NCBI GenBank assembly: GCA_029204225.1
Contig: CM055111.1
Location: forward strand, 19,721,003 to 19,785,002
Length of the DNA stretch: 64,000 nucleotides
DNA from: Diphasiastrum complanatum
Lineage: Eukaryota; Streptophyta; Lycopodiopsida; Lycopodiales; Lycopodiaceae
Direction: 5' to 3'
The translations under genes were made by a program, and so were the position numbers. The notes below the pieces were generated by a model. That model saw only the letters and a list, made by a program, of their open reading frames with translations. It was not told the origin of the DNA and made no database searches. Numbering within the stretch: the first letter of the stretch is position 1; each line of letters begins with the position of its first letter. Positions 1 through 64,000 of the stretch are shown here, one piece after another.

Positions 1-104
1 TAATATCTTTGAGCGGTTTGTTCCCAAAATGAAATAGCGCATTGTAACATGGCACTGAGGCTTCAGGCTTGTACCTATCATACGTACAAGCCATTCCATG
101 CTGA

Positions 105-1523
105 TGCTGAAACCGCGTATGCTTCACAGAACAGCTTGGAGCTGACGCATTTTAGTCTGAGAACATGAACATGTCATGCTGGGAATGAAAGCAATGGTCA
201 AATGTCTTGTCACATCTGACCTCTTATGCTCTTGCATGATCTTAACCTCCATGGCTCAGAACTAATTATAATTACCACTTTCAACTTTCGATTCTAATCA
301 ACGTATTCTGTACTGCGCGATAAATAATCAATAGACTGACGGAGATCAGAACCGCAAAATCGTGAGATGGACGAGAGAGTTTATACGCAAATGGCAGGCT
401 TTTGATTCGGATGTGCCTAGGGGATAGTTGACAGCAAAGAAGCTTATACAGATCACAGATCAGGAAAGCGGATCTTAAAGCTAGTGAAAATGCAAATAGA
501 ACTTGCACACGAATCAAACAGTTTCCGCCCACGAGTGGGGCAGGGACGCGAATGGAATCTGAGTAGTCAAGCCCCCAACACACGCACAGTAGACCACCGC
601 ACCAAGCGTGGGCCTATTATTTATATCTACTTAGATTGAATTACGCATTTGGCGAACAAAAATATTAAGCACTGATCATGCGCCAATATCACAGACATGC
701 TCTTCAGTGCCCAGAAAAACATGGAGAATTCAACATTTACAGCCGTATTATGAACTTCGGCGCATTGTGGAGGTTTTAAAAATGGTGGTAAAGTCGGATA
801 GACAATCCGTGTTCTCTTGAAATATGACATCTACATCTTTGACAAGCCTCTCAGTTTGAGCAGTATAGGACGGAGATTTTAGTTGAGATATTAACATGAC
901 TCCTGGAAGATGATCAGCACTGAGGAACGTCGATGCCAGGACATTTTCCATCAAATAGCCTTCATCTGGCCTGAAAAATTTCTGTCGACGATTCAAATGG
1001 CTACTCTGATCTCTGTTCTGTCTATTAAGGCCCTGATCATTTTGGTATGGTTGAGAACTATTGGTACGCTGTTCAGAAGTCATTTTGTAAGTCCACATAG
1101 TCGCTAGCAGAATCATTGGCGCTCCCACAAGTTCAAGCTCCCTCGGAGATTTGTGTCGGAGAAGTGTAGAGAAAAATGCACCCCAGACCGGAATAGTCAT
1201 GTAAATCAAAGTGGCGACGGATGCGTTCACTCCACGCAGAGCTCGTATTTCCAACCAGCTGCAAATTCCACCACAGACGATGCCATTGTAGATTAATGGA
1301 AGCCATGGTAAATGTTGAGCCAGTGTTGTAAAGTCTAAACCCCAATCACTAGAACTGGTGCATAGGTTGCATATCTCCCAGAAAAAGCTGAGGACAGATA
1401 ATACGGCCGACTGAAGGGCATTTGAACGCTTTGCATCCAATGCTTTAGCGATTCCAAAGACTTCTGATCGAAATATTTGCAGAGCAGAAATTAATGAACT
1501 CGCGAAAACCCACGGGTTTCCAC
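105..1523. repeat. Parent segment of the dispersed EamA-exon duplication
   Basis: The EamA last exon from about residue 20 onward, plus roughly 600 bp of its 3' flank, recurs near 19826-21893, and the exon part again near 34755-35690. Shared marks include the stretch around the agagcagtatagaacgg-type sequence after the exon and the motif near 180-200 (gctgggaatgaaagcaatgg) that is also at 19892. The copies lose similarity just inside exon 4, so they came from genomic DNA including the 3' flank, not from spliced mRNA. Confidence 0.7.
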
Positions 1524-3610
1524 GTTGTGGAATAATGATGCCTTTCCACCCTGAACCTTCTTCCTCCAGCACACCCATACCTAACAGGGAAAATCAATGT
1601 TTGATTAGTGACTTTAACCGCTCATCTGGGATAGGTTATCGACACCTCCAGAAAGACCATGCACTGAATGCCTTTTACCATGTAGTACATCTGAGAGCTT
1701 CTACTAATTAACTGCCTGACTGACTAAATATTTGATAGCTGATATTAGATAGATTACCAGATAGTGCTATAAAGGTAGAAAGCCACTTGACTCCAGTTAC
1801 CGACCGGTCAGCGCAAAGTTTCATCAAGGGAACAAGCATCACCTGCTATCCATGCATTGTTAGCTTGAAGGAGAGAAAGACATGTAAACAAAAGTTTTGT
1901 GTCTTCGAATTTTTATATGAAATGATGGAAAGAGTTTTGTAAAAAGACAAAACCGCAAGATCATAACGATAGAGATAATCAAACAATAAACACTTCATTT
2001 TCATCACTTTCATAATATTGCATTGCCATAAGTTTGTATCTCAAGATCCATGTTCCTAACATTTCGCACTAGTATTTAGAATTACGTACGTACAATGCTA
2101 CGATATGTCTTATGTTGTACATTGCAGTGTGGTTTCAAGGCGGGGAAAAGATTCTAAATATTTTCAGGTCAATGTAATCATTGTCTTTTAGCATCATCTT
2201 TGTTGAAGCACTTACGCCGAGTGTATACAGCAACGGCGCATCGTTCAAACCATCCCCGTTTGCACCGATTGTTTGGATGATGCTATATAGGAATGACCAT
2301 GAGCCTAGCTCCACTCCTGCTCTGATAAGTGTAGGGTCCAGATCCCTCAGGGCGCTAATCAAAGCTGGAAAATGAACCAACAAAGCCGATATAGATCGTA
2401 AAAGAGAACTGAAGCTTGGAGGCATGCCAGGTGTGGCGTCATCAGCAATCTCTGTTGCAGCAATACCCGAACCGTATAGAGCTGCTAATAGGTTCAACAG
2501 CATCAGAGCGATGACTTGCTTACTCTTGGCCAGTTTCCTTATTCTTTTCAACCAGGCGAGTTTATGGAAGCCGGAGTCTACTTCCAGAACGTTTCCAAAC
2601 AATCTTTGAGATGACGCCTGCGACAACCAATATCAACTATAAAGCGTGAACAATTTTGGAAGAAAACATGAATATAATGTAGTGGAACAAACAGTTATAT
2701 TGCTAAAAGTCGGATCATCTGTTCACTAATTCAACACCTCGTAGACTTTCATTAACCTCGCATCAAATGGAAATATGCAGTAGAAATTACTACATAACGT
2801 TCTAGGTAAAGACGGATCAATCAATAGAGTTTCATTAACCTTATATAAAAACTCAATCATCATGCGAGTAAAGACATAAAATATACACGTGAAGAAATAG
2901 TACCTAACGTTTTAGCTAGAAGACGGATCAAAGGCAGATCAATCAGACTTGGGCATTCGATCAAACTGGATTGAAATTTCAAATGCATTTGTACTTACTA
3001 GCTGTGGACGGATGGCGCCGATGTAATTTGAGGGATTTACATTGTGAGGTGCTTGGTCCACTGCTGCGTATGGGCATTCGTTTTCGGGATCGGGAATTGT
3101 CTTTTTTACCAGACTTCTACTATCGTCCTCTTTCACACGGTATCTACTATCTTTCTTTTGTATTGCCTTCAAGATGTGTTTTTCTATGTCAAATCTAAGA
3201 CATACACATCTACATTGCGGTCGTTTGCAGCAATCTATCGAACCCATATAACTCCATCTGCGATCTACATCGGCTGCGAAATAGGTAAATTTCTTCGACA
3301 ATCTTGCAAGGGAATTAGATCTGTGGCAAGAGTAGTTGAGTATAGGATATTGTGCTTGGTGGAGACGAGAAGCTACAACACATTTCCTGTTTGCCACACA
3401 CGGCCTGTCATTGTACACAGAGTAACTATCAAGAACACGTGTAGAGCTAGAAGCTGATGTATAAGACGAAACGTTATTTATTCTTTTTCTTCGTACGAGA
3501 CATTGTATAGCAAGATCTCGAACTGAACACTTAAGTCGAGTGCCAGATATTGAAGTGCGTCGAAAATAATGTTTTGGAGCAAAAGTCACGGCATTTAATT
3601 GCAGAAACAT
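748..3610 (-). CDS. EamA/DMT-family transporter, probably plastid-targeted, four exons
   Basis: I place the coding exons at 3610-2999, 2617-2216, 1842-1758 and 1580-748 (minus), about 643 residues. All three introns have GT..AG ends (donors GTAAGT, GTAAGT, GTAATC; acceptors CGCAG, AGCAG, GTTAG) and phases 0, 0 and 1 fit without loss. Exon 1 (204 residues) is rich in Ser and Arg and poor in acidic residues at its start, as in a chloroplast transit peptide. Exon 2 holds the first EamA half (LLNLLAALYGSGIAATEIAD, then AGVELGSWSFL). Exon 3 gives VMLVPLMKLCADRSVTGVKW. Exon 4 has the second half, with GGICSWLEIRALRGVNAS and YMTIPVWGAFFSTLL, the usual glycine-rich DMT helices. EamA proteins are about 10-helix carriers of metabolites or drugs; the substrate cannot be told. 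The last ~110 residues are hydrophilic and may include mis-called sequence. Partial dead copies lie at 21270-21893 and 35068-35690. Family is fairly sure; plastid location is inferred. Confidence 0.85.
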
Positions 3611-4535
3611 TCCCTATTTCTTAAAAGCACCCAAACTCGTTCGACGTGCAGTTATATGACAGCAGAGCCAAATTGAGTGCTTCAAACTTTTCCCGCATAA
3701 AGAATTAATCTGCTTTACAACTCTAGGAACCAGCCCTACGTGTTCTTCACTTATTATACAGTCAGTTGGATGTATTTTGGAGATCAACCTTTGATGAGCT
3801 AGTTGTTTTTTTTATCTGCCAGTGATAAAATGTCTGATATTTAGTCAATTATCAAGCGATGACTTGCTCTGTTGAAACAAGAAGTCATGCAAAATATCTA
3901 AGCTTTGTATGTACTGTATGAAAGCATTCACAATGTCCTGCGACGATCTACACTTATACAGGTTTGAAGATCGATCCACCAATAACTATACATGTATGTT
4001 TGATCTTATTATATTCTCGATCAAGCAAGAAGGCTTGTGTTGCACGTAGCACAAAAGTCCAGAGTTCAGAGTCGGCTCTGACTATGTCTCACGAGTCTCC
4101 TCGTATGCGATTCCCGAATCCCATGGGATCCGAAATATTCTTCCACAAAAAGGGCGAAAAAACTGATGGCAGGCATTGCTGCAGGGCCTAAACCCTAAAC
4201 CGTGGAGATTCGAGAATAGGAATAGCGAATGACTGCATACCAATAATAATAATATCTGACGTGACCTGTGCAACAACACCGTCCGTGAGGCAGCTGCGTG
4301 GCGTTGGTGCTTAGACAGTAGTCCTCTCACTTGGACTCATGAAAGGAAATTAGGAAACCGACTCCCTAAATATTTCTTATGTGAGAGGTCGGTCCGCGTC
4401 GGAGGCTGGAGCCCGAAGTCTTAGCGTCGTGGCCATCTTGAATTGAACACGTTTGAACGTTTGAACTTTGCAGCCAAAAAAGAGGAGTCCGAGAAGATTC
4501 GTATTGATTTAGAAATTGGAGTTATTTAGGCTTAC
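3611..4535. other. Upstream region of the EamA gene, no gene recognised
   Basis: This stretch lies 5' of the minus-strand EamA gene and should hold its promoter and 5' UTR. I see no confident TATA box. Open frames here are short and lack recognisable motifs. Confidence 0.4.
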
Positions 4536-4627
4536 TTTATCCTTTAGGTATTAAAAAAGCATTTGCCCATCATAGTGGGGTTTTATCCTTTAGGTATTAA
4601 AAAAGGATTTGCCCATCATAGTGGGGT
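4536..4627. repeat. Two-copy 46-bp tandem repeat
   Basis: Two nearly identical units (4536-4581 and 4582-4627) begin tttatcctttaggtattaaa and end catcatagtggggt. They differ at one base (aaagcatttg versus aaggatttg). A third partial copy of the gtggggtgta end follows directly. Confidence 0.9.
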
Positions 4628-4790
4628 GTAGTGGGGTGTACTGGGTAGAGTTGTTGATTGCCACCAAAAAGGTGAAGTCTTGAATCCCGACCACTATGTA
4701 GTAACATCTAAGGAGGCTAGCTTTGTAAATGGCATTGCCAAGTTGTATATGTTGTAACTAGTTGCTTAATATGTATGCAAAAAAAAAAAT
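4628..4790 (+). mobile_element. SINE-like, tRNA-related retroposon (candidate)
   Basis: A box-A-like tgggtagagttg at about 4643 is followed some 30 bp later by a box-B-like gtcttgaatccc at about 4677, spacing like a tRNA-derived RNA polymerase III promoter. The unit ends in a run of ten or more A at about 4780-4790, as in plant SINEs. No clear target duplication was found and no second copy is seen in this window, so the call is tentative. Confidence 0.4.
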
Positions 4791-5599
4791 TCATTTTAGC
4801 AACATAATTTCGTCATAAAATTATGATGAGTCTGTCAAGTGAAGTTGTAACTAAAGAGTGATCTTACTAAGTGTAAAATAAAAGGATCTTTCTCAAGCAT
4901 AAAATTTAAAGGATAATGATGAAATCCTTTATTCATGGCTGAAATTTTAAATTAGGTTTCCCTCCAATTTGTTTATAGGTTTTTAAAAAAAATTGCCTTC
5001 AAAATCCTGCGTCCCAAATTTTTTGCCAATAAACAAACATTTCCTCTCATGTGAGGTCATTTTCAAGTTTCATAAAGATCATATGTCAAGAAAGTAGGTG
5101 ACCACTTTCACTTTCCATAATATGGTGGCCAAAATTTTACAATTATCTTATGTTCACACAATGTGGCGAACATGAATTGCATACATAATTTTTTTGAGAA
5201 ATCAAGATTTTTACAATGCAGAAATATTGCATCTACTACATGTAAAAGACATAAACTCAACAAGAACTTGTCAAAATCACTTATGTAAGTTGATTTATTG
5301 TTCCAGTCCGTGCAACAGTCGTACAACAACAATACTCACACGTGGGACCTCATACATATAAGAAAAATAGCATTTTATACACAATAATCCATTATTATAT
5401 CATCACTAAAATGCAAAAATGGATGTAGAACCCCAAAGAGATATTCCATAAGAATGAATGAGAGAAGAATAAGAGAGATGAAATGCTCCCATGCTTGTAG
5501 CCTATTTATAATAGCCTTTTGTCCTATTTGGATGCTCTTACTCAAGCTTATCAACTTATGGAAGGTTCTAGATCTCTTCCAAACCCTAAATCTAAGCCA
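4791..5599. other. AT-rich stretch, no gene recognised
   Basis: Only short open frames without motifs. The part from about 5100 to 5600 lies where the outer half of the 3' LTR of element A1 should be, but does not resemble its 5' LTR, so that LTR is probably truncated or recombined. Confidence 0.4.
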
Positions 5600-5972
5600 C
5601 AACCTAAAATGTATCTGTCGATGTCATACCATCAGATCAGAAATCTGTACTTCTGGGTACTTGCATGATCCTGCTGGTACTCTTTGGAGCATGTAGGCAG
5701 GAGAAGGTTTTGAATCTGTCGTTGTTTTGTTTTGGTCGTTTGCCTTCTCTCGTACTGGACCGCAAAAGATTCTCATTCGTGAATTTTTCGTGTTCGCGAA
5801 CCGTTCGTCTTCGTCTGCTTTGACTTTCGTGTTCATGAACCATTCGTCTTCGTTTCCTTTGACTTTTGTGTTCGCGAAACTTTTCGTGCTTTGTGTCTCC
5901 AGATCTTCGAGTTCGCGAATGTCTTCGTCGGGTTGAGGGCTGAAAGCTAGCAAGGCTTTGTAATTAGAAACA
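5600..5972 (-). repeat. 3' LTR remnant of A1
   Basis: Reading the minus strand from 5972, TGTTTCTAATTACAAAGC matches the start of the 5' LTR at 10032. Similarity runs for about 370 bp, to about 5600, and is then lost. The polypurine-like AAGAAACAAAA sits just before it. Confidence 0.7.
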
Positions 5973-6850
5973 TTTTGTTTCTTTAGGTTGATCCATATAG
6001 ACCTCTTCGTCTAGCTCGCCATGCAAGAAGACTGTCTTCTCGTGCACAATGTGGATCATGAGTACATAAGCTGCTGCATATGCAAATAACAGACGTAAGG
6101 ACGGATGTTTGACCACAGGACAGAAGGTTTCAGAATAGTCAATACCATATCTCTGAGAAAATTCCTTTGCTACCAGTCTTGCATTGTATTTCATGACATT
6201 TCCATCTGGTCCGTATTTGAGATTGAAAATCCATTTGCATTTGACAGTCTTACGCTTATATGGTAATGGTTGCAACGTCCATACCTGGTTCTTCCTCATG
6301 GACTCCATCTCTTCGTTCATGGCTTGGATCCATCTGTCCTTCTCTGGAAATTCAATCGCTTCCTCGAAAGTCTGTGGTTCGCCACCGAATCCACAGAACT
6401 CTTCTGATGTAGAAGCAGAGCTACCTGGCACGTATCTTGCTGGCGCTCTTCGTGGTCTTGTCGAGCTTCTAGGAGATCCTCCTAGGACAACAATGTCTTT
6501 GCCTTTGTTTGCTCCGCTAGGTCCGGAACCATCTTGGTTTACAGGAATTATAGAAGTAAGCTACCTCTCGAATCTTTCGTTTTCAGATTCGTCACTCGAA
6601 TGGGAAGTGACTCAAAAATCCTCATTTTTGTGTTCATCTTCTCCTCCCTCTGTCACTGGCGGCAGGTCATAGTACTGTCTTTTCAGAACTTCATAGCTGA
6701 CAGGATCGTCATCGGCCATTGTCCTGCTCTCATCAAATCTGACATCTCTCACTGTTCTCACAGTGTTCGTGTCTGGCATGTAGACTCTGTAGTATGACGA
6801 ATTGTTGTCATAACCTACTAGAAATCCCTGCTCGGCTTTCTCATCAAGCT
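5964..6850 (-). pseudogene. Copia integrase-RT linker and truncated reverse transcriptase (A1)
   Basis: The hydrophilic linker after integrase (about 6850-6430, with in-frame stops) leads into the RVT_2 start: WIQAMNEEMESMRKNQVW, then KCKWIFNLKYGPDG, ARLVAKEFSQRYGIDYSETF and EEVYMDQP. These are classic copia RT landmarks. The frame then jumps into the polypurine tract and LTR, so about two thirds of the RT and all of RNase H are absent. It cannot encode an active polymerase. Confidence 0.9.
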
Positions 6851-6854
6851 TCTT

Positions 6855-7583
6855 TCAAAGCTTATTAGGAATATGTGCATAAGCTGCACAGCCAAAGATT
6901 TTGATGTGAGACAGGTTGGGCTTTCTACCCCACCATAACTCATGTGGTGTCGTGTGAGGGACACTAGGCTTGTCTGTCCTGTTCAGGATGTATGCGGCTG
7001 TAGCTACTGCTTCAGCCCACAGTACCCTTGCAGCCTTCGAGTAGGCCATCATGCATCTGATAGCTTCCATCAGGGCCCTGTTCTTTCTTTCTACAACACC
7101 ATTGTGCTACGGTGTGTAGGCTTCAGTCCTTGTATGAATGATGCCACAATCATTGTAGAAGTCAGTAAAGCGATTCGAGATGTATTCGTCACCCCGATCT
7201 AATCTGATCTACTTAACCTTTTTTCCTATATATCTCTCAGCCCAATTCACATATTCTATGAATTTATCAAGTGTTTCAGATTTATTTTGAATAAAATACA
7301 CTCTGGCGAATTTACTATAATCATCAATGAAGGTTATATAATATTTTGAACCTCCTATTGAGATCATATTGAAAGGCCCACAGATGTTAGAATGCACTAA
7401 CTCCAGAATCTTGATCGTTCTGTAGGAGTCTTTGATGAATGGAGTGCGTAACATCTTACTCTTCAAACATGCATCACAGGTGGTCGAACTAGTTGTATTT
7501 GAGATACTACCCCTGTTATTGCTCCATGATGGCTTGCTTGGTAAAGTGCCATTGAGTTCATGTGGCAGAGTCTCCTGTGCCAC
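6855..7583 (-). pseudogene. Copia integrase core and C-terminal part (A1)
   Basis: The rve-type core is seen as ILELVHSNICGPF and YYITFIDDYSKFARVYF (7583-7209). The later part has MMAYSKAARVLWAEAVATAA and WWGRKPNLSHIKIFGCAAYA (7070-6855). The pieces are in separate frames with stops between them, so the gene is broken. Integrase joins retrotransposon cDNA to the host chromosome. Confidence 0.88.
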
Positions 7584-7981
7584 AGAGTGTATGGCGAGTC
7601 ATCATGAGTCTGATGCACCTGATCTGCAAGTAGGCATACCTTCAGATGATATAGATTACCTTTCCTTCTGCCTTGAGCGATCAGAGCACTGGTACTAGCG
7701 TCAACCATGTTGCATGCTTCATCAAAAAATGTCATGCGCATTTCTGCATCTGCTATTTTTGCTACGGAAAGCAAGTCTTGCTACAGTGTAGGCATGAACA
7801 GAACGTCTTCGAGTCGTTTGTCTCTGCCATTGGTGTTGATCCACAGTGAACCCATACCGTTCACTTGATATTTAGATCCATCTCCAAGAACTATGATACT
7901 TGAAGGATCTGCACTTCTAAAATCAGACATGATTCGTCTTGATGTCATGAAGTGTGAGGTGGCTCCTGAATCTAGGATCAC
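7463..7981 (-). pseudogene. Copia protease and GAG-pre-integrase region (A1)
   Basis: The aspartic protease active site is VILDSGATSHFM near 7980, followed by SIIVLGDGSKYQVNGMGSLW. The GAG-pre-integrase zinc-binding region has LYHLKVCLLADQ and TLWHRRLCHMNSMALYQ. A TAG separates the two parts at about 7778-7780 and a frameshift precedes the integrase. Confidence 0.88.
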
Positions 7982-8215
7982 CTCATGTGTGTCAGATGTT
8001 CACGCTGAACACACGTCTTCACAGATATAGGCGGTCAAACAATTTTTGTTCGGTCTTTCTTCGTCCATTTTTGGGCTCTCGAGCTTCTCGACATAGGATG
8101 AACTGTTGTTACTCTCCTGTTTGTTCTGCGCTGATTTGTTTCTCAGGTTCTGGCAATCCATGGCTGCATGACCCTTCTTGTGGCAGTGGACACACTCAAT
8201 TTTTGGATTGAGCCA

Positions 8216-9026
8216 TCATGTATCAACCGTGTGCCCATCTCTTCTGCATCTCACGCAAGTCTTCTTTTCTCCACCTTGCTGCTTCGACCTCCCTTTGCTC
8301 TTCCAGTTGCCTTTGCCGGTCCTCTTTGCTTGCTGATCATGATCCTGCCTCTGATTTGACTCCCTCTTAGGCATAAATTGTTTCTTGGATTTTTCCTTGT
8401 TGCCGTAGAGGGCCTGGTCAGAACCATCTTTGTGATCAAGATGTTCTCTCGCCTCGACTTCCTCTCGAATCCTGACAATCGCCTTTTCGAGGTTCATGGT
8501 AGGATCTTTCGCGAGCAGGGTCCTCATTGTCTAGAATGATCTAGATAAGACTCTCAACAGGTAAGTGAGCTGCTTCTCAGCTGACACTGCATTCTCTGCT
8601 CTAGAGTTATATAGTGATAGAAACAAATCCTTCATCTTCCTTACGAAATAAGTGAGGTCTTTCTCATCTCACTATAGATTTGTCAGCTGATCTTCCAGCA
8701 TCATGATTTGACTTCTTGATTTCGTTTGAAATTTTGTGAGTAGTGCATCTCACATCTCCTTAGCTTTGGAGAGTATAGCCAGGTCAAGTGTGAGACTATC
8801 TTTGATGGATGAAGATAGCAAGGCTAATACCTTGTCATTTTTCTCCCTCCACTCACGGAGCTCTTTGTCTGATGTCGTAGGCATCTCTTCTGTGCCATCC
8901 ACCTAGGGGAATAAACTTTCGCCCTTGAGTATCAGTGATGTTTTAACTTTCCAAGCTAGAAAGTTAGATCCTGAAGAATCAAGAATTGTACAGATCTTGT
9001 TCTGTATGCTGCTGATTGAAGCCATT
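8216..9026 (-). pseudogene. Copia gag with CCHC knuckle, several nonsense codons (A1)
   Basis: The probable start is the ATG at 9026 (MASISSIQNKI). A UBN2-type nucleocapsid region follows (KELREWREKNDK, LLSSSIKDSLTLDLAILSKA), then a basic tail and CVRCRRDGHTVDT. In-frame stops include TAG at 8903-8905, TAG at 8531-8533 and TGA at 8216-8218. The TGA replaces the last Cys of the knuckle; the related gag at 52.2 kb keeps Cys. After it the frame continues into a second knuckle (CVHCHKKGHAAMDC). Confidence 0.88.
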
Positions 9027-9126
9027 GCTTCTGAAGTTTGTTCTGTTGTTGATGGTTGTTCGTCTGAATGCTTGGTCTCCTGGATCTTGATCGCTTATTG
9101 GCTATGTCAGATTATGACAATAGAGA

Positions 9127-9139
9127 GGCTCTAATACCA
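9127..9139 (-). other. Primer-binding site of A1
   Basis: The minus strand reads TGGTATTAGAGCC, one change from TGGTATCAGAGCC, the usual copia site complementary to the 3' end of initiator tRNA-Met. It lies one base inside the 5' LTR. Confidence 0.85.
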
Positions 9140-9140
9140 C

Positions 9141-10032
9141 TGATGGAAGAGATTTAATGAGCCGCAAACAATTCAATGCGATTCGGATGGAGTTCAGATG
9201 TGATCGCTGTCATTGCCAGCTAAATCACTCCTACAGTCCTCCATAATGTAGTCAGGCACTATTGATCTACGTTTATAAATTAATGTAGCATTCAACAAAG
9301 TTTCAACCAAGGTGCAGAATTAAATGAATGAGAGAATCAGACATATGAATAACAGCATATACATTTGCATGTGCATAATGGCTACAAGATCATCTATTTA
9401 TTTTTCTCTGATTCTTCAAGCACTGCATGCAGATCCACGCAGTGCGTTGGTGTGAGAGAAATATAGTTCTCTCACGAGTGGATGTCTCGCTTACTAGCGG
9501 ACTTGTCGATCTCTGTGGATCTTGATCACAGGAACTTGTCTCGCACGCAGGCGGACTTTTGTTTTGTATTTTTGTCTTGATTGCTTACTATCATCAGACT
9601 ACTTCATACATCTCTGTATATCTGTATATGCTCTCTCTATCAAGTATCATCTAGTAAGTATATAGTCGCTCTGTGTAACCTTTTAGATTAGAGTAATTAG
9701 ATCTACAACTAATCAGAAAATTACAAGAGTGGCGGATTAGCCACGATTTAGAGTGTATCTACTGACATCATGCCATCAGATCAGACATCTATACTTCTAG
9801 GTACTTGTGTGACCTTGCTGGTCCTTCATGGAGCGTGAGGGTAGAAAAGGTTTCGCGACATTTTTTCATGTCGCGTCGTTGGTTTCGTCTCCGTCATCTG
9901 ACTTTCTCATGCTGGATCGCAAAAGATTCTCGTTCGTGAATCTTTCATGCTTCGTGTCTCTTGACTTTTGTGTTCGCGAACATTTTCTCAGGCAGAGGGC
10001 TGAAAGCTAGCAAAGCTTTGTAAATAGAAACG
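9141..10032 (-). repeat. 5' LTR of A1 (about 892 bp)
   Basis: The minus strand begins CGTTTCTATTTACAAAGC at 10032 (TG changed to CG) and ends CTTCCATCA at 9141, just before the primer site. It matches the LTR at 40024-40899 and the LTR piece at 24014-24310. Confidence 0.8.
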
Positions 10033-10490
10033 TTTTGTTTCTTAAGCACATTCACAAGAAATTGCTCAAACATGAGATAAAACAAGTAAAGTAAACTTGA
10101 ACAACACTTTCTTGTTGTTCCTTTGACCTTACTTGAGTCTTTAAACACCTACGAAAACATATTTAAGTTATCTTCTCCACTTGGCTTCCCTTTGATGCTC
10201 TTGACTAGCTCCGAATCGCCACCTTTCATTTTGTGTTATTGAAGCCCTTCAAGATCAACCTCTTGATCTTGCTCTTGACAATAAAAGTCCTTGATGAAGA
10301 CCTCTTTTCCAGATCCATTATTTGCTTCCATTCCATGAAAGCCACCATCCACTTGCATAGCCTCATCTACACAAGAAGATGAACCAAAGCATGTGAGTAA
10401 ATGTAAGGATTGCCTAGTGAAGATCTGACTAGATCTTGTTGCATGCAACCAAAAGGACACCTGTGGAGAAACGCCACCAAACCAACAGGA
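10033..10490 (-). repeat. A1 5' flank shared in inverted orientation with 39565-40023
   Basis: Sequence outside the A1 LTR is repeated outside the A4 LTR (for example ggttgcatgcaacaggatct and the TTTCTCCACAGGTGTCC stretch). Because the flank is shared, A1 and A4 probably come from one insertion that was later copied with its surroundings. The flank has splice-acceptor-like sites, but I could not assign a product. Confidence 0.75.
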
Positions 10491-12590
10491 AATGTTATCA
10501 TCAGTTTACTGTTCTTCTGAGAAATCCCTAGGTTTTTATAGTCCTACCGAAGCAGTTGAAAGATCATTGCAAATGTCTTGCGGAGACCAATTGCCACCTA
10601 CAATGGTTGATCAGCCAAACAAAGACCTAAGAAGCAGGTGAGGCAGCTAGAAGGACTAAAGAGGAAGATCCAAAGCTGAGGAGGAAAGGACAAAAACTTA
10701 AGTAACAGATGAGTCAGATCAATTCTGATCAAAAGAAACTCTTTGGAGCAATGACAGTTGAATCCCCTCCTTCGAAGCCCAAAGAGATCCAAAAGTAACG
10801 GATCAAAAAGATGAATACAACCATGAACCTGCAAAATAGAGCAATCTCCTCACCCAACAAGTGGTGGTCAAAGCTCGACATTCCAAGGGTCCAAGGCTGC
10901 AACTGTAGAACTATCAGTTCCTTCATCCTTTCACCAAGCCTTCATCATGTTTTCTTACCATTATCAAACCTTCCATCCAAATCTATTCCTACCACCAATT
11001 TTTTATGAGTCCATCCCCTTGAGCCTGATAATCAAAGTTTGTTCAACCTGTAGATGGAAGGTTTTCCTTGAGACTGAAACTTCAACTGAGAGAAGAACCA
11101 CGGAAACACCCAGAAGCGAATGGAGGATACAGACCTCCCAAAAGATAGAATCTGTCATGAAACCAAAGATGAAACCGTTAATGGTAGATACAAGTGACAA
11201 AACAAAGTGACACATGGAAAGCACTCGAGCATGCAAGTTGTGAAGTTGCTGAGAGCTCTCCACTTTGAGAATGTCAACCACCTATAGCAATAAGACATTC
11301 TAATACAATTGCGGCAATTTGTGAAAAATATTTTTGTGATAAAGACTAGCAACAATAAGCACTTGGTTTTATGTAAGCGAATGAGGATCTACGCTTTTCC
11401 AAGTGACGATCGAAGATGCCAATGCAAAGCAGAGCGACATCGTCCAATATGAGTTGCAGTGGGTCCTGCAACTATTTAGAGGTGGGATGATGTTGGCTGA
11501 TTCTGACGAATCCCCAAGATACTTGGATAGAGCAGCTCAAGAGCACCTCTCACCTTAGACCGAGGAGGTCTCTGAGAAGACGAGACTAATGAAGACTGAG
11601 AGCCGAGGAATACTAGTTAGTAATGACAAGTAAGAACTGTGTAAGCCTCATGGTGAATCCTGGAAGATGGAATGACCACGTAGGGACTAGTATTTCTAGG
11701 CAAATGTATTAAATGCAAGTAGACCCCTCTTAAAGAAAGTAGAGTGAGCCACCTTTTGATGGTGATCTCTAGTGGAGAGCATTATTCCACTTGTAAATTG
11801 TGAAATGTGGAAATTCGACTAGGATGCCACCTAAGGAGCTCTCTTGCTTATTTAAGAGACTCCCTCTTTGTGAAGAGGAGCTTTTTGTGAATTGTATCAA
11901 CTCCATGCTGAAATGAGAAGAGCCTCCACGAGTTTGGTGCATCTATTGAGCTTCTTGATCATGTTTGTTTCTTGAGTGATGCATTTATGATCTTGCCCTT
12001 TCCTCCTTTTTTTGTGTGGTTGTGGACTGTAGAGTGGATTAGATTTGATGCTTTCCTAGAGTGGATTAGTTTTTTTTCTTGTTTGTGGATTAATGTAGGA
12101 ACCAACATTCAGGTAAACTAAATAGGCTGGATTTGTGGTGTAGTTCTTGCATATCTCTTTACAATCCAGTTCTTGATGTTCTTGGGATGTTCAAGAATCA
12201 AAAGGCTGGTTGGTTTCTTGATTCTTGGACTTCTAAAATGCTATAGATTAGTTCTTGTTTCTTGTTTTGTCAATTTATGCAAGTAAAGTAGTGTAGGATC
12301 TGATTCAGTTCACTTTTAGAGTAGGTAGCTGTAGAATCTACAGAATGTTCATTTGGGTTGTATGTTGATCTGTGAATGAACGTTCTTGGCTTGCATCTAT
12401 GTATGAATGTAAGTGCGTTCAAGAGAGACGACCCTGAGTTGTCCTCTAACATGTAGGACAAAATATACTACAATGAGAATCTATTTCCTTTTGCCTAATC
12501 TGGGTCTTTAAACAAGAAAGATAATCTCAAGAATAACCCACCGTCTCTGTTGATAGGCAGAAGTAAGAAAGAATTAATTTTAAAAAATCA
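10491..12590. other. No gene recognised; possible LTR-like stretch at 11.4-12.1 kb
   Basis: Open frames here are short and motif-free. Around 11849 a TATTTAAGAGACTCCC sequence in a GA/CT-rich context looks like a retroelement promoter region, but no second LTR, primer site or coding remnant supports it. A short repeated phrase (agagtggattag) occurs at about 12031 and 12058. Confidence 0.3.
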
Positions 12591-12639
12591 ACAGATCCTC
12601 TGGATCAGGGGATCTGTCAACAGAAGACGTGTGTGCAGC

Positions 12640-13160
12640 ATCAACATCTGACACACATGAGGTGATCCTAGATTCAGGAGCCACCTCACACTTCGTGACA
12701 TGAATCATGTATGATTTCAGAAGTGCAGATCCCTCAAGATTCATAGTTCTTGGAGATGGATCTAGACATCAAGTGAACGATATTGGTTCACTATGGCTCA
12801 ACACAAATGGCAGAGAAAGACGACTCGAAGGCGTTCTGTGCGTGCCTACTCTGCAACAAGACTTGCTCTCTGTAGCAAGAATAGTAGATGCAGGGATGCG
12901 TGTGACGTTTTCTGACCAAGCATGAAACGTGATTGATGCCAGTACCAGTACTCTCATCGCTCGAGGCAGAAGGAAAGGGAACCTATATCATCTGAAGGTA
13001 CGCCTACCTGTAGATCAGGTGCATCAGACTCATGACGACTCGCCAAACACTTTGTGGCACAGAAGACTCTGCCACATGAACTCAATGGCACTTTAGCAAG
13101 CAAGCCATCACGGAGCAATAACAGAGTTCAGGATCTCGAATGCAACCAGTTCAACCACCT
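12640..13160 (+). pseudogene. Copia protease and GAG-pre-integrase (A2)
   Basis: VILDSGATSHFVT lies at about 12662-12700 and is followed by a TGA, then the protease body (FIVLGDGSRHQVNDIGSLW). The HRRLCHMNSMAL motif of GAG-pre-integrase is near 13060-13095, with a TAG shortly after. Confidence 0.85.
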
Positions 13161-13171
13161 GTGATGCATAC

Positions 13172-13680
13172 TTGAAGGGCAAGATGTCACGCACACCATT
13201 CATCAAAGACTCCTACAAAACGACAAAGATTATGGAGCTAGTACACTCTGACATCTACGGATCATTCAGAGTGGTCTCATTAGGAGATTCAAAGTATTAC
13301 ATAACCTTCATTGATGATTATAGCAAATTTTCCAGAGTGTATTTCATTCAGATAAATCTGAAACACTTGATAAATTCACAGAATATGTGAATTGGGCAGA
13401 AAGATGCACATGCAGCAAAGTAAAGCAGATCAGAATAGATGGACGTGGTGAATACATCTCCAATCACTTCACTGACTTTTGAAATAATTGTGGCATCATT
13501 CACAAAAGAACTGCAGCCTACACACTGCAGCACAATGGTGGTGTTGAACGAAAGAACAGGATCCTAATGGAATCAGCCAGATGCATGATGGCCTACTCGA
13601 AAGCTACAAGGGCACTATGGGCTGAAGTAGTAGCTACAGCCGCATACATCCAGAACAGAACATGCAAGCTATGGGTCTTC
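13172..13680 (+). pseudogene. Copia integrase fragment (A2)
   Basis: Core motifs TTKIMELVHSDIYGSF and YYITFIDDYSKFSRVYF are present. IRIDGRGEYISNHFTDF, the middle catalytic Asp region, follows in a shifted frame, then MMAYSKATRALWAEVVATAA. The frame breaks off at about 13663 into RT sequence. Confidence 0.85.
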
Positions 13681-14930
13681 AAGCTCAAATACGGACTAGA
13701 TGGGTGTAACGAAATACAAGACAAGACTGGTAGCGAAAGTTTTTTCTCAGAGATACGGTATAGACTACTCTGAAACCTTCTCTTATGTCGTCAAACATTC
13801 ATCCCTATGTCTGTTATTTGCTTATGCAGCAGCTTATGACCTTAGGATCCACATTGCGGATGATAAGACAGCCTTCTTGCATGGCAAATTAGACAAAGAG
13901 GTCTACATGGATCAACCCCCAAGATATGTCTTAAATTCACTTCCTATTTATGCATGCAAAATGCATAGAAATATCTACGGTCTGAAACGGTCAGCCAGAC
14001 AATGGTACAAGAAGAAGGATTAAGCCCTGAAATCATTAGGATTCAAGCCACTGTTGGCTAATTCTAATGTGTATGTCAGAGTCACAGATGGGCAGATCAT
14101 CACTGTGGTTGTATATGTGGATGACACTCTGATACTTTGCAAGAGTGAGTAGTTGATTGCTGAAGTGAAGATAGACATCTCGAAATATTTCGAGATTGTG
14201 GATCTGGGAGAAGCCAGGTGTTACCTAGGCTTGCAAATTGAAAGGGACTATGAGGGAGGTAAGCTATACCTTCATCAGTCCAGATACACCCAAAAAATCC
14301 TAGAGGATTTTGGGATGCTGAACTTCAAAGGAGCGAATACTCCAATGCTCGCAGGAACGGTGCTGACAAAGGATGATTGTTTGAAGATTGAGGTAGAGAG
14401 AAAACAGATGCAGCTCACACCTTACAGGAAGCTAATAGGTTCGCTGATGTACCTTGCAGACAACACACGTCCTGACATCCCTTATGCAGTGTTCAGGATG
14501 AGCCAATTTTGCACGAATCCAAGCTCAACACATTGGAAGATTGCAAAACGAATTTTGCAATATCTTCAATTGACGAGGGATTACGAGTTGTGTTATTGTC
14601 GTGATGCAGGTTTCAGGATGCTTTCCTATAGTGACGCTAGCTGGGCATCCCTAAAGGACGATTGTAAAAGCGTTTCAAGGGGATGCACCGTCTCATCATG
14701 AGCAGTAGTTCTCTGGGTTAGCAAGAAGCAGACCGTTGTTGCCCAGTCATCTTGCGAAGCAAGCTGCGAAGCAGAGTACATTGCAGCAACAAAGATGGCC
14801 AACAAGATAATTTGGCTAAGGCAGTTCCTGGACGAATTGGATGAAACAAAGAATGAGCCTCTGGTCTTGCAGATGGATAACACCTCTGCAATACATCTGA
14901 CGAAAGAATATGGAGGAATCATTGTATTTA
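13664..14930 (+). pseudogene. Copia reverse transcriptase and RNase H (A2)
   Basis: RT motifs are WVFKLKYGLDG, SQRYGIDYSETF, EVYMDQPPRYV and YVDDTLILCKSE (about 14113-14150); the YVDD catalytic box is intact but is followed by TAG. Thumb and RNase H follow: YLGLQIERDYEGGKLYLHQS, YRKLIGSLMYLADNTRPD, YSDASWASLKDD, then a TGA at 14699-14701 and QSSCEAEYIA-like sequence and QMDNTSAIHLTKE. The RNase H end is truncated at about 14915. Confidence 0.9.
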
Positions 14931-15269
14931 CATTCTATTTGGTTCTTCATATTCTAGTTACATCTCGATATGTAAAATTGATGTAAGAAATAGTGAAGCA
15001 TCCAATGTGGATACTATTTTTTATATCAATTATGAAGGCTATTATAAAACCATAGAAAGAAGGTCTATACTTAGAACGGATATCATTCTATCAAAGTTGT
15101 GTGGTAGAACTAGTTGAAGAGAGAGTGTGAAAAATTGTCAACTAGTTTAAGATTTTTCATGTTGAGTTTATTTGGCAATTTTGAGGTCAATATGTATTTT
15201 AATCTTAGATCTATATAGACTTTATAAAGTTAATAAGGGCTAAGAATAGTGTATTTATAATTTTTGGCA
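14931..15269. other. AT-rich spacer
   Basis: AT-rich DNA between two copia remnants, with no gene or repeat that I recognise. Confidence 0.4.
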
Positions 15270-15363
15270 ACTTAGGCAAGTTGCAAGGAGCTACGCGAAT
15301 GGAGGGAGAAAAATGACAAGGCAGTAGTCTTGCTATCATCTTCCACCGAAGATAGTCTCACAC

Positions 15364-15915
15364 TTGACTTGGTTACACTCTCCAAAGCTAAGGAGATGTG
15401 GAATGCATTACTCACCAGATTTCAGAGATTGCTTTGTGAAGGATGTCAACCAAAAGGTCAAAGTTATTGCGGATGGTATAAGAGAGCCCAACACTAAATT
15501 GTACAGGTTGAATGCTACAATCAAGGGGCAACATGGACTTGTCTCATCCATTCCATCGCAAACTGAACTGTGGCATAAGAGGCTTGGTCACTTAGGAAGC
15601 CTCAGTTTGATGAGGAAATTGGAAATGGTGAGAGGATTGCCTATGATAGAAGACCACTTGAAGTCGATGTGTGAATCATGTGTGTATGGGAAGCAGCATC
15701 GAGAGAAGTTCAATAAAGGTGGCATTGCTAGAGCAAAGAACATCCTAGATTTGATCCAAATAGATTTATGCGGGCCTATGAGGACTATGTCCTTAGGTAA
15801 AGCCTTCTATTTCATGACCTTTATTGATGATATGTCACGTAAGATGTGGATTTACTTCTTGAAGAAGAAATCGGATGCATTTGACAATTTCAAGAGTTTC
15901 AAAACAAAGCTCTAA
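15364..15915 (+). pseudogene. Copia (C) GAG-pre-integrase and integrase core, chimeric start
   Basis: The first ~22 codons are out-of-frame A-family gag DNA. Then come YRLNATIKGQHGLV, ELWHKRLGHLGSLSLMRKLE, CESCVYGKQHREKF (HHCC zinc site) and ILDLIQIDLCGPMRTMSLGK with FMTFIDDMSRKMWIYF. The frame ends at 15915 and a shifted frame continues with SDSGGEYKSNDF. Confidence 0.85.
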
Positions 15916-16049
15916 GATCAGATAGTGGAGGTGAGTATAAGTCTAATGACTTCAATGATTTTTGTGATAAATGTGGAATCAAAAGACAATTTACGCAAGC
16001 TCATACCCCTGCACTCAATGGTGTAGCTGGGTACAAGAATTGTACGATT

Positions 16050-16589
16050 GTGGAAAGTGCTAGATCTATGCTAGCTGAGATGAAACTACCAAAATATTTT
16101 TGGTCAGAAGCATGTAGTACAGCAGTCTATCTTCAAAATAGAAGTCCTACCATTGCCATACCAAAGAAAACACCTGAGGAGGCATTCACGAAGAAGAAGC
16201 CAAAGGTAAACCACTTGCAAATCTTTGGATGTAAGGCCTTTGTACACATTCCTAAGGAAGAGAGACGTAAGCTTGATGTGAAAGCTGTCAAGTGTATATT
16301 CCTAGGATATGATGATCGTGTGAAGGGCTATAGATGTTTTGATCCAGTGGAGAACAAAATACATGTCAGTCGTGATGTCATCTTTGATGAATCTAAGATG
16401 TATGAAGACGAGGATGCTGAGAAGAGAGACACATCCAGTGGGAAAGATGGTATAGTGAGGATACCTCCTGATGATGATCCATTTATTGACTTTCCTAGTG
16501 ATGATGATCCATTTATTGACTTTCCTAGTGATGGACACAAGGATACACCTCAAGATACTACTACTCACCTCAACAGGTTGGAGAGGTAG
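16050..16589 (+). pseudogene. Copia (C) integrase C-terminal part
   Basis: MESARSMLAEMKLPKYFWSE and NHLQIFGCKAFVHIPKEE are integrase landmarks, with FLGYDDRVKGYRCFDPVENK and VSRDVIFDE after them. An acidic 30-bp unit (DDDPFIDFPS) is duplicated in tandem at about 16471-16530 without breaking the frame. Confidence 0.85.
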
Positions 16590-16599
16590 GGACAAACCC

Positions 16600-17318
16600 T
16601 TTGGTGCAAGAAGGATTGAAGTTGCAGGTGACAAATGCAAGGAGAAAGATGTACCGTGGGATACATTTTCACCAAGAAGCCGATCACCTGACAGAAGGCT
16701 CCCTAAGTGGTTTGAGAGATTGTTGGAGAACCGTGACATGGTTGACTTTCTGGGATCATCTAGCCAGGGAGAGCTACGAAGATCAACAAGAGAGAAGACA
16801 CAACCTGAAAGGTATGAAGCAAATTATGCTCTCTTATCTAGCATTATTCAAAGCAAAGAACCTTCGACTTATGGTGAAGCGAAGGATCATGACATTTGGG
16901 TCAACGACATGGGAGAGGAGATGGAGTCAATTGCTAAGCATTACACATGGGACTTAGTGGAACCACCAGTTGGCAAGAAACCCATTGGTTGTAAATGGGT
17001 ATACAGGACTAAGTACCATGCAGATGGAATAAAGCAAGATTGGTGATCAAAGGGTATGCGCAAAGTAAATGGATCGACTATGAGGGGACCTTTGTGCCAG
17101 TATGTAAGTGGAATACTCTACGTCTACTTGTTGCTTTAGCTTCACATTTTGATTGGCCTTTGCATCAGATGGATGTGAAATCTACTTTTCGAAATGGTGA
17201 GTTAGAAGAAGAGGTGTTCATGGATCAACCTGAAGGCTTTGTCGCGAAAGGACAGGAGAATAAAGTATGTCGCTTGAAGAAAGCGCTTTATGGTCTTAAA
17301 CAGGCACCACGTGCATGA
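16600..17318 (+). pseudogene. Copia (C) linker and N-terminal reverse transcriptase
   Basis: The linker has RSTREKTQPERYEANYALLS. RT starts at about 16890 with WVNDMGEEMESIAKHYTWDL and GCKWVYRTKYHADG. A frame change at about 17035 leads to YAQSKWIDYEGTFVPVCKWN, HQMDVKSTFRNGELEEEVFM and LKKALYGLKQAPRA, then a TGA replaces Trp. Confidence 0.88.
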
Positions 17319-17354
17319 TATAGCAGGATTGATGCCTACTTTCATTCTAAGGGG

Positions 17355-18375
17355 ATGGTGAGAACACATTCTGATCCAAATCTTTATGTCTTATGCTTTG
17401 ATGATATGGTTGCTTTGATTGCTCTTTATGTTGATGACTTGATTATCACGGAAAATAATCAAAAGATAATAGACATGATCAAGAAAGACCTCATGAAACA
17501 ATTCGAGATGACAGATCTCAGCCTAATGCATTATTGCCTTGGAGTGGAGGTGTGGCAAAAAGGACATGAATTGGGTTTAGCACAGGTGAAGTATGTCAGA
17601 GAGTTGTTACATAGGTTTAGGTTGAAGGATTGCAAGTCAGTGAACACTCCTATTGAACTAGGTAAAAAGCTTTCTCATCTTGAAGAGTCACAGCCATTTG
17701 ATGCTACGCTGTATAGGCAGTTAGTAGGGAGCTTGATTTACCTTACCACGACTAGACCAGATATATGTTATGTTGTTGGTATTGTAAGTCAATTTATGGT
17801 AGCACCTACGGAAATGCATTGGAAGGCAGCTAAGCGCATTTTGCGTTATGTCAAAGGCACTTTAGATTATGGCTTGGCTTACAGGAAGCATGAGGGTTTA
17901 CCTGAGTTATGTGACCATATGGATGCGGATTGGGGAGGTGACTATGATGATCGTAGATCCACCACAGGGTATGTATTCTAGCTTTGTGGCAGTTGCTTTT
18001 CCTGGTCTAGCAAAAAGCAAAGTACATTTTCTTTATCCACCACAGAAGTAGTAAGCAAATTGTGTAGTGCAGCACAAGAAGCTATATGGTTGAGGCAAAT
18101 CTTGGAAGAAATTGGCATGAAACAGGAGAATCCCACAACTATACATAGCGACAGTCAGAGTGGCATTTAGCTAGCAAAGAATCTAGTGTTCCATATGAGA
18201 ACCAAACACATTGAGATTTAGTATCACTTTATACACGTGAGGCTGTTGAGTCGTGAAATTCATGCTATTCATTGTAGTATGAACGAATAACTAACTGATA
18301 TTTTCACTAAGGCTCTTGTTAGAAAAAAGTTTGATAACTTGAAATCAAAGCTTTATGTACTTAAAGTTTGTTGAC
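17355..18375 (+). pseudogene. Copia (C) RT C-terminus and RNase H
   Basis: ALYVDDLIITENNQK holds the YVDD-type catalytic box. The region continues with YCLGVEVWQKGHELGLAQVK, YRQLVGSLIYLTTTRPDICY and HMDADWGGDYDDRRSTTGYV, then a TAG at 17980. RNase H runs on with CFSWSSKKQSTFSLSTTE and RTKHIEI, with more stops, to about 18372. Confidence 0.88.
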
Positions 18376-18429
18376 TTTAAAACTATATATATGACTGTAT
18401 AGAAAGTAGACTCTACTTTAAGGGAGAGA

Positions 18430-18702
18430 GTTAGAATAAAAGTAGAATCACTGTGTTATTGTACCGTGGGTCCTATCAATAGACCTTATCAGTTGGCTTC
18501 GCCACGAGGCGATGGGACACGCGTCCTGTCACTGACAACCCGTCATGCATGGGTTGCCTGAGTGAAGAACTATATGTATAGTGTATTTTCAATTTGAGAA
18601 ATACAGTTGGTACGTGAGCTTGGTGTGGAAAGTGTTTTCTGTCTGTGTTATTGTGTAGCATGATCTCTATTCCTATTCGAAGCAAATTCTAAGTGAAACA
18701 TT
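18430..18702 (+). repeat. 3' LTR of copia lineage C (about 270 bp)
   Basis: The purine-rich tttaagggagagag precedes the repeat start (TTAGAATAAAAGTAG), which ends near AAATTCTAAGTGAAACA. The expected TG start is not clear. A second copy at about 33284-33563 lies in the segmental duplication. No matching 5' LTR was found. Confidence 0.6.
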
Positions 18703-18727
18703 ATGTTAGAATGAGCCAGAGGCTTCC

Positions 18728-19042
18728 TTGGATCCTAATGACAACATTGCAATTGTACCTAATCCAAGTCCACACATATCAAAACAACAAGTTGGTAATG
18801 GTCATAATCGAAACAAGATGAGACGAAAATCAAGTTTGTCCGATTTGTATGTCATTGAAAGTTTTGATAGTGATGCAACTGGGATGACATACAATATTAT
18901 GATTTCAAATGGATTAATAGAAAACCATCAAAAACAAAAACAAAAATACACCATATGTAAGCAAATATATTATGTTTACTTGAGATTAAAAGGCTTCGAT
19001 GTGAATGAAGAGATGTTTATTTACCAACCAATACTAAGTTAA
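18728..19042 (+). other. Unrecognised 104-codon open frame in duplication A
   Basis: It opens MDPNDNIAIVPNPSPHISKQ, and the middle is basic and Ser-rich (NRNKMRRKSSLSDLYVIESF). I do not recognise it. In copy B (from about 33594) the equivalent frame has a TGA where A has CGA, and a shortened 3' part. It could be a fossil exon or chance. Confidence 0.25.
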
Positions 19043-19049
19043 CAAGAGT

Positions 19050-19825
19050 TGTTCTATGTGATGTCAAGGTCTTGACATCTCAAGGTTGTTGGTTGTTAAT
19101 CAACCGACTATGTCTGCTCCTCTTTTTGAATTCAAGCTTAATAAATAGAATTTCAAACTTCATTGGGTTGTTTGAATGCGACTTAGAAATGTAGAATATG
19201 GTTACAAATGATGTTATATTTATGCTATTTCACATCTTTATGGTATGCAACATTATCAATACAAATATATATTTGTAAATGAGTGTACCTTTGCAATTCA
19301 TTTTCAACAAACAAAATATCCAACAATTTGGAGATTGTTAAAATATGTGATTTAGCAAATCATAAGCTCGCATAACTCGCACAAATTTACTTGCAAAGTG
19401 TCAAGTCCCAAGCCCAAGGAAGTCTCTCTCTCCAAGGACACACACTTGCAACTGTAACGCAAATTCTCCACAATTTTCTACCTATTATGAAATTAGAGTT
19501 TTGATTAACAAAGAGATTATTAAGTCCATATCGAAGGCAATTTTTTGAAATAACAATGTTCACAATATCACAACCTTTTTTGCACATACCCTTTCATACA
19601 AAAATTTGTGCAAATTGTCACTACAATTTTTTGAAATTTTAAAATAAACAAAATACTTCTCGCTTATTTGACAATAGGGAAGGGCCTTTCTTTATGCCTA
19701 GGCAGAAGAGCATTGCAAAACTCCTCTCCACCCCAAAAAAAATCCCCATACCATAATAATATAAATAATGTAAAATAACCATGCTTGTACAAAACTTACT
19801 TGTAATAGAAAAGCATAAACGTAGC
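19050..19825. other. AT-rich part of duplication A, no gene recognised
   Basis: Shared with copy B up to about 19415 and specific to A beyond that. A CACTACAA start at 19619 recalls a CACTA terminus, but no partner end is visible. Confidence 0.35.
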
Positions 19826-20439
19826 ATAAGATCTGATGCTAAAAAGACGTATGCTTCACAAAAAGACTCAATTAGTTGGCGCGGACACGTCTTGCTGGGA
19901 ATGAAAGCAATGGATAACCTCTTGTGACATTTTCTCTCTTATTCTTGTGCATTATTCTTAATCTCGTTTTGTTTAAATTTTAAAGTTAGAGCTAAGTAGG
20001 GCTATGATTCGGCTCGGCACAATTCTGTACAGCGTGTAAACAAGTTTGATAGATTATAAATGGATTGAAGGAGAGAACTGCTCTTTGTTGAGATTCAACA
20101 TCACTGCCTTACTCGGAACTCCATACCGGCATTGTTGGACACCCATCATCATATTATTGTTTACGAATATGGCAGGCTCTTATAACTTTGGTTGTGCATA
20201 GAGGGGATTGACTACACAGAAGCAGATACAGAGTTCAGGTTAACCTGTGACAGAGTAGGAAATTGGATCTTAAAGCTAGTGGAAATGGAAAGAGAACTTG
20301 GAGACAATTTCTTGCCCTGCAAGACATCCTAACAACCTTCGAGCTTGTAGTCGAGCTTTTATTGGCATATTGTTGAGAAACTCATTTCGTCAGAAAGCTA
20401 ACACCACTTCTAATTCTATCTATTTTATGTTGCTTTTAT

Positions 20440-20945
20440 TTTAAAGAGGCTTTGGCCCCTCGCATCTTGCAAGCACGGGCCGCACGTATGACGGCTTGGC
20501 CCCGGTGCCCTCCTGACCACACGTTTTTTGTTTTTTGTTTTTTTTTTTTTTTTAAAATTGGTTGTCTGAACGCCACGTGTCCAGGTAGCCAATTTATATC
20601 CCATAAGCATTTCTACAAGGTAAGGGGAGGGAATATATACATAAGCCCACCTAATTGGTAGCATGTGTGTGTGTGTGCATGGGTGCCCGGCGCCACCCGC
20701 CCTGTCCGAGATCACGGCTCGGCGCCGTGGGTGCCCGTGGCCTGGGGCTGCCTGTCGAAAATCTTCACGCTAGACACACCTCAAATTTTGGTGGGCACCC
20801 CCATGCGGACACCCGTCAGCCGCTGGGGGGGGCACCGGCGCCAAACCCCTCCCACGCGCGGGGGTCGTGCACGTAAGTCCCAGTGGGTTAAAGCGGCCGG
20901 GATATCCACCCACATGTGAGTAGGGAAGGTAATGGGAATGTACGT
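20440..20945. repeat. GC-rich module, copy A
   Basis: About 500 bp of strongly GC-rich DNA in an AT-rich region, with a T run at about 20531, a TG microsatellite at about 20663 and phrases such as ggcgccacccgccctg and cggacacccgtcagccgctg. It interrupts sequence otherwise shared with the EamA 3' flank, so it looks like an insertion. No coding capacity is recognised. Copy B is at 34262-34740. Confidence 0.55.
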
Positions 20946-21269
20946 AACCAACCCAACCCAACCACCACACTCGGGGGCCTATTACTTCTATGTATTTAAC
21001 TGAACTACGCAATATTTTGCGAATAGATTTTTGAGCACTCATTCGCCAATATCATAGACACGCTCTTCAGTGCCCAGAAAAAATGGAGATCCAACATCTA
21101 CTATCGGATTATGAACTCTGGTACTGTATTGTGGAGGTTTGAAAGAGTTAGTAAATACGGATAGAGAATCTGTGTTCTTCTGAATCATGAATCATGAAAT
21201 CTACGTCTTTAAGAAGCCTCTCGGTTTGAGCAGTATAGAACAGAGATTTTAGTTGAGATATCAACATGA

Positions 21270-21893
21270 CTCATGGAAGATGATCAGCACTGAGGGGGAG
21301 GGTCGATACCAGGACATTTTTCATCAAATAGCCATGATCCGGTCTGGAAAGATTCTGGCAAAAATTCAGGTGGCCATTTTCTCTCTTCTGTATCTTAAGG
21401 CCCAGATCTGTTTGGTACAGTTGAGAGCGATTGGTAGGTTTTCGAGATGTCATTTTGTTGGTCCACATGGTTGCTAGTAGAACCATCGGTCCTCCCAAAA
21501 GTTCAAGACCATTTGCAGATTTGTGTCAGAGAAGTGTAGAGAAAACTACAACCCAGACTGGAATAGTCATGTAAATGAAAGTGGTGACGGATGCATTCAC
21601 ACCAAGCAGAGCTCGTATTTCCAACCAGCTGCATAGTCCATCACAGACGAGACCATTGTAGATCAATGGAAACCATGGTAAATGTTGAGCTAGTGTTGTG
21701 GAATCTAAGCCCCAATCACTAGAACTGGTGCATAGATTGCATATCTCCCAAAAAGCGCTGAGGACAGTTAATACGGCTAACTGAACGACATTTAAACGCT
21801 TTGCATTCAATGCTTTACCAATTACGAGGACTTCTGCTCGAAATATTTGCAGAGCGAAAGTTAAAGAACTGGCGAAAACCCATGGGTTTCCAC
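21270..21893 (-). pseudogene. EamA last-exon fragment, copy A
   Basis: It matches the second EamA half of the 748-1580 exon (GNPWVFASSLTFALQIF, then LPWFPLIYNGLVCDGLCSWL). Similarity stops upstream at the Gly-Asn-Pro-Trp point, so earlier exons are absent. An in-frame TGA at 21526-21528 replaces a CGA (Arg). It cannot make a carrier. Confidence 0.85.
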
Positions 21894-21927
21894 CTTGAGC
21901 GCGATATATACACAAGGAACTTTTGAT

Positions 21928-22135
21928 TGTTCCTATATAGGAAAAAGAAAGAGTTTTCCTAGAATGAAATACACATAACTAGGAACTGTGCATTCACTAG
22001 GAAAAATGAAACAGTTCCTAGATTGACAATATAGGTTTTCCTATATAGGAAATTTTTGACCAAGAATTTACTAGAATAAGTATTTTTCTATATAGAAAAT
22101 TTTTAACAGAAAAGAATTAGTTTTCCTATATAGAT
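21928..22135. repeat. Cluster of CTATATAG palindromes, copy A
   Basis: Several copies of TTCCTATATAGGAA and close variants occur in about 210 bp, some alternating with the half-form ttcctagaat or actaggaa. Each full copy is its own reverse complement. The copy-B counterpart spans about 35727-35935. Confidence 0.75.
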
Positions 22136-22731
22136 AAATAGCTTCCTTTGATCAGTTGCAATATAGTAGCCAACTCTACTTGTCCCAAAGCATTAAATAA
22201 GTTAAATATGGTGTCAGCTGTTGTTTGGTGGGGATAATCATATGGACTTCTCTCTGGAAAAAAACACACTTAGGCAACGCAAATTCCCAACTTAAACTAT
22301 TAAAAAGCTCGCAGGCAAACCAGAACCGAGATGAGAATTCCCAACTAAAACAAAAATAAAGAAGAAGAAGGGCGAAGTTTAGAAGGAACAAACGATCTTG
22401 TATATAATGACCTAGAGAGTGAGAGTGACCTCAAAGCAAACGGTGGGCTAAAGCATCGCATCTCGAAATGGCACAAATCACAGTCATGAGTTTATTCAAA
22501 CAAAACTAAGAGATACAGTCAATATTCCTTGCAGCAGCTTATAATGTAGAACTAAAGAAAGCCATTCATCAGTTGGTTAGACGCTATAAGTCTGAATTAA
22601 GCGCAACTACTGATGAGCAACCACAATAGCAATCTCTAATCAACTTTAGAATTAAGCGCAACTACTGATGACTAGAACCACAATATAAATCTCTAATCAA
22701 CTCTAAAGAAATGAGCTAGAATACTCATGAG

Positions 22732-23183
22732 TGTCCAAGTCCGCAGGCTTGAGAGAGAACGCTAACTATTCAATACTTGATTCATTATAATGTAGAAATA
22801 TGAGCAGCTATTTATACTAAGCAAATGCGGCAACGTCCAATAGTAGGACAACTAATTAGGTTGTAGATCATAATGGCTAGTGGGCCATAGTGAGTTGGCA
22901 TCCATCTGGATCTTCCTGGAAATTTACTTACTATAAAATTAGGGCAAGTCTATAGCTTTAAAACAAATTGAACAATAAATTGTCTTTCAACCGACACGAA
23001 ATTTGTCGTTGATTGCCAATCAAACGACACGAAATTTGTTGATGATGACACTAAATGTTGGAGCCACCTGTGATCCATTTTTGAGTAATTATGTAGACTG
23101 TGTAAAAACATGAAGAAAGCTACAGGTCTGGATAAAAATTGGACGAAGATTAAGAAGTCGATTAGTAGGAGAATAATCCAACA
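22732..23183 (-). repeat. Probable solo LTR, copy A (452 bp)
   Basis: The minus strand begins TGTTGGATTATTCTCC at 23183 and ends CTTGGACA at 22732, a TG..CA unit with TGT/ACA ends. A TATAAATAG box lies at 22808-22816, about 370 bp from the start. No primer site, coding remnant or clear target duplication flanks it. The equivalent in B is 36592-37043, also 452 bp. Confidence 0.5.
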
Positions 23184-23409
23184 CCCCATGCAACCTAGAA
23201 TAGCAATTGCCCTCCTATTCTTGTATTATAGCAGTTAAACACCATGCAAGTGCTCCCATGTACAATTATAGGTCTGGGCCCACATATGATTATAAATTAC
23301 TTTACTGGTCAAGCCTAGAATGACGAGGCATAACTAATAGCCACATGCACAGGAGTGACCGGCTATCCATGTCAGGAATTATTCCGAATTCCTCATACTG
23401 GACATGGAC

Positions 23410-24310
23410 GTAATAGTAATTGAGGTGGAGGAAGATTGGAGTCATTCGATTAGAACTTGACAGATGTTACCTAGGCTTGCAAATTGAAAGGGACTATGAG
23501 GGAGGTAAGTTATACCTTCACCAGTCCAGATACACCCAGAAGATCCTAGAGGACTTTGAGATGCTGAACTGCAAAGGAGCGAACACTCCAATGCTCGCAA
23601 GGACGGTGCTGACGAATGATGATTGTCCAAAGATTGAGGAAGAGAGAGAACAGATGCATCTCACACCTTAGAGGAAGCTAATAGGATCACTGATGTACCT
23701 TGCTAACAAAATACGTCCTGATATTGCTTATGTAGTATTCAGGATGATCCAATTCTGCACGAATCCAGGCTCGACACATTGGATGATTGCAAAATGAATT
23801 TTGCAATATCTTCAATTAACGAGGGATTATGGCTTGTGTTATTGTCGTGGTGCATGCTTCAGGCTACTTTCCTATAGCGACGCTAGCTGGGCATCTCTCA
23901 AGGATGACTGTAAAAGCATCTCGGGAGGATGCACCATCGCATCAGGAGCAGCAGGTCTCTGAGTCAACAAGAAGCAAACCGTTGTAGCCCATCATCCTGT
24001 GAAGCAGAATATGTTGCCAATGCACTGCATGGATTTGAATGCAGTGCTTGAAAAAGCAGGGGAAGTTCAATATAGATAATTTCTCTTGTTGTGTCTGATC
24101 TAGTATGCAAATGCTTCTGTTGTTAATCGTGTGTCTGAGTTTTTTTTTTTCTCGTTCATTTTAATTCCGCACCTTGGTTGAAACTATGTTGAATGATGCA
24201 TTAATTTTATAAACGTAGATCAGTAGAGTAGCCTGATTACATTCTGGAGGATTGTAGGAGTGATTTAGCTGGCAGTGTCCAGTGATCGCATCTAAACTCC
24301 ATCCGAGTCG
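23410..24310 (+). mobile_element. Copia A-family scrap: RT/RNase H joined to LTR end
   Basis: From about 23460 it encodes the RT-RNase H junction (CYLGLQIERDYEGGKLYLHQ, LTPxRKLIGSLMYLANKIRPD, YSDASWASLKDD) with several stops, ending at an AEYVA-like motif. At about 24014 it jumps into the last ~300 bp of an A-family LTR (tgaatgcagtgcttgaaaaa, ctggaggattgtaggagtga), so the end of RNase H and the front of the LTR are deleted. Confidence 0.85.
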
Positions 24311-24539
24311 CAAGAGGATTGTGGTTCCTTCGTGGAAGCTTCGCGACTGCAAAACCCAAATCGCGATACACGAACCTGATTCCTCATCAAGAACGTCGCA
24401 CAAAACATCGCGAGTTCTAACCTAAATATGAATTTATAAAGTGCAAGTACGGCTTTACATGAATTTAGGCACTATAACATATTTACATGTACAATATAAA
24501 CAATAATTTTGGATAATGTGGGATCATGAGGCTCCACAT
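24311..24539. other. 3' flank of the H3-like locus, split by a later insertion
   Basis: This DNA was contiguous with position 29603 before the element at 24540-29602 inserted. It therefore lies just downstream (minus sense) of the histone-like pseudogene. No gene is recognised. It contains several cgcgac/tcgcga motifs. Confidence 0.5.
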
Positions 24540-25359
24540 TGTGAGAAATTGGCAAAAATCTAGCTTGGTATTTTTTATGATAGAAGTTTGTAAGTGAATC
24601 TCACATGTGTGGAGGATGTTCCCACATGTGGAGAATTGTAAAGTAAATCAAAATGTTTGATATAGGGGTCTCATAGAATTTCATAGTCAAGCATTTAGGT
24701 GTAGGATGTTGATAGGGTCAAATTTGGCATAGATGGCAAATTATCCATTTCCACTTGTAATGCCAATATTGAGCCAAAATAGAGCCAAACTTGTGCCAAT
24801 TAGAGTGTAGACAAGTGTCATGCTTTTGTTTGATGAAGCTTAAGTGGTCCAATAGGATTTAGAGGTGGAACCTTGTGAGGTCCAATAGAAAATTGAGGTG
24901 TGCTTGAATATAGTCCAATAGAATTTAGAGGTGCATGGATCAATGGTCCAATAAGATTAAGAGGTGGCAAAGTGTGATCCAATCATAGTTAAGCATAGTG
25001 GTAGCTCATGAATCTATTAGTATCATTGTACTCCTCCTTTTGGATCTAATTGATTTTGAGATTGAGTGGATTTTGAGTGTCATTGAATTTCTAGCTTTCT
25101 CTCTCTACCCGAGAGCTCATGATGCATTTTCTCCCTCTACCCGAGGAGAGCAGCTTGTTTTTACTTAGAATACTTTTGGAACACTTCCCACACGTGTGAG
25201 TGAGAGTTGGAAGTGATTGAATGCATGTAGTAGTGTGTTTTTGCCATAGAATCAAAGATAGATCTTGAATCTCAATCTAGTCTTGATCTTGGTGCATCTA
25301 CACACCTTAGGAGATCACAAGTACATGTAGTGGACAATCTACACATGTGAAATTCAACA
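24540..25359 (+). repeat. 5' LTR of the young element (820 bp)
   Basis: Begins TGTGAGAAATTGGC and ends AAATTCAACA, with TG..CA ends. The primer site follows with no gap. Pairs with 28784-29602. Confidence 0.95.
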
Positions 25360-25372
25360 TGGTATCAGAGCC
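25360..25372 (+). other. Primer-binding site of the young element
   Basis: TGGTATCAGAGCC, an exact match to the usual initiator tRNA-Met primer site, immediately after the 5' LTR. Confidence 0.93.
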
Positions 25373-26116
25373 TACCTAAGGTTACCATGCATTTTGATCC
25401 ATTTGAGTGAAAACTATTCATCAATCTTGAGCTAGAAATTGTCAAGGCCCATTTTCCTAGTTATGTTGTTCAATTTTGGATCAAAAGAGATCAAAAGGAC
25501 ATTGATTGGGTCTGACCTGGTACTGTACGGAATCAGGTGCTCAGACATGTGTGAGGAACATCCAATTTCAGTTTGGGAGTTTTCTTTCATGTTTGATCCA
25601 AAAATCTTGCTAGATAGCTTGTTTTGAAGCTATTTTTGTCTAGTTTCTGATGCAATCAGTTTCATTCCATTTGGTTGAGCCAATCAAAAGTTATAAGCTT
25701 TTGAAGAGGGTTAGGTAGGGCACCTAGACCTGGGTGGACACATGTGGTTTGGTCAAAAGATTGCTTGTTTGATCCAAAATCACAGTTGAATGCTTACCAA
25801 TCTCATCTATATGTGATCTAGGCATTGTTTTGAGATCTTAGCCATTTTGTTTCATGCAATATCATTGTATTTGAGTCAAATTTGGTTTCTTACTGTATTT
25901 CACACGTGCTAAGAGTGTTTGATCTTAACTTTGCCCATACTCCATCATTTGATGTGAAGTAGATCTAGTTTTGGAGAGATTGAGATAGCTAGTGAGAATC
26001 ATCTCACAATTTGTTGCAAGATCTTGCATAGGAGATGGTAGCACACCATTATTGGATCCTATAGTGAGAGAGAAGCAACATTTTTTATTCATCACTTTTA
26101 TTTATCTCCACTTTAC

Positions 26117-26476
26117 ATGACTTCAATGAGTTCATACTTGTTGCAACCAAGTGAGAGATTGTCTACTTCCAATTATTCAATATGGAAGTTGAGGATGGAG
26201 TCCATCTTGATACTCCAAGATGTGATGGACATTGTACTTGGGATTGAGGAGGAGCCTCAAGTCCTTCAAGAAGTACAAAAATACAAGAAGAGAGCTAGGA
26301 TGGCTCTCCACTACATTAAGATGGATGTCTCTAATGAGATATTGAGGGAGATTGGTGATTGTTCTACATCCAAGGAAGCTTGGGATTGTCTCAAGTCCAT
26401 CTATGAGGCTAAGAACACCTCTAGGCTCCTCAAAATAGTAAAAAGAGTGATGAGAGTGCATCTAATTATGTTTTGA
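26117..26476 (+). CDS. Gag N-terminal frame of the young element
   Basis: Begins MTSMSSYLLQPSERLSTSNY and has the copia Gag start motif NYSIWKLRMESIL, then the UBN2-like SKEAWDCLKSIYEAKN. Gag forms the particle that packages element RNA. The frame leaves the Gag pattern near 26435 at an A-rich site (caaaatagtaaaaag); the Gag-like reading continues in another frame (DESASNYVLRVRDI) into the long frame below. This is either a frameshift mutation with a small deletion or a slippage site. Confidence 0.8.
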   Translation: MTSMSSYLLQPSERLSTSNYSIWKLRMESILILQDVMDIVLGIEEEPQVLQEVQKYKKRARMALHYIKMDVSNEILREIGDCSTSKEAWDCLKSIYEAKNTSRLLKIVKRVMRVHLIMF

Positions 26477-27966
26477 GAGTCAGGGATATTCATAGGGAGC
26501 TTGCATGTATTGGTGACTCAATCAATCAAAGTGAGCTAGTCCAAGTCATTCTCAATGGCTTGAGAGATGAATATGACAACCTTGTCCAATCCTATGCTAT
26601 TAAGGAGGAGCTACCAAGTTTGGAGGCCCTTCAAAGTGTGCTTATTTCTGAAGAATCAAGACAAGAGTACAAACTCTTGAGGATGGACAAGCTATCACTC
26701 AATCATGATGATGACAAAGTTCTATTTGCCAAGCACAAAGAGAGGAGTAAGAAGCAACACCATCACTTCTCTAATGACAAAGCTAAAGACCAAGATGGAG
26801 AGGAGGAGGATACCTCTCATGCTTCTAATTCAAATCTCAAGAAGAAGATGATCAAGTGCTTTTATTGTGGCAAGAAAGGCCATTATGCCACCAATTGCTT
26901 CAAGAAGAAGAATCAACTCAATCAAGCCAACATCACCAATGAGAAAGAAGACTATATTGCAAGTGATGGAAAATGCTCTCTTATGGCATCAAGCTTCTCC
27001 TCTTCCACCTTTAACAAGGATGACTCATGGTATATTGATAGTGGAGCATCTTCACATATGTGTGGCTCGAAGCACTTTTTTTCATCTATTATGCCTTATG
27101 ATGGAGTCAAGAAGACCATATACTTTGCAAGTAAGCATGAGTGCAATATTGAAGGAGTAGGGATTATTCCCTTGAAGCTTGCATCTTCTAAAGATCTCTT
27201 TCTCAACAATGTTCTTTTTGTCCCAAAGCTTATAAAGAACATCTTAAGTGTTGGCCAACTTCTTGATAGTGGCTTTGATGTCAATTTCAATATTGACAAT
27301 TGTGTGATTAAGAAGGATGGTGAGATCCTTGCATATGGATCAAGATTTGAAGGCATTTACAAATTGGATCCAAGTGAGAGTGCAAACTCTCTTGATGTTT
27401 CTTATATTTCCAAAATTTCAAAGGAGGAGGATGACACAAGATGCACATATCTTCTCTCTTCAAGTATTATGGTGTATGATTATTCCTTATTATTCAAAGC
27501 ATATGTTGAGAAGAAATTCTCATTGAAGATCAAAGCTTTGAGGAGTATTGGAGCTCTTGAAGGAATAGCACCATATGAAGTTTTATTCAAGATGAAGCCT
27601 AAGGTTGATCACCTTAGTGAACTTGGTAGTGCTTGCTTTGCACATATTCCCTTGGAAACAAGAAGGAAGGATGATCCAAGCTCATGGATCATGATTGGAT
27701 ACTCATCCATCAAGGAGGCCTTTAGTGTCTTTACACTCTCTATTTCAAATGTGATCGTGAATAGAGATGTCATATTGCATGAAGATTCAATCTTGGAAGT
27801 GGCCGAGATCAAGGCTTCTCAAGAAGCATCACAAGTTATCCTTTTTGAAGGTATTCAAGTTATGATGGGGCCAATGTGTGAGGAGGAGTTTCTTCTTCAT
27901 ATGATTTCAAGAAGATCTTCAAGATGCATGGCCGAGTCTTTATGGCTCACCTTACATGGCAAATAG
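26473..27966 (+). CDS. Gag C-terminus, CCHC knuckle, protease and integrase remnant
   Basis: A 497-codon frame. It starts in the UBN2 part (VRDIHRELACIGDS), has an intact CCHC knuckle CFYCGKKGHYATNC at residue 129 and an aspartic protease site WYIDSGASSHM at about residue 189. NNVLFVPKLIKNILSVGQLL completes the protease. It then skips the integrase zinc site and DDE core and resumes at PYEVLFKMKPKVDHLSELGS and the VNRDVIL motif of the integrase tail. The open frame through a deleted integrase suggests that Gag and protease function was kept after the enzymes were lost. The Met at 26473 is probably not a true start. Confidence 0.85.
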   Translation: MRVRDIHRELACIGDSINQSELVQVILNGLRDEYDNLVQSYAIKEELPSLEALQSVLISEESRQEYKLLRMDKLSLNHDDDKVLFAKHKERSKKQHHHFSNDKAKDQDGEEEDTSHASNSNLKKKMIKCFYCGKKGHYATNCFKKKNQLNQANITNEKEDYIASDGKCSLMASSFSSSTFNKDDSWYIDSGASSHMCGSKHFFSSIMPYDGVKKTIYFASKHECNIEGVGIIPLKLASSKDLFLNNVLFVPKLIKNILSVGQLLDSGFDVNFNIDNCVIKKDGEILAYGSRFEGIYKLDPSESANSLDVSYISKISKEEDDTRCTYLLSSSIMVYDYSLLFKAYVEKKFSLKIKALRSIGALEGIAPYEVLFKMKPKVDHLSELGSACFAHIPLETRRKDDPSSWIMIGYSSIKEAFSVFTLSISNVIVNRDVILHEDSILEVAEIKASQEASQVILFEGIQVMMGPMCEEEFLLHMISRRSSRCMAESLWLTLHGK

Positions 27967-28783
27967 GGGCATCTTTCATGTTGTATCTACTACAACACAT
28001 TCATATATGCTTCTCTTCCTTTGCTTGAAATGCTATCTTGCTTCATTGAATTTTTTGGATCTCAAAGTTCAAGAAAAGCTATACTAGTTTTGTATGATGC
28101 TTATGGTATGGACATGTTTCTTGTCATTATTGACTTAGCTGTGTTTCCAATACTTTTTGAAAGCAAGATATTGTATTGTCAAAAGTATGCTCTTGGTTCT
28201 AGTAAGACAAGATTGAGCTTGGTACTCACTTTTTTGAAAATCATGTTTTCACATGTTTTGAGGCAAATTGTAAACTCCTCTTGAGATTAAGTGAAGCATC
28301 CTTACATCCTTGAGAGAGTAACTAGCCTAAAAAAGATCAAGATAGTCTTTGATATCAAGATTAGATCCATCATGGATATAGTTCATTGTATGTGGACTAG
28401 TCGAGCTAGAAAGCATAAGCTTGATAATCATCATTGTTTCACATCTTATGATCTTGATCTCCATGATCCTTATGAGGCTTGGAAGCCTCATATTTCTCTA
28501 TTTATGGTGCATCCATCATGCAAGTGGAACTTTCAAGGCAAAGATCATCATCAAGCATGGAGGAAGCCCATGATAATAGTGGCATATTGGTGGAGCACTC
28601 TTCAAAGGCATTGGCAAGAGATCTCTACCAAAGAGATCTTATCATGGATATGGTGAGGGTGCTGCTATGATGGATCCCTTGGCTGATTTTCACTTCTTAT
28701 GCATACCAAAGGATCCACTCAAAAATATTTACAAACTTCTCAAGTGATCTAGTACCTTTCCAAGCTATTTTTTTGAGGAGGAG
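27967..28783 (+). other. Region of the young element that replaces RT and RNase H
   Basis: About 0.8 kb with short frames (28021-28284 and 28291-28656) and no YVDD box or RNase H motif. It ends at the purine tract before the 3' LTR. I do not recognise its origin. Confidence 0.5.
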
Positions 28784-29602
28784 TGTGAGAAATTGGCAAA
28801 AATTTAGCTTGGTATTTTTATGATAGAAGTTTGCAAGTGAATCTCACATGTGTGGAGGATGTTCCCACGTGTGGAGAATTGTAAAGTAAATCAAAATGTT
28901 TGATATAGGGGTCTCATAGAATTTCATAGTCAAGCATTTAGGTGTAGGATGTTGATAGGGTCAAATTTGGCATAGATGGCAAATTATCCATTTCCACTTG
29001 TAATGCCAATATTGAGCCAAAATAGAGCCAAACTTGTGCCAATTAGAGTGTAGACAAGTGTCATGCTTTTGTTTGATGAAGCTTAAGTGGTCCAATAGGA
29101 TTTAGAGGTGGAACCTTGTGAGGTCCAATAGAAAATTGAGGTGTGCTTGAATATAGTCCAATAGAATTTAGAGGTGCATGGATCAATGGTCCAATAGGAT
29201 TAAGAGGTGGCAAAGTGTGATCCAATCATAGTTAGGCATAGTGGTAGCTCATGAATCTATTAGTATCATTTTACTCCTCCTTTTGGATCTAATTGATTTT
29301 GAGATTGAGTGCATTTTGAGTGTCATTGAATTTCTAGCTTTCTCTCTCTACCCGAGAGCTCATGATGCATTTTCTCTCTCTACCCGAGGAGAGCAGCTTG
29401 TTTTTCCTTAGAATACTTTTGGAACACTTCCCACACGTGTGAGTGAGAGTTGGAAGTGATTGAATGCATGTAGTAGTGTGTTTTTGCCATAGAATCAAAG
29501 ATAGATCTTGAATCTCAATCTAGTCTTGATCTTGGTGCATCTACACACCTTAGGAGATCACAAGTACATGTAGTGGACAATCCACACGTGTGAAATTCAA
29601 CA
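28784..29602 (+). repeat. 3' LTR of the young element (819 bp)
   Basis: Begins TGTGAGAAATTGGC and ends AAATTCAACA. It differs from the 5' LTR by about 11 substitutions and one T. CACAT follows at 29603-29607. Confidence 0.95.
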
Positions 29603-29617
29603 CACATATCCCCTTCC

Positions 29618-31808
29618 TCAGCAGTGCAGTGGCTCGCAAACAAATTGCTTACAATCTTCTTTGTTACTTCCTTTTGGTTGGCTTTCTATGGAAAATAGCT
29701 TTTGCTCGGGCTTCATTTCATTCATTGACTTGCCTTTTGTAGCAAGGTAGTAATTGTTCTTCTGGTTGTAATCTTCCTGAAATGATAAATTCAAATAACC
29801 TCCCATTCCTTGATTTTCCAATGGTGCAAGGGGGTTGTCGATCAATGTGTTATTTTCAAGATGAGTGTACCAACTATCCCCAGACAAGATTTCAGACATC
29901 TCAGCAGAAGGGACAATTAGTGAGAGGGGTGCATATGTATATTTTGGGAATTTTTCTTTAATGTATAATTGTTGAATGGACAAAAGGGCATATGAAATGA
30001 GAGAACCAATATTTACATAATTGTAAGTATAGTATGGTTTGGTTATTGGGTTAGTAAAGCGAAGTATATCATCTGCTTTAACTTCCTCCAAATAATGAGA
30101 ATAATTAGCTTCCCAATCTGTGTAGATTTCCCACAGATCAAGGAATAATAGCTGACTAGAGACCTTGGAAGGAGTTGGATCAGGTCTAGGAACTACTCAA
30201 TTAACATCAAAAATGTTAATTGGGTCTAGCTTATTCCGATACTCATCCAAAGCTGGAAAAATATTGTTTTCAAATGTTTTTAGATATTCTAGGATATATA
30301 TATGCAAAGATCCTATAACAACGTGGATATAGTTAGTTTGCACATTGAGCTTATTCTGAACAATGGCAAGAGCAAAGATACCTTTTTGGTGCACTGTTAG
30401 TTTGGCCCAAAAAGTGTTTAGGCTAGAAAAAATCCAAGGGCTTTCCCATTGTTCTTTTGTATAACCAAAAAGTTTTGGTAAAAGAAGGTAATCCATTCTC
30501 CACTGGAGTTCTGGACTATTAAAAGGTAGAAGAAAAAATGTTAGTTCTTGTTGGAATGTCTGAAATTCTGTCTTTAGTAGTGAATACACTACCTTGTTCT
30601 TCCTCTTGACAGCTCCACTGTGTGATGCTTCAGCCTGCTACAAAATAATTGGTAGAGTTGCTGGTTGGTCTAAAGAAGCTATGTCACTGGTTGCTTTTGG
30701 CTTCACAGCATCCTCAAGGTCAGTCTGCACATCTTGATCTTTCTGGATTTGCTTAAAAACAATATCTATCTAGATGGCCTTCTCTGATGTATCTTTAACT
30801 GGCTCATCCATCTGCATAGACTAGTCTTGGCGCTGGACATGTTCTTTATCTTCAAAATTCTGGATTTGGCTTGATTGAAACTTAGCCTCTTCCAGTTCTT
30901 CTTTCAATTTCTCATATGAAACCATCTAGGGTTGCAAATATTGCAGTTGGAAGGTCTGGATAATTTTTTCTTGAATACCTTACAAGTTGTTGGGTCGATC
31001 CTGTATCTCCCATGAGATACACAAGCTCCCAATGTGACTTCGGCACTTATCCGCCATAGAATTGTCTCTTTGGCTTGTTTCTTATAGATTTGGTTGCCTT
31101 TCCTTAGTAGAGTCTGTAGAATTCTACAGCTAGGCAACAGAGTCCTGAAGCTGCTTTGATTTGCTTGGGCACTCTCCTTGTTGGTAATGGCATTGCTAAG
31201 TTTGTCGCTCAGCTCCTCGTTACTACTCTGCAAAGTAGCTCGTGCAACATCTGACTCAGAGCTCAAGAAGACACGGGGTCTCTTGGCCGGGATATGTCCA
31301 GGAGGAAGGGAGATAGCTGGCCTTCGAGATCCAGCCTTCTTGGGGACAACTTGCTTCTCTTCCTCCTAGAGGTAGTAGGCATGTTGGTTCTATCCAGAGG
31401 TAGGTCTCTAGAGGTGCTGGCATTATCAACATGCAGACCAAAATATCTGTCCCGAAGCCTTTTGAGAATGAAGAAATCCTTTGGCATGATGGTGACACGC
31501 TTACCATGCACTGCCAAAAGACAAGTATCCTCAAAAAACTAGGACAGAAAATCATCTGCAGCACCCTGCAAGGCATGCATGGCTGTCACGGCAAAACAAA
31601 TATCTAGGCCAAGTGACAGAGTGACATTCCATACAGATTGGCCGAAAGGAGCTCTAGGGATCAACAATTCAGTTGATCTCTGGAGTTTTCTGATCTCCCT
31701 CAGCCAGACCTGCTTCCTGCCACGCCTACAGCCAGTATCAGGGGGAACACGAGAATGGGATGGCTGTATAGTAGTGATGGCACGGGCGGTGGATTTGGTC
31801 ATGACCAT
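29618..31808 (-). pseudogene. Divergent histone H3 domain fused to coiled coil and an unknown C-terminal domain, decayed
   Basis: The probable start is the ATG at 31808. The first residues, MVMTKSTARAIT, follow the H3 tail pattern (T3, K4, T6, A7, R8 kept; K9 replaced by Ala). The fold follows: LREIRKLQRSTELLIPRAPF (H3 LREIRKYQKSTELLI), an AMHALQGAADDFLS helix, then FFEDTCLLAV and HGKRVTIMPKD, almost identical to H3 IHAKRVTIMPKD. Loop 1 has ordinary H3 length, without the CENH3 insertion. After about residue 130 come a Ser/Arg-rich linker, a Gln/Glu-rich coiled-coil stretch (about 31270-30620) and an aromatic-rich domain (about 30600-29621) that I do not recognise. Breaks: TAG at 31539-31541, frameshifts near 31265 and 31165, then TAG/TAA at 31130, 31124, 31082, 30980, 30926, 30821, 30770 and 30638 and TGA at 30197. 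Expected role, if ever functional: a DNA-packaging or chromatin-tethering protein. The histone match is strong; origin is open. Confidence 0.8.
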
Positions 31809-32118
31809 CATTCTTGGAAGAAGAAAATTAACAAAAAGAAGTTTGAACAAAACAAAAGTGGATCAAAACAAAAAACTTTGCGATGAAAGGGCGCTTGAGA
31901 TCGATACCAGCACTGAATATCGGTTTCGAGCACAAGATCTATAGAGATTGTTTGTAGAAAAGAGATGCGCGCTCGAAAGCGATATTGCACAGCAGGCGGT
32001 ATCGGACTCGAGCGCACTGTGAGAGGACGGAAGCTTGAATTATGAAAGAGCGCACTTAAGAGCGATATCGAGAGCTAAAAGCGAAAATTTTGCGAAAAAA
32101 AATGAAAATTCCGAGGAC

Positions 32119-32125
32119 TTATATA
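32119..32125 (-). promoter_or_regulatory. TATA box of the H3-like locus
   Basis: The minus strand reads GTCTATATAAGTCC about 310 bp upstream of the H3-like ATG, just inside the G-box repeat. Position and sequence suit a plant core promoter; transcription is not shown. Confidence 0.55.
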
Positions 32126-32460
32126 GACGAAATTTTTGCACATGTAAAAAGACGGCCGAGACATGTGTCATCAGATGATTAGACCACGTGGAATGTCTGT
32201 ACTAACAATGATGAGCCAAGTATGAGGCCACGTGGGCTGAGACACGTGTGCGAATACCTAATCGACACGTGTCATTCACGCACGTGACAGATGTTAGATC
32301 AATCATACTACGACACATTTATTTTGGCTAATCACAAGTTGATACGTGTTCCTTCGCCAGTCCTCCACACGTGCAATTTTTTTTTATAAATATGTCTTTT
32401 TTGGGCTCATATTTTCACGCAAATTCATGATTGCATTGCCAGATATCAATTTCAAACACA
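32125..32460. promoter_or_regulatory. G-box-rich direct repeat, proximal copy
   Basis: Six CACGTG G-boxes lie at 32185, 32229, 32243, 32266, 32281 and 32368, several as perfect ACACGTGT. G-boxes bind plant bZIP and bHLH factors. The block is directly upstream of the TATA box of the H3-like locus and is repeated at 32753-33010. Confidence 0.75.
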
Positions 32461-32752
32461 CCGCTTGCTCTCATTACATCTTGTTGGCTAATATGCGCTT
32501 GGATCCGATACTACAACGTCCAGTTTCGCTTTGGAGCGCGTCTTGCAACCTTTTTCTTTTCTGCTCGTTTTCCTTGCGCTCGGATCCGATACTCCAACTT
32601 CAAATATCTCTCTCGAGCGCACGTTGATTTGATGTGCTTGTCGGACCTAGGGTTTGCGCCTGAGAGCGATATTTGGAACTTCAGTTCTGTTATTTTTGTT
32701 TAAAATGCTAATTTTGAATCTAGTTTGCTTTCTTTTTTTAATGGATTTTTGC

Positions 32753-33010
32753 AAATTTTTGCACGTGTGAAAAGACGTCCGAGACACGTGTCGTCAGATG
32801 ACTAGACCACGTGGAAATTCCGTACTGATAATGATGACCCAATTATGGGGACACGTGGGCTGAGACACGTGCGCGAATCCCTTATCGACGCATGTCATTC
32901 TCGGACGTGACAGATGTCAGATCAATCATTCATAGTATGACGCATTTATTTTGGCCAATCACATGTCGACACGTGTTGCTTTGCCGGATATCGATTTCAA
33001 GCACGCCGCT
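32753..33010. promoter_or_regulatory. G-box-rich direct repeat, distal copy
   Basis: The second copy of the block (matching agaccacgtgga and gggctgagacacgtg) has CACGTG at 32762, 32785, 32808, 32852, 32866 and 32970. It is cut off at 33011 by the start of segmental duplication B. Confidence 0.75.
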
Positions 33011-33283
33011 TCAGTCAGAGTGGCATTTAGCTAGCAAAGAATCTAGTGTTCCATACGAGAACCAAACACATTAAGATTTAGTATCACTTTATACGCGTGA
33101 GGCTGTTGAGTCGTGAAATTCATGTTATTCATTGTAGTATGAACGAACAACTAGCTGATATTTTCACTAAGCCAGTTGTTAGAAAAAAGTTTGATAAGTT
33201 TAAATCATAGCTTTATGTACTTAAAGTTTGTTGACTTTAAAACTATGTATATGACTGTATAGAAAGTAGACTCTACTTTAAGA

Positions 33284-33563
33284 GAGAGAGTTAGAATTAA
33301 AGTAGAATCACCGTGTTATTGTACTGTGGGTCCTATCAGTAGATAAGGATCAATTCGCTTCGCCACGAGGCGATGGGACACGCGTCCTGTCAACGGCAAC
33401 CTGGGTCATGCATGGGTTGCATGAGTGAAGGACTATATGTATAGTGTATTTTCATTTTGAGAAATACAGTTGCTACGTGAGCTTGGTGTGGAGAGTGTTT
33501 TCTGTCTGTGTTATTGTGTAGCATGATCTCTGTTCCTATTCAAAGCAAATTCTAAGTAAAACA
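33284..33563 (+). repeat. LTR of copia lineage C, copy B
   Basis: Matches 18430-18702 closely (gttagaattaaagtagaatc, cacgaggcgatgggacacgc). Preceded by the same RNase H tail and purine tract, with the same ORF remnant downstream. Confidence 0.65.
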
Positions 33564-34261
33564 TTATGTTAGAATGAGCCAGAGGCTTCCTTGGATCCTA
33601 ATGACAACATTGCAATTGTACCTAATCCAAGTCCACACATATCAAAACAACAAGTTGGTAATGGTCGTAATTGAAACAAGATGAGACGAAAATCAAGTTT
33701 GTCCGATTTGTATGTCATTGAAAGTTTTGATAGTGATGCAACTGGGATGACATACAATATTATGATTTCAAATGGATTAACAGAAAATCATCAAAAAAAA
33801 AAACAAAAATACACCAAATGTAAGCAAATATATTATGTTTACCTTCAATGTGAATGAAGAGATGTTTATTTACCAACCAATACTAAGTTAACAAGAGTTG
33901 TTCTATGTGATGTCAAGGTCTTGACATCTTAAGGTTGTTGGTTGTTAATCAAATGACTATGTCTGCTCCTCTTTTTGAATTCAAGCTTAACAAATAGAAT
34001 TTCAAACTTCATTGGGTTGTTTGAATGCAACTTAGAAATGTAGAATATGGTTACAAATGATGTTATATTTATGCTATTTCACATCTTTATAATTTGCAAC
34101 ATTATCAAAACAAATATATATTTGTAAATGAGTCTAACTGTGCAATTCATTTTCAACAAACAAAATATCCAACAATTTGGAGATTGTTAAAATATGTGAT
34201 TTAGCAAATCATAAGCTCGCATAACTCGCACACATTTACTTGCAAAGTGTCAAGTCTCAAG

Positions 34262-34740
34262 CCCCGGTGCCCTCCTGACCACACGTTTTCTTTTTTTTTA
34301 AAACTGCCTGCCTGAACGCCACTTGTCCAGGTAACCAGTTTATATCCCATAAGCATTTCTACAAGGAAAGGGGAGGGAATATATACAGAAACCCACCTAA
34401 TCGCTAGCATGTGTGTGTGTGTGTGTGTGCATGGGTGCCCGGCGCCACCCGCCCTGCCCAACGCCACTGCCCGGCGCCACCTGCAGGCTGCCCGACACCA
34501 CCCGTCCTGTCCGAGACTGCGGCTCGGCGCCATGGGTGCCCGTGGCCTGGGGCTGCCTGTCAAAAACCCTCACGCCAGCCACATCTCAAATTTTGGCGGG
34601 GACCCCCTTGTGGACACCCGTCAGCCGCTGGGGGGCACCGGGGCCAAACCCCTCCCACGCGCGGGCCATGCTCGTAAGTCCTAGCGGGTTAAAGCGGCCC
34701 AGATATCCACCCACACACATGTGAGCAGGGAAGGTACTGG
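34262..34740. repeat. GC-rich module, copy B
   Basis: Counterpart of 20440-20945. It carries an extra ~57 bp between two copies of a ccaccc(g)cctgt-type motif at about 34458-34515, consistent with gain or loss between short direct repeats, and a longer TG microsatellite at about 34410-34428. Confidence 0.55.
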
Positions 34741-35067
34741 GAATGTACGTAACCAACCAACCTATTGCTTCTATGTATTTCATATTATCTATATAACTGA
34801 ACTACGCAATATTTCGCGAACAAATTTTTTAGCACTCATTCGCCAATATCATAGACATGCTCTTCAGTGCCTAGAAAAGATGGAGATCCAACATCTACTG
34901 CCGGATTATGAACTCTGGTATGGTATTGTGGAGGTTTGAAAGAGTTAGTAAGTACGGATAGACAATCCGTGTTCTTCTGAATCATGAATCATGAAATCTA
35001 CGTCTTTAACAAGCCTCTCGGTTTGAGCAGTATAGAACGGAGATTTTAGTTGAGATATCAACATGAC

Positions 35068-35690
35068 TCATGGAAGATGATCAGCACTGAGGAGGGTAGA
35101 TACCAGGACATTTTTCATCAAATAGCCATGATCCGGTCTGGAAAGATTATGGCAAAAATTCAGGTGGCCATTTTCTGTCTTCTGTATCTTAAGGCCTAGA
35201 TCTGTTTGGTACAGTTGAGAGCGATTGGTAGGTTTTCGAGATGTCATTTTATTAGTCCACATAGTTGCTAGCAGAACCATCGGTCCTCCCAAAAGTTCAA
35301 GACCGTTTGCAGATTTGTGTCGGAGAAGTGTAGAGAAAACTGCACCCCAGACTGGAATAGTCATGTAAATGAAAGTGGTGACGGATACATTCACACCGCG
35401 CAGAGCTCGTATTTCCAACCAGCTGCATAGTCCACCACAGACGAGACCATTGTAGATCAATAAAAACCTTGGTAAAGGTTGAGCTAACGTTGTGGAATCT
35501 AAGCCCCAATCACTAGAACTGGTGCGTAGATTGCATATCTCCCAAAAAGCGCTGAGAACAGTTAATACGGCTAACTGAACGACATTTAAACGCTTTGCAT
35601 TCAATGCTTTACCAATTTTGAGGACTTCTGCTCAAAATATTTGCAGAGCGGAAGTTAAAGAACTGGCGAAAACCCATGGGTTTCCACCTT
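35068..35690 (-). pseudogene. EamA last-exon fragment, copy B
   Basis: Matches the EamA exon (LLIYNGLVCGGLCSWLEIRA, YMTIPVWGAVFSTLLRHKSA). A TGA at 35632-35634 replaces CGA in the LQIF-Arg-AEV stretch; downstream of it the frame is open to the same SADHLP end as copy A. The copy A nonsense codon is not shared, so decay was independent after duplication. Confidence 0.85.
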
Positions 35691-35726
35691 CAGCGCGATA
35701 TATACACAAGGAACTTTTGATCGTTC

Positions 35727-35935
35727 CTATATAGGGAAAAAAAAGAGTTTTCCTAGAATGAAATACACATAACTAGGAACTGTGCATTCACTAGGAAAAA
35801 TAAAACAGTTCCTAGATTGACAATATAGGAAAACTTTTCCTATATAGGAAAATTTTGACCAAGAATTTCCTAGAATAAGTATTTTCCTATATAGAAAATT
35901 TTTAACAGAAAAGAATTAGTTTTCCTATATAGATA
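35727..35935. repeat. Cluster of CTATATAG palindromes, copy B
   Basis: Counterpart of 21928-22135. One site is extended here to a longer palindrome around aggaaaacttttcctatata. Confidence 0.7.
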
Positions 35936-36591
35936 AATAGCTTCCTTTGTTCAGTTGCAATATAGTAGCCAACTCTACTTGTCCCAAAGCATTAAATACG
36001 TTAAATATGGTGTCAGCTGTTGTTTGGTGGGGATAATCATATGGACTTCTCTCTGAAAACAAACACACTTAGGCAACGCAAATTCCCAACTTAAACTATT
36101 AAAAAGCTTGCAGGCAAACCAGAACCGAGATGAGAATTCCCAACTAAAACAAAGATAAAGAAGAAGAAGGGCAAAGTTTAGTAGGAACAAACGATCTTGT
36201 ATATAATGACGTAGACAGTGAGAGTGACCTCAAAGCAAACGGTGGGCTGAAGCATCGCATCTTGAAATGGCACAAATCACAGTCATGAGTTTATTCAAAC
36301 AAAACTAAGTCAATATTCCTTGCAGCAGCTTATAATGTAGAACTGAAGAAAGCCATTCATCAGTCGGTTAGACGCTATAAGTCTGAATTAAGCGCAACTA
36401 CTGAGCAGCTATTTATACTAAGCAAATGTGGCAACGTCCGATTGTAGGACAACTAATCAGGTCGTAGATCATAATGGCTAGTGGGCCATAGTGACTAAAT
36501 ATAAGTCTGAACTAAGCGCAACTACTGATGACTATAACCACAATAGAAATCTCTAATCAACTCTAAAGAAATGAGCTAGAATACTCAAGAG

Positions 36592-37043
36592 TGTCCAAGC
36601 CCACAGGCTTGAGAGAGAACACTAACTATTCAATACTTGATTCATTATAATGTAGAAATATGAGCAGCTATTTATACTAAGCAAATGCAGCAACATCCAA
36701 TAGTAGGACAACTAATTAGGTCGTAGATCATAATGGCTAGTGGGCCGTAGTGAGTTGGCATCCATCTGGATCTTCCTGGAAATTTACTTGCTATAAAATT
36801 AGGGCAACTCTGTAGTTTTTAAACAAATTGAACAATAAATTGTCTTTCAACTGACACGAAATTTGTCGTTGACTGCCAATCAAACGACACAAAATTTGTT
36901 GATGATGACACTAAATGTTGGAGCCACCTGTGATCCATTTTTGAGTAATTATGTAGACTGTGTAAAAACATGAAGAAAGCTACAGGTCTGGATAAAAATT
37001 GGATGAAGATTAAGAAGTCGATTAGTAGGAGAATAATCCAACA
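36592..37043 (-). repeat. Probable solo LTR, copy B (452 bp)
   Basis: Same ends and length as 22732-23183. The TATA-type ctatttata is near 36668. An additional ~95-bp piece of the same LTR lies upstream at about 36404-36496. Confidence 0.5.
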
Positions 37044-37200
37044 CCTCATGCAACCTGGAATATCAGTTGCCCTCCTATTCTTGCATTATAGCAGTCAAAC
37101 ACCATGCAAGTGCTCCCATGTACAATTATAGGTCTGGGCCCACATATGATTATAAACTACTTTACTGGTCAAGCTCGGAATGACGAGGCATAACTAATAG

Positions 37201-38253
37201 GCATAGCCGTGCTAAAATTTTGCATGTACAAAGTTGTTTCTCTAATATATGATTACCTAGTGTATTTGCAGAGAAACCAGTTATTCAAAAGTGCCCTAGT
37301 CATGAATGTTGTAGTAGCCGATTTCGAGAAAAGGACTGACAAGTTTATGAACAGTAGATAATTTTTGATAACAGAGAAAATATATCTACTGTAAGTAGGC
37401 ATCAAAATCATTCACAGATTACACACCATAGACATAATGTCGCAATTTTTTTTTTTGTTTACAACAACATTTTCAAGCACTGTTTGTTTTCCAAATCAGC
37501 ACGTCGGTGCAAGAGAGGTATTCTCTCTTACGAGGAACTAGCTACTGCTCATTCTATATCTGTTTGTGTGACAATGTGTGTCTGCTACTTTGTGACTATC
37601 ACTGACGCATTAAAAAAAAAAACCCAGCACATCTCCCACGTTCATCCTGTTTATATAGGAATAGAGAGAAGGGAGTTTATGCTAATCATTTGATTACAAG
37701 AAATTGTTTAAGCTCATTCTAACGATTTTTAATTGTGTGTTGTCGTTGTCGTCGTCCGTGGAGTCTGTTCTCCATGTTGGTACTTCGTTGATCTTGCATG
37801 GTACCTAGGTCATGAAGATCCGCCACTTTTGCAGCCATCTGTGAGTCGTATGTGACCATAATCATTTCCTTGCGGTGTCTCTGCGGTCGTGAAGGTTCTT
37901 CGGAGCCTGAGACCTTTGGCAAGCAACCACAGATAGACCGTAGTAGGGGCTTATGTGGTGCTCAGGCGGTTCGTCTCTTCGAGAGGGGAGAAATATTGTA
38001 AATCGTTAGTGTGAACTTTGTGGTGGCCTTCAGTCAGCTTCCTTTGTGGACTGCTTTGTGTTTGTTTCATAGGTGACTGCAAGCTCCAACTTGGAGATGG
38101 CCTTTGGTTTACTTTGCATTGGACCATAGGCTAGACTCTTTTAAAGTTGTTTGCATTGTAGTTATGGTTATTGTCAGTTTATGCCTACTGGTAGTTCCCA
38201 TGTATTTCTGCAGGTTCATAAGCTAGCAATGCTTTGTGGGTAGAAACTTCGTG
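37201..38253 (-). repeat. Diverged A-family LTR, probably solo
   Basis: At 38253 the minus strand reads AAGAAACACGAAGTTTCTAC then CACAAAGCATTGCTAGC, like the polypurine tract plus LTR start of A1 and A4. Near 37470-37530 the caagcactg..ggtgcaagagagg stretch matches the middle of the A LTR. The inner end is uncertain (about 37201-37440). No internal coding sequence is attached. Confidence 0.5.
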
Positions 38254-38509
38254 TTTCTTCAAGTTCTGACCATGGTGGTTTGAAGGCAAAGAAACAAGTT
38301 GGTGAGCTTTGTTCAATGTCAAAGTTAGAAATTTTGTCTTATTATAGATCTAGATGCATTTTCATTTAATACATTTGGATGTGCATTGTAAGAGTGCTTT
38401 AAGTAATGGAGGAGCACAGATGTTTGTGACTTGGATTGAACTTGCATTGGTGACTTTAGTAGATATTTTTTAACTTATCTTCTAAAGAGTGAGGATTTCT
38501 CTTGATGTC

Positions 38510-39204
38510 TTTCTCAAGTTCAATAACATTGTGGAGAGTCAATTCAACAATGAAAATCAAGTGCTTAAAGTTGGCAAATGAGACCTATCAACAAAGTTCA
38601 AAGATGTTTGTGTGGCACATGGGATCAAGAGGGAGCTTTCAAACTCAAAGGTTATACATAGTCTGAAAGAGAGGAAGATCAATCTTTTTGAAAGAGCCAA
38701 ATCCATGAGGGTGAATGCAATCTTCATAAGTCTTCTGGGGTGAAGCTTTGATGTATGCTAAGTTTGTTTTCATTAGGTACTCAAATGAAGATTTATATGG
38801 TTGGTAAGAAGCCAAGTTTGGAGCATTTGAAGATCTTTGGTAGTACTTGCTATATCAACTCATCTTTTGGATTCTTGAAGGGAATATGTGTTGGCTATAG
38901 TGAAGTAATGAAAGCTTATAGGGTTTACATTCCTAAGTCAAAGAAAGTTCACATTTCTAAGGATGTTGTCTTGGAAGAGGAGATTGTGGAGAAGATTGAT
39001 GTTATTGATGTTGATCAATATAGCATTTCTGATGGTGATAGAGATGGTTATTTGGATGGTGATGGTGGAGATGCATCTCCAAGTCAAGTTCTAAGAAGAT
39101 CCTCAAGGGAAAGACAAAAGCCATCTAGGCTTCCATATGATGAGAAAGGCAAGCAAGTTGAAGGTACAAACTTTGCTTTACTATTACGTCCATATCCAGT
39201 ATGA
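38510..39204 (+). pseudogene. Copia integrase C-terminal fragment (lineage E)
   Basis: From about 38755 it reads KKPSLEHLKIFGSTCY, GICVGYSEVMKAYRVYIPKS and KKVHISKDVVLEEE, then an acidic linker and RSSRERQKPSRLPYDEKGKQ. Before 38755 a decayed integrase core (NIVESQFNNENQ, VAHGIKRELS) is visible with stops. No RT follows. The 60.55-61.06 kb fragment has the same YDEKGKQV signature. Confidence 0.8.
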
Positions 39205-39370
39205 GGGATTTAGAATAATTCCTTACATGGATGGCCAGTCACTCCAATGTATGTGGTTATTAGTTATGCCTTGTCATTTTGGGCTTGGCCAATAAAGTAA
39301 TTAATAATCATATGAGGGCCTAGACCTATAATTGGACATATGAGCACTTGCATGGTATTTGACTGCAAGG
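39188..39370 (-). repeat. Inverted copy of the 23.19-23.41 kb sequence
   Basis: The reverse complement of about 23190-23410 matches here (ataatcatatg..gggcc.agacctataattg, gagcacttgcatggt). It directly follows the end of the copia fragment. Confidence 0.7.
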
Positions 39371-39564
39371 AGGTCAATTGCTTATTCAAGTTACATGTGG
39401 ATCCTAAGAGAAATATTCGCTCCTCTTGGGATAGAGTATATACTAGTGGAAACTCGCCCATCTACCTATTGGATTTTTTTATCCTTGAAGCCAGGAGCTC
39501 CTCCTCTCTTGCATTCGTTTAACATGGCATGGGGGTAGAAGTGATTAGGGTATTGACTAACCAT
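39371..39564. other. Short spacer, nothing recognised
   Basis: No gene seen; the shared A1/A4 flank starts after it. Confidence 0.3.
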
Positions 39565-40023
39565 TTCTTGTTGGTTGGGTGATTTTTCTCCACAGGTGTC
39601 CTTTTTGGTTGCATGCAACAGGATCTAGTCAGATCTTCACTAGGCAATCCTTACATTTACTCACATGCTTTGGTTCATCTTCTTGTGTAGATGAGGCTAT
39701 GCAAGTGGATGTGGCTTTCATGGAATGGAAGCAAATAATGGATCTGGAAAAGAGGTCTTAGTCAAGGACTTTTATTGTCAAGAGCAAGATCAAGAGGTTG
39801 ATCTTGAAGGGCTTCAATGACACAAAAGGAAGGGTGGCAATTCAGAGCTAGTCAAGAGCATCAAAGGGAAGCCAAGTGGAAAAGATAACTTAAATATGTT
39901 TTTGTAGGTGTTTAAAGACTCAAGTAAGGTCAAAGGAGCAACAAGAAAGTGTTGTTCAAGTTTACTTTACTTGTTTTATCTCATGTTTGAGCAATTTCAT
40001 GTGAATGTGCTCAAGAAACAAAA
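39565..40023 (+). repeat. A4 5' flank shared in inverted orientation with 10033-10490
   Basis: Counterpart of the A1 outer flank, including ttctccacaggtgtcc and gaatgtgctcaagaaac. Confidence 0.75.
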
Positions 40024-40899
40024 TGTTTCTATTTACAAAGCTTTGCTAGCTTTCAGCCCTCTGCCTGAAGAAAATGTTCGCGAACACGAAAGTCAAGAGA
40101 CACAAAGCATGCAAGTCGCGAACGAGAATCTTTTCTGGTCCAGCACGAGAAAGTCAGACAACATAGACAAAACCAACGACGCGACACAAAAGAACGTTTG
40201 CCCTCATGGTCCATGAAGGACCGTGAAGGTCACACATGTACCTAGAAGTACAGATGTCTGATATGATGGCATGACGTCAGCAGATACACTCTAAATCGTG
40301 GCTAATCCGCCACTCTTGTAATTTTCTAATTAGTTGTAGATTTAATTACTCTAATCTAAAAGGTTACACAGAGCGACTATATACTTACTAGCTGATACTT
40401 GATAGAGAGAGCATATACAGATATATAGAGATGTATGAAGTAGTCTGATGCTAGTAAGCAATCAAGACAAAAACAGAACAGAAGTCCGCCTACGTGCGAG
40501 ACAAGTTCCTGTGATCAGGATCCACAAATATCCACAAGTCCGCTAGTAAGCGAGACATCCGCTCGTGAGAAAACTGTATTTCTCTCATGCCAACGCACTA
40601 CGTGGATCTGCATGTAGTGCTTGAAGAATCAGAAAAAAATCAATAGATGATCTTGTAGCCATTGTGCACATGCAAATGTATCTGCTGTTATTCGTATGTC
40701 TGATTCTCTCATTCATTTAATTCTGCAGTTTGTTGAAACTTTGTTGAACGCTACATTAATTTATAAACGTAGATCAGCAGTGCCTGACTACATTCTGGAG
40801 GACTGTAGGAGTGATTCAGCTAGCAGTGACCAACGATCGCATCTGAACTCCATCCGAATCACATTGAATCGTTTGCGACTCATTCAATCTCTGTCATCA
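40024..40899 (+). repeat. 5' LTR of A4 (876 bp)
   Basis: Begins TGTTTCTATTTACAAAGC and ends CTCTGTCATCA before the primer site. AAGAAACAAAA, a polypurine-like tract, lies just outside the TG, where a target site would be expected. Confidence 0.8.
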
Positions 40900-40900
40900 G

Positions 40901-40913
40901 TGGTATCAGAGCC
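40901..40913 (+). other. Primer-binding site of A4
   Basis: TGGTATCAGAGCC, an exact initiator tRNA-Met type primer site. Confidence 0.92.
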
Positions 40914-41013
40914 TATCTATTGTCATAATTTGACATAGCCAAGAAGCTATCAGATCCAGAAGGCCAAGCATTCAGACGAACAACCATCAACAACAGAAAA
41001 GACTTCAGAAGCA

Positions 41014-41823
41014 ATGGCTTCAGTCAGCAGCATACAAAACAAGATCTGTACAATTCTTGATTCTTCAGGATCTAACTTTCTAGCCTGGAAAGTTAAAACA
41101 TCACTGATACTCAAGGGCGAAGGTTTATTTCCCTAGTTGGATGGCACATAAGAGATGCTTATGACATCAGACAAAGAGCTACGTGAGTGGAGGGAGAAAA
41201 ATGACAAGGCAGTAGCTTTGCTATCTTCATCCATTGAAGATAGTCTCACACTTGACCTGGCTATACTCTCCAAAGCTAAGGAGATGTGGGATGCATTGCT
41301 CACGAGATTTCAAATGAAATCAAGAAGTCAAATCATAATGCTAGAAGATCAGCTGACAAATCTACAGTGGGATGGGAAAGACCTCACTTATTTTGTAAGG
41401 AAGATGAAGGATTTGTTTCTATCACTACATAACTCTGGAGCAAAGAATGCAGTGTCAGCTGAGAAGCAGCTCACTTACCTATTGAGAGCCTTACCCAGAT
41501 CATTCTAGACAATGAGGACCCTGCTCGCGAAAGATCCTACCATGAACCTCGAAAAGGCGATTGTCAAGATTCGAGAGGAAGTCGAGGCGAGAGAACATCT
41601 TGATCACAAAGATGGTTCTGACCAGGCCCTCTACGGCAACAAGGAAAAATCCAAGAAACAATTTATGCCTAAGAGGGAGTCAAATCAGAGGCAGGATCAT
41701 GATCAGCAAGCAAAGAGGACCGGCAAAGGCAACTGGAAGAGCAAAGGGAGGTCGAAGCAGCAAGGTGGAGAAAAGAAGACTTGCGTGAGATGTAGAAGAG
41801 ACGGGCACACGGTTGATACATGA
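41014..41823 (+). pseudogene. Copia gag with CCHC knuckle (A4)
   Basis: ATG at 41014 (MASVSSIQNKICTILDSSGS). The UBN2 region is nearly intact from 41155 to 41508 (KELREWREKNDKAVALLSSS, LEDQLTNLQWDGKDLTYFVR). Stops are TAG at 41134-41136, TAG at 41506-41508 and TGA at 41821-41823, the last replacing the final Cys of CVRCRRDGHTVDT. All three are also in A1. Confidence 0.88.
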
Positions 41824-41955
41824 TGGCTCAATCCAAAAATTGAGTGCGTCCGTGGATTGCTGGCAGATTCCGAGAAACAAATTAGCACAGAATAGACAAG
41901 AGAACAGCAACAATTCATCCTATGTCGAGGAGATTGGTGTTCATCTAAACAGTAT

Positions 41956-42006
41956 GTCTCTGCCATTGGTGTTCATCCACTGTGGCTCAACACCAATGGC
42001 AGAGAC
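41956..42006. repeat. Perfect 18-bp inverted repeat at a deletion junction
   Basis: GTCTCTGCCATTGGTGTT (41956-41973) and its exact reverse complement (41989-42006) are separated by 15 nt. The right arm is the normal protease sequence (NTNGRD); the left arm is an inverted copy placed where the protease active-site segment is missing. Confidence 0.9.
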
Positions 42007-42665
42007 AGACGACTCGAAGACGTTTTGTTCATGCCTACACTGCAGCAAGACTTGCTTTCTGTCGCAAGAATAGCAGATGCAGGAATGCGTGTGACATTTT
42101 TAGATGAAGCATGCAATGTGGTTGACGCCAGTACTAGTACTTTGATCGCTCAAGGCAGAAGAAAAGGTAATCTATATCATCTGAAGGTACGCCTACCTGC
42201 AGATCAGGTGCATCAGACTCATGATGACTCACCATACACTCTGTGGCACAGGAGACTCTGCCACATGAACTCAATGGCACTTTACCAAGCAAGCCATCAT
42301 GGAGCAATAACAGGGGTCTTGGTTGTCTCAGTCATTATAAAGAAACACTCTATAATGCCATCTGAAAAACGTGGATCTTGAATGGATCCAGAGATGTCAC
42401 GCACTCCATTCATCAAAGACTCCTACAGAACGACCAAGATTCTGGAGTTAGTGCATTCTGACATCTGTGGGCCTTTCAATATGATCTCAGTAGGAGGTTC
42501 AAAATATTATATAACCTTCATTGATAATTATAGTAAATTCGCTAGTGTATTTTATTCAAAATAAATCTGAAGCACTTGATAATTTCATAGAATACGTGAA
42601 TTGGACTGAGTGATGTACAGACAACAAGGTTAAGTAGATCAGAACAGATCGAGGTGGCAAATACT
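42007..42665 (+). pseudogene. Protease end, GAG-pre-integrase and start of integrase (A4)
   Basis: FMPTLQQDLLSVARIADAGM, then YTLWHRRLCHMNSMALYQAS, a 50-bp unrelated insertion or rearrangement near 42310-42385, and TTKILELVHSDICGPFNMIS with YYITFIDNYSKFAS. Frameshifts follow, and the last integrase-like phrase (RTDRGGKY) is at about 42640. Confidence 0.85.
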
Positions 42666-42669
42666 GCCT

Positions 42670-44124
42670 GGCAGAAAAACTGTCTTTGTCGCCCACCAAG
42701 TGTTTCCATATTGATTCACCCACATTTTTTAATATGTGCATAGGATCAAGCAAGTAATTGATCAAAAGGTTATTCCAATATGGTAAACAATGAAAGATGG
42801 ATAGTCTTTTCATACCATTGATTGGCTTAGTCTCGGATTCAATCCAAAGTTTGTGCCAATCGGCCATGGACATTCTCTTTGGAGGCATTCTTGTTTCTGA
42901 TCTTCCTCCAAAGCCTCTTCTATGAGCATTTCTAAATGGATGATTTCATCATGCAAGTACTTGCGATGATTTTCATACACAACTTTGTTTAAATGACGTG
43001 AGTGGCGAGCATCAATATTTGGTCCACAAATGAGACATGCGTGATATCCAAAAGTTGTAAAACCTAAAAGAATCAAATCCAATTCGTGTTACCTACAGAA
43101 TTCTTTTAAAGCATAAATATTGCATGCATAAAAAATAAATATAGTCACCTGAACAATCGCCCAATCCTGGAAAGTCATGCATAGTCCACATTAACATCGC
43201 ACGCGACAAAAATGTTTTGTCTTGAAGTGGACGTGAGATGTCATATGCTTGGACTCCCTTCCATAGTAGTTCTAGTTCCTCAATCAATGGTGCAAAGTAG
43301 ATATCCATATTTTTTACTTTATGTTTTTCAGGAATTAGAAGTGCTAGTATGAGATGTCCTTTTTTGATGCTTAGCCAAGGTGGAATGTTTTAGTTGACCA
43401 ACACCACTAGCCAAGTAGACCACGTGCTTGACATTTTTCGAAAGGGGTTAACCTCGTCTGTTGCAAGTTCAAATATTATATTTCTTGTTTCACTTGCGAA
43501 ACATGGATATTCTTTGTCAATGTGTTTCCATGCAGGAGAGTCTGAGGGTACTCTCATGATCTCATCCGAAGAACGATGACTAGCATGCCAATTCACAAGT
43601 TCTGCAAGAGACTTGCAACGAAACATAGAAAGAAGAAGAGATTCTACACAAGGTATGTGAGGTGATGTGGGATGGATAGAATCGATGTGAGGTGTCGTGG
43701 GATGGATAGAATCGATGTGAGGTGTCATGAGATAGATAGAATCGATGTGTGGTGACATCGTGGAATGAATAGAATCCATAGTAGAATTTGCGTGAAGTGT
43801 TGTGGGATGGATAGAATCCATGTGAGGTGTTGTGGAATGAATAGAATCTATGTGTGGTGATATCGTGGGATGAATAGATTCCATGGAAAGATGTATGTGA
43901 GGTGTGGTGGAGTGAGTGACGTGCAAAATGGAAAGATTCATAACTTTCACATCATGAGGTGTGTAGTGACTAGTGACATCATTTTGATCATCAAAAAGAT
44001 CTTCGTCTAATGCCAAAGATGATCCAAAATCGATATTTCTTATCTTGTTGATAAGGTTGTCAATCGACGTGTTATAAGACATTGACATCAATGTATTATT
44101 CTGCAAGAGTGAAACATTACACAA
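42670..44124 (-). pseudogene. CACTA/En-Spm TNP2-type transposase fragment
   Basis: Read on the minus strand, TNP2 (Transposase_21) landmarks appear in order: WHASHRSSDEIMRVPSDSPA, KEYPCFASETRNIIFELATD, NPFRKMSSTWSTWLVVLV, IPPWLSIKK, MDIYFAPLIEELELLWKGVQ, MLMWTMHDFPGLGDCSG, GFTTFGYHACLICG and LPYWNNLLINYLLDPMHILK. A TAA at about 43390 replaces an aromatic residue. The break between GDCSG and GFTTFGY is about 70 bp with GT..AG ends and may be an intron. The frame start at 44124 is uncertain. The transposase C-terminus is missing, cut at the A4 junction. TNP2 binds CACTA ends and catalyses excision. Confidence 0.85.
43655..43905 (-). repeat. Coding minisatellite in the TNP2 N-terminal region
   Basis: Roughly eight imperfect units of about 30-33 bp (tgtgaggtgtcgtgggatgg, atagaatcga) encode variations of PHIDSIHPTT. 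All unit lengths keep the reading frame. This stretch precedes the conserved TNP2 start. Confidence 0.85.
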
Positions 44125-45309
44125 GCATTTGTTTTATTTTTGAAAAAAAAAATATAAATATGTGTATGATAAGAACATGACTAATGTACCTCCAAATCCA
44201 CATCGGGCTCCTCAATGTGCTTTCCAAACTTCCACAGATGTTGTGCCACTATTCGTCTTTCTCAAATTTTCAATCCTTTGCATTGTTTGCACTCGCAATA
44301 TATCTTTTCATTATATCTATTTTGAAATTATTTTCATTTTACAATTACAAAAATGATTAGCTTAATGTTACAAGCTAATTTATATGTGTATAAATACAGT
44401 CCTAAGTTTTAAACAAATAATTATATAGTACCTGCGATTTAGGTCGAGGCTAGGCACCAGAACTTGATGGAGATGATGTTCCACTAAGTCTTTGCTCAGG
44501 CATTTGTGCTCTTTTTTATGATTTCATTTTGAAATAATATTGCATCTTCTTTAACTTTTGCTATCTTGTGGAGGCGTCATGCTTTAAACAATCGTAGAAA
44601 AGAAACAGAAAAGTTATATTCAACACACAATGTTGCAAATCCAAATGTTAAGTACATAATATCTACTGTACATTTACTAAATATAGCTGTTTGTAGACAT
44701 TTCCTCAGTAGAAGACATTTTCGCTAATAAACGATTAAATTTTATCTGCAATTTTTTGACAAGAATGTTAATGATATTGACAAAATACACTTGTTAAAAT
44801 ATACAGATAAAATTGATATGTACACACAAATTTAACAAGATCCACGAATATCTTTATCACTAAAACATTTAGATACCTTATCAATGTCAAGTTGCTTGAA
44901 CGAATATGACACTGTCTAATTCATGAAGAAAAGAAGCAGATTCAAGCAAACTATGAAATAGAATTGTGATTTCTTTTAACTATTTAGAAAACTAAGCAGT
45001 GATTAATACATATTTGTCATTTTTATAAAATCATCAAAATTTTCAAAATCCAGAGTTTGGAAAAGTCAAGTAGCTTGAATTTGATACTTACATGTGAAAC
45101 AGCTCTATTTTGGTCCCTATCACTTGACATAGCCCATTGAATAATCATAATTAACTAGCATCAAAGTTCAAATTTGATGCCTAACGTGTGGTTTTGATGT
45201 TGATCACTCAACATGGCTGATGAAGGGATTAGACTCAACTAGTTTCAAATCTACTATAAATAAGATCTAATGACTTAGAAGATCTAGTAGAAGAGTTAGC
45301 AAATGGTTG
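44125..45309. other. AT-rich region, no gene recognised
   Basis: Upstream side of the TNP2 gene. No CACTA terminus was found. From about 45060 repeats of the type atcactcaacatggctgatg, related to those at 46.1 and 47.4 kb, begin. Confidence 0.35.
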
Positions 45310-45800
45310 CTTTCGAGCCTTTGAGAATAGCCTCCTTTGCTTAAATCTGTTTACAATGCAAGTATCATAATAGAGCAAACACCTTCCTTAAAATGAACAT
45401 CTAAACCACTATCCATTAGTTGCCCAACACCAAGCAAGCTCCTAGTAAGATTAGAAACATAGAGTACATTTGCTATATCCAATCTTTTAGAGGATCCAAG
45501 ACTTAAAGAGATCCAAGACTAGCCTCACTCTCAATCCACCATGTGTCATTGGAGTAGCTCTTGCTTGTTGGTGTAGATGCCATCAAGGATGAATCAACTT
45601 CATCCTCATAATCCTCAATGGTAAGGTTGTCTTGCTTACTCTCATCTTGTGCATTCTTCTGTTTGTCACTGGGATGTAAAGTGCCTTCCACAAAAGAAGC
45701 TCTTTTGTTTGGCTTTGTCTTTCTTCTTTCCTTTAGAGCTTAATTCTTGATCATCATCACTTTTGCCATGCTTTGGATTTTCTTCTTGGACTTCCATTAT
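45310..45800 (-). pseudogene. Copia gag-protease boundary scrap
   Basis: Minus-strand DSSLMASTPTSKSYSNDTWW is followed by IESEAS where a protease would have IDSGAS, so the active-site Asp and Gly are changed. Upstream sequence is Lys/Asp-rich as in gag tails. Stops bound it. Confidence 0.6.
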
Positions 45801-46057
45801 GCAATACATTTAGATTGATTGTTTTTTATCACTTATCAATGGAATTGACCCCTACCATGCGATATAGCTCAAATTTATTGTCTATCACTTGAGATAAGAC
45901 ATTGAGTGATCAAGTTAGAGTAATTTCGAGTTTACGACATTCATGTAACTTTGAATGTTGTGCTTACATGTGAGACAACTCAATTCTGGTCCTAATTACT
46001 CATCATTGTTTTTTGAGTGATCATAATTGACCAACATCACATTGAATAGCTCAATCT

Positions 46058-46362
46058 TGGTGTCTATCAATGTAAATAGCCCCATTTTGGTGTCTCTATC
46101 ACTCAAGAAAGTCAAAATTTTCTACCTAACATATGATTTTGTTGCTTATCACTTGACATGGCTCTATCAAGTGACTAGACTCAACAAGTAATATATTATG
46201 ACAACTCAAGTTCAACCCCTTGTCAAACCCCTATGACACGTGATGACTTAAATTTTATGTCTATGCGTGGTTTTGTTGCTTATCACTCGACACAGCTCAT
46301 CAAGTGATCAGACTCAACCAATCCCAAGTCTAATTTACTAAGATAGCTCATATCAAATGAGA
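46058..46362. repeat. Dispersed repeat, copy 1
   Basis: About 305 bp nearly identical to 47339-47645 (tctatcaatgtaaatagccc, cttgacatggctctatcaag, ttgtcaaacccct). Similar phrases recur at 45.2, 45.9 and 46.5 kb, so the whole 45-46.6 kb stretch is built of one diverged motif family. Confidence 0.85.
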
Positions 46363-46614
46363 TAATTAAAATTTGATGTGTATATTTTGGAATAGCTCAC
46401 TTTTGGTGCATATCACTAAAGGTTTCTCATAAAGTGACCAAATTTGAGGAATTGTGTGCTCATGAAATAGATTAAAGGCAAATCTAATGTCCAATACAAG
46501 ATCTTGGTCCTTATCACTTGACATAGAAGATCGAGTGACTGAACTTGGTCAATCTATGATTTGGAACAATCAATTTTGGCCCCTGATAGATTGAATCTAG
46601 TCCTTGGGCAGGAT

Positions 46615-47300
46615 GATTAGTTTGTTGCTTGGAAGGACAAGAGAGCAATAGTTTTATTTTAAGAAGAGATTATGGCAGCAGAGATCTAATATAGGAGCAT
46701 GAGCACTTCAACAGATGGACAATTTTTTCTTGTCCCCTATCACCATCTCAAGAAAAATCCATTTTATGCTCTCAATGATCTTCTGAAATCAAATTCAACT
46801 GTAATACAATCAATTAGTCATGGCGATCCTGTTAGCATTGCTGGTAGCACCTCTGCACAAGACCACAACCAAGTATTTCACAAACAAAGATTTTTGATCC
46901 ATTCCTCGACGCTAGCAATCATCTAACAACGTCCGCCGAGTTATTTCCTTTCCATCCACTCAACACAAAATCCGAAAATACCCCACCACATTCCCTTGCA
47001 CTCTTGTCAATTGCTCTCATCTCCATCCATCAACAATCCCTCAATCTCTCCTTGGATTCCACCCACAAAGATCTCAGATCTCTTCTATCCTTAATCTTCT
47101 TTCAACTGGCTTTAACCGCACAGCACACAACCATGTTCCTCGAAATCTATTAGCTCATTGGTACAATACCTCATGGAAGTAAGAGTATATCTAGTGTCCC
47201 TCAGTGTATTACAAAAAAGAAGAAGGAAGATTGCACCCAGCTTAACACATGTTTTTTTATTTTTAAAAAAGATTCTGCCCCAGTAAGTTTTGACCTAAAA
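46615..47300. other. Unidentified, possibly coding fossil
   Basis: Less AT-rich than its surroundings. A 75-codon frame at 46699-46926 (MSTSTDGQFFLVPYHHLKKN) and a second stretch at about 46940-47160 (SLALLSIALISIHQQSLNLS) read like protein, interrupted by a stop. I do not recognise either. Confidence 0.25.
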
Positions 47301-47301
47301 G

Positions 47302-47681
47302 GGTCGGAAAGGGTTTCTAAGGGACACATATATAAATATGTCTATCAATGTAAATAGCCCCATTTTGGTGTCTCTATCACTCGAGAAAGTCAAAAGTTGC
47401 TACCTAACATATGATTTTGTTGCTTATTACTTGACATGGCTCTATCAAGTGACTAGACTCAACAAGTAATATATCAAGACAACTCAAGTTCAACCCCTTG
47501 TCAAACCCCTATTACACGTGACAACTTAAATTTTATGTCTATGCATGGTTTTGTTGCTTATCACTCGACATGGCTCATCAAGTGATCAGACTCAACCAAT
47601 CCCAGGTCTAGTATACTGAGATAGCTCATATCACATGAGATAAGGGTCGGAAAGGGTTTCTAAGGGACACATATATAACAA
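47302..47681. repeat. Copy 2 of the dispersed repeat between duplicated 36-bp flanks
   Basis: The dispersed repeat (47339-47645) is bracketed by two copies of gggtcggaaagggtttctaa plus gggacacatatata, at about 47302-47338 and 47645-47681. The flank is longer than a usual target duplication. Confidence 0.85.
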
Positions 47682-48375
47682 ATTAATTAATACTTTATAA
47701 ACTAAATAATGTCCACAACTTATATGCGCCATCAAACCACATATTTACATTTGTCATTTTTTTTAAATCACAAAATTCTCTTAAACACATGGTCATTTTG
47801 TACCAACCATATCAAATCATCTACTTGTCTTATATCAAATCAAAATACAATTGATACTCATTTGTCCTTGAAAATCATCAAAATCTTGAAAAAAAACATG
47901 GTCCTCTTATATCCAAAATATGTCATATCAATCACATGCTTTTGTCCTTAAAAATTCATGCTTAAAAATATCTCATATCACCCACATGCTTTTGTCCTCA
48001 ACATTAGAGTCAAATCATTTTTTTAGTTCCATAAATTGTCATTTTGACAAACCACTCGCCATATGACACATTCCAAGCCGTAATCACAGATTTTCATGCA
48101 AAAAAAAATTGCGTTGCACTGCCACGCGTGGCAAAAAAATGCGTGGCAGAGCCACGCGACACTTGAAATATGGAAAATGAATATAAAGGCCCTCATTCAA
48201 TATTTCTCCATGCTTTCTTGTGAATTTGAGGCTCTCAAGCTCTCACACTCAAACTCTCACTCTCAAGATCTCACTCTCAAGCTTTCAATCTCTCATTTTT
48301 CTCTCTCTTTCAATCTCTCACTCTCAATCGTTTATTTCTTTTCACTCCTCTCCACTTTTTTCTCAATCTCTCCAC

Positions 48376-48380
<5 letters not shown>

Positions 48381-48454
<74 letters not shown>
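48381..48454. repeat. Compound (CT)n(CA)n microsatellite
   Basis: About 16 CT units run directly into about 21 CA units. A second CA run is at 48580-48603. Both lie in the pyrimidine-rich leader of the gene starting at 48670. Confidence 0.97.
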
Positions 48455-48455
<1 letters not shown>

Positions 48456-48669
48456 CTTTCACTCTCCAATTTCCAATCTCTCTTTCTCTTTCACACACTC
48501 TTTCACACCTCCTTTTCATTTTTCACACATTTAGAAGTTTGCTTTTCTTTTTCACTCTCTCACACATCTCTCTCTCTTTCACACACACACACACACACAC
48601 ACATTCATTTTTCACATTTGATATCTTTCCAAGTTCTTTTCACAACTTCATATATTTCTCTCAATAGTC

Positions 48670-49816
48670 ATGTCTACTAGTGGTAGCGGAGCATCAAGGA
48701 GGAGGCCAAGATCCTCTTCCGGTGGAAGAGGACAAGCCTCGGGATCGGATTATGATCGAGTGCAAGATTTTTATAGTATGCTATCTCCCGAGAAAAGGCA
48801 AAGGATAAAAGCCCTTTGTCTTTCCGAAGGAGAATCCGATCAACAAGATCGTGGATTCGTTTCGACAGACATGCCATCGGAAGAATCCACGAATATTTTC
48901 TATGACCTTGATGAGGATGATTCCATCATCATGGACATTAGGGGTAAGGTCATCATCGATAGATTGCACGACCTTACTCTTAAATACTTTGGTCACGATT
49001 TGTTTAGCCCTTGGGAGCAACAAGACCAAGGGGACAAAGACAAGATACTTGATATATTGTACCGTGAGTTTCCACAACCAAATCGATTTAATGACAAATG
49101 GGCGAAGACGAGTATGTGTACGCATATTCGTCATAAGCGCCAATTATTAAGACGATTTTGTAGTAAAAGCAAGAAGAGGCCGGGATGGGCATCTAAAAAA
49201 GATTGGGAAAAAGTTGTTTATGAATCCAAGCATCCTAATCTTGAGCGCTTTAAGCAACAAAGAGAGGCAACAAAATCAAGGCTTAATCTTTTAGGCCAAT
49301 CTCACCTTGGATCGGGAGGCAGGGCCAATATGCATGCCCAATTTGTAAGCAATTCTCTTTTAGCTAATTGGATTTCATATGTTTATTATTTATCAATATT
49401 TTTTTTGTTTTTTTCTAATCATCGATTGGTGTTGATGAAGGTTGATAAGTATACAAATGTCGAGTACAATATTGGATATCGCATGGCTATAATGCCTTGG
49501 TTGATCATCTTGCGACACAAGGCGTACATCCAGGGTAAGTTTTTGTTACATAATTTGTATTTCTCTTATTTTTTATACACAATTTTTATTTCATTTCAAT
49601 TTTATGACGTGTTTGGCTAATAGTTATTAATTTGTTTTGTGAATATGTATGTAGAGGGCATCCGCTTCCTTTGTGGAAGAAAGTACGGGAGGAAACCAAG
49701 GAGAAGAAGGGAATGAAGATGAAGGGGACGAAGGCGAAGACGAAGGACAAGATTCGGCTTCGGGCAACGATGAGGGAGAAGATAGCGAAGACTAAGAAGC
49801 CTACTATTACTTCTTA
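48670..49816 (+). CDS. Transposase_24-like (En/Spm-associated) protein, probably spliced
   Basis: Exon 1 starts at ATG 48670 with a Ser/Gly/Arg-rich head (MSTSGSGASRRRPRSSSGGR). Its core is DIRGKVIIDRLHDLTLKYFG, KRQLLRRFCSKSKKRPGW and FKQQREATKSRLNLLGQSHL, which resembles plant En/Spm-associated Transposase_24 proteins (K-R-x-N-R-x-K...G). A donor (CAATTT-GTAAGC) at about 49347 ends exon 1. A second exon is likely at about 49441-49533, ending at GGTAAG, with a frame reading HGYNALVDHLATQGVHPG. A third at about 49655-49793 gives an acidic tail (EEGNEDEGDEGEDEG) and a stop. Continuous translation through the introns gives a hydrophobic, AT-rich tail that is probably not real. The family call is by eye and uncertain. 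Confidence 0.5.
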
Positions 49817-49819
49817 GAT

Positions 49820-50399
49820 TTGATGTATTTTTAGTATTTGCAAAAGTAAAAAAAAAGAGTATTAGTATCAATGCTCTTTTCATGAATTAGATGCGAATAT
49901 GTACACTTTTTTGAATTATGAATATAAACTTTTGTATTTGATCATCTCTATCTCATTATGTATAGAATGATTGTTTATTGTTTATGTTTTTCTATTTTAT
50001 CTTGTATAAATTTGTTGTAAATATATACAAACAATAAAAGACAAACAAAACATCAATTTAAGATGATAAAAACATACCTCATCTATTGTTTGGATGATCT
50101 TTAATTCCTTCTAAGATGCATCTCTTTTTTTTCTCTATAAAAGCAAACCACGTAAACCAAATCATTTTTAGATTACAAATCAAACAACAAAATGATAATT
50201 GCTAGAATACAAATCAAAGAATCATTGTTAAATTAAAAATCGTTAATCATTGTTACATCAATCTCACCATGTTCAAGATACTATGAAAATGCACTTTATG
50301 ACTCAAATGTAATCTATCAAAATTTAGAATGCATAATATATCTCATGAATAAACAATGAAAAACTAACAAACAAAAGAATAATCATCTATGGAAGTGAT
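49820..50399. other. AT-rich region, no gene recognised
   Basis: Likely 3' flank of the Transposase_24-like gene. No repeat unit or coding motif is seen. Confidence 0.35.
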
Positions 50400-50790
50400 A
50401 AAATAGATTGCATCTCCTAAGGACGGAGTTGGCAATGGACCACAAAGATCGCTATGTACAAGATCCAATACATGCTTTATTTTGATGGAATGTGATTTGG
50501 GAAACTTGCTTCTAGAGTGTTTGCCATAGATGCATTATTCACAAAAGAAAGATTTCCTATCCAATGAAAAAGAGAAATACAATCCATCAACTAAATTATT
50601 ACAACGCATATAAGAAAGTGATCTTGTATTTACATGTCCAAATCGACTATGCCACAGAATAGCACTATCGTTTACATTTTCATGAGAGATGCTAGCTAAT
50701 GCAACTAAGTTAAAGAGCACGTAAAGATTTCCGACTCTAGTGCATGTGGTCAGAGTAGTATCTTCATCTGAAGTGAAAAAATCGCGAAGC
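50400..50790 (-). pseudogene. Copia GAG-pre-integrase/integrase fragment
   Basis: ILWHSRFGHVNTRSLSYMRC is the GAG-pre-integrase HxxxH region. After a stop the frame goes on with CIYGKHSRSKFPKSHSIK, VLDLVHSDLCGPLPTPSLGD and IYFITSID of integrase. It abuts the LTR of element A6 at about 50790; the two are unrelated lineages. Confidence 0.8.
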
Positions 50791-51633
50791 CAAACAATCG
50801 GGAATGAAATCAATTCGGATGGAGTTCGGATATGATTGCTGGTCACTGCCTACTATATCATTCCTGCAATCCTCCAGAATGTAGACAGACATTGTTGACC
50901 TACGTTCTAAATTAATTCAGCATTCAACAAGATTGAACCAATGTGTGAAATAGATAAAACATGTGAATGAGATACACGAACAATAGCAGACAATATTCAA
51001 TCGAGATCAGACAAAATTCAGAATGATATGTGCATAACAGCTATAACATTGTCTACTGATCCTCTTGGTTTCAAGCATTGTGTGATAGACCCACATAGCG
51101 CAGTGGCATGACAGAAGCGATGGTCTCCCACGAACAGTGTCTCGCTTACTAGCGGACTTCTTGGATCTCCGTGGATCCTACTTACAAAATTGTCTCGCTC
51201 ACTAGAGGACTTTTCTGTTCTATATTTTGTCTATCTGTGTTTGTGTATATTTGATGCATTTAGCAATTGCATATATTCAAAGTAACATTTTTGACTAGAT
51301 AGATTAAACAATCTATAACTAATCTTAGATTACAAGAGCGGTGGATTAGGCATGTCCTAACGCTCTTTTGTTGATGTCACAATATCATATCAGAGATTAG
51401 TACTTCATGGTACTTGTTTGATCTTCTTGGTCCTTTGGAACGCGAAGGTTTCATGTCGTGAAGAGTTTCGTGTCGTTTTGTGTCATTTGACCTTCTCCTA
51501 TTCTGTCGCAAACATTTTTCTTTTGCGTCGTTTGACCTTCTCCTGTTGTTCGTGTTGTTCGCGAACATTTTTTTTTCATGTCTTTTTGTCAGATTGGGAG
51601 TCAAGAGCTAGTAGAGCTTTGGTAACAGAAACA
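50776..51633 (-). repeat. 3' LTR of A6
   Basis: Minus strand begins TGTTTCTGTTACCAAAGC at 51633, after the tract AAGAAACAAAA. Its inner half matches 53098-53967 (tcattcctgcaatcctccag versus tcattcctacaattcaccag). Confidence 0.8.
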
Positions 51634-51639
51634 TTTTGT

Positions 51640-52140
51640 TTCTTCATCTCAAAGCGTGATAACTTGATGACTCCAAGACTTCTCCTCTGTTTCTCGAACA
51701 GACCTTTGTCTAAGGCCTTTGTGAAGATGTCAACAACCGCCTTCTTCGTTCCAATGAAAGTAGTCTGCAGCTTCTTCTTTTCGATCAGATCCCTTATCAA
51801 GTGGTACTTGATTGCAATGTGTTTCTTTCTTGAGTGAAACACGAGATCCTTTGTCAGGTGTATTGTGGATGTATTTTCCATCTGCAAAATCAGAGGTTCA
51901 TTTCTCGTTTCACCTAGTTCATCAAAGAACTATTTGAGCCAACTGATTTCATTGGCCATCTTTGTTGTTGTTACGTATTCTGCTTCGCCAAATGATTGAG
52001 CCACGATGGTCTGCTTTTTGATGACCTAGAGAATTTCTGCTCCTGCTACAATGGTGCATCCTCCTGAGAAACGTTTGTAGTCGTCCTTGAGAGATGCCCA
52101 ACTAGCATCACTATATGAAAGCATCTGGAACCATGCATCA
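51640..52140 (-). pseudogene. RNase H end of pol (A6)
   Basis: MLSYSDASWASLKDDYKRFS, QTIVAQSFGEAEYVTTTKMA, LQMENTSTIHLTKDLVFHSR, KKHIAIKYHLIRDLIEKKKL and VDIFTKALDKGLFEKQRRSL are seen in order, with stops. This is the natural pol C-terminus just before the polypurine tract. Confidence 0.85.
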
Positions 52141-52189
52141 CAAGAATAACATGATACACTCAATTTTCAGATTTAGCCAACACGAATCG

Positions 52190-52989
52190 ATAGTATGTCC
52201 TTTGCATTTGCATCTCACGCATGTCTTCTTGTCGCCATTCTGCTATTTTGGCTTCTCTTTGTTTTTCCATTTGCCTCTGTTGGCTCCTTCTACTTTCTGG
52301 TCTCGATCATGCTTTCGGTCAGACTCCCTCTTAGGCTTGAACTACTTCTTTGTCTTCTCCTTGTTGTTGTAGAGAGCTTGGTCAGAAGCATCCTTGTGAT
52401 CAAGATGCTCACGATCTTCGACTTCTTCTTGAATCTTGATCATTGTCTTTTAGAGTGTCATAGCTAGATCCTTTGCTAGCAGCGTTTGGGTTGTCTGGAA
52501 GGATCTTGGTAAAGCTCTTAATAGATAGGTGAGCTGATTCTCTGCTGATACTGCATTCTCTGCTACAAAATTGTGTAATGAAAAAATTAGATCCTTCATC
52601 TTTCTGATAAAGGAGGTGAGGTCTTTGCCATCCCATTGCAGGTTTGTCAGTTGATCTTCAAGAAACGTGAACTGATTGTGTGATTTTGTCTGAAATTTTG
52701 TGAGTAAAGTATCTCACATCTCTCTTGCATTGGAGAGTGTAGCGAGGTCAAGAGTCAGGCTATCCTCAATGGATGATGACAACACGGCTACTGCCTTGTC
52801 GTTCTTCTCTCTCCATTCACATACATCTTTGCATGTAATTGTAGGCATCTCCTCGGTTCCATCCACCTAGGGAAATAATCCTTCTCCCTTTAGTATAAGA
52901 GAGGTCTTGACCTTCCATGCTAGGAAGTTAGATCATGATGAGTTAAGGAATGTGCAGATCTTTGATTGTATACTGCTTATTGAAGCCAT
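52190..52989 (-). pseudogene. Copia gag (A6) with an intact knuckle cysteine
   Basis: ATG at 52989. The UBN2 part reads EWREKNDKAVAVLSSSIEDS and LEDQLTNLQWDGKDLTSFIR. The knuckle is CVRCKCKGHTIDSC with all Cys and His kept, unlike A1 and A4. In-frame stops remain, among them TAG at 52867-52869 at the same place as in A1 and A4. Confidence 0.85.
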
Positions 52990-53097
52990 GGTTGTGAACT
53001 ATGTTCTCACTTGTTAATGGTTTTTTGTCATGAATGCTTTGCCTCATGGATCTCATAGTTTTGTGGCTATGTCAGACTATGACAGGCTCTGATATCA

Positions 53098-53967
53098 GAG
53101 AGCGAAAAAATCGCGAATCGAAAACAAAACATGAAGTGAAACAATCGCGAATGAGATCAATTCGGATGGTTGTTGGTCATTGCCTACTATATCATTCCTA
53201 CAATTCACCAGAATGTAGATAGACATTGTTGACCTATGTTATAAATTAATTCAGCATTCAACAAGATTGAACCAATGTGTGGAATAGATAAAACAAGTGA
53301 ATGAGATACATGAACAATAGCAAACAATAATTCAATCAAGATCAGACAAAATTCAGAATGATTGTGCATAGTTGATACAACGTTGTCTATTGATCCTCTT
53401 GGTTTCAAGCACTGTGTGATAGACCCACATAGTGCATTGGCATGACAAAAGCGATGTTCTCCCACGAATAGTGTCTCGCTTACTAGCGGACTTCTTGGAT
53501 CTCCATGGATCCTGCTTACAAAATTGTCTCGCTCACTAGCGGACTTTTCTGTTCTATATTTTGTCTATCTGTGTCTGTGTATATTTGATGCATCTAGCAA
53601 TTGCATATATTTAGAGAAACATTTTTGACTAGATAAACTTAACAATCTATAACTAATCATACATTACAAGAGCGACGGATTAGACATGTCCTAACGCTCT
53701 TCTGCTGATGTCACCATATCATATCATGGAGTAGTACTTCATGGTACTTGTTTGATCTTCCTGGTCCTTTGGAGCATGAAGGGTTTTGTGTCGCGAAGAG
53801 TTTTGCGTCATTTCACGTCGTTTGACCTTCTTCTATTGTGTCGCGAACATTTTCCTTTCATGTCCTTTGACCTTCTCCTGTTGTTCGTGTTGTTCGCGAA
53901 CATTTCGTTTTCATATCTTTCGTCAAAATGGGAGTCAAGAGCTAGTAGAGCTTTGGTAACAGAAACA
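53098..53967 (-). repeat. 5' LTR of A6
   Basis: Pairs with 50776-51633. Outside its TG at 53967 there is again AAGAAACAAAA, joined to the protease of the next element. Confidence 0.8.
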
Positions 53968-53984
53968 TTTTGTTTCTTCATCAT

Positions 53985-54303
53985 CGAAGATTGTATACTG
54001 TTCAGATGAGAAAGTAACAGTGTAGTCCTCATCACTCATTTTAGAAACTGACAACAGGTTCTTTGACAATTGAGGTATGTGAAGAACATTGATGACATAA
54101 ATAGAAAGATCATTGTTGAAAGTGATTTTGACTATCCCTTTGCTTTCCACGCGTATGGTGCTTGAATCTCCGAGGTAGATGAATTGATCTCTGTTGTAAG
54201 CTGCATACTCGATAAACCATTCCTTGCGACAGGTCATGTGTTGGGTAGCGTCACTGTCCAAGTACCAGCTATCGTGGTCTTTGTTGCCACTGTTGTAAGC
54301 CAT
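53985..54303 (-). pseudogene. Copia protease, lineage D
   Basis: SWYLDSDATQHMTCRKEWFI carries the protease active site, with Asp where DSGA has Gly. YLGDSSTIRVESKGIVKITF and LHIPQLSKNLLSVSKMSDED follow. The frame continues to FDDE and then into AAGAAACAAAATG and the LTR of A6. Confidence 0.85.
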
Positions 54304-55098
54304 TAATAGGTGTGTATCTTGTTCCTTAAATTTTGTCGCATTGGAGGAGTTTGGCTACTGCTGCTATTGCTTATTTGTCTCATTGTAGATGTGGATGCGA
54401 CACTCCTTGATGTTGTGATTGGCTCTCTTGCAATATCTATAGAAGAGCTTCTTGTGTGATCCATTGTTCTCACCTTGAGTGTGAGGGTTCTACTGTTGCT
54501 GCTGCTGCACTTGATTCTTGGCCTTGGAATAGTCTTTCTTCTTGGTGTACAGGGCCATGGATTTGTCTTTGATGGATAGGTCACTGGTCTTTCTCCGCAT
54601 TTCTTCTTGAAGAAGATGACCGATCACCTTTTGAAGAGTGAGGTTGGGTTGTGTGGAGATCATCACCACAAAGTATTCATATGACTTTGGAAGAGAAGAA
54701 AGCAAGGTGATAACGACATCATCATCTTAAATGGCACATCCTACAGCTGATAACTGATCCAATACAGATTTGAAGTTATTGATGTGAGAAGTGATGGCAG
54801 TAGAATCAGACATGCTAAGAGTAAAAAACTTCCTTCTAAGATGTAATCTAGTGGTTACATCATGAGTCTCATAGATATTTGATAACAAATCTAATATATC
54901 ATCTTTGATCTTTCATGTCTTTGCTTGGTCACCATCTTCTGGTTTTAGGTTAGAACCTTCTACTAGATTCCAAAGATCTCTATCTATCAACATCATCCGA
55001 AGTTTTAACTTCCAGATGTAGAAGTTAAATCCATTGAACTTGTCAATGATTCTAGCTTCGTTGGATGATGAAAATGAAGAGCTACCAATGTGAGACAA
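54304..55098 (-). pseudogene. Copia gag, lineage D
   Basis: Start MSHIGSSSFSSSNEARIIDK at 55098, then FNGFNFYIWKLKLRMMLIDR of the Gag N-terminus. The UBN2 end reads MLSSLPKSYEYFVVMISTQP. The zinc knuckle near 54410 reads FYRYCKRANHNIKEC, its first Cys changed to Tyr. Stops and frame changes separate the pieces. Confidence 0.82.
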
Positions 55099-55166
55099 AT
55101 TAACAGTAATACAAATAGAACAAACTTAATCTCTCAATTTATTTGAGCTATGCTCTTATACCAATC

Positions 55167-55701
55167 TGATGGGGCAAGGGAGAATGGAGAACACGAACGA
55201 AAAAGAGAGCAAGAATATTTGCGGAATAGCTCTCCCTCTACAATCAGCTGCTAGATGCAAAAATAGTCTAGTAGATTATTTATGCTAGGTTAGACTTAAT
55301 CGTTCTATTGTCCAACATGATCTTAAAAATTAACTTATACTCACAAAAACATAATGCGTACAGTCCACCGAAGAGATTAGAAATAGTTTGAGGTATTACT
55401 ATAGATCAAATTTCAATGAGAAGTTTAGTTCAAAAAATAGTTTGAAAGAGCAGTATGACAGTGCAAGTTCCTCAGACGTCAAAGACAGCCATCGTCTGAT
55501 CAAAAACTGAAGAGTTGTAGATGTCTGGGTTCTGATCCGAGTGAGTGAACAAATTTTATCAAACAACAATGAAGTGCATTCAAATCACAATAAGCATTCA
55601 TCTACGTTATACACAGATAGAAGAACATATAGTTGTTATATTATACTAGAGCACAACAAATGACTGTTACAACCAGAATGATGGTGTAACTGGGAGGCTC
55701 A
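55167..55701 (-). repeat. LTR of lineage D (535 bp)
   Basis: TG at 55701 (TGAGCCTCCCAG on the minus strand), CA at 55167 (CTTGCCCCATCA). Matches 59893-60532, which is longer because of an internal tandem duplication. Confidence 0.82.
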
Positions 55702-57589
55702 AAATCATTCATCTCATGGATGGAGCATCAAGTAGATTGTGCTGGGATAATCCATTTATAGATTTCATCCATGTATTAACTACAATAAATGTTTGTCATC
55801 TAATTAGGCAAGCCATTGTACTTGGAAGTATTTGGCTTGTGTGACAACTATACATTGTGCACACGGTCAACGAATCAGGGAATGTTGATGCGGACGAGGA
55901 CGTCGCAATTCTCTCACTTCACAAATTCGGGAAGTGTCTGGGAACGTTCCTCATTGAAAATAGACGACCTTTGGGACTTTCTCTCTCTTCACATTTTTTC
56001 GCAAAAAGCCGAAGGTGAAGGTGCCCATAAAAAGGTGAAGGTGTCTTTAAAACAGTTTAACTCATGAAAATAGATGACGTTTGGGAATTTTCTCTCTTCG
56101 CATTTTTGGAAAAATGCGAAAAAGCTGAAGGTGTTAAAAATAGTTGAATTTTGAACTGTGCATAAGTTAAACTTTTGAACAATGCAAGTGTCGCATTTCA
56201 GGGAAATGCAAAAACACCAAAGCTGTTGAAAACATAGTTCATTTTTGCAGATTGTTGCGACACTTAGTGTATTTCTGCAGACTGTTGCGACACTTAGTGT
56301 AATTCTGTAAACTGTTGAAAACATAGTGTATTTCTACAGACTTGTTCTAAATGCTAATTCGTGGAAGTCATTGAATATGGCCAGGTCTTCAATGACTTCA
56401 AGTTATTGAACTTAACATCTGAATTTGAAATTATGATAGGATTGGTTACCCTTTTGCTGGAGATCAACCAGAAGCCCGTTTGTAGACGTTCTTCAAATAG
56501 TTTGGCTATCTAAGTTATGAATTCTACAAGTATCAGATGAGCAAACGTACAACCAAAGTTGGTTTCACCTGACCCTATATAAATGATCCATAAACGTGCA
56601 GGAAGAATCTTGAAATAGAAAATAGTCATTCACCAAGGAGGCACTGTGGGCTTAAATTCCAATGGAGAGAACCCATCAACCGTCTTGTAGTTAGCAGTGA
56701 GTCTCAGGGGTCAGTTAGCACCCCTGAGAGGGGGGATGCTAAATATCTGCCAAAAATAGCTTAGTATCATCAGGTAAGTCATATTTTAGCCTGGGGAACT
56801 GATTATTCTTAAAGATATTGGTGACAATTTTGCACAATTTATGCCTCATAAAGTCTTTCTGTTGAAAAACATTGATCAACGTTTGTACTTTCTCAATGAA
56901 AATGTTTTGATCACTACAACAGTACATTGCTGCAATGACCTGTGAAATAACGACCTCGCATAAATTGAAAATAGGCATGTTTGATGAAAGATGAATATAT
57001 TGGCAAATCGAAAAGGGTAGTGTTTTCCTTTTATCATTTTTAGACATTAGGAAATTGCTCGTATTTGACTCAAATTTAGTAATAATGTTTAACAAGTTGG
57101 CAATATTGTTTTCAACATTGTTTTTAGTGCTCTTCAACAAGACAAATGAATGTTCCAAGTAAAATACTTACATATTATTGGAGAATGATATTTTCTAGTG
57201 ATCTTTGCACCTAGTAAAATTCCTATAAAAAGGTGGCTAGGTCATTAGGAGAAGCCATAATTTAATATCTGTTGGGTGTAAGGGTCACTAAAAAGCATTT
57301 TCCCAAGTGTAAAAGATTGTCTTGGAATTTAATTATGGCTAAAAATATTTTTATGGCCCACAGATTTTGACATTTTACAAGGTGCAATATGCTTCCCAAA
57401 ATTCTCTTTATGGTCATTTTATGAGCTGTAAATTGCTTTTGCAAAGTTTGATGGAATTCAAGATTTTGTAACATGTCACATGTCACTTTCATAAACAATA
57501 ATCTTCTTTACATTCTATATGTATAAAACTCACACACAAAGCTAAAGCAATACTTTTGAAATAAATGCATTTTTTCCTTGCCACCAACA
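55702..57589. other. AT-rich region with small repeats, no gene recognised
   Basis: Near 55957 and 56066 a ~65-bp phrase (gaaaatagacgacctttggg, then a cgcaaaaagc-type end) occurs twice. Near 56225-56340 about four ~36-bp units (gttgcgacacttagtgtatt) follow one another. A 139-codon minus-strand frame at 57158-56739 (MEHSFVLLKSTKNNVENNIA) and one at 57498-57262 have no motif I know. Confidence 0.35.
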
Positions 57590-57900
57590 CTGTGATACCT
57601 AAGAGTTCATTCTCCTCCTCCTCCCAAGGACTTATTAAACTTATTCCCAAATCTGAGATGCCCACTAGAATATCTAATTACCACCCTCTAACTATGCTAA
57701 ACACCTCTTACAAGATCGTAGCGAAAGCCATTACTAGAAGGATTGCCCCTCTCCTCTCCTCTCCTCTCACTTTTCCAAGAGTCAATATGGTTTTATTGAA
57801 GATAGATCCCTTTTTGACACCATAAGGTTCTAGCCTACGGAAGAAGTAGCTATCTTTACAAACTTAGCCACTGCTACTCTTCTAACATTCAAGCCTTCAC
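57590..57900 (+). pseudogene. LINE (non-LTR) reverse transcriptase scrap
   Basis: GLIKLIPKSEMPTRISNYHP, LTMLNTSYKIVAKAITRRIA and, after a frameshift in a CTCCTCTC run, SQYGFIEDRSLFDTIRF match the RVT_1 pattern of plant LINEs (NYRPITLLN..YKI..K..A.R, SP.Q.GF..GRS..DNI). Only about 100 codons remain. Confidence 0.8.
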
Positions 57901-57924
57901 ATAGCCACTTCTGAATCAACTGAT

Positions 57925-58990
57925 ATGTTGTGGCATTTTAGACTTGGCCACCTTAATTTCAATAGTATTCAGCAAATGTCTGCTCAGAGTCTAGTACAAG
58001 ATCTGTTGTCTATTAGCAAGCCAACTTCTCCATGCGAAAGTTGTATTATCAACAAGCATGCTAGAAGCCCTTTCACTTCAGATTCAGTTTATACTTCCAA
58101 AGGCTTGCTTGGCCTTGTACATAACGACATTTGTGGCCTGATGCAGACTGCTTCGACAGGGAGAGCTCTCTATTTCCTAACCTTCATCGATGACTTCTCA
58201 CGAAGGACTGCTATTTACTTTTTGAAGAACAAATTTGAAGCATTCAAATTCTTCAAGTAGTTCAAGGTGTTTGCAGAAAATCAGACCCAGAGGAAGATCA
58301 AGTCTCTATGCACAGATGGAGGGGGGGAGTATATTTCCACAAAATTTAAGGAGTGCTACAAGGCCAGCGAAATACATCAAAAATACAACCAGTCCAATGG
58401 TATAGTTGAATAGAAGAATCAGACACTCATCAAAAGTGCCAAGAGCATGATGGCCCATGCCTCTCTTCCAAAGAAAATTTGGGCAGAAGCTATTACTTCA
58501 GCTGTCTATTTGTAAAATTGATCCATTACCAAAACCTTGAATGGCAAGACACCTTATGAGGTGTGGACAGGATCGAAACCATCATTCAAAAGTATTTGAG
58601 TGTCTGGATGCATCGCTTTCGCTTAGATCCCTGAAGATCTAAGAAGAAAGCTAGATGACAAGAGTAGAAAAATGATTTTCATCAGCTATTCCCCAAACCA
58701 CAAGGCATACAAGCTTTACAATCTGGATACCGAGAAGGCATTCACTAGTAGAGATGTCATTTTTGTGGAAGACCGATTCATCGACCACAAAGGAAAAGCT
58801 CCATCGATTTCCTATCCCAGAGCCAACAATTTGGAACTCAGCATTGATTAACAACTTGACTCTGACTCCGACAAAGTGATAGACCCTCGACAAATCGAAC
58901 CATCTCAGAGGATCAAAGTTCAATCTAGAAGATCGAACTGATCCAGACATCCTCCATCCTTATTCGTGGATGATCCAGCCTATTACTTTG
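57925..58990 (+). pseudogene. Copia integrase (lineage D)
   Basis: MLWHFRLGHLNFNSIQQMSA and CESCIINKHARSPF form the HHCC site. LVHNDICGLMQTASTG, FLTFIDDFSRRTAIYFLKNK and SLCTDGGGEYISTKF give the catalytic Asp residues, and SNGIVE precedes a TAG where the catalytic Glu region lies. MMAHASLPKKIWAEAITSA and SRDVIFVEDRF follow with further stops. Confidence 0.87.
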
Positions 58991-59042
58991 TGCAGGAACC
59001 AAACATTGTTTCAGAGGCAATGTCGACACCTGATGCTGACTA

Positions 59043-59890
59043 GTGCAAACCAAAATGGACACTGAATTTGATTATCTCATCGAGAATCAAACATGGACTA
59101 TTACCAAGCTGTCAAAGGATCGAAATCCAATTCCATACAAATGGATATTCAAAGCGAAGTATGATGCTGAAGGAAAATTAAATCGATACAAGGCTAGACT
59201 TGTTGCCAAAGACTACTCCCAGATTTCAGATCTGGATTATCTAGAGACCTTCAGCCTTGTCATTAAGCATGCTTCGATCCATCTACTACTCTCCTTTGCA
59301 GCTACAACCGATCTTGAAGTCCACCAAATGGATGCCTAGACTACCTTCCTCAACAGGGCTATTGAAGAGGAGATCTACATGTCATAGTCAGAAGGATACA
59401 AGCTCAGGGGCAAGGAGCACCTTGTATGCAAAATTCACAAGGCACTCTACGGGTTGAAACAGTCACCTAGAGCTTGGTTCCAAAAAATCAATGTATTTTT
59501 GATCGAGAATGGTTTTATTTCAAACTCAACAGACTCGAATGCCTACTTCAAGTCTGTATCAGATTACTTCATCATCATTATTCTCTATGTAGATGATACA
59601 CTTCTATTCAGTATTGATCTAAATCTGATGAAGGGATCGAAATGCATGCTATCCCAGGAGTATAAAATGAGTGACATGGGTCGAGCCCACTACTGTCTCA
59701 AAATCCAAATCCAAATCCAATGAGATCGACCCAACAGATTGATTTTCATCAGTCAGCAATGATATCTCAACAATGTGCTGAAAAAATATGGAATGCCCGG
59801 CTACAAGCCAAGTCACTTTTCACTTGACTCTGGACATAAATAGATCATCCGAGCATAGATTATGAGACCCTCCGTCCATTAAACATATTA
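59043..59890 (+). pseudogene. Copia reverse transcriptase (lineage D)
   Basis: FDYLIENQTWTITKL, PIPYKWIFKAKYDAEGK, KDYSQISDLDYLETFS, VHQMDA (TAG), EEIYMS (TAG), KIHKALYGLKQSPRAWFQKI and the intact catalytic box ILYVDDTLLFSIDL are in order. After MGRAHYCLK the frame decays and ends before RNase H. Confidence 0.88.
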
Positions 59891-59892
59891 TT

Positions 59893-60532
59893 TGAGACTC
59901 CCAGATATGCCGTCATTTTGGTTGTAATTGCTATACTATTGTGCTTCAGTGTAATATAGCAGCAGCATGCTTTTCTATCTATGTATAACGTAGATGAATG
60001 CTTGTTGTGATTGAATGCACTTTATTGTTGTTTGATCGCGCTTGTTTACTCACTCTGATCAGAACATGGATGTCTATGACTCCTCAATTTCTGATTAGAC
60101 GATGGTTGTGTTTGATGCCTAGGGAAACTCGCGATATCGTACTGCTCTTTCCATCTATTTCAGAACACGGATGTCTACGACTCCTCAACTTCTGATTAGA
60201 CGATGGTTGTCTTTGATTCCAAAGAAACTCACGATATCATATTGCTCTTTCCATCTATTTCATAACCAAACTTCACATTGAACCCATTTTCCAGTAATAC
60301 CACACACAAACCATTTCTAATCTCTTCGGTGGACTGTACTCTCATTTTTGTGAGTATGAACTAATTTTTAAGATCCTGTTGGCCAATTAGAATACTTAAG
60401 CTATGATTATATTTTGCATAAGCTTTCTATTAGATTGTTTTTGCATCTAGCAACTGATTGTAACGGGAGAGCTCTTCCGCAATATTCATGCTCTCTTATC
60501 CGTTCACATTCTTCTATCTCCCTTGCCCCATA
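59893..60532 (+). repeat. LTR of lineage D with internal tandem duplication (about 640 bp)
   Basis: TGAGACTCCCAG at 59893; the other end is near cttgcccca at 60530. About 102 bp are duplicated in tandem (about 60064-60165 and 60166-60267: ggatgtctatgactcctcaa, ttgctctttccatctatttc), which accounts for the size difference from the 535-bp LTR at 55.17 kb. Confidence 0.8.
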
Positions 60533-60549
60533 AATTTCTTGTGCAATAG

Positions 60550-61056
60550 GTGGCCGAGTATTATTTTGGATGGAAGGACACCTTTTGAGATGCTATTCAA
60601 GAGGAGATCGAGTGTCTACTTGATGAAAGGACCAAGGAGGATCCATCTTCAAGGAAAGGTATATCTATTGGATATAGTGAGGTGAGTATCTAGAGTTTGC
60701 GGTCGTTATGCTATCGGATTGGTAAGCGCTTTCTATCTTAGAGATTTGCCATACTCCCTAGTGCTTGGGGGCTAGATCGGACGGTCTAGGTTTGGTTGGG
60801 ACGGTTTCGTCCACTGCACTCTCTTATTGTGTTCTCGACGCTCAATCCTAATTAGAGGTCTTGGCGGATGTTTTAGATGATACTTTGGATGTTGATGTTG
60901 AAGAGCCTACTGCAAATCAAAAGCCAAGGATGACATCAAGGCAAAGGCAACAACCTTTGAGACTCACTTATGATGAAAAAGGTAAGCAAGTTGACTTCTT
61001 TCACAAGCACATGCTCCTCCAACGGGCTACTAAATATCCAATCTTTGCTTGTTGAA
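60550..61056 (+). pseudogene. Copia integrase C-terminal scrap (lineage E), interrupted
   Basis: LDGRTPFEMLFKRRSSVYLM and a GYSEV-like motif near 60675 match the fragment at 38.8-39.2 kb. About 180 bp of unrelated, GC-richer DNA (about 60680-60858) then separate it from MTSRQRQQPLRLTYDEKGKQ, also matching that fragment. The interruption is bounded by GTGAGT and TTAG. Confidence 0.65.
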
Positions 61057-63228
<2,172 letters not shown>

Positions 63229-63266
63229 TGAATGAGTCTATTATGGGTGATTGGATATGGAAATCA

Positions 63267-63487
63267 AGATTAACTACATCTAATCATTCTATTTGGATTT
63301 TTTCTTTTAGAAGCAAGTGAGATTAACTTCATCTAATCATTCTATTTGGATTTTTCCTTTTAGAAGCAAGTGAGAGATTAACTTCATCTAATTATTCTAT
63401 TTGGATTTTCCTTTTAGAAGCAAGTGAGAGATTAACTTCATCTAATTATTCTATTTGGATTTTTTCTTTTAGAAGCAAGTGAGAGAT
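63267..63487. repeat. Tandem array of about four 54-bp units
   Basis: Each unit carries gattaacttcatctaat, attctatttggatttt and cttttagaagcaagtgaga, with small length changes in the T run. It starts some 45 bp after the CT microsatellite. Confidence 0.92.
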
Positions 63488-64000
63488 TAACTTAAAGTAT
63501 CGTGGCACTCATCCTATCGCTCAATATTTATTGGCCAAACTATACTTGAAGTGTCATAAGTGTCAAAGATTAAAGCATTTCCAAAAAAAACTTTACAGAG
63601 TTTACCTCTCATACTCTTGGATTCTCTGTGTGCACTCCATTGGCCTAAATATGATCGTTGACAATCCTCCTTGTCCGAATCCTAAGGCTTTTGCATTGTG
63701 TGCATGTACATGGTATCCTCTCATCATATTTTGGTTGGAACTGGTCCAATAATCCAATTGCAAATCACACATATTCTTTCAGTGTCATTCAAGTGAAAAT
63801 TGACAAATTCTAACATGTGTAGTGATTACGTAGCCAAACAATTAATTTGTCACGAAACGCTCGACAAAAAATCAGTCACGAATCATAAGACAAATAATTA
63901 GTCGCGAAGAACTACAGAAACGCATGCATTCTGAGACGAAGTTGATCGCAATAAAAGATAGTATTGATTCAGTATGAAACCAAAAAAGATGTAAATGAGT
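63488..64000. other. No gene recognised
   Basis: A 73-codon plus-strand frame at 63531-63752 has a C-x2-C pair (CHKCQ) but no fuller motif. Confidence 0.3.

Follow-up and report, generated by a model that had tools for sequence, protein, structure and literature searches.

A predicted histone H3–protease fusion gene carried by a mobile inverted-repeat element of Diphasiastrum complanatum

Near the middle of the stretch of DNA analysed here, the 64,000-nucleotide window G000:C20:19721003-19785002, a histone H3 domain on the minus strand runs on into a Gln-rich coiled coil and an aromatic-rich region. To which gene does this H3 belong, and what carries it? An earlier note had read the whole as one decayed, multi-domain gene of about 700 codons. 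Comparison with copies elsewhere in the genome (1,744,706,496 bases searched) divides the region as follows:

31420..31808, minus strand: histone H3 domain (tail start and fold), a pseudogene, from Pfam, PDB and translation
31247..31419, minus strand: the H3 gene's basic linker (..SRRKR..KRPRVFLSSESD), reached through a frame change that lies upstream of 31365, from translation and comparison with other H3 loci
31245..31246, no strand: junction of the H3 element and a gypsy ORF, with a 2-bp overlap (TG on the minus strand), from comparison of copies
29603..31246, minus strand: Ty3/gypsy 3' ORF fragment (coiled coil and aromatic-rich part), with 4 stops in 29621-30919
24540..29602, plus strand: copia-type LTR element splitting the gypsy part, with LTRs at 24540-25359 and 28784-29602 that are 98.5% identical
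31245..32985, minus strand: fragment of an H3-bearing inverted-repeat element, equivalent to 5066-6760 of a 10,345-bp copy on C22, at 83.9% identity
32130..32985, minus strand: region upstream of the H3 gene, overlapping the start of the element's divergent second gene, from sequence comparison

The histone fold in the window is beyond chance, given the Pfam Histone match of the ORF at 31539-31850 (minus strand; 35.5 bits, E 1.3e-8) and the match of the ORF at 31542-31862 (minus strand) to H3 and CENP-A chains in the PDB, with a best E of 7e-9 and CENP-A at the top. The first of these, above the Pfam cutoff of 26.4 bits, is the outcome of the profile search that the earlier note had proposed, and together they bear out the motifs it had read on the minus strand, the tail start TKSTAR, LREIRK..STELLI and HGKRVTIMPKD. 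The H3 part also contains a CENH3-like LLIPxAPF block. Because of an in-frame stop at 31539-31541 and the frame change upstream of 31365, this copy is dead, and the decay noted at the outset extends through the four further stops of the C-terminal part.

In an alignment of 24 rows, representing 22 distinct loci of which 10 are C20 relatives of the window, Lys4, H113, K115 and T118 are kept and Lys9 is replaced by Ala in every row, confirming the reported absence of Lys9. A tree with H3 and CENH3, also proposed earlier, was built with eight reference sequences; it unites the H3s of this lineage, called lineage A here, in one clade (100/100, branch 0.94) and so gives them a place of their own, not inside the CENH3 rows. 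Capture of a CENH3 was rejected on this placement and on a loop 1 that is not longer; the lack of a CENH3-type insertion there had been claimed before and holds against the CENH3 references. Protein database searches returned no match; one of them had a single candidate, and its database seems poor in eukaryotic histones.

The single 700-codon gene, by contrast with its H3 domain, did not survive: two different repeats are joined at 31245/31246. Reading the apparent frame through takes three frames, and its C-terminal 433 codons hold the four further stops. Other copies match the H3 side as far as 31245 (L041-L043, L046) and the coiled-coil side from 31246 on (L026, L031, L035), with 2 bases common to both sides. 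Of 20 loci fetched as best H3 matches, all 10 on C20 (L001-L007, L010-L012; 17.2-20.0 Mb) contain the junction, and all 10 elsewhere (L008, L009, L013-L020, including the near-duplicates L009/L015 and L013/L019) run on into the H3 gene's own linker. Seen from the C-terminal part, in a comparison with the window that covered L021-L032, L034 and L035, the match ends exactly at 31246 in six loci (L026, L027, L029, L031, L034, L035) and before the junction in two (L030, L032), while six others (L021-L025, L028) have both the H3 part and the C-terminal part. The suggested search for copies retaining both parts therefore found them together, but only in C20 copies.

The C-terminal part is a piece of a retrotransposon. 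In a fuller copy (L045), the coiled-coil 3' ORF lies between an RT-RNase H recognised by Pfam and an integrase-like ORF recognised by eye on one side and, on the other, a pair of LTRs with 94% identity that the locus end truncates; this position beside gypsy pol and LTRs places window 29603-31246 in Ty3/gypsy. The copia-type element that splits it is flanked by a CACAT duplication (24535-24539 and 29603-29607), its site is uninterrupted in L024, L025 and other loci, and it is a young element that split the gypsy part later.

The apparent 700-codon fusion thus arose from a chance junction with the gypsy ORF that several C20 copies now share, and it is dead; the junction, together with the loci off C20 that lack it, rules out the H3 and the coiled coil as one gene. 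There is next to no probability that the window's frame is itself a working fusion gene. A single frame does run across the junction, from SSESD into the coiled coil, and the junction recurs in all 10 fetched C20 H3 loci, but the frame changes before it, stops lie on both sides, and it is absent from all 10 H3 loci elsewhere; moreover, colinearity with the window extends to 33.36 kb in six of the 10 C20 loci, which therefore look like duplicates of one accident. Of the histone-fusion protein proposed earlier, the fusion itself stands, in that the element family encodes one (see below), while the Gln-rich coiled coil and aromatic region fall away as its partner, being a gypsy 3' ORF found joined to H3 only on C20.

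Several near-copies of the window's junction region, with 93-99% identity, are present at 17.2-20.0 Mb on C20, which points to segmental duplication of that part of C20. The window also holds duplicated blocks of 82-96% identity (18152-23343, 33012-37203 and 593-1527) that include drug/metabolite-transporter-like frames, and one of these blocks borders the H3 fragment. Within 32130-32985, a 233-bp repeat occurs at 32130-32358 and 32753-32985, with 84.5% identity.

When copies are compared, the H3 repeat proves to have exact ends that are inverted relative to each other, CATTAGAGAAA... on one side and ...TTTCTCTAATG on the other. One H3-bearing copy, C22:37843964-37854308, is 10,345 bp long and has the following anatomy, in coordinates of that copy:

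313 to about 2560, plus strand: left gene
about 5200 to 3205, minus strand: second, divergent gene
from about 6184, plus strand: H3 gene
8813-9169, minus strand: possible ORF

Genome-wide, at up to 2 mismatches, the left end is found 1146 times and the right end 1045 times, with 0 for the backward controls; these numbers count ends and do not imply an H3 gene in each copy. Element copies are listed on nearly all large contigs. In the first search for the H3, 5249 candidate places came up and 150 were scored, each with E < 1e-46, and most scored H3-gene copies carry stops, as they also do in the list for the second lineage described below. Exact inverted ends in many dispersed copies, combined with a pair of occupied and unoccupied sites, are the marks of a TIR DNA transposon. 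To judge from these sequence features, the H3 gene is carried by a mobile element, as the earlier note had considered; this element is present in many copies, has an inverted terminal repeat at either end, and probably moves as a DNA transposon.

Both ends were read in eight copies (C22, C14, L060/L070, L061/L071, L066/L076, C2:32.2 Mb, C2:45.47 Mb and C3:5.57 Mb); a ninth end pair, 21 kb apart, was set aside. Seven of the eight share no bases beside their ends, that is, display no target duplication. The C14 copy has CTC in both flanks, inside a CT repeat, and lacks the last element base. For the copy at C3:37.05 Mb (L066/L076), the window itself supplies the counterpart:

54565..54895, minus strand: related unoccupied target site, with the flanks of the copy equivalent to 54895-54635 and 54634-54565

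Each flank is 87% identical to the window, and the two abut at 54635/54634 without duplication. Placed on the copia sequence of the window, the two flanks of the C2:45.47 Mb copy share 11 bases, and on the left a gap of 19 bases remains before the element; a target duplication may therefore exist there. A missing target duplication is unusual for a DDE transposon. The left end was also sought at predicted places for 10 copies and found in 3, and L041:277, considered as a sharp left end, proved to be L041's own flank.

Three known groups fit poorly. A Helitron was suggested by the right end alone and rejected on the left end being its inverted copy; the hallmarks of Helitrons (5' TC, 3' CTRR, A/T insertion, no inverted ends) are not those of an element with inverted ends CATTAG/CTAATG and varying flanking bases. 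CACTA (EnSpm) elements have CACTA ends and a 3-bp duplication, and here the ends are CATTAG, with a 3-bp match (CTC) in one of the eight copies. MULE/VANDAL features are likewise absent, with no 9-11 bp target duplication in seven of the eight copies and no MULE domain among the Pfam matches.

No transposase was recognised by Pfam among the element ORFs tested, the left and second genes giving no family above cutoff. A D..D..CxxC look was noted by eye, and that the left gene encodes a transposase is our guess. The second gene (rc(L050) to L057, element 3205-5202, minus strand) has a 471-aa open frame in the C22 copy, and its pieces tested from L041 had no Pfam match. Among windows with less than 1% stops, the lowest pN/pS values are 0.35-0.45 for the left gene, 0.24-0.48 for the second gene and 0.43-0.50 for the H3 gene. 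This signal of constraint is weak, given that other windows of the same genes reach 0.7-0.8, that one antisense window has 0.34, and that the distribution over 578 windows has a median of 0.61 and a 5th percentile of 0.31. A plus-strand frame at L049:7456-8124, beside another repeat, has about 68% DNA identity to part of the left gene (B copy) and may be a sign of related element families.

If the coiled coil is not the partner of H3, copies beyond C20 should reveal what is. Exon 1 of L041 forms an open frame of 394 codons, stop to stop, and is followed by an intron, an exon starting RHWSLNILF, an exon with QNDAFSCAWFVLYNTKLFFEW and a last exon ending in a stop, with matching phases. Pfam recognises Histone in this gene (70.6 bits, E 1.8e-19) and has no protease match to the C-terminal part of the lineage A copy. 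A profile built from Ulp1, SENP1 and SENP8 scores 13.5 bits against lineage A, compared with at most 7.3 among the 872 shuffles listed of 1000; SENP8 alone gives the C-terminal part 5.6 bits versus 6.0 for shuffles, and hhalign gives a probability of 1.5%. The AlphaFold model of the L041 exon has a mean pLDDT of 29.7. Among lineage A copies outside C20, pN/pS is 0.51 in the H3 part versus 0.65 and 0.77 in the wrong frames, and the C-terminal part has no sign of constraint (0.86 versus 0.58 and 0.52).

The partner is clearer in a second, divergent lineage. A search for host H3, which scored 150 of 6060 candidates, found 13 intact canonical H3 genes and many divergent H3 frames. At C8:18046657 (L093+L096) lies an uninterrupted four-exon gene of 491 aa, lineage B, with the same intron phases as lineage A. 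Pfam assigns it both Histone (87 bits, E 1.5e-24, above cutoff) and Peptidase_C48 (36.1 bits versus a cutoff of 20.7, E 7.9e-9), and the Ulp1/SENP profile scores 23.8 bits, compared with at most 9.0 among 801 shuffles listed. The C48 part contains HW, PQQ and SCG motifs; in alignments, the His (HW) and Cys (SC) of the catalytic triad are present and the Asp position is not evident. Position 9 of the H3 part is Asp, read by eye, and pairwise alignment places one extra residue near loop 1. All 120 relatives scored, from 9549 candidates, have E < 1e-171, and 27 of them, counted by hand, have no stop in exon 1.

Lineage B has 30% identity to L041 over exon 1 and 54-59% to L041 and L042 in the H3 core, with saturated synonymous sites (pS 0.86-0.90); pN/pS between the lineages is 0.39 in the H3 core and 0.63-0.65 in the rest. 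Saturated synonymous sites and a common exon layout with the same phases indicate that H3 and protease stayed joined through a deep divergence. The better preserved copies thus display four exons predicted to encode an H3 variant at the N-terminus, with Lys4 but not Lys9, then a basic linker and, at the C-terminus, a C48 cysteine protease of Ulp1 type, the latter being the putative fusion partner in place of the coiled coil. Mobile DNA in this genome is accordingly predicted to encode an H3–protease fusion.

A third kind of repeated H3-like frame was seen in L090, L091, L092, L094 and L095 (C10, C17, C12, C11), with a proline-rich lead and an H3 core about 54-56% identical to canonical H3, ending soon after the fold; no protease was seen in the 1.3 kb fetched. 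In the H3-gene copy lists of both lineages, TAG is by far the commonest in-frame stop on an uncounted reading, a bias that C-to-T change at CAG codons in methylated repeats would produce.

We propose that the window's H3 (31.4-31.8 kb) is the decayed remnant of an accessory gene belonging to a mobile element, and that the H3–protease product of such a gene would loosen silencing, a reading to which we give about an even chance. The H3 part would put the protein into nucleosomes, or at least bind it to chromatin; without Lys9, the variant could not be methylated at position 9 and would be no substrate for H3K9 methyltransferases; and the protease would take SUMO or a related modifier off chromatin proteins, so that silencing of the element could be loosened. 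Our confidence in the predicted anatomy of the gene is high, and in the chromatin mechanism moderate to low; the protein may act on host chromatin, perhaps against silencing. A bolder version, which we regard as doubtful, posits a so far undescribed group of plant transposons that insert without duplicating the target and whose nucleosome-forming, Lys9-less H3, fused to a SUMO-type protease, would let the element supply its own chromatin state, resisting heterochromatin marking and stripping silencing factors.

Other functions, or none, have to be weighed against this proposal. The H3 domain might serve targeting, steering insertion or segregation by docking on nucleosomes or centromeres of the host, and have no anti-silencing role; the CENH3-like LLIPxAPF block and the CENP-A chains among the best PDB matches fit such docking, and a protease of Ulp1 type could in that case act on whatever lies close by. 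However, the tree does not group the H3 part with CENH3 and copies are listed on nearly all large contigs, and we consider a targeting role unlikely. It is similarly improbable that the H3 and C48 parts are passengers captured from the host and without function. Two lineages with saturated synonymous sites have retained the H3 core, the fusion and the exon phases, and exon 1 is free of stops in 27 of the 120 lineage B copies scored, even though most scored copies do carry stops, constraint within lineage A is weak, and gene capture is common in plant transposons according to PMC13317346.

An integrated linear DNA virus or virus-like plasmid, bringing a viral H3, would account for exact inverted ends without target duplication and for several genes with no assigned family, and viruses with histones exist. 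Yet Pfam recognised no viral gene in the ORFs tested, and about a thousand copies of each end speak for transposition. When viral contigs were scanned with two pieces of the window and with two relatives, at a depth that reaches close relatives only, no relative was found, which leaves the integrated virus considered in the earlier note unsupported. We judge this origin very unlikely, well below the targeting and passenger readings.

Outside viruses, no genetic parasite is known to carry a core histone of its own. The titles and opening lines of abstracts listed in searches of an open-access library mention neither a transposon-encoded H3 nor an H3–Ulp1 fusion, which is no proof of absence. 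Here, a plant mobile element is predicted to have an H3–protease gene with over a hundred scored copies in each of two deeply separated lineages, suggesting that mobile DNA may tamper with the chromatin of its host. If so, whether mobile DNA changes the nucleosome itself to escape silencing becomes directly testable, and the element is a source of natural H3 variants that have lost Lys9 and kept the fold.

Large DNA viruses that carry histones offer the precedent of a genetic parasite with its own core histone, differing from the present case in their fusion partner and in that no viral relative was found here. With canonical H3 and H3.3, the element H3 has in common the histone fold and K4, H113, K115 and T118; it differs from Arabidopsis H3.1 in having 41-46% identity over 122-123 residues, a clade of its own and no Lys9, whereas the 13 host H3 genes are 97-99% identical to that sequence. 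It resembles CENH3/CENP-A in its best PDB matches and LLIPxAPF block, but falls outside the CENH3 rows of the tree and, in lineage A, has no loop-1 insertion. As described in PMC13317346, plant VANDAL/non-TIR MULE transposons have several genes, among them an accessory Kaonashi (KIU) gene with an Ulp1 domain, and the related VANC proteins counter silencing. The likeness lies in a multi-gene plant DNA transposon with an Ulp1-domain accessory gene; here, by contrast, H3 is the fusion partner of the Ulp1 part, the element ends in inverted repeats, and neither a 9-10 bp target duplication nor a MULE transposase was recognised. Fungal DNA transposons, according to PMC12730594, carry TET/JBP dioxygenases, chromatin-level enzymes thought to counter silencing; where those elements have a DNA-demethylating enzyme, the present one would have a histone variant and a peptidase.
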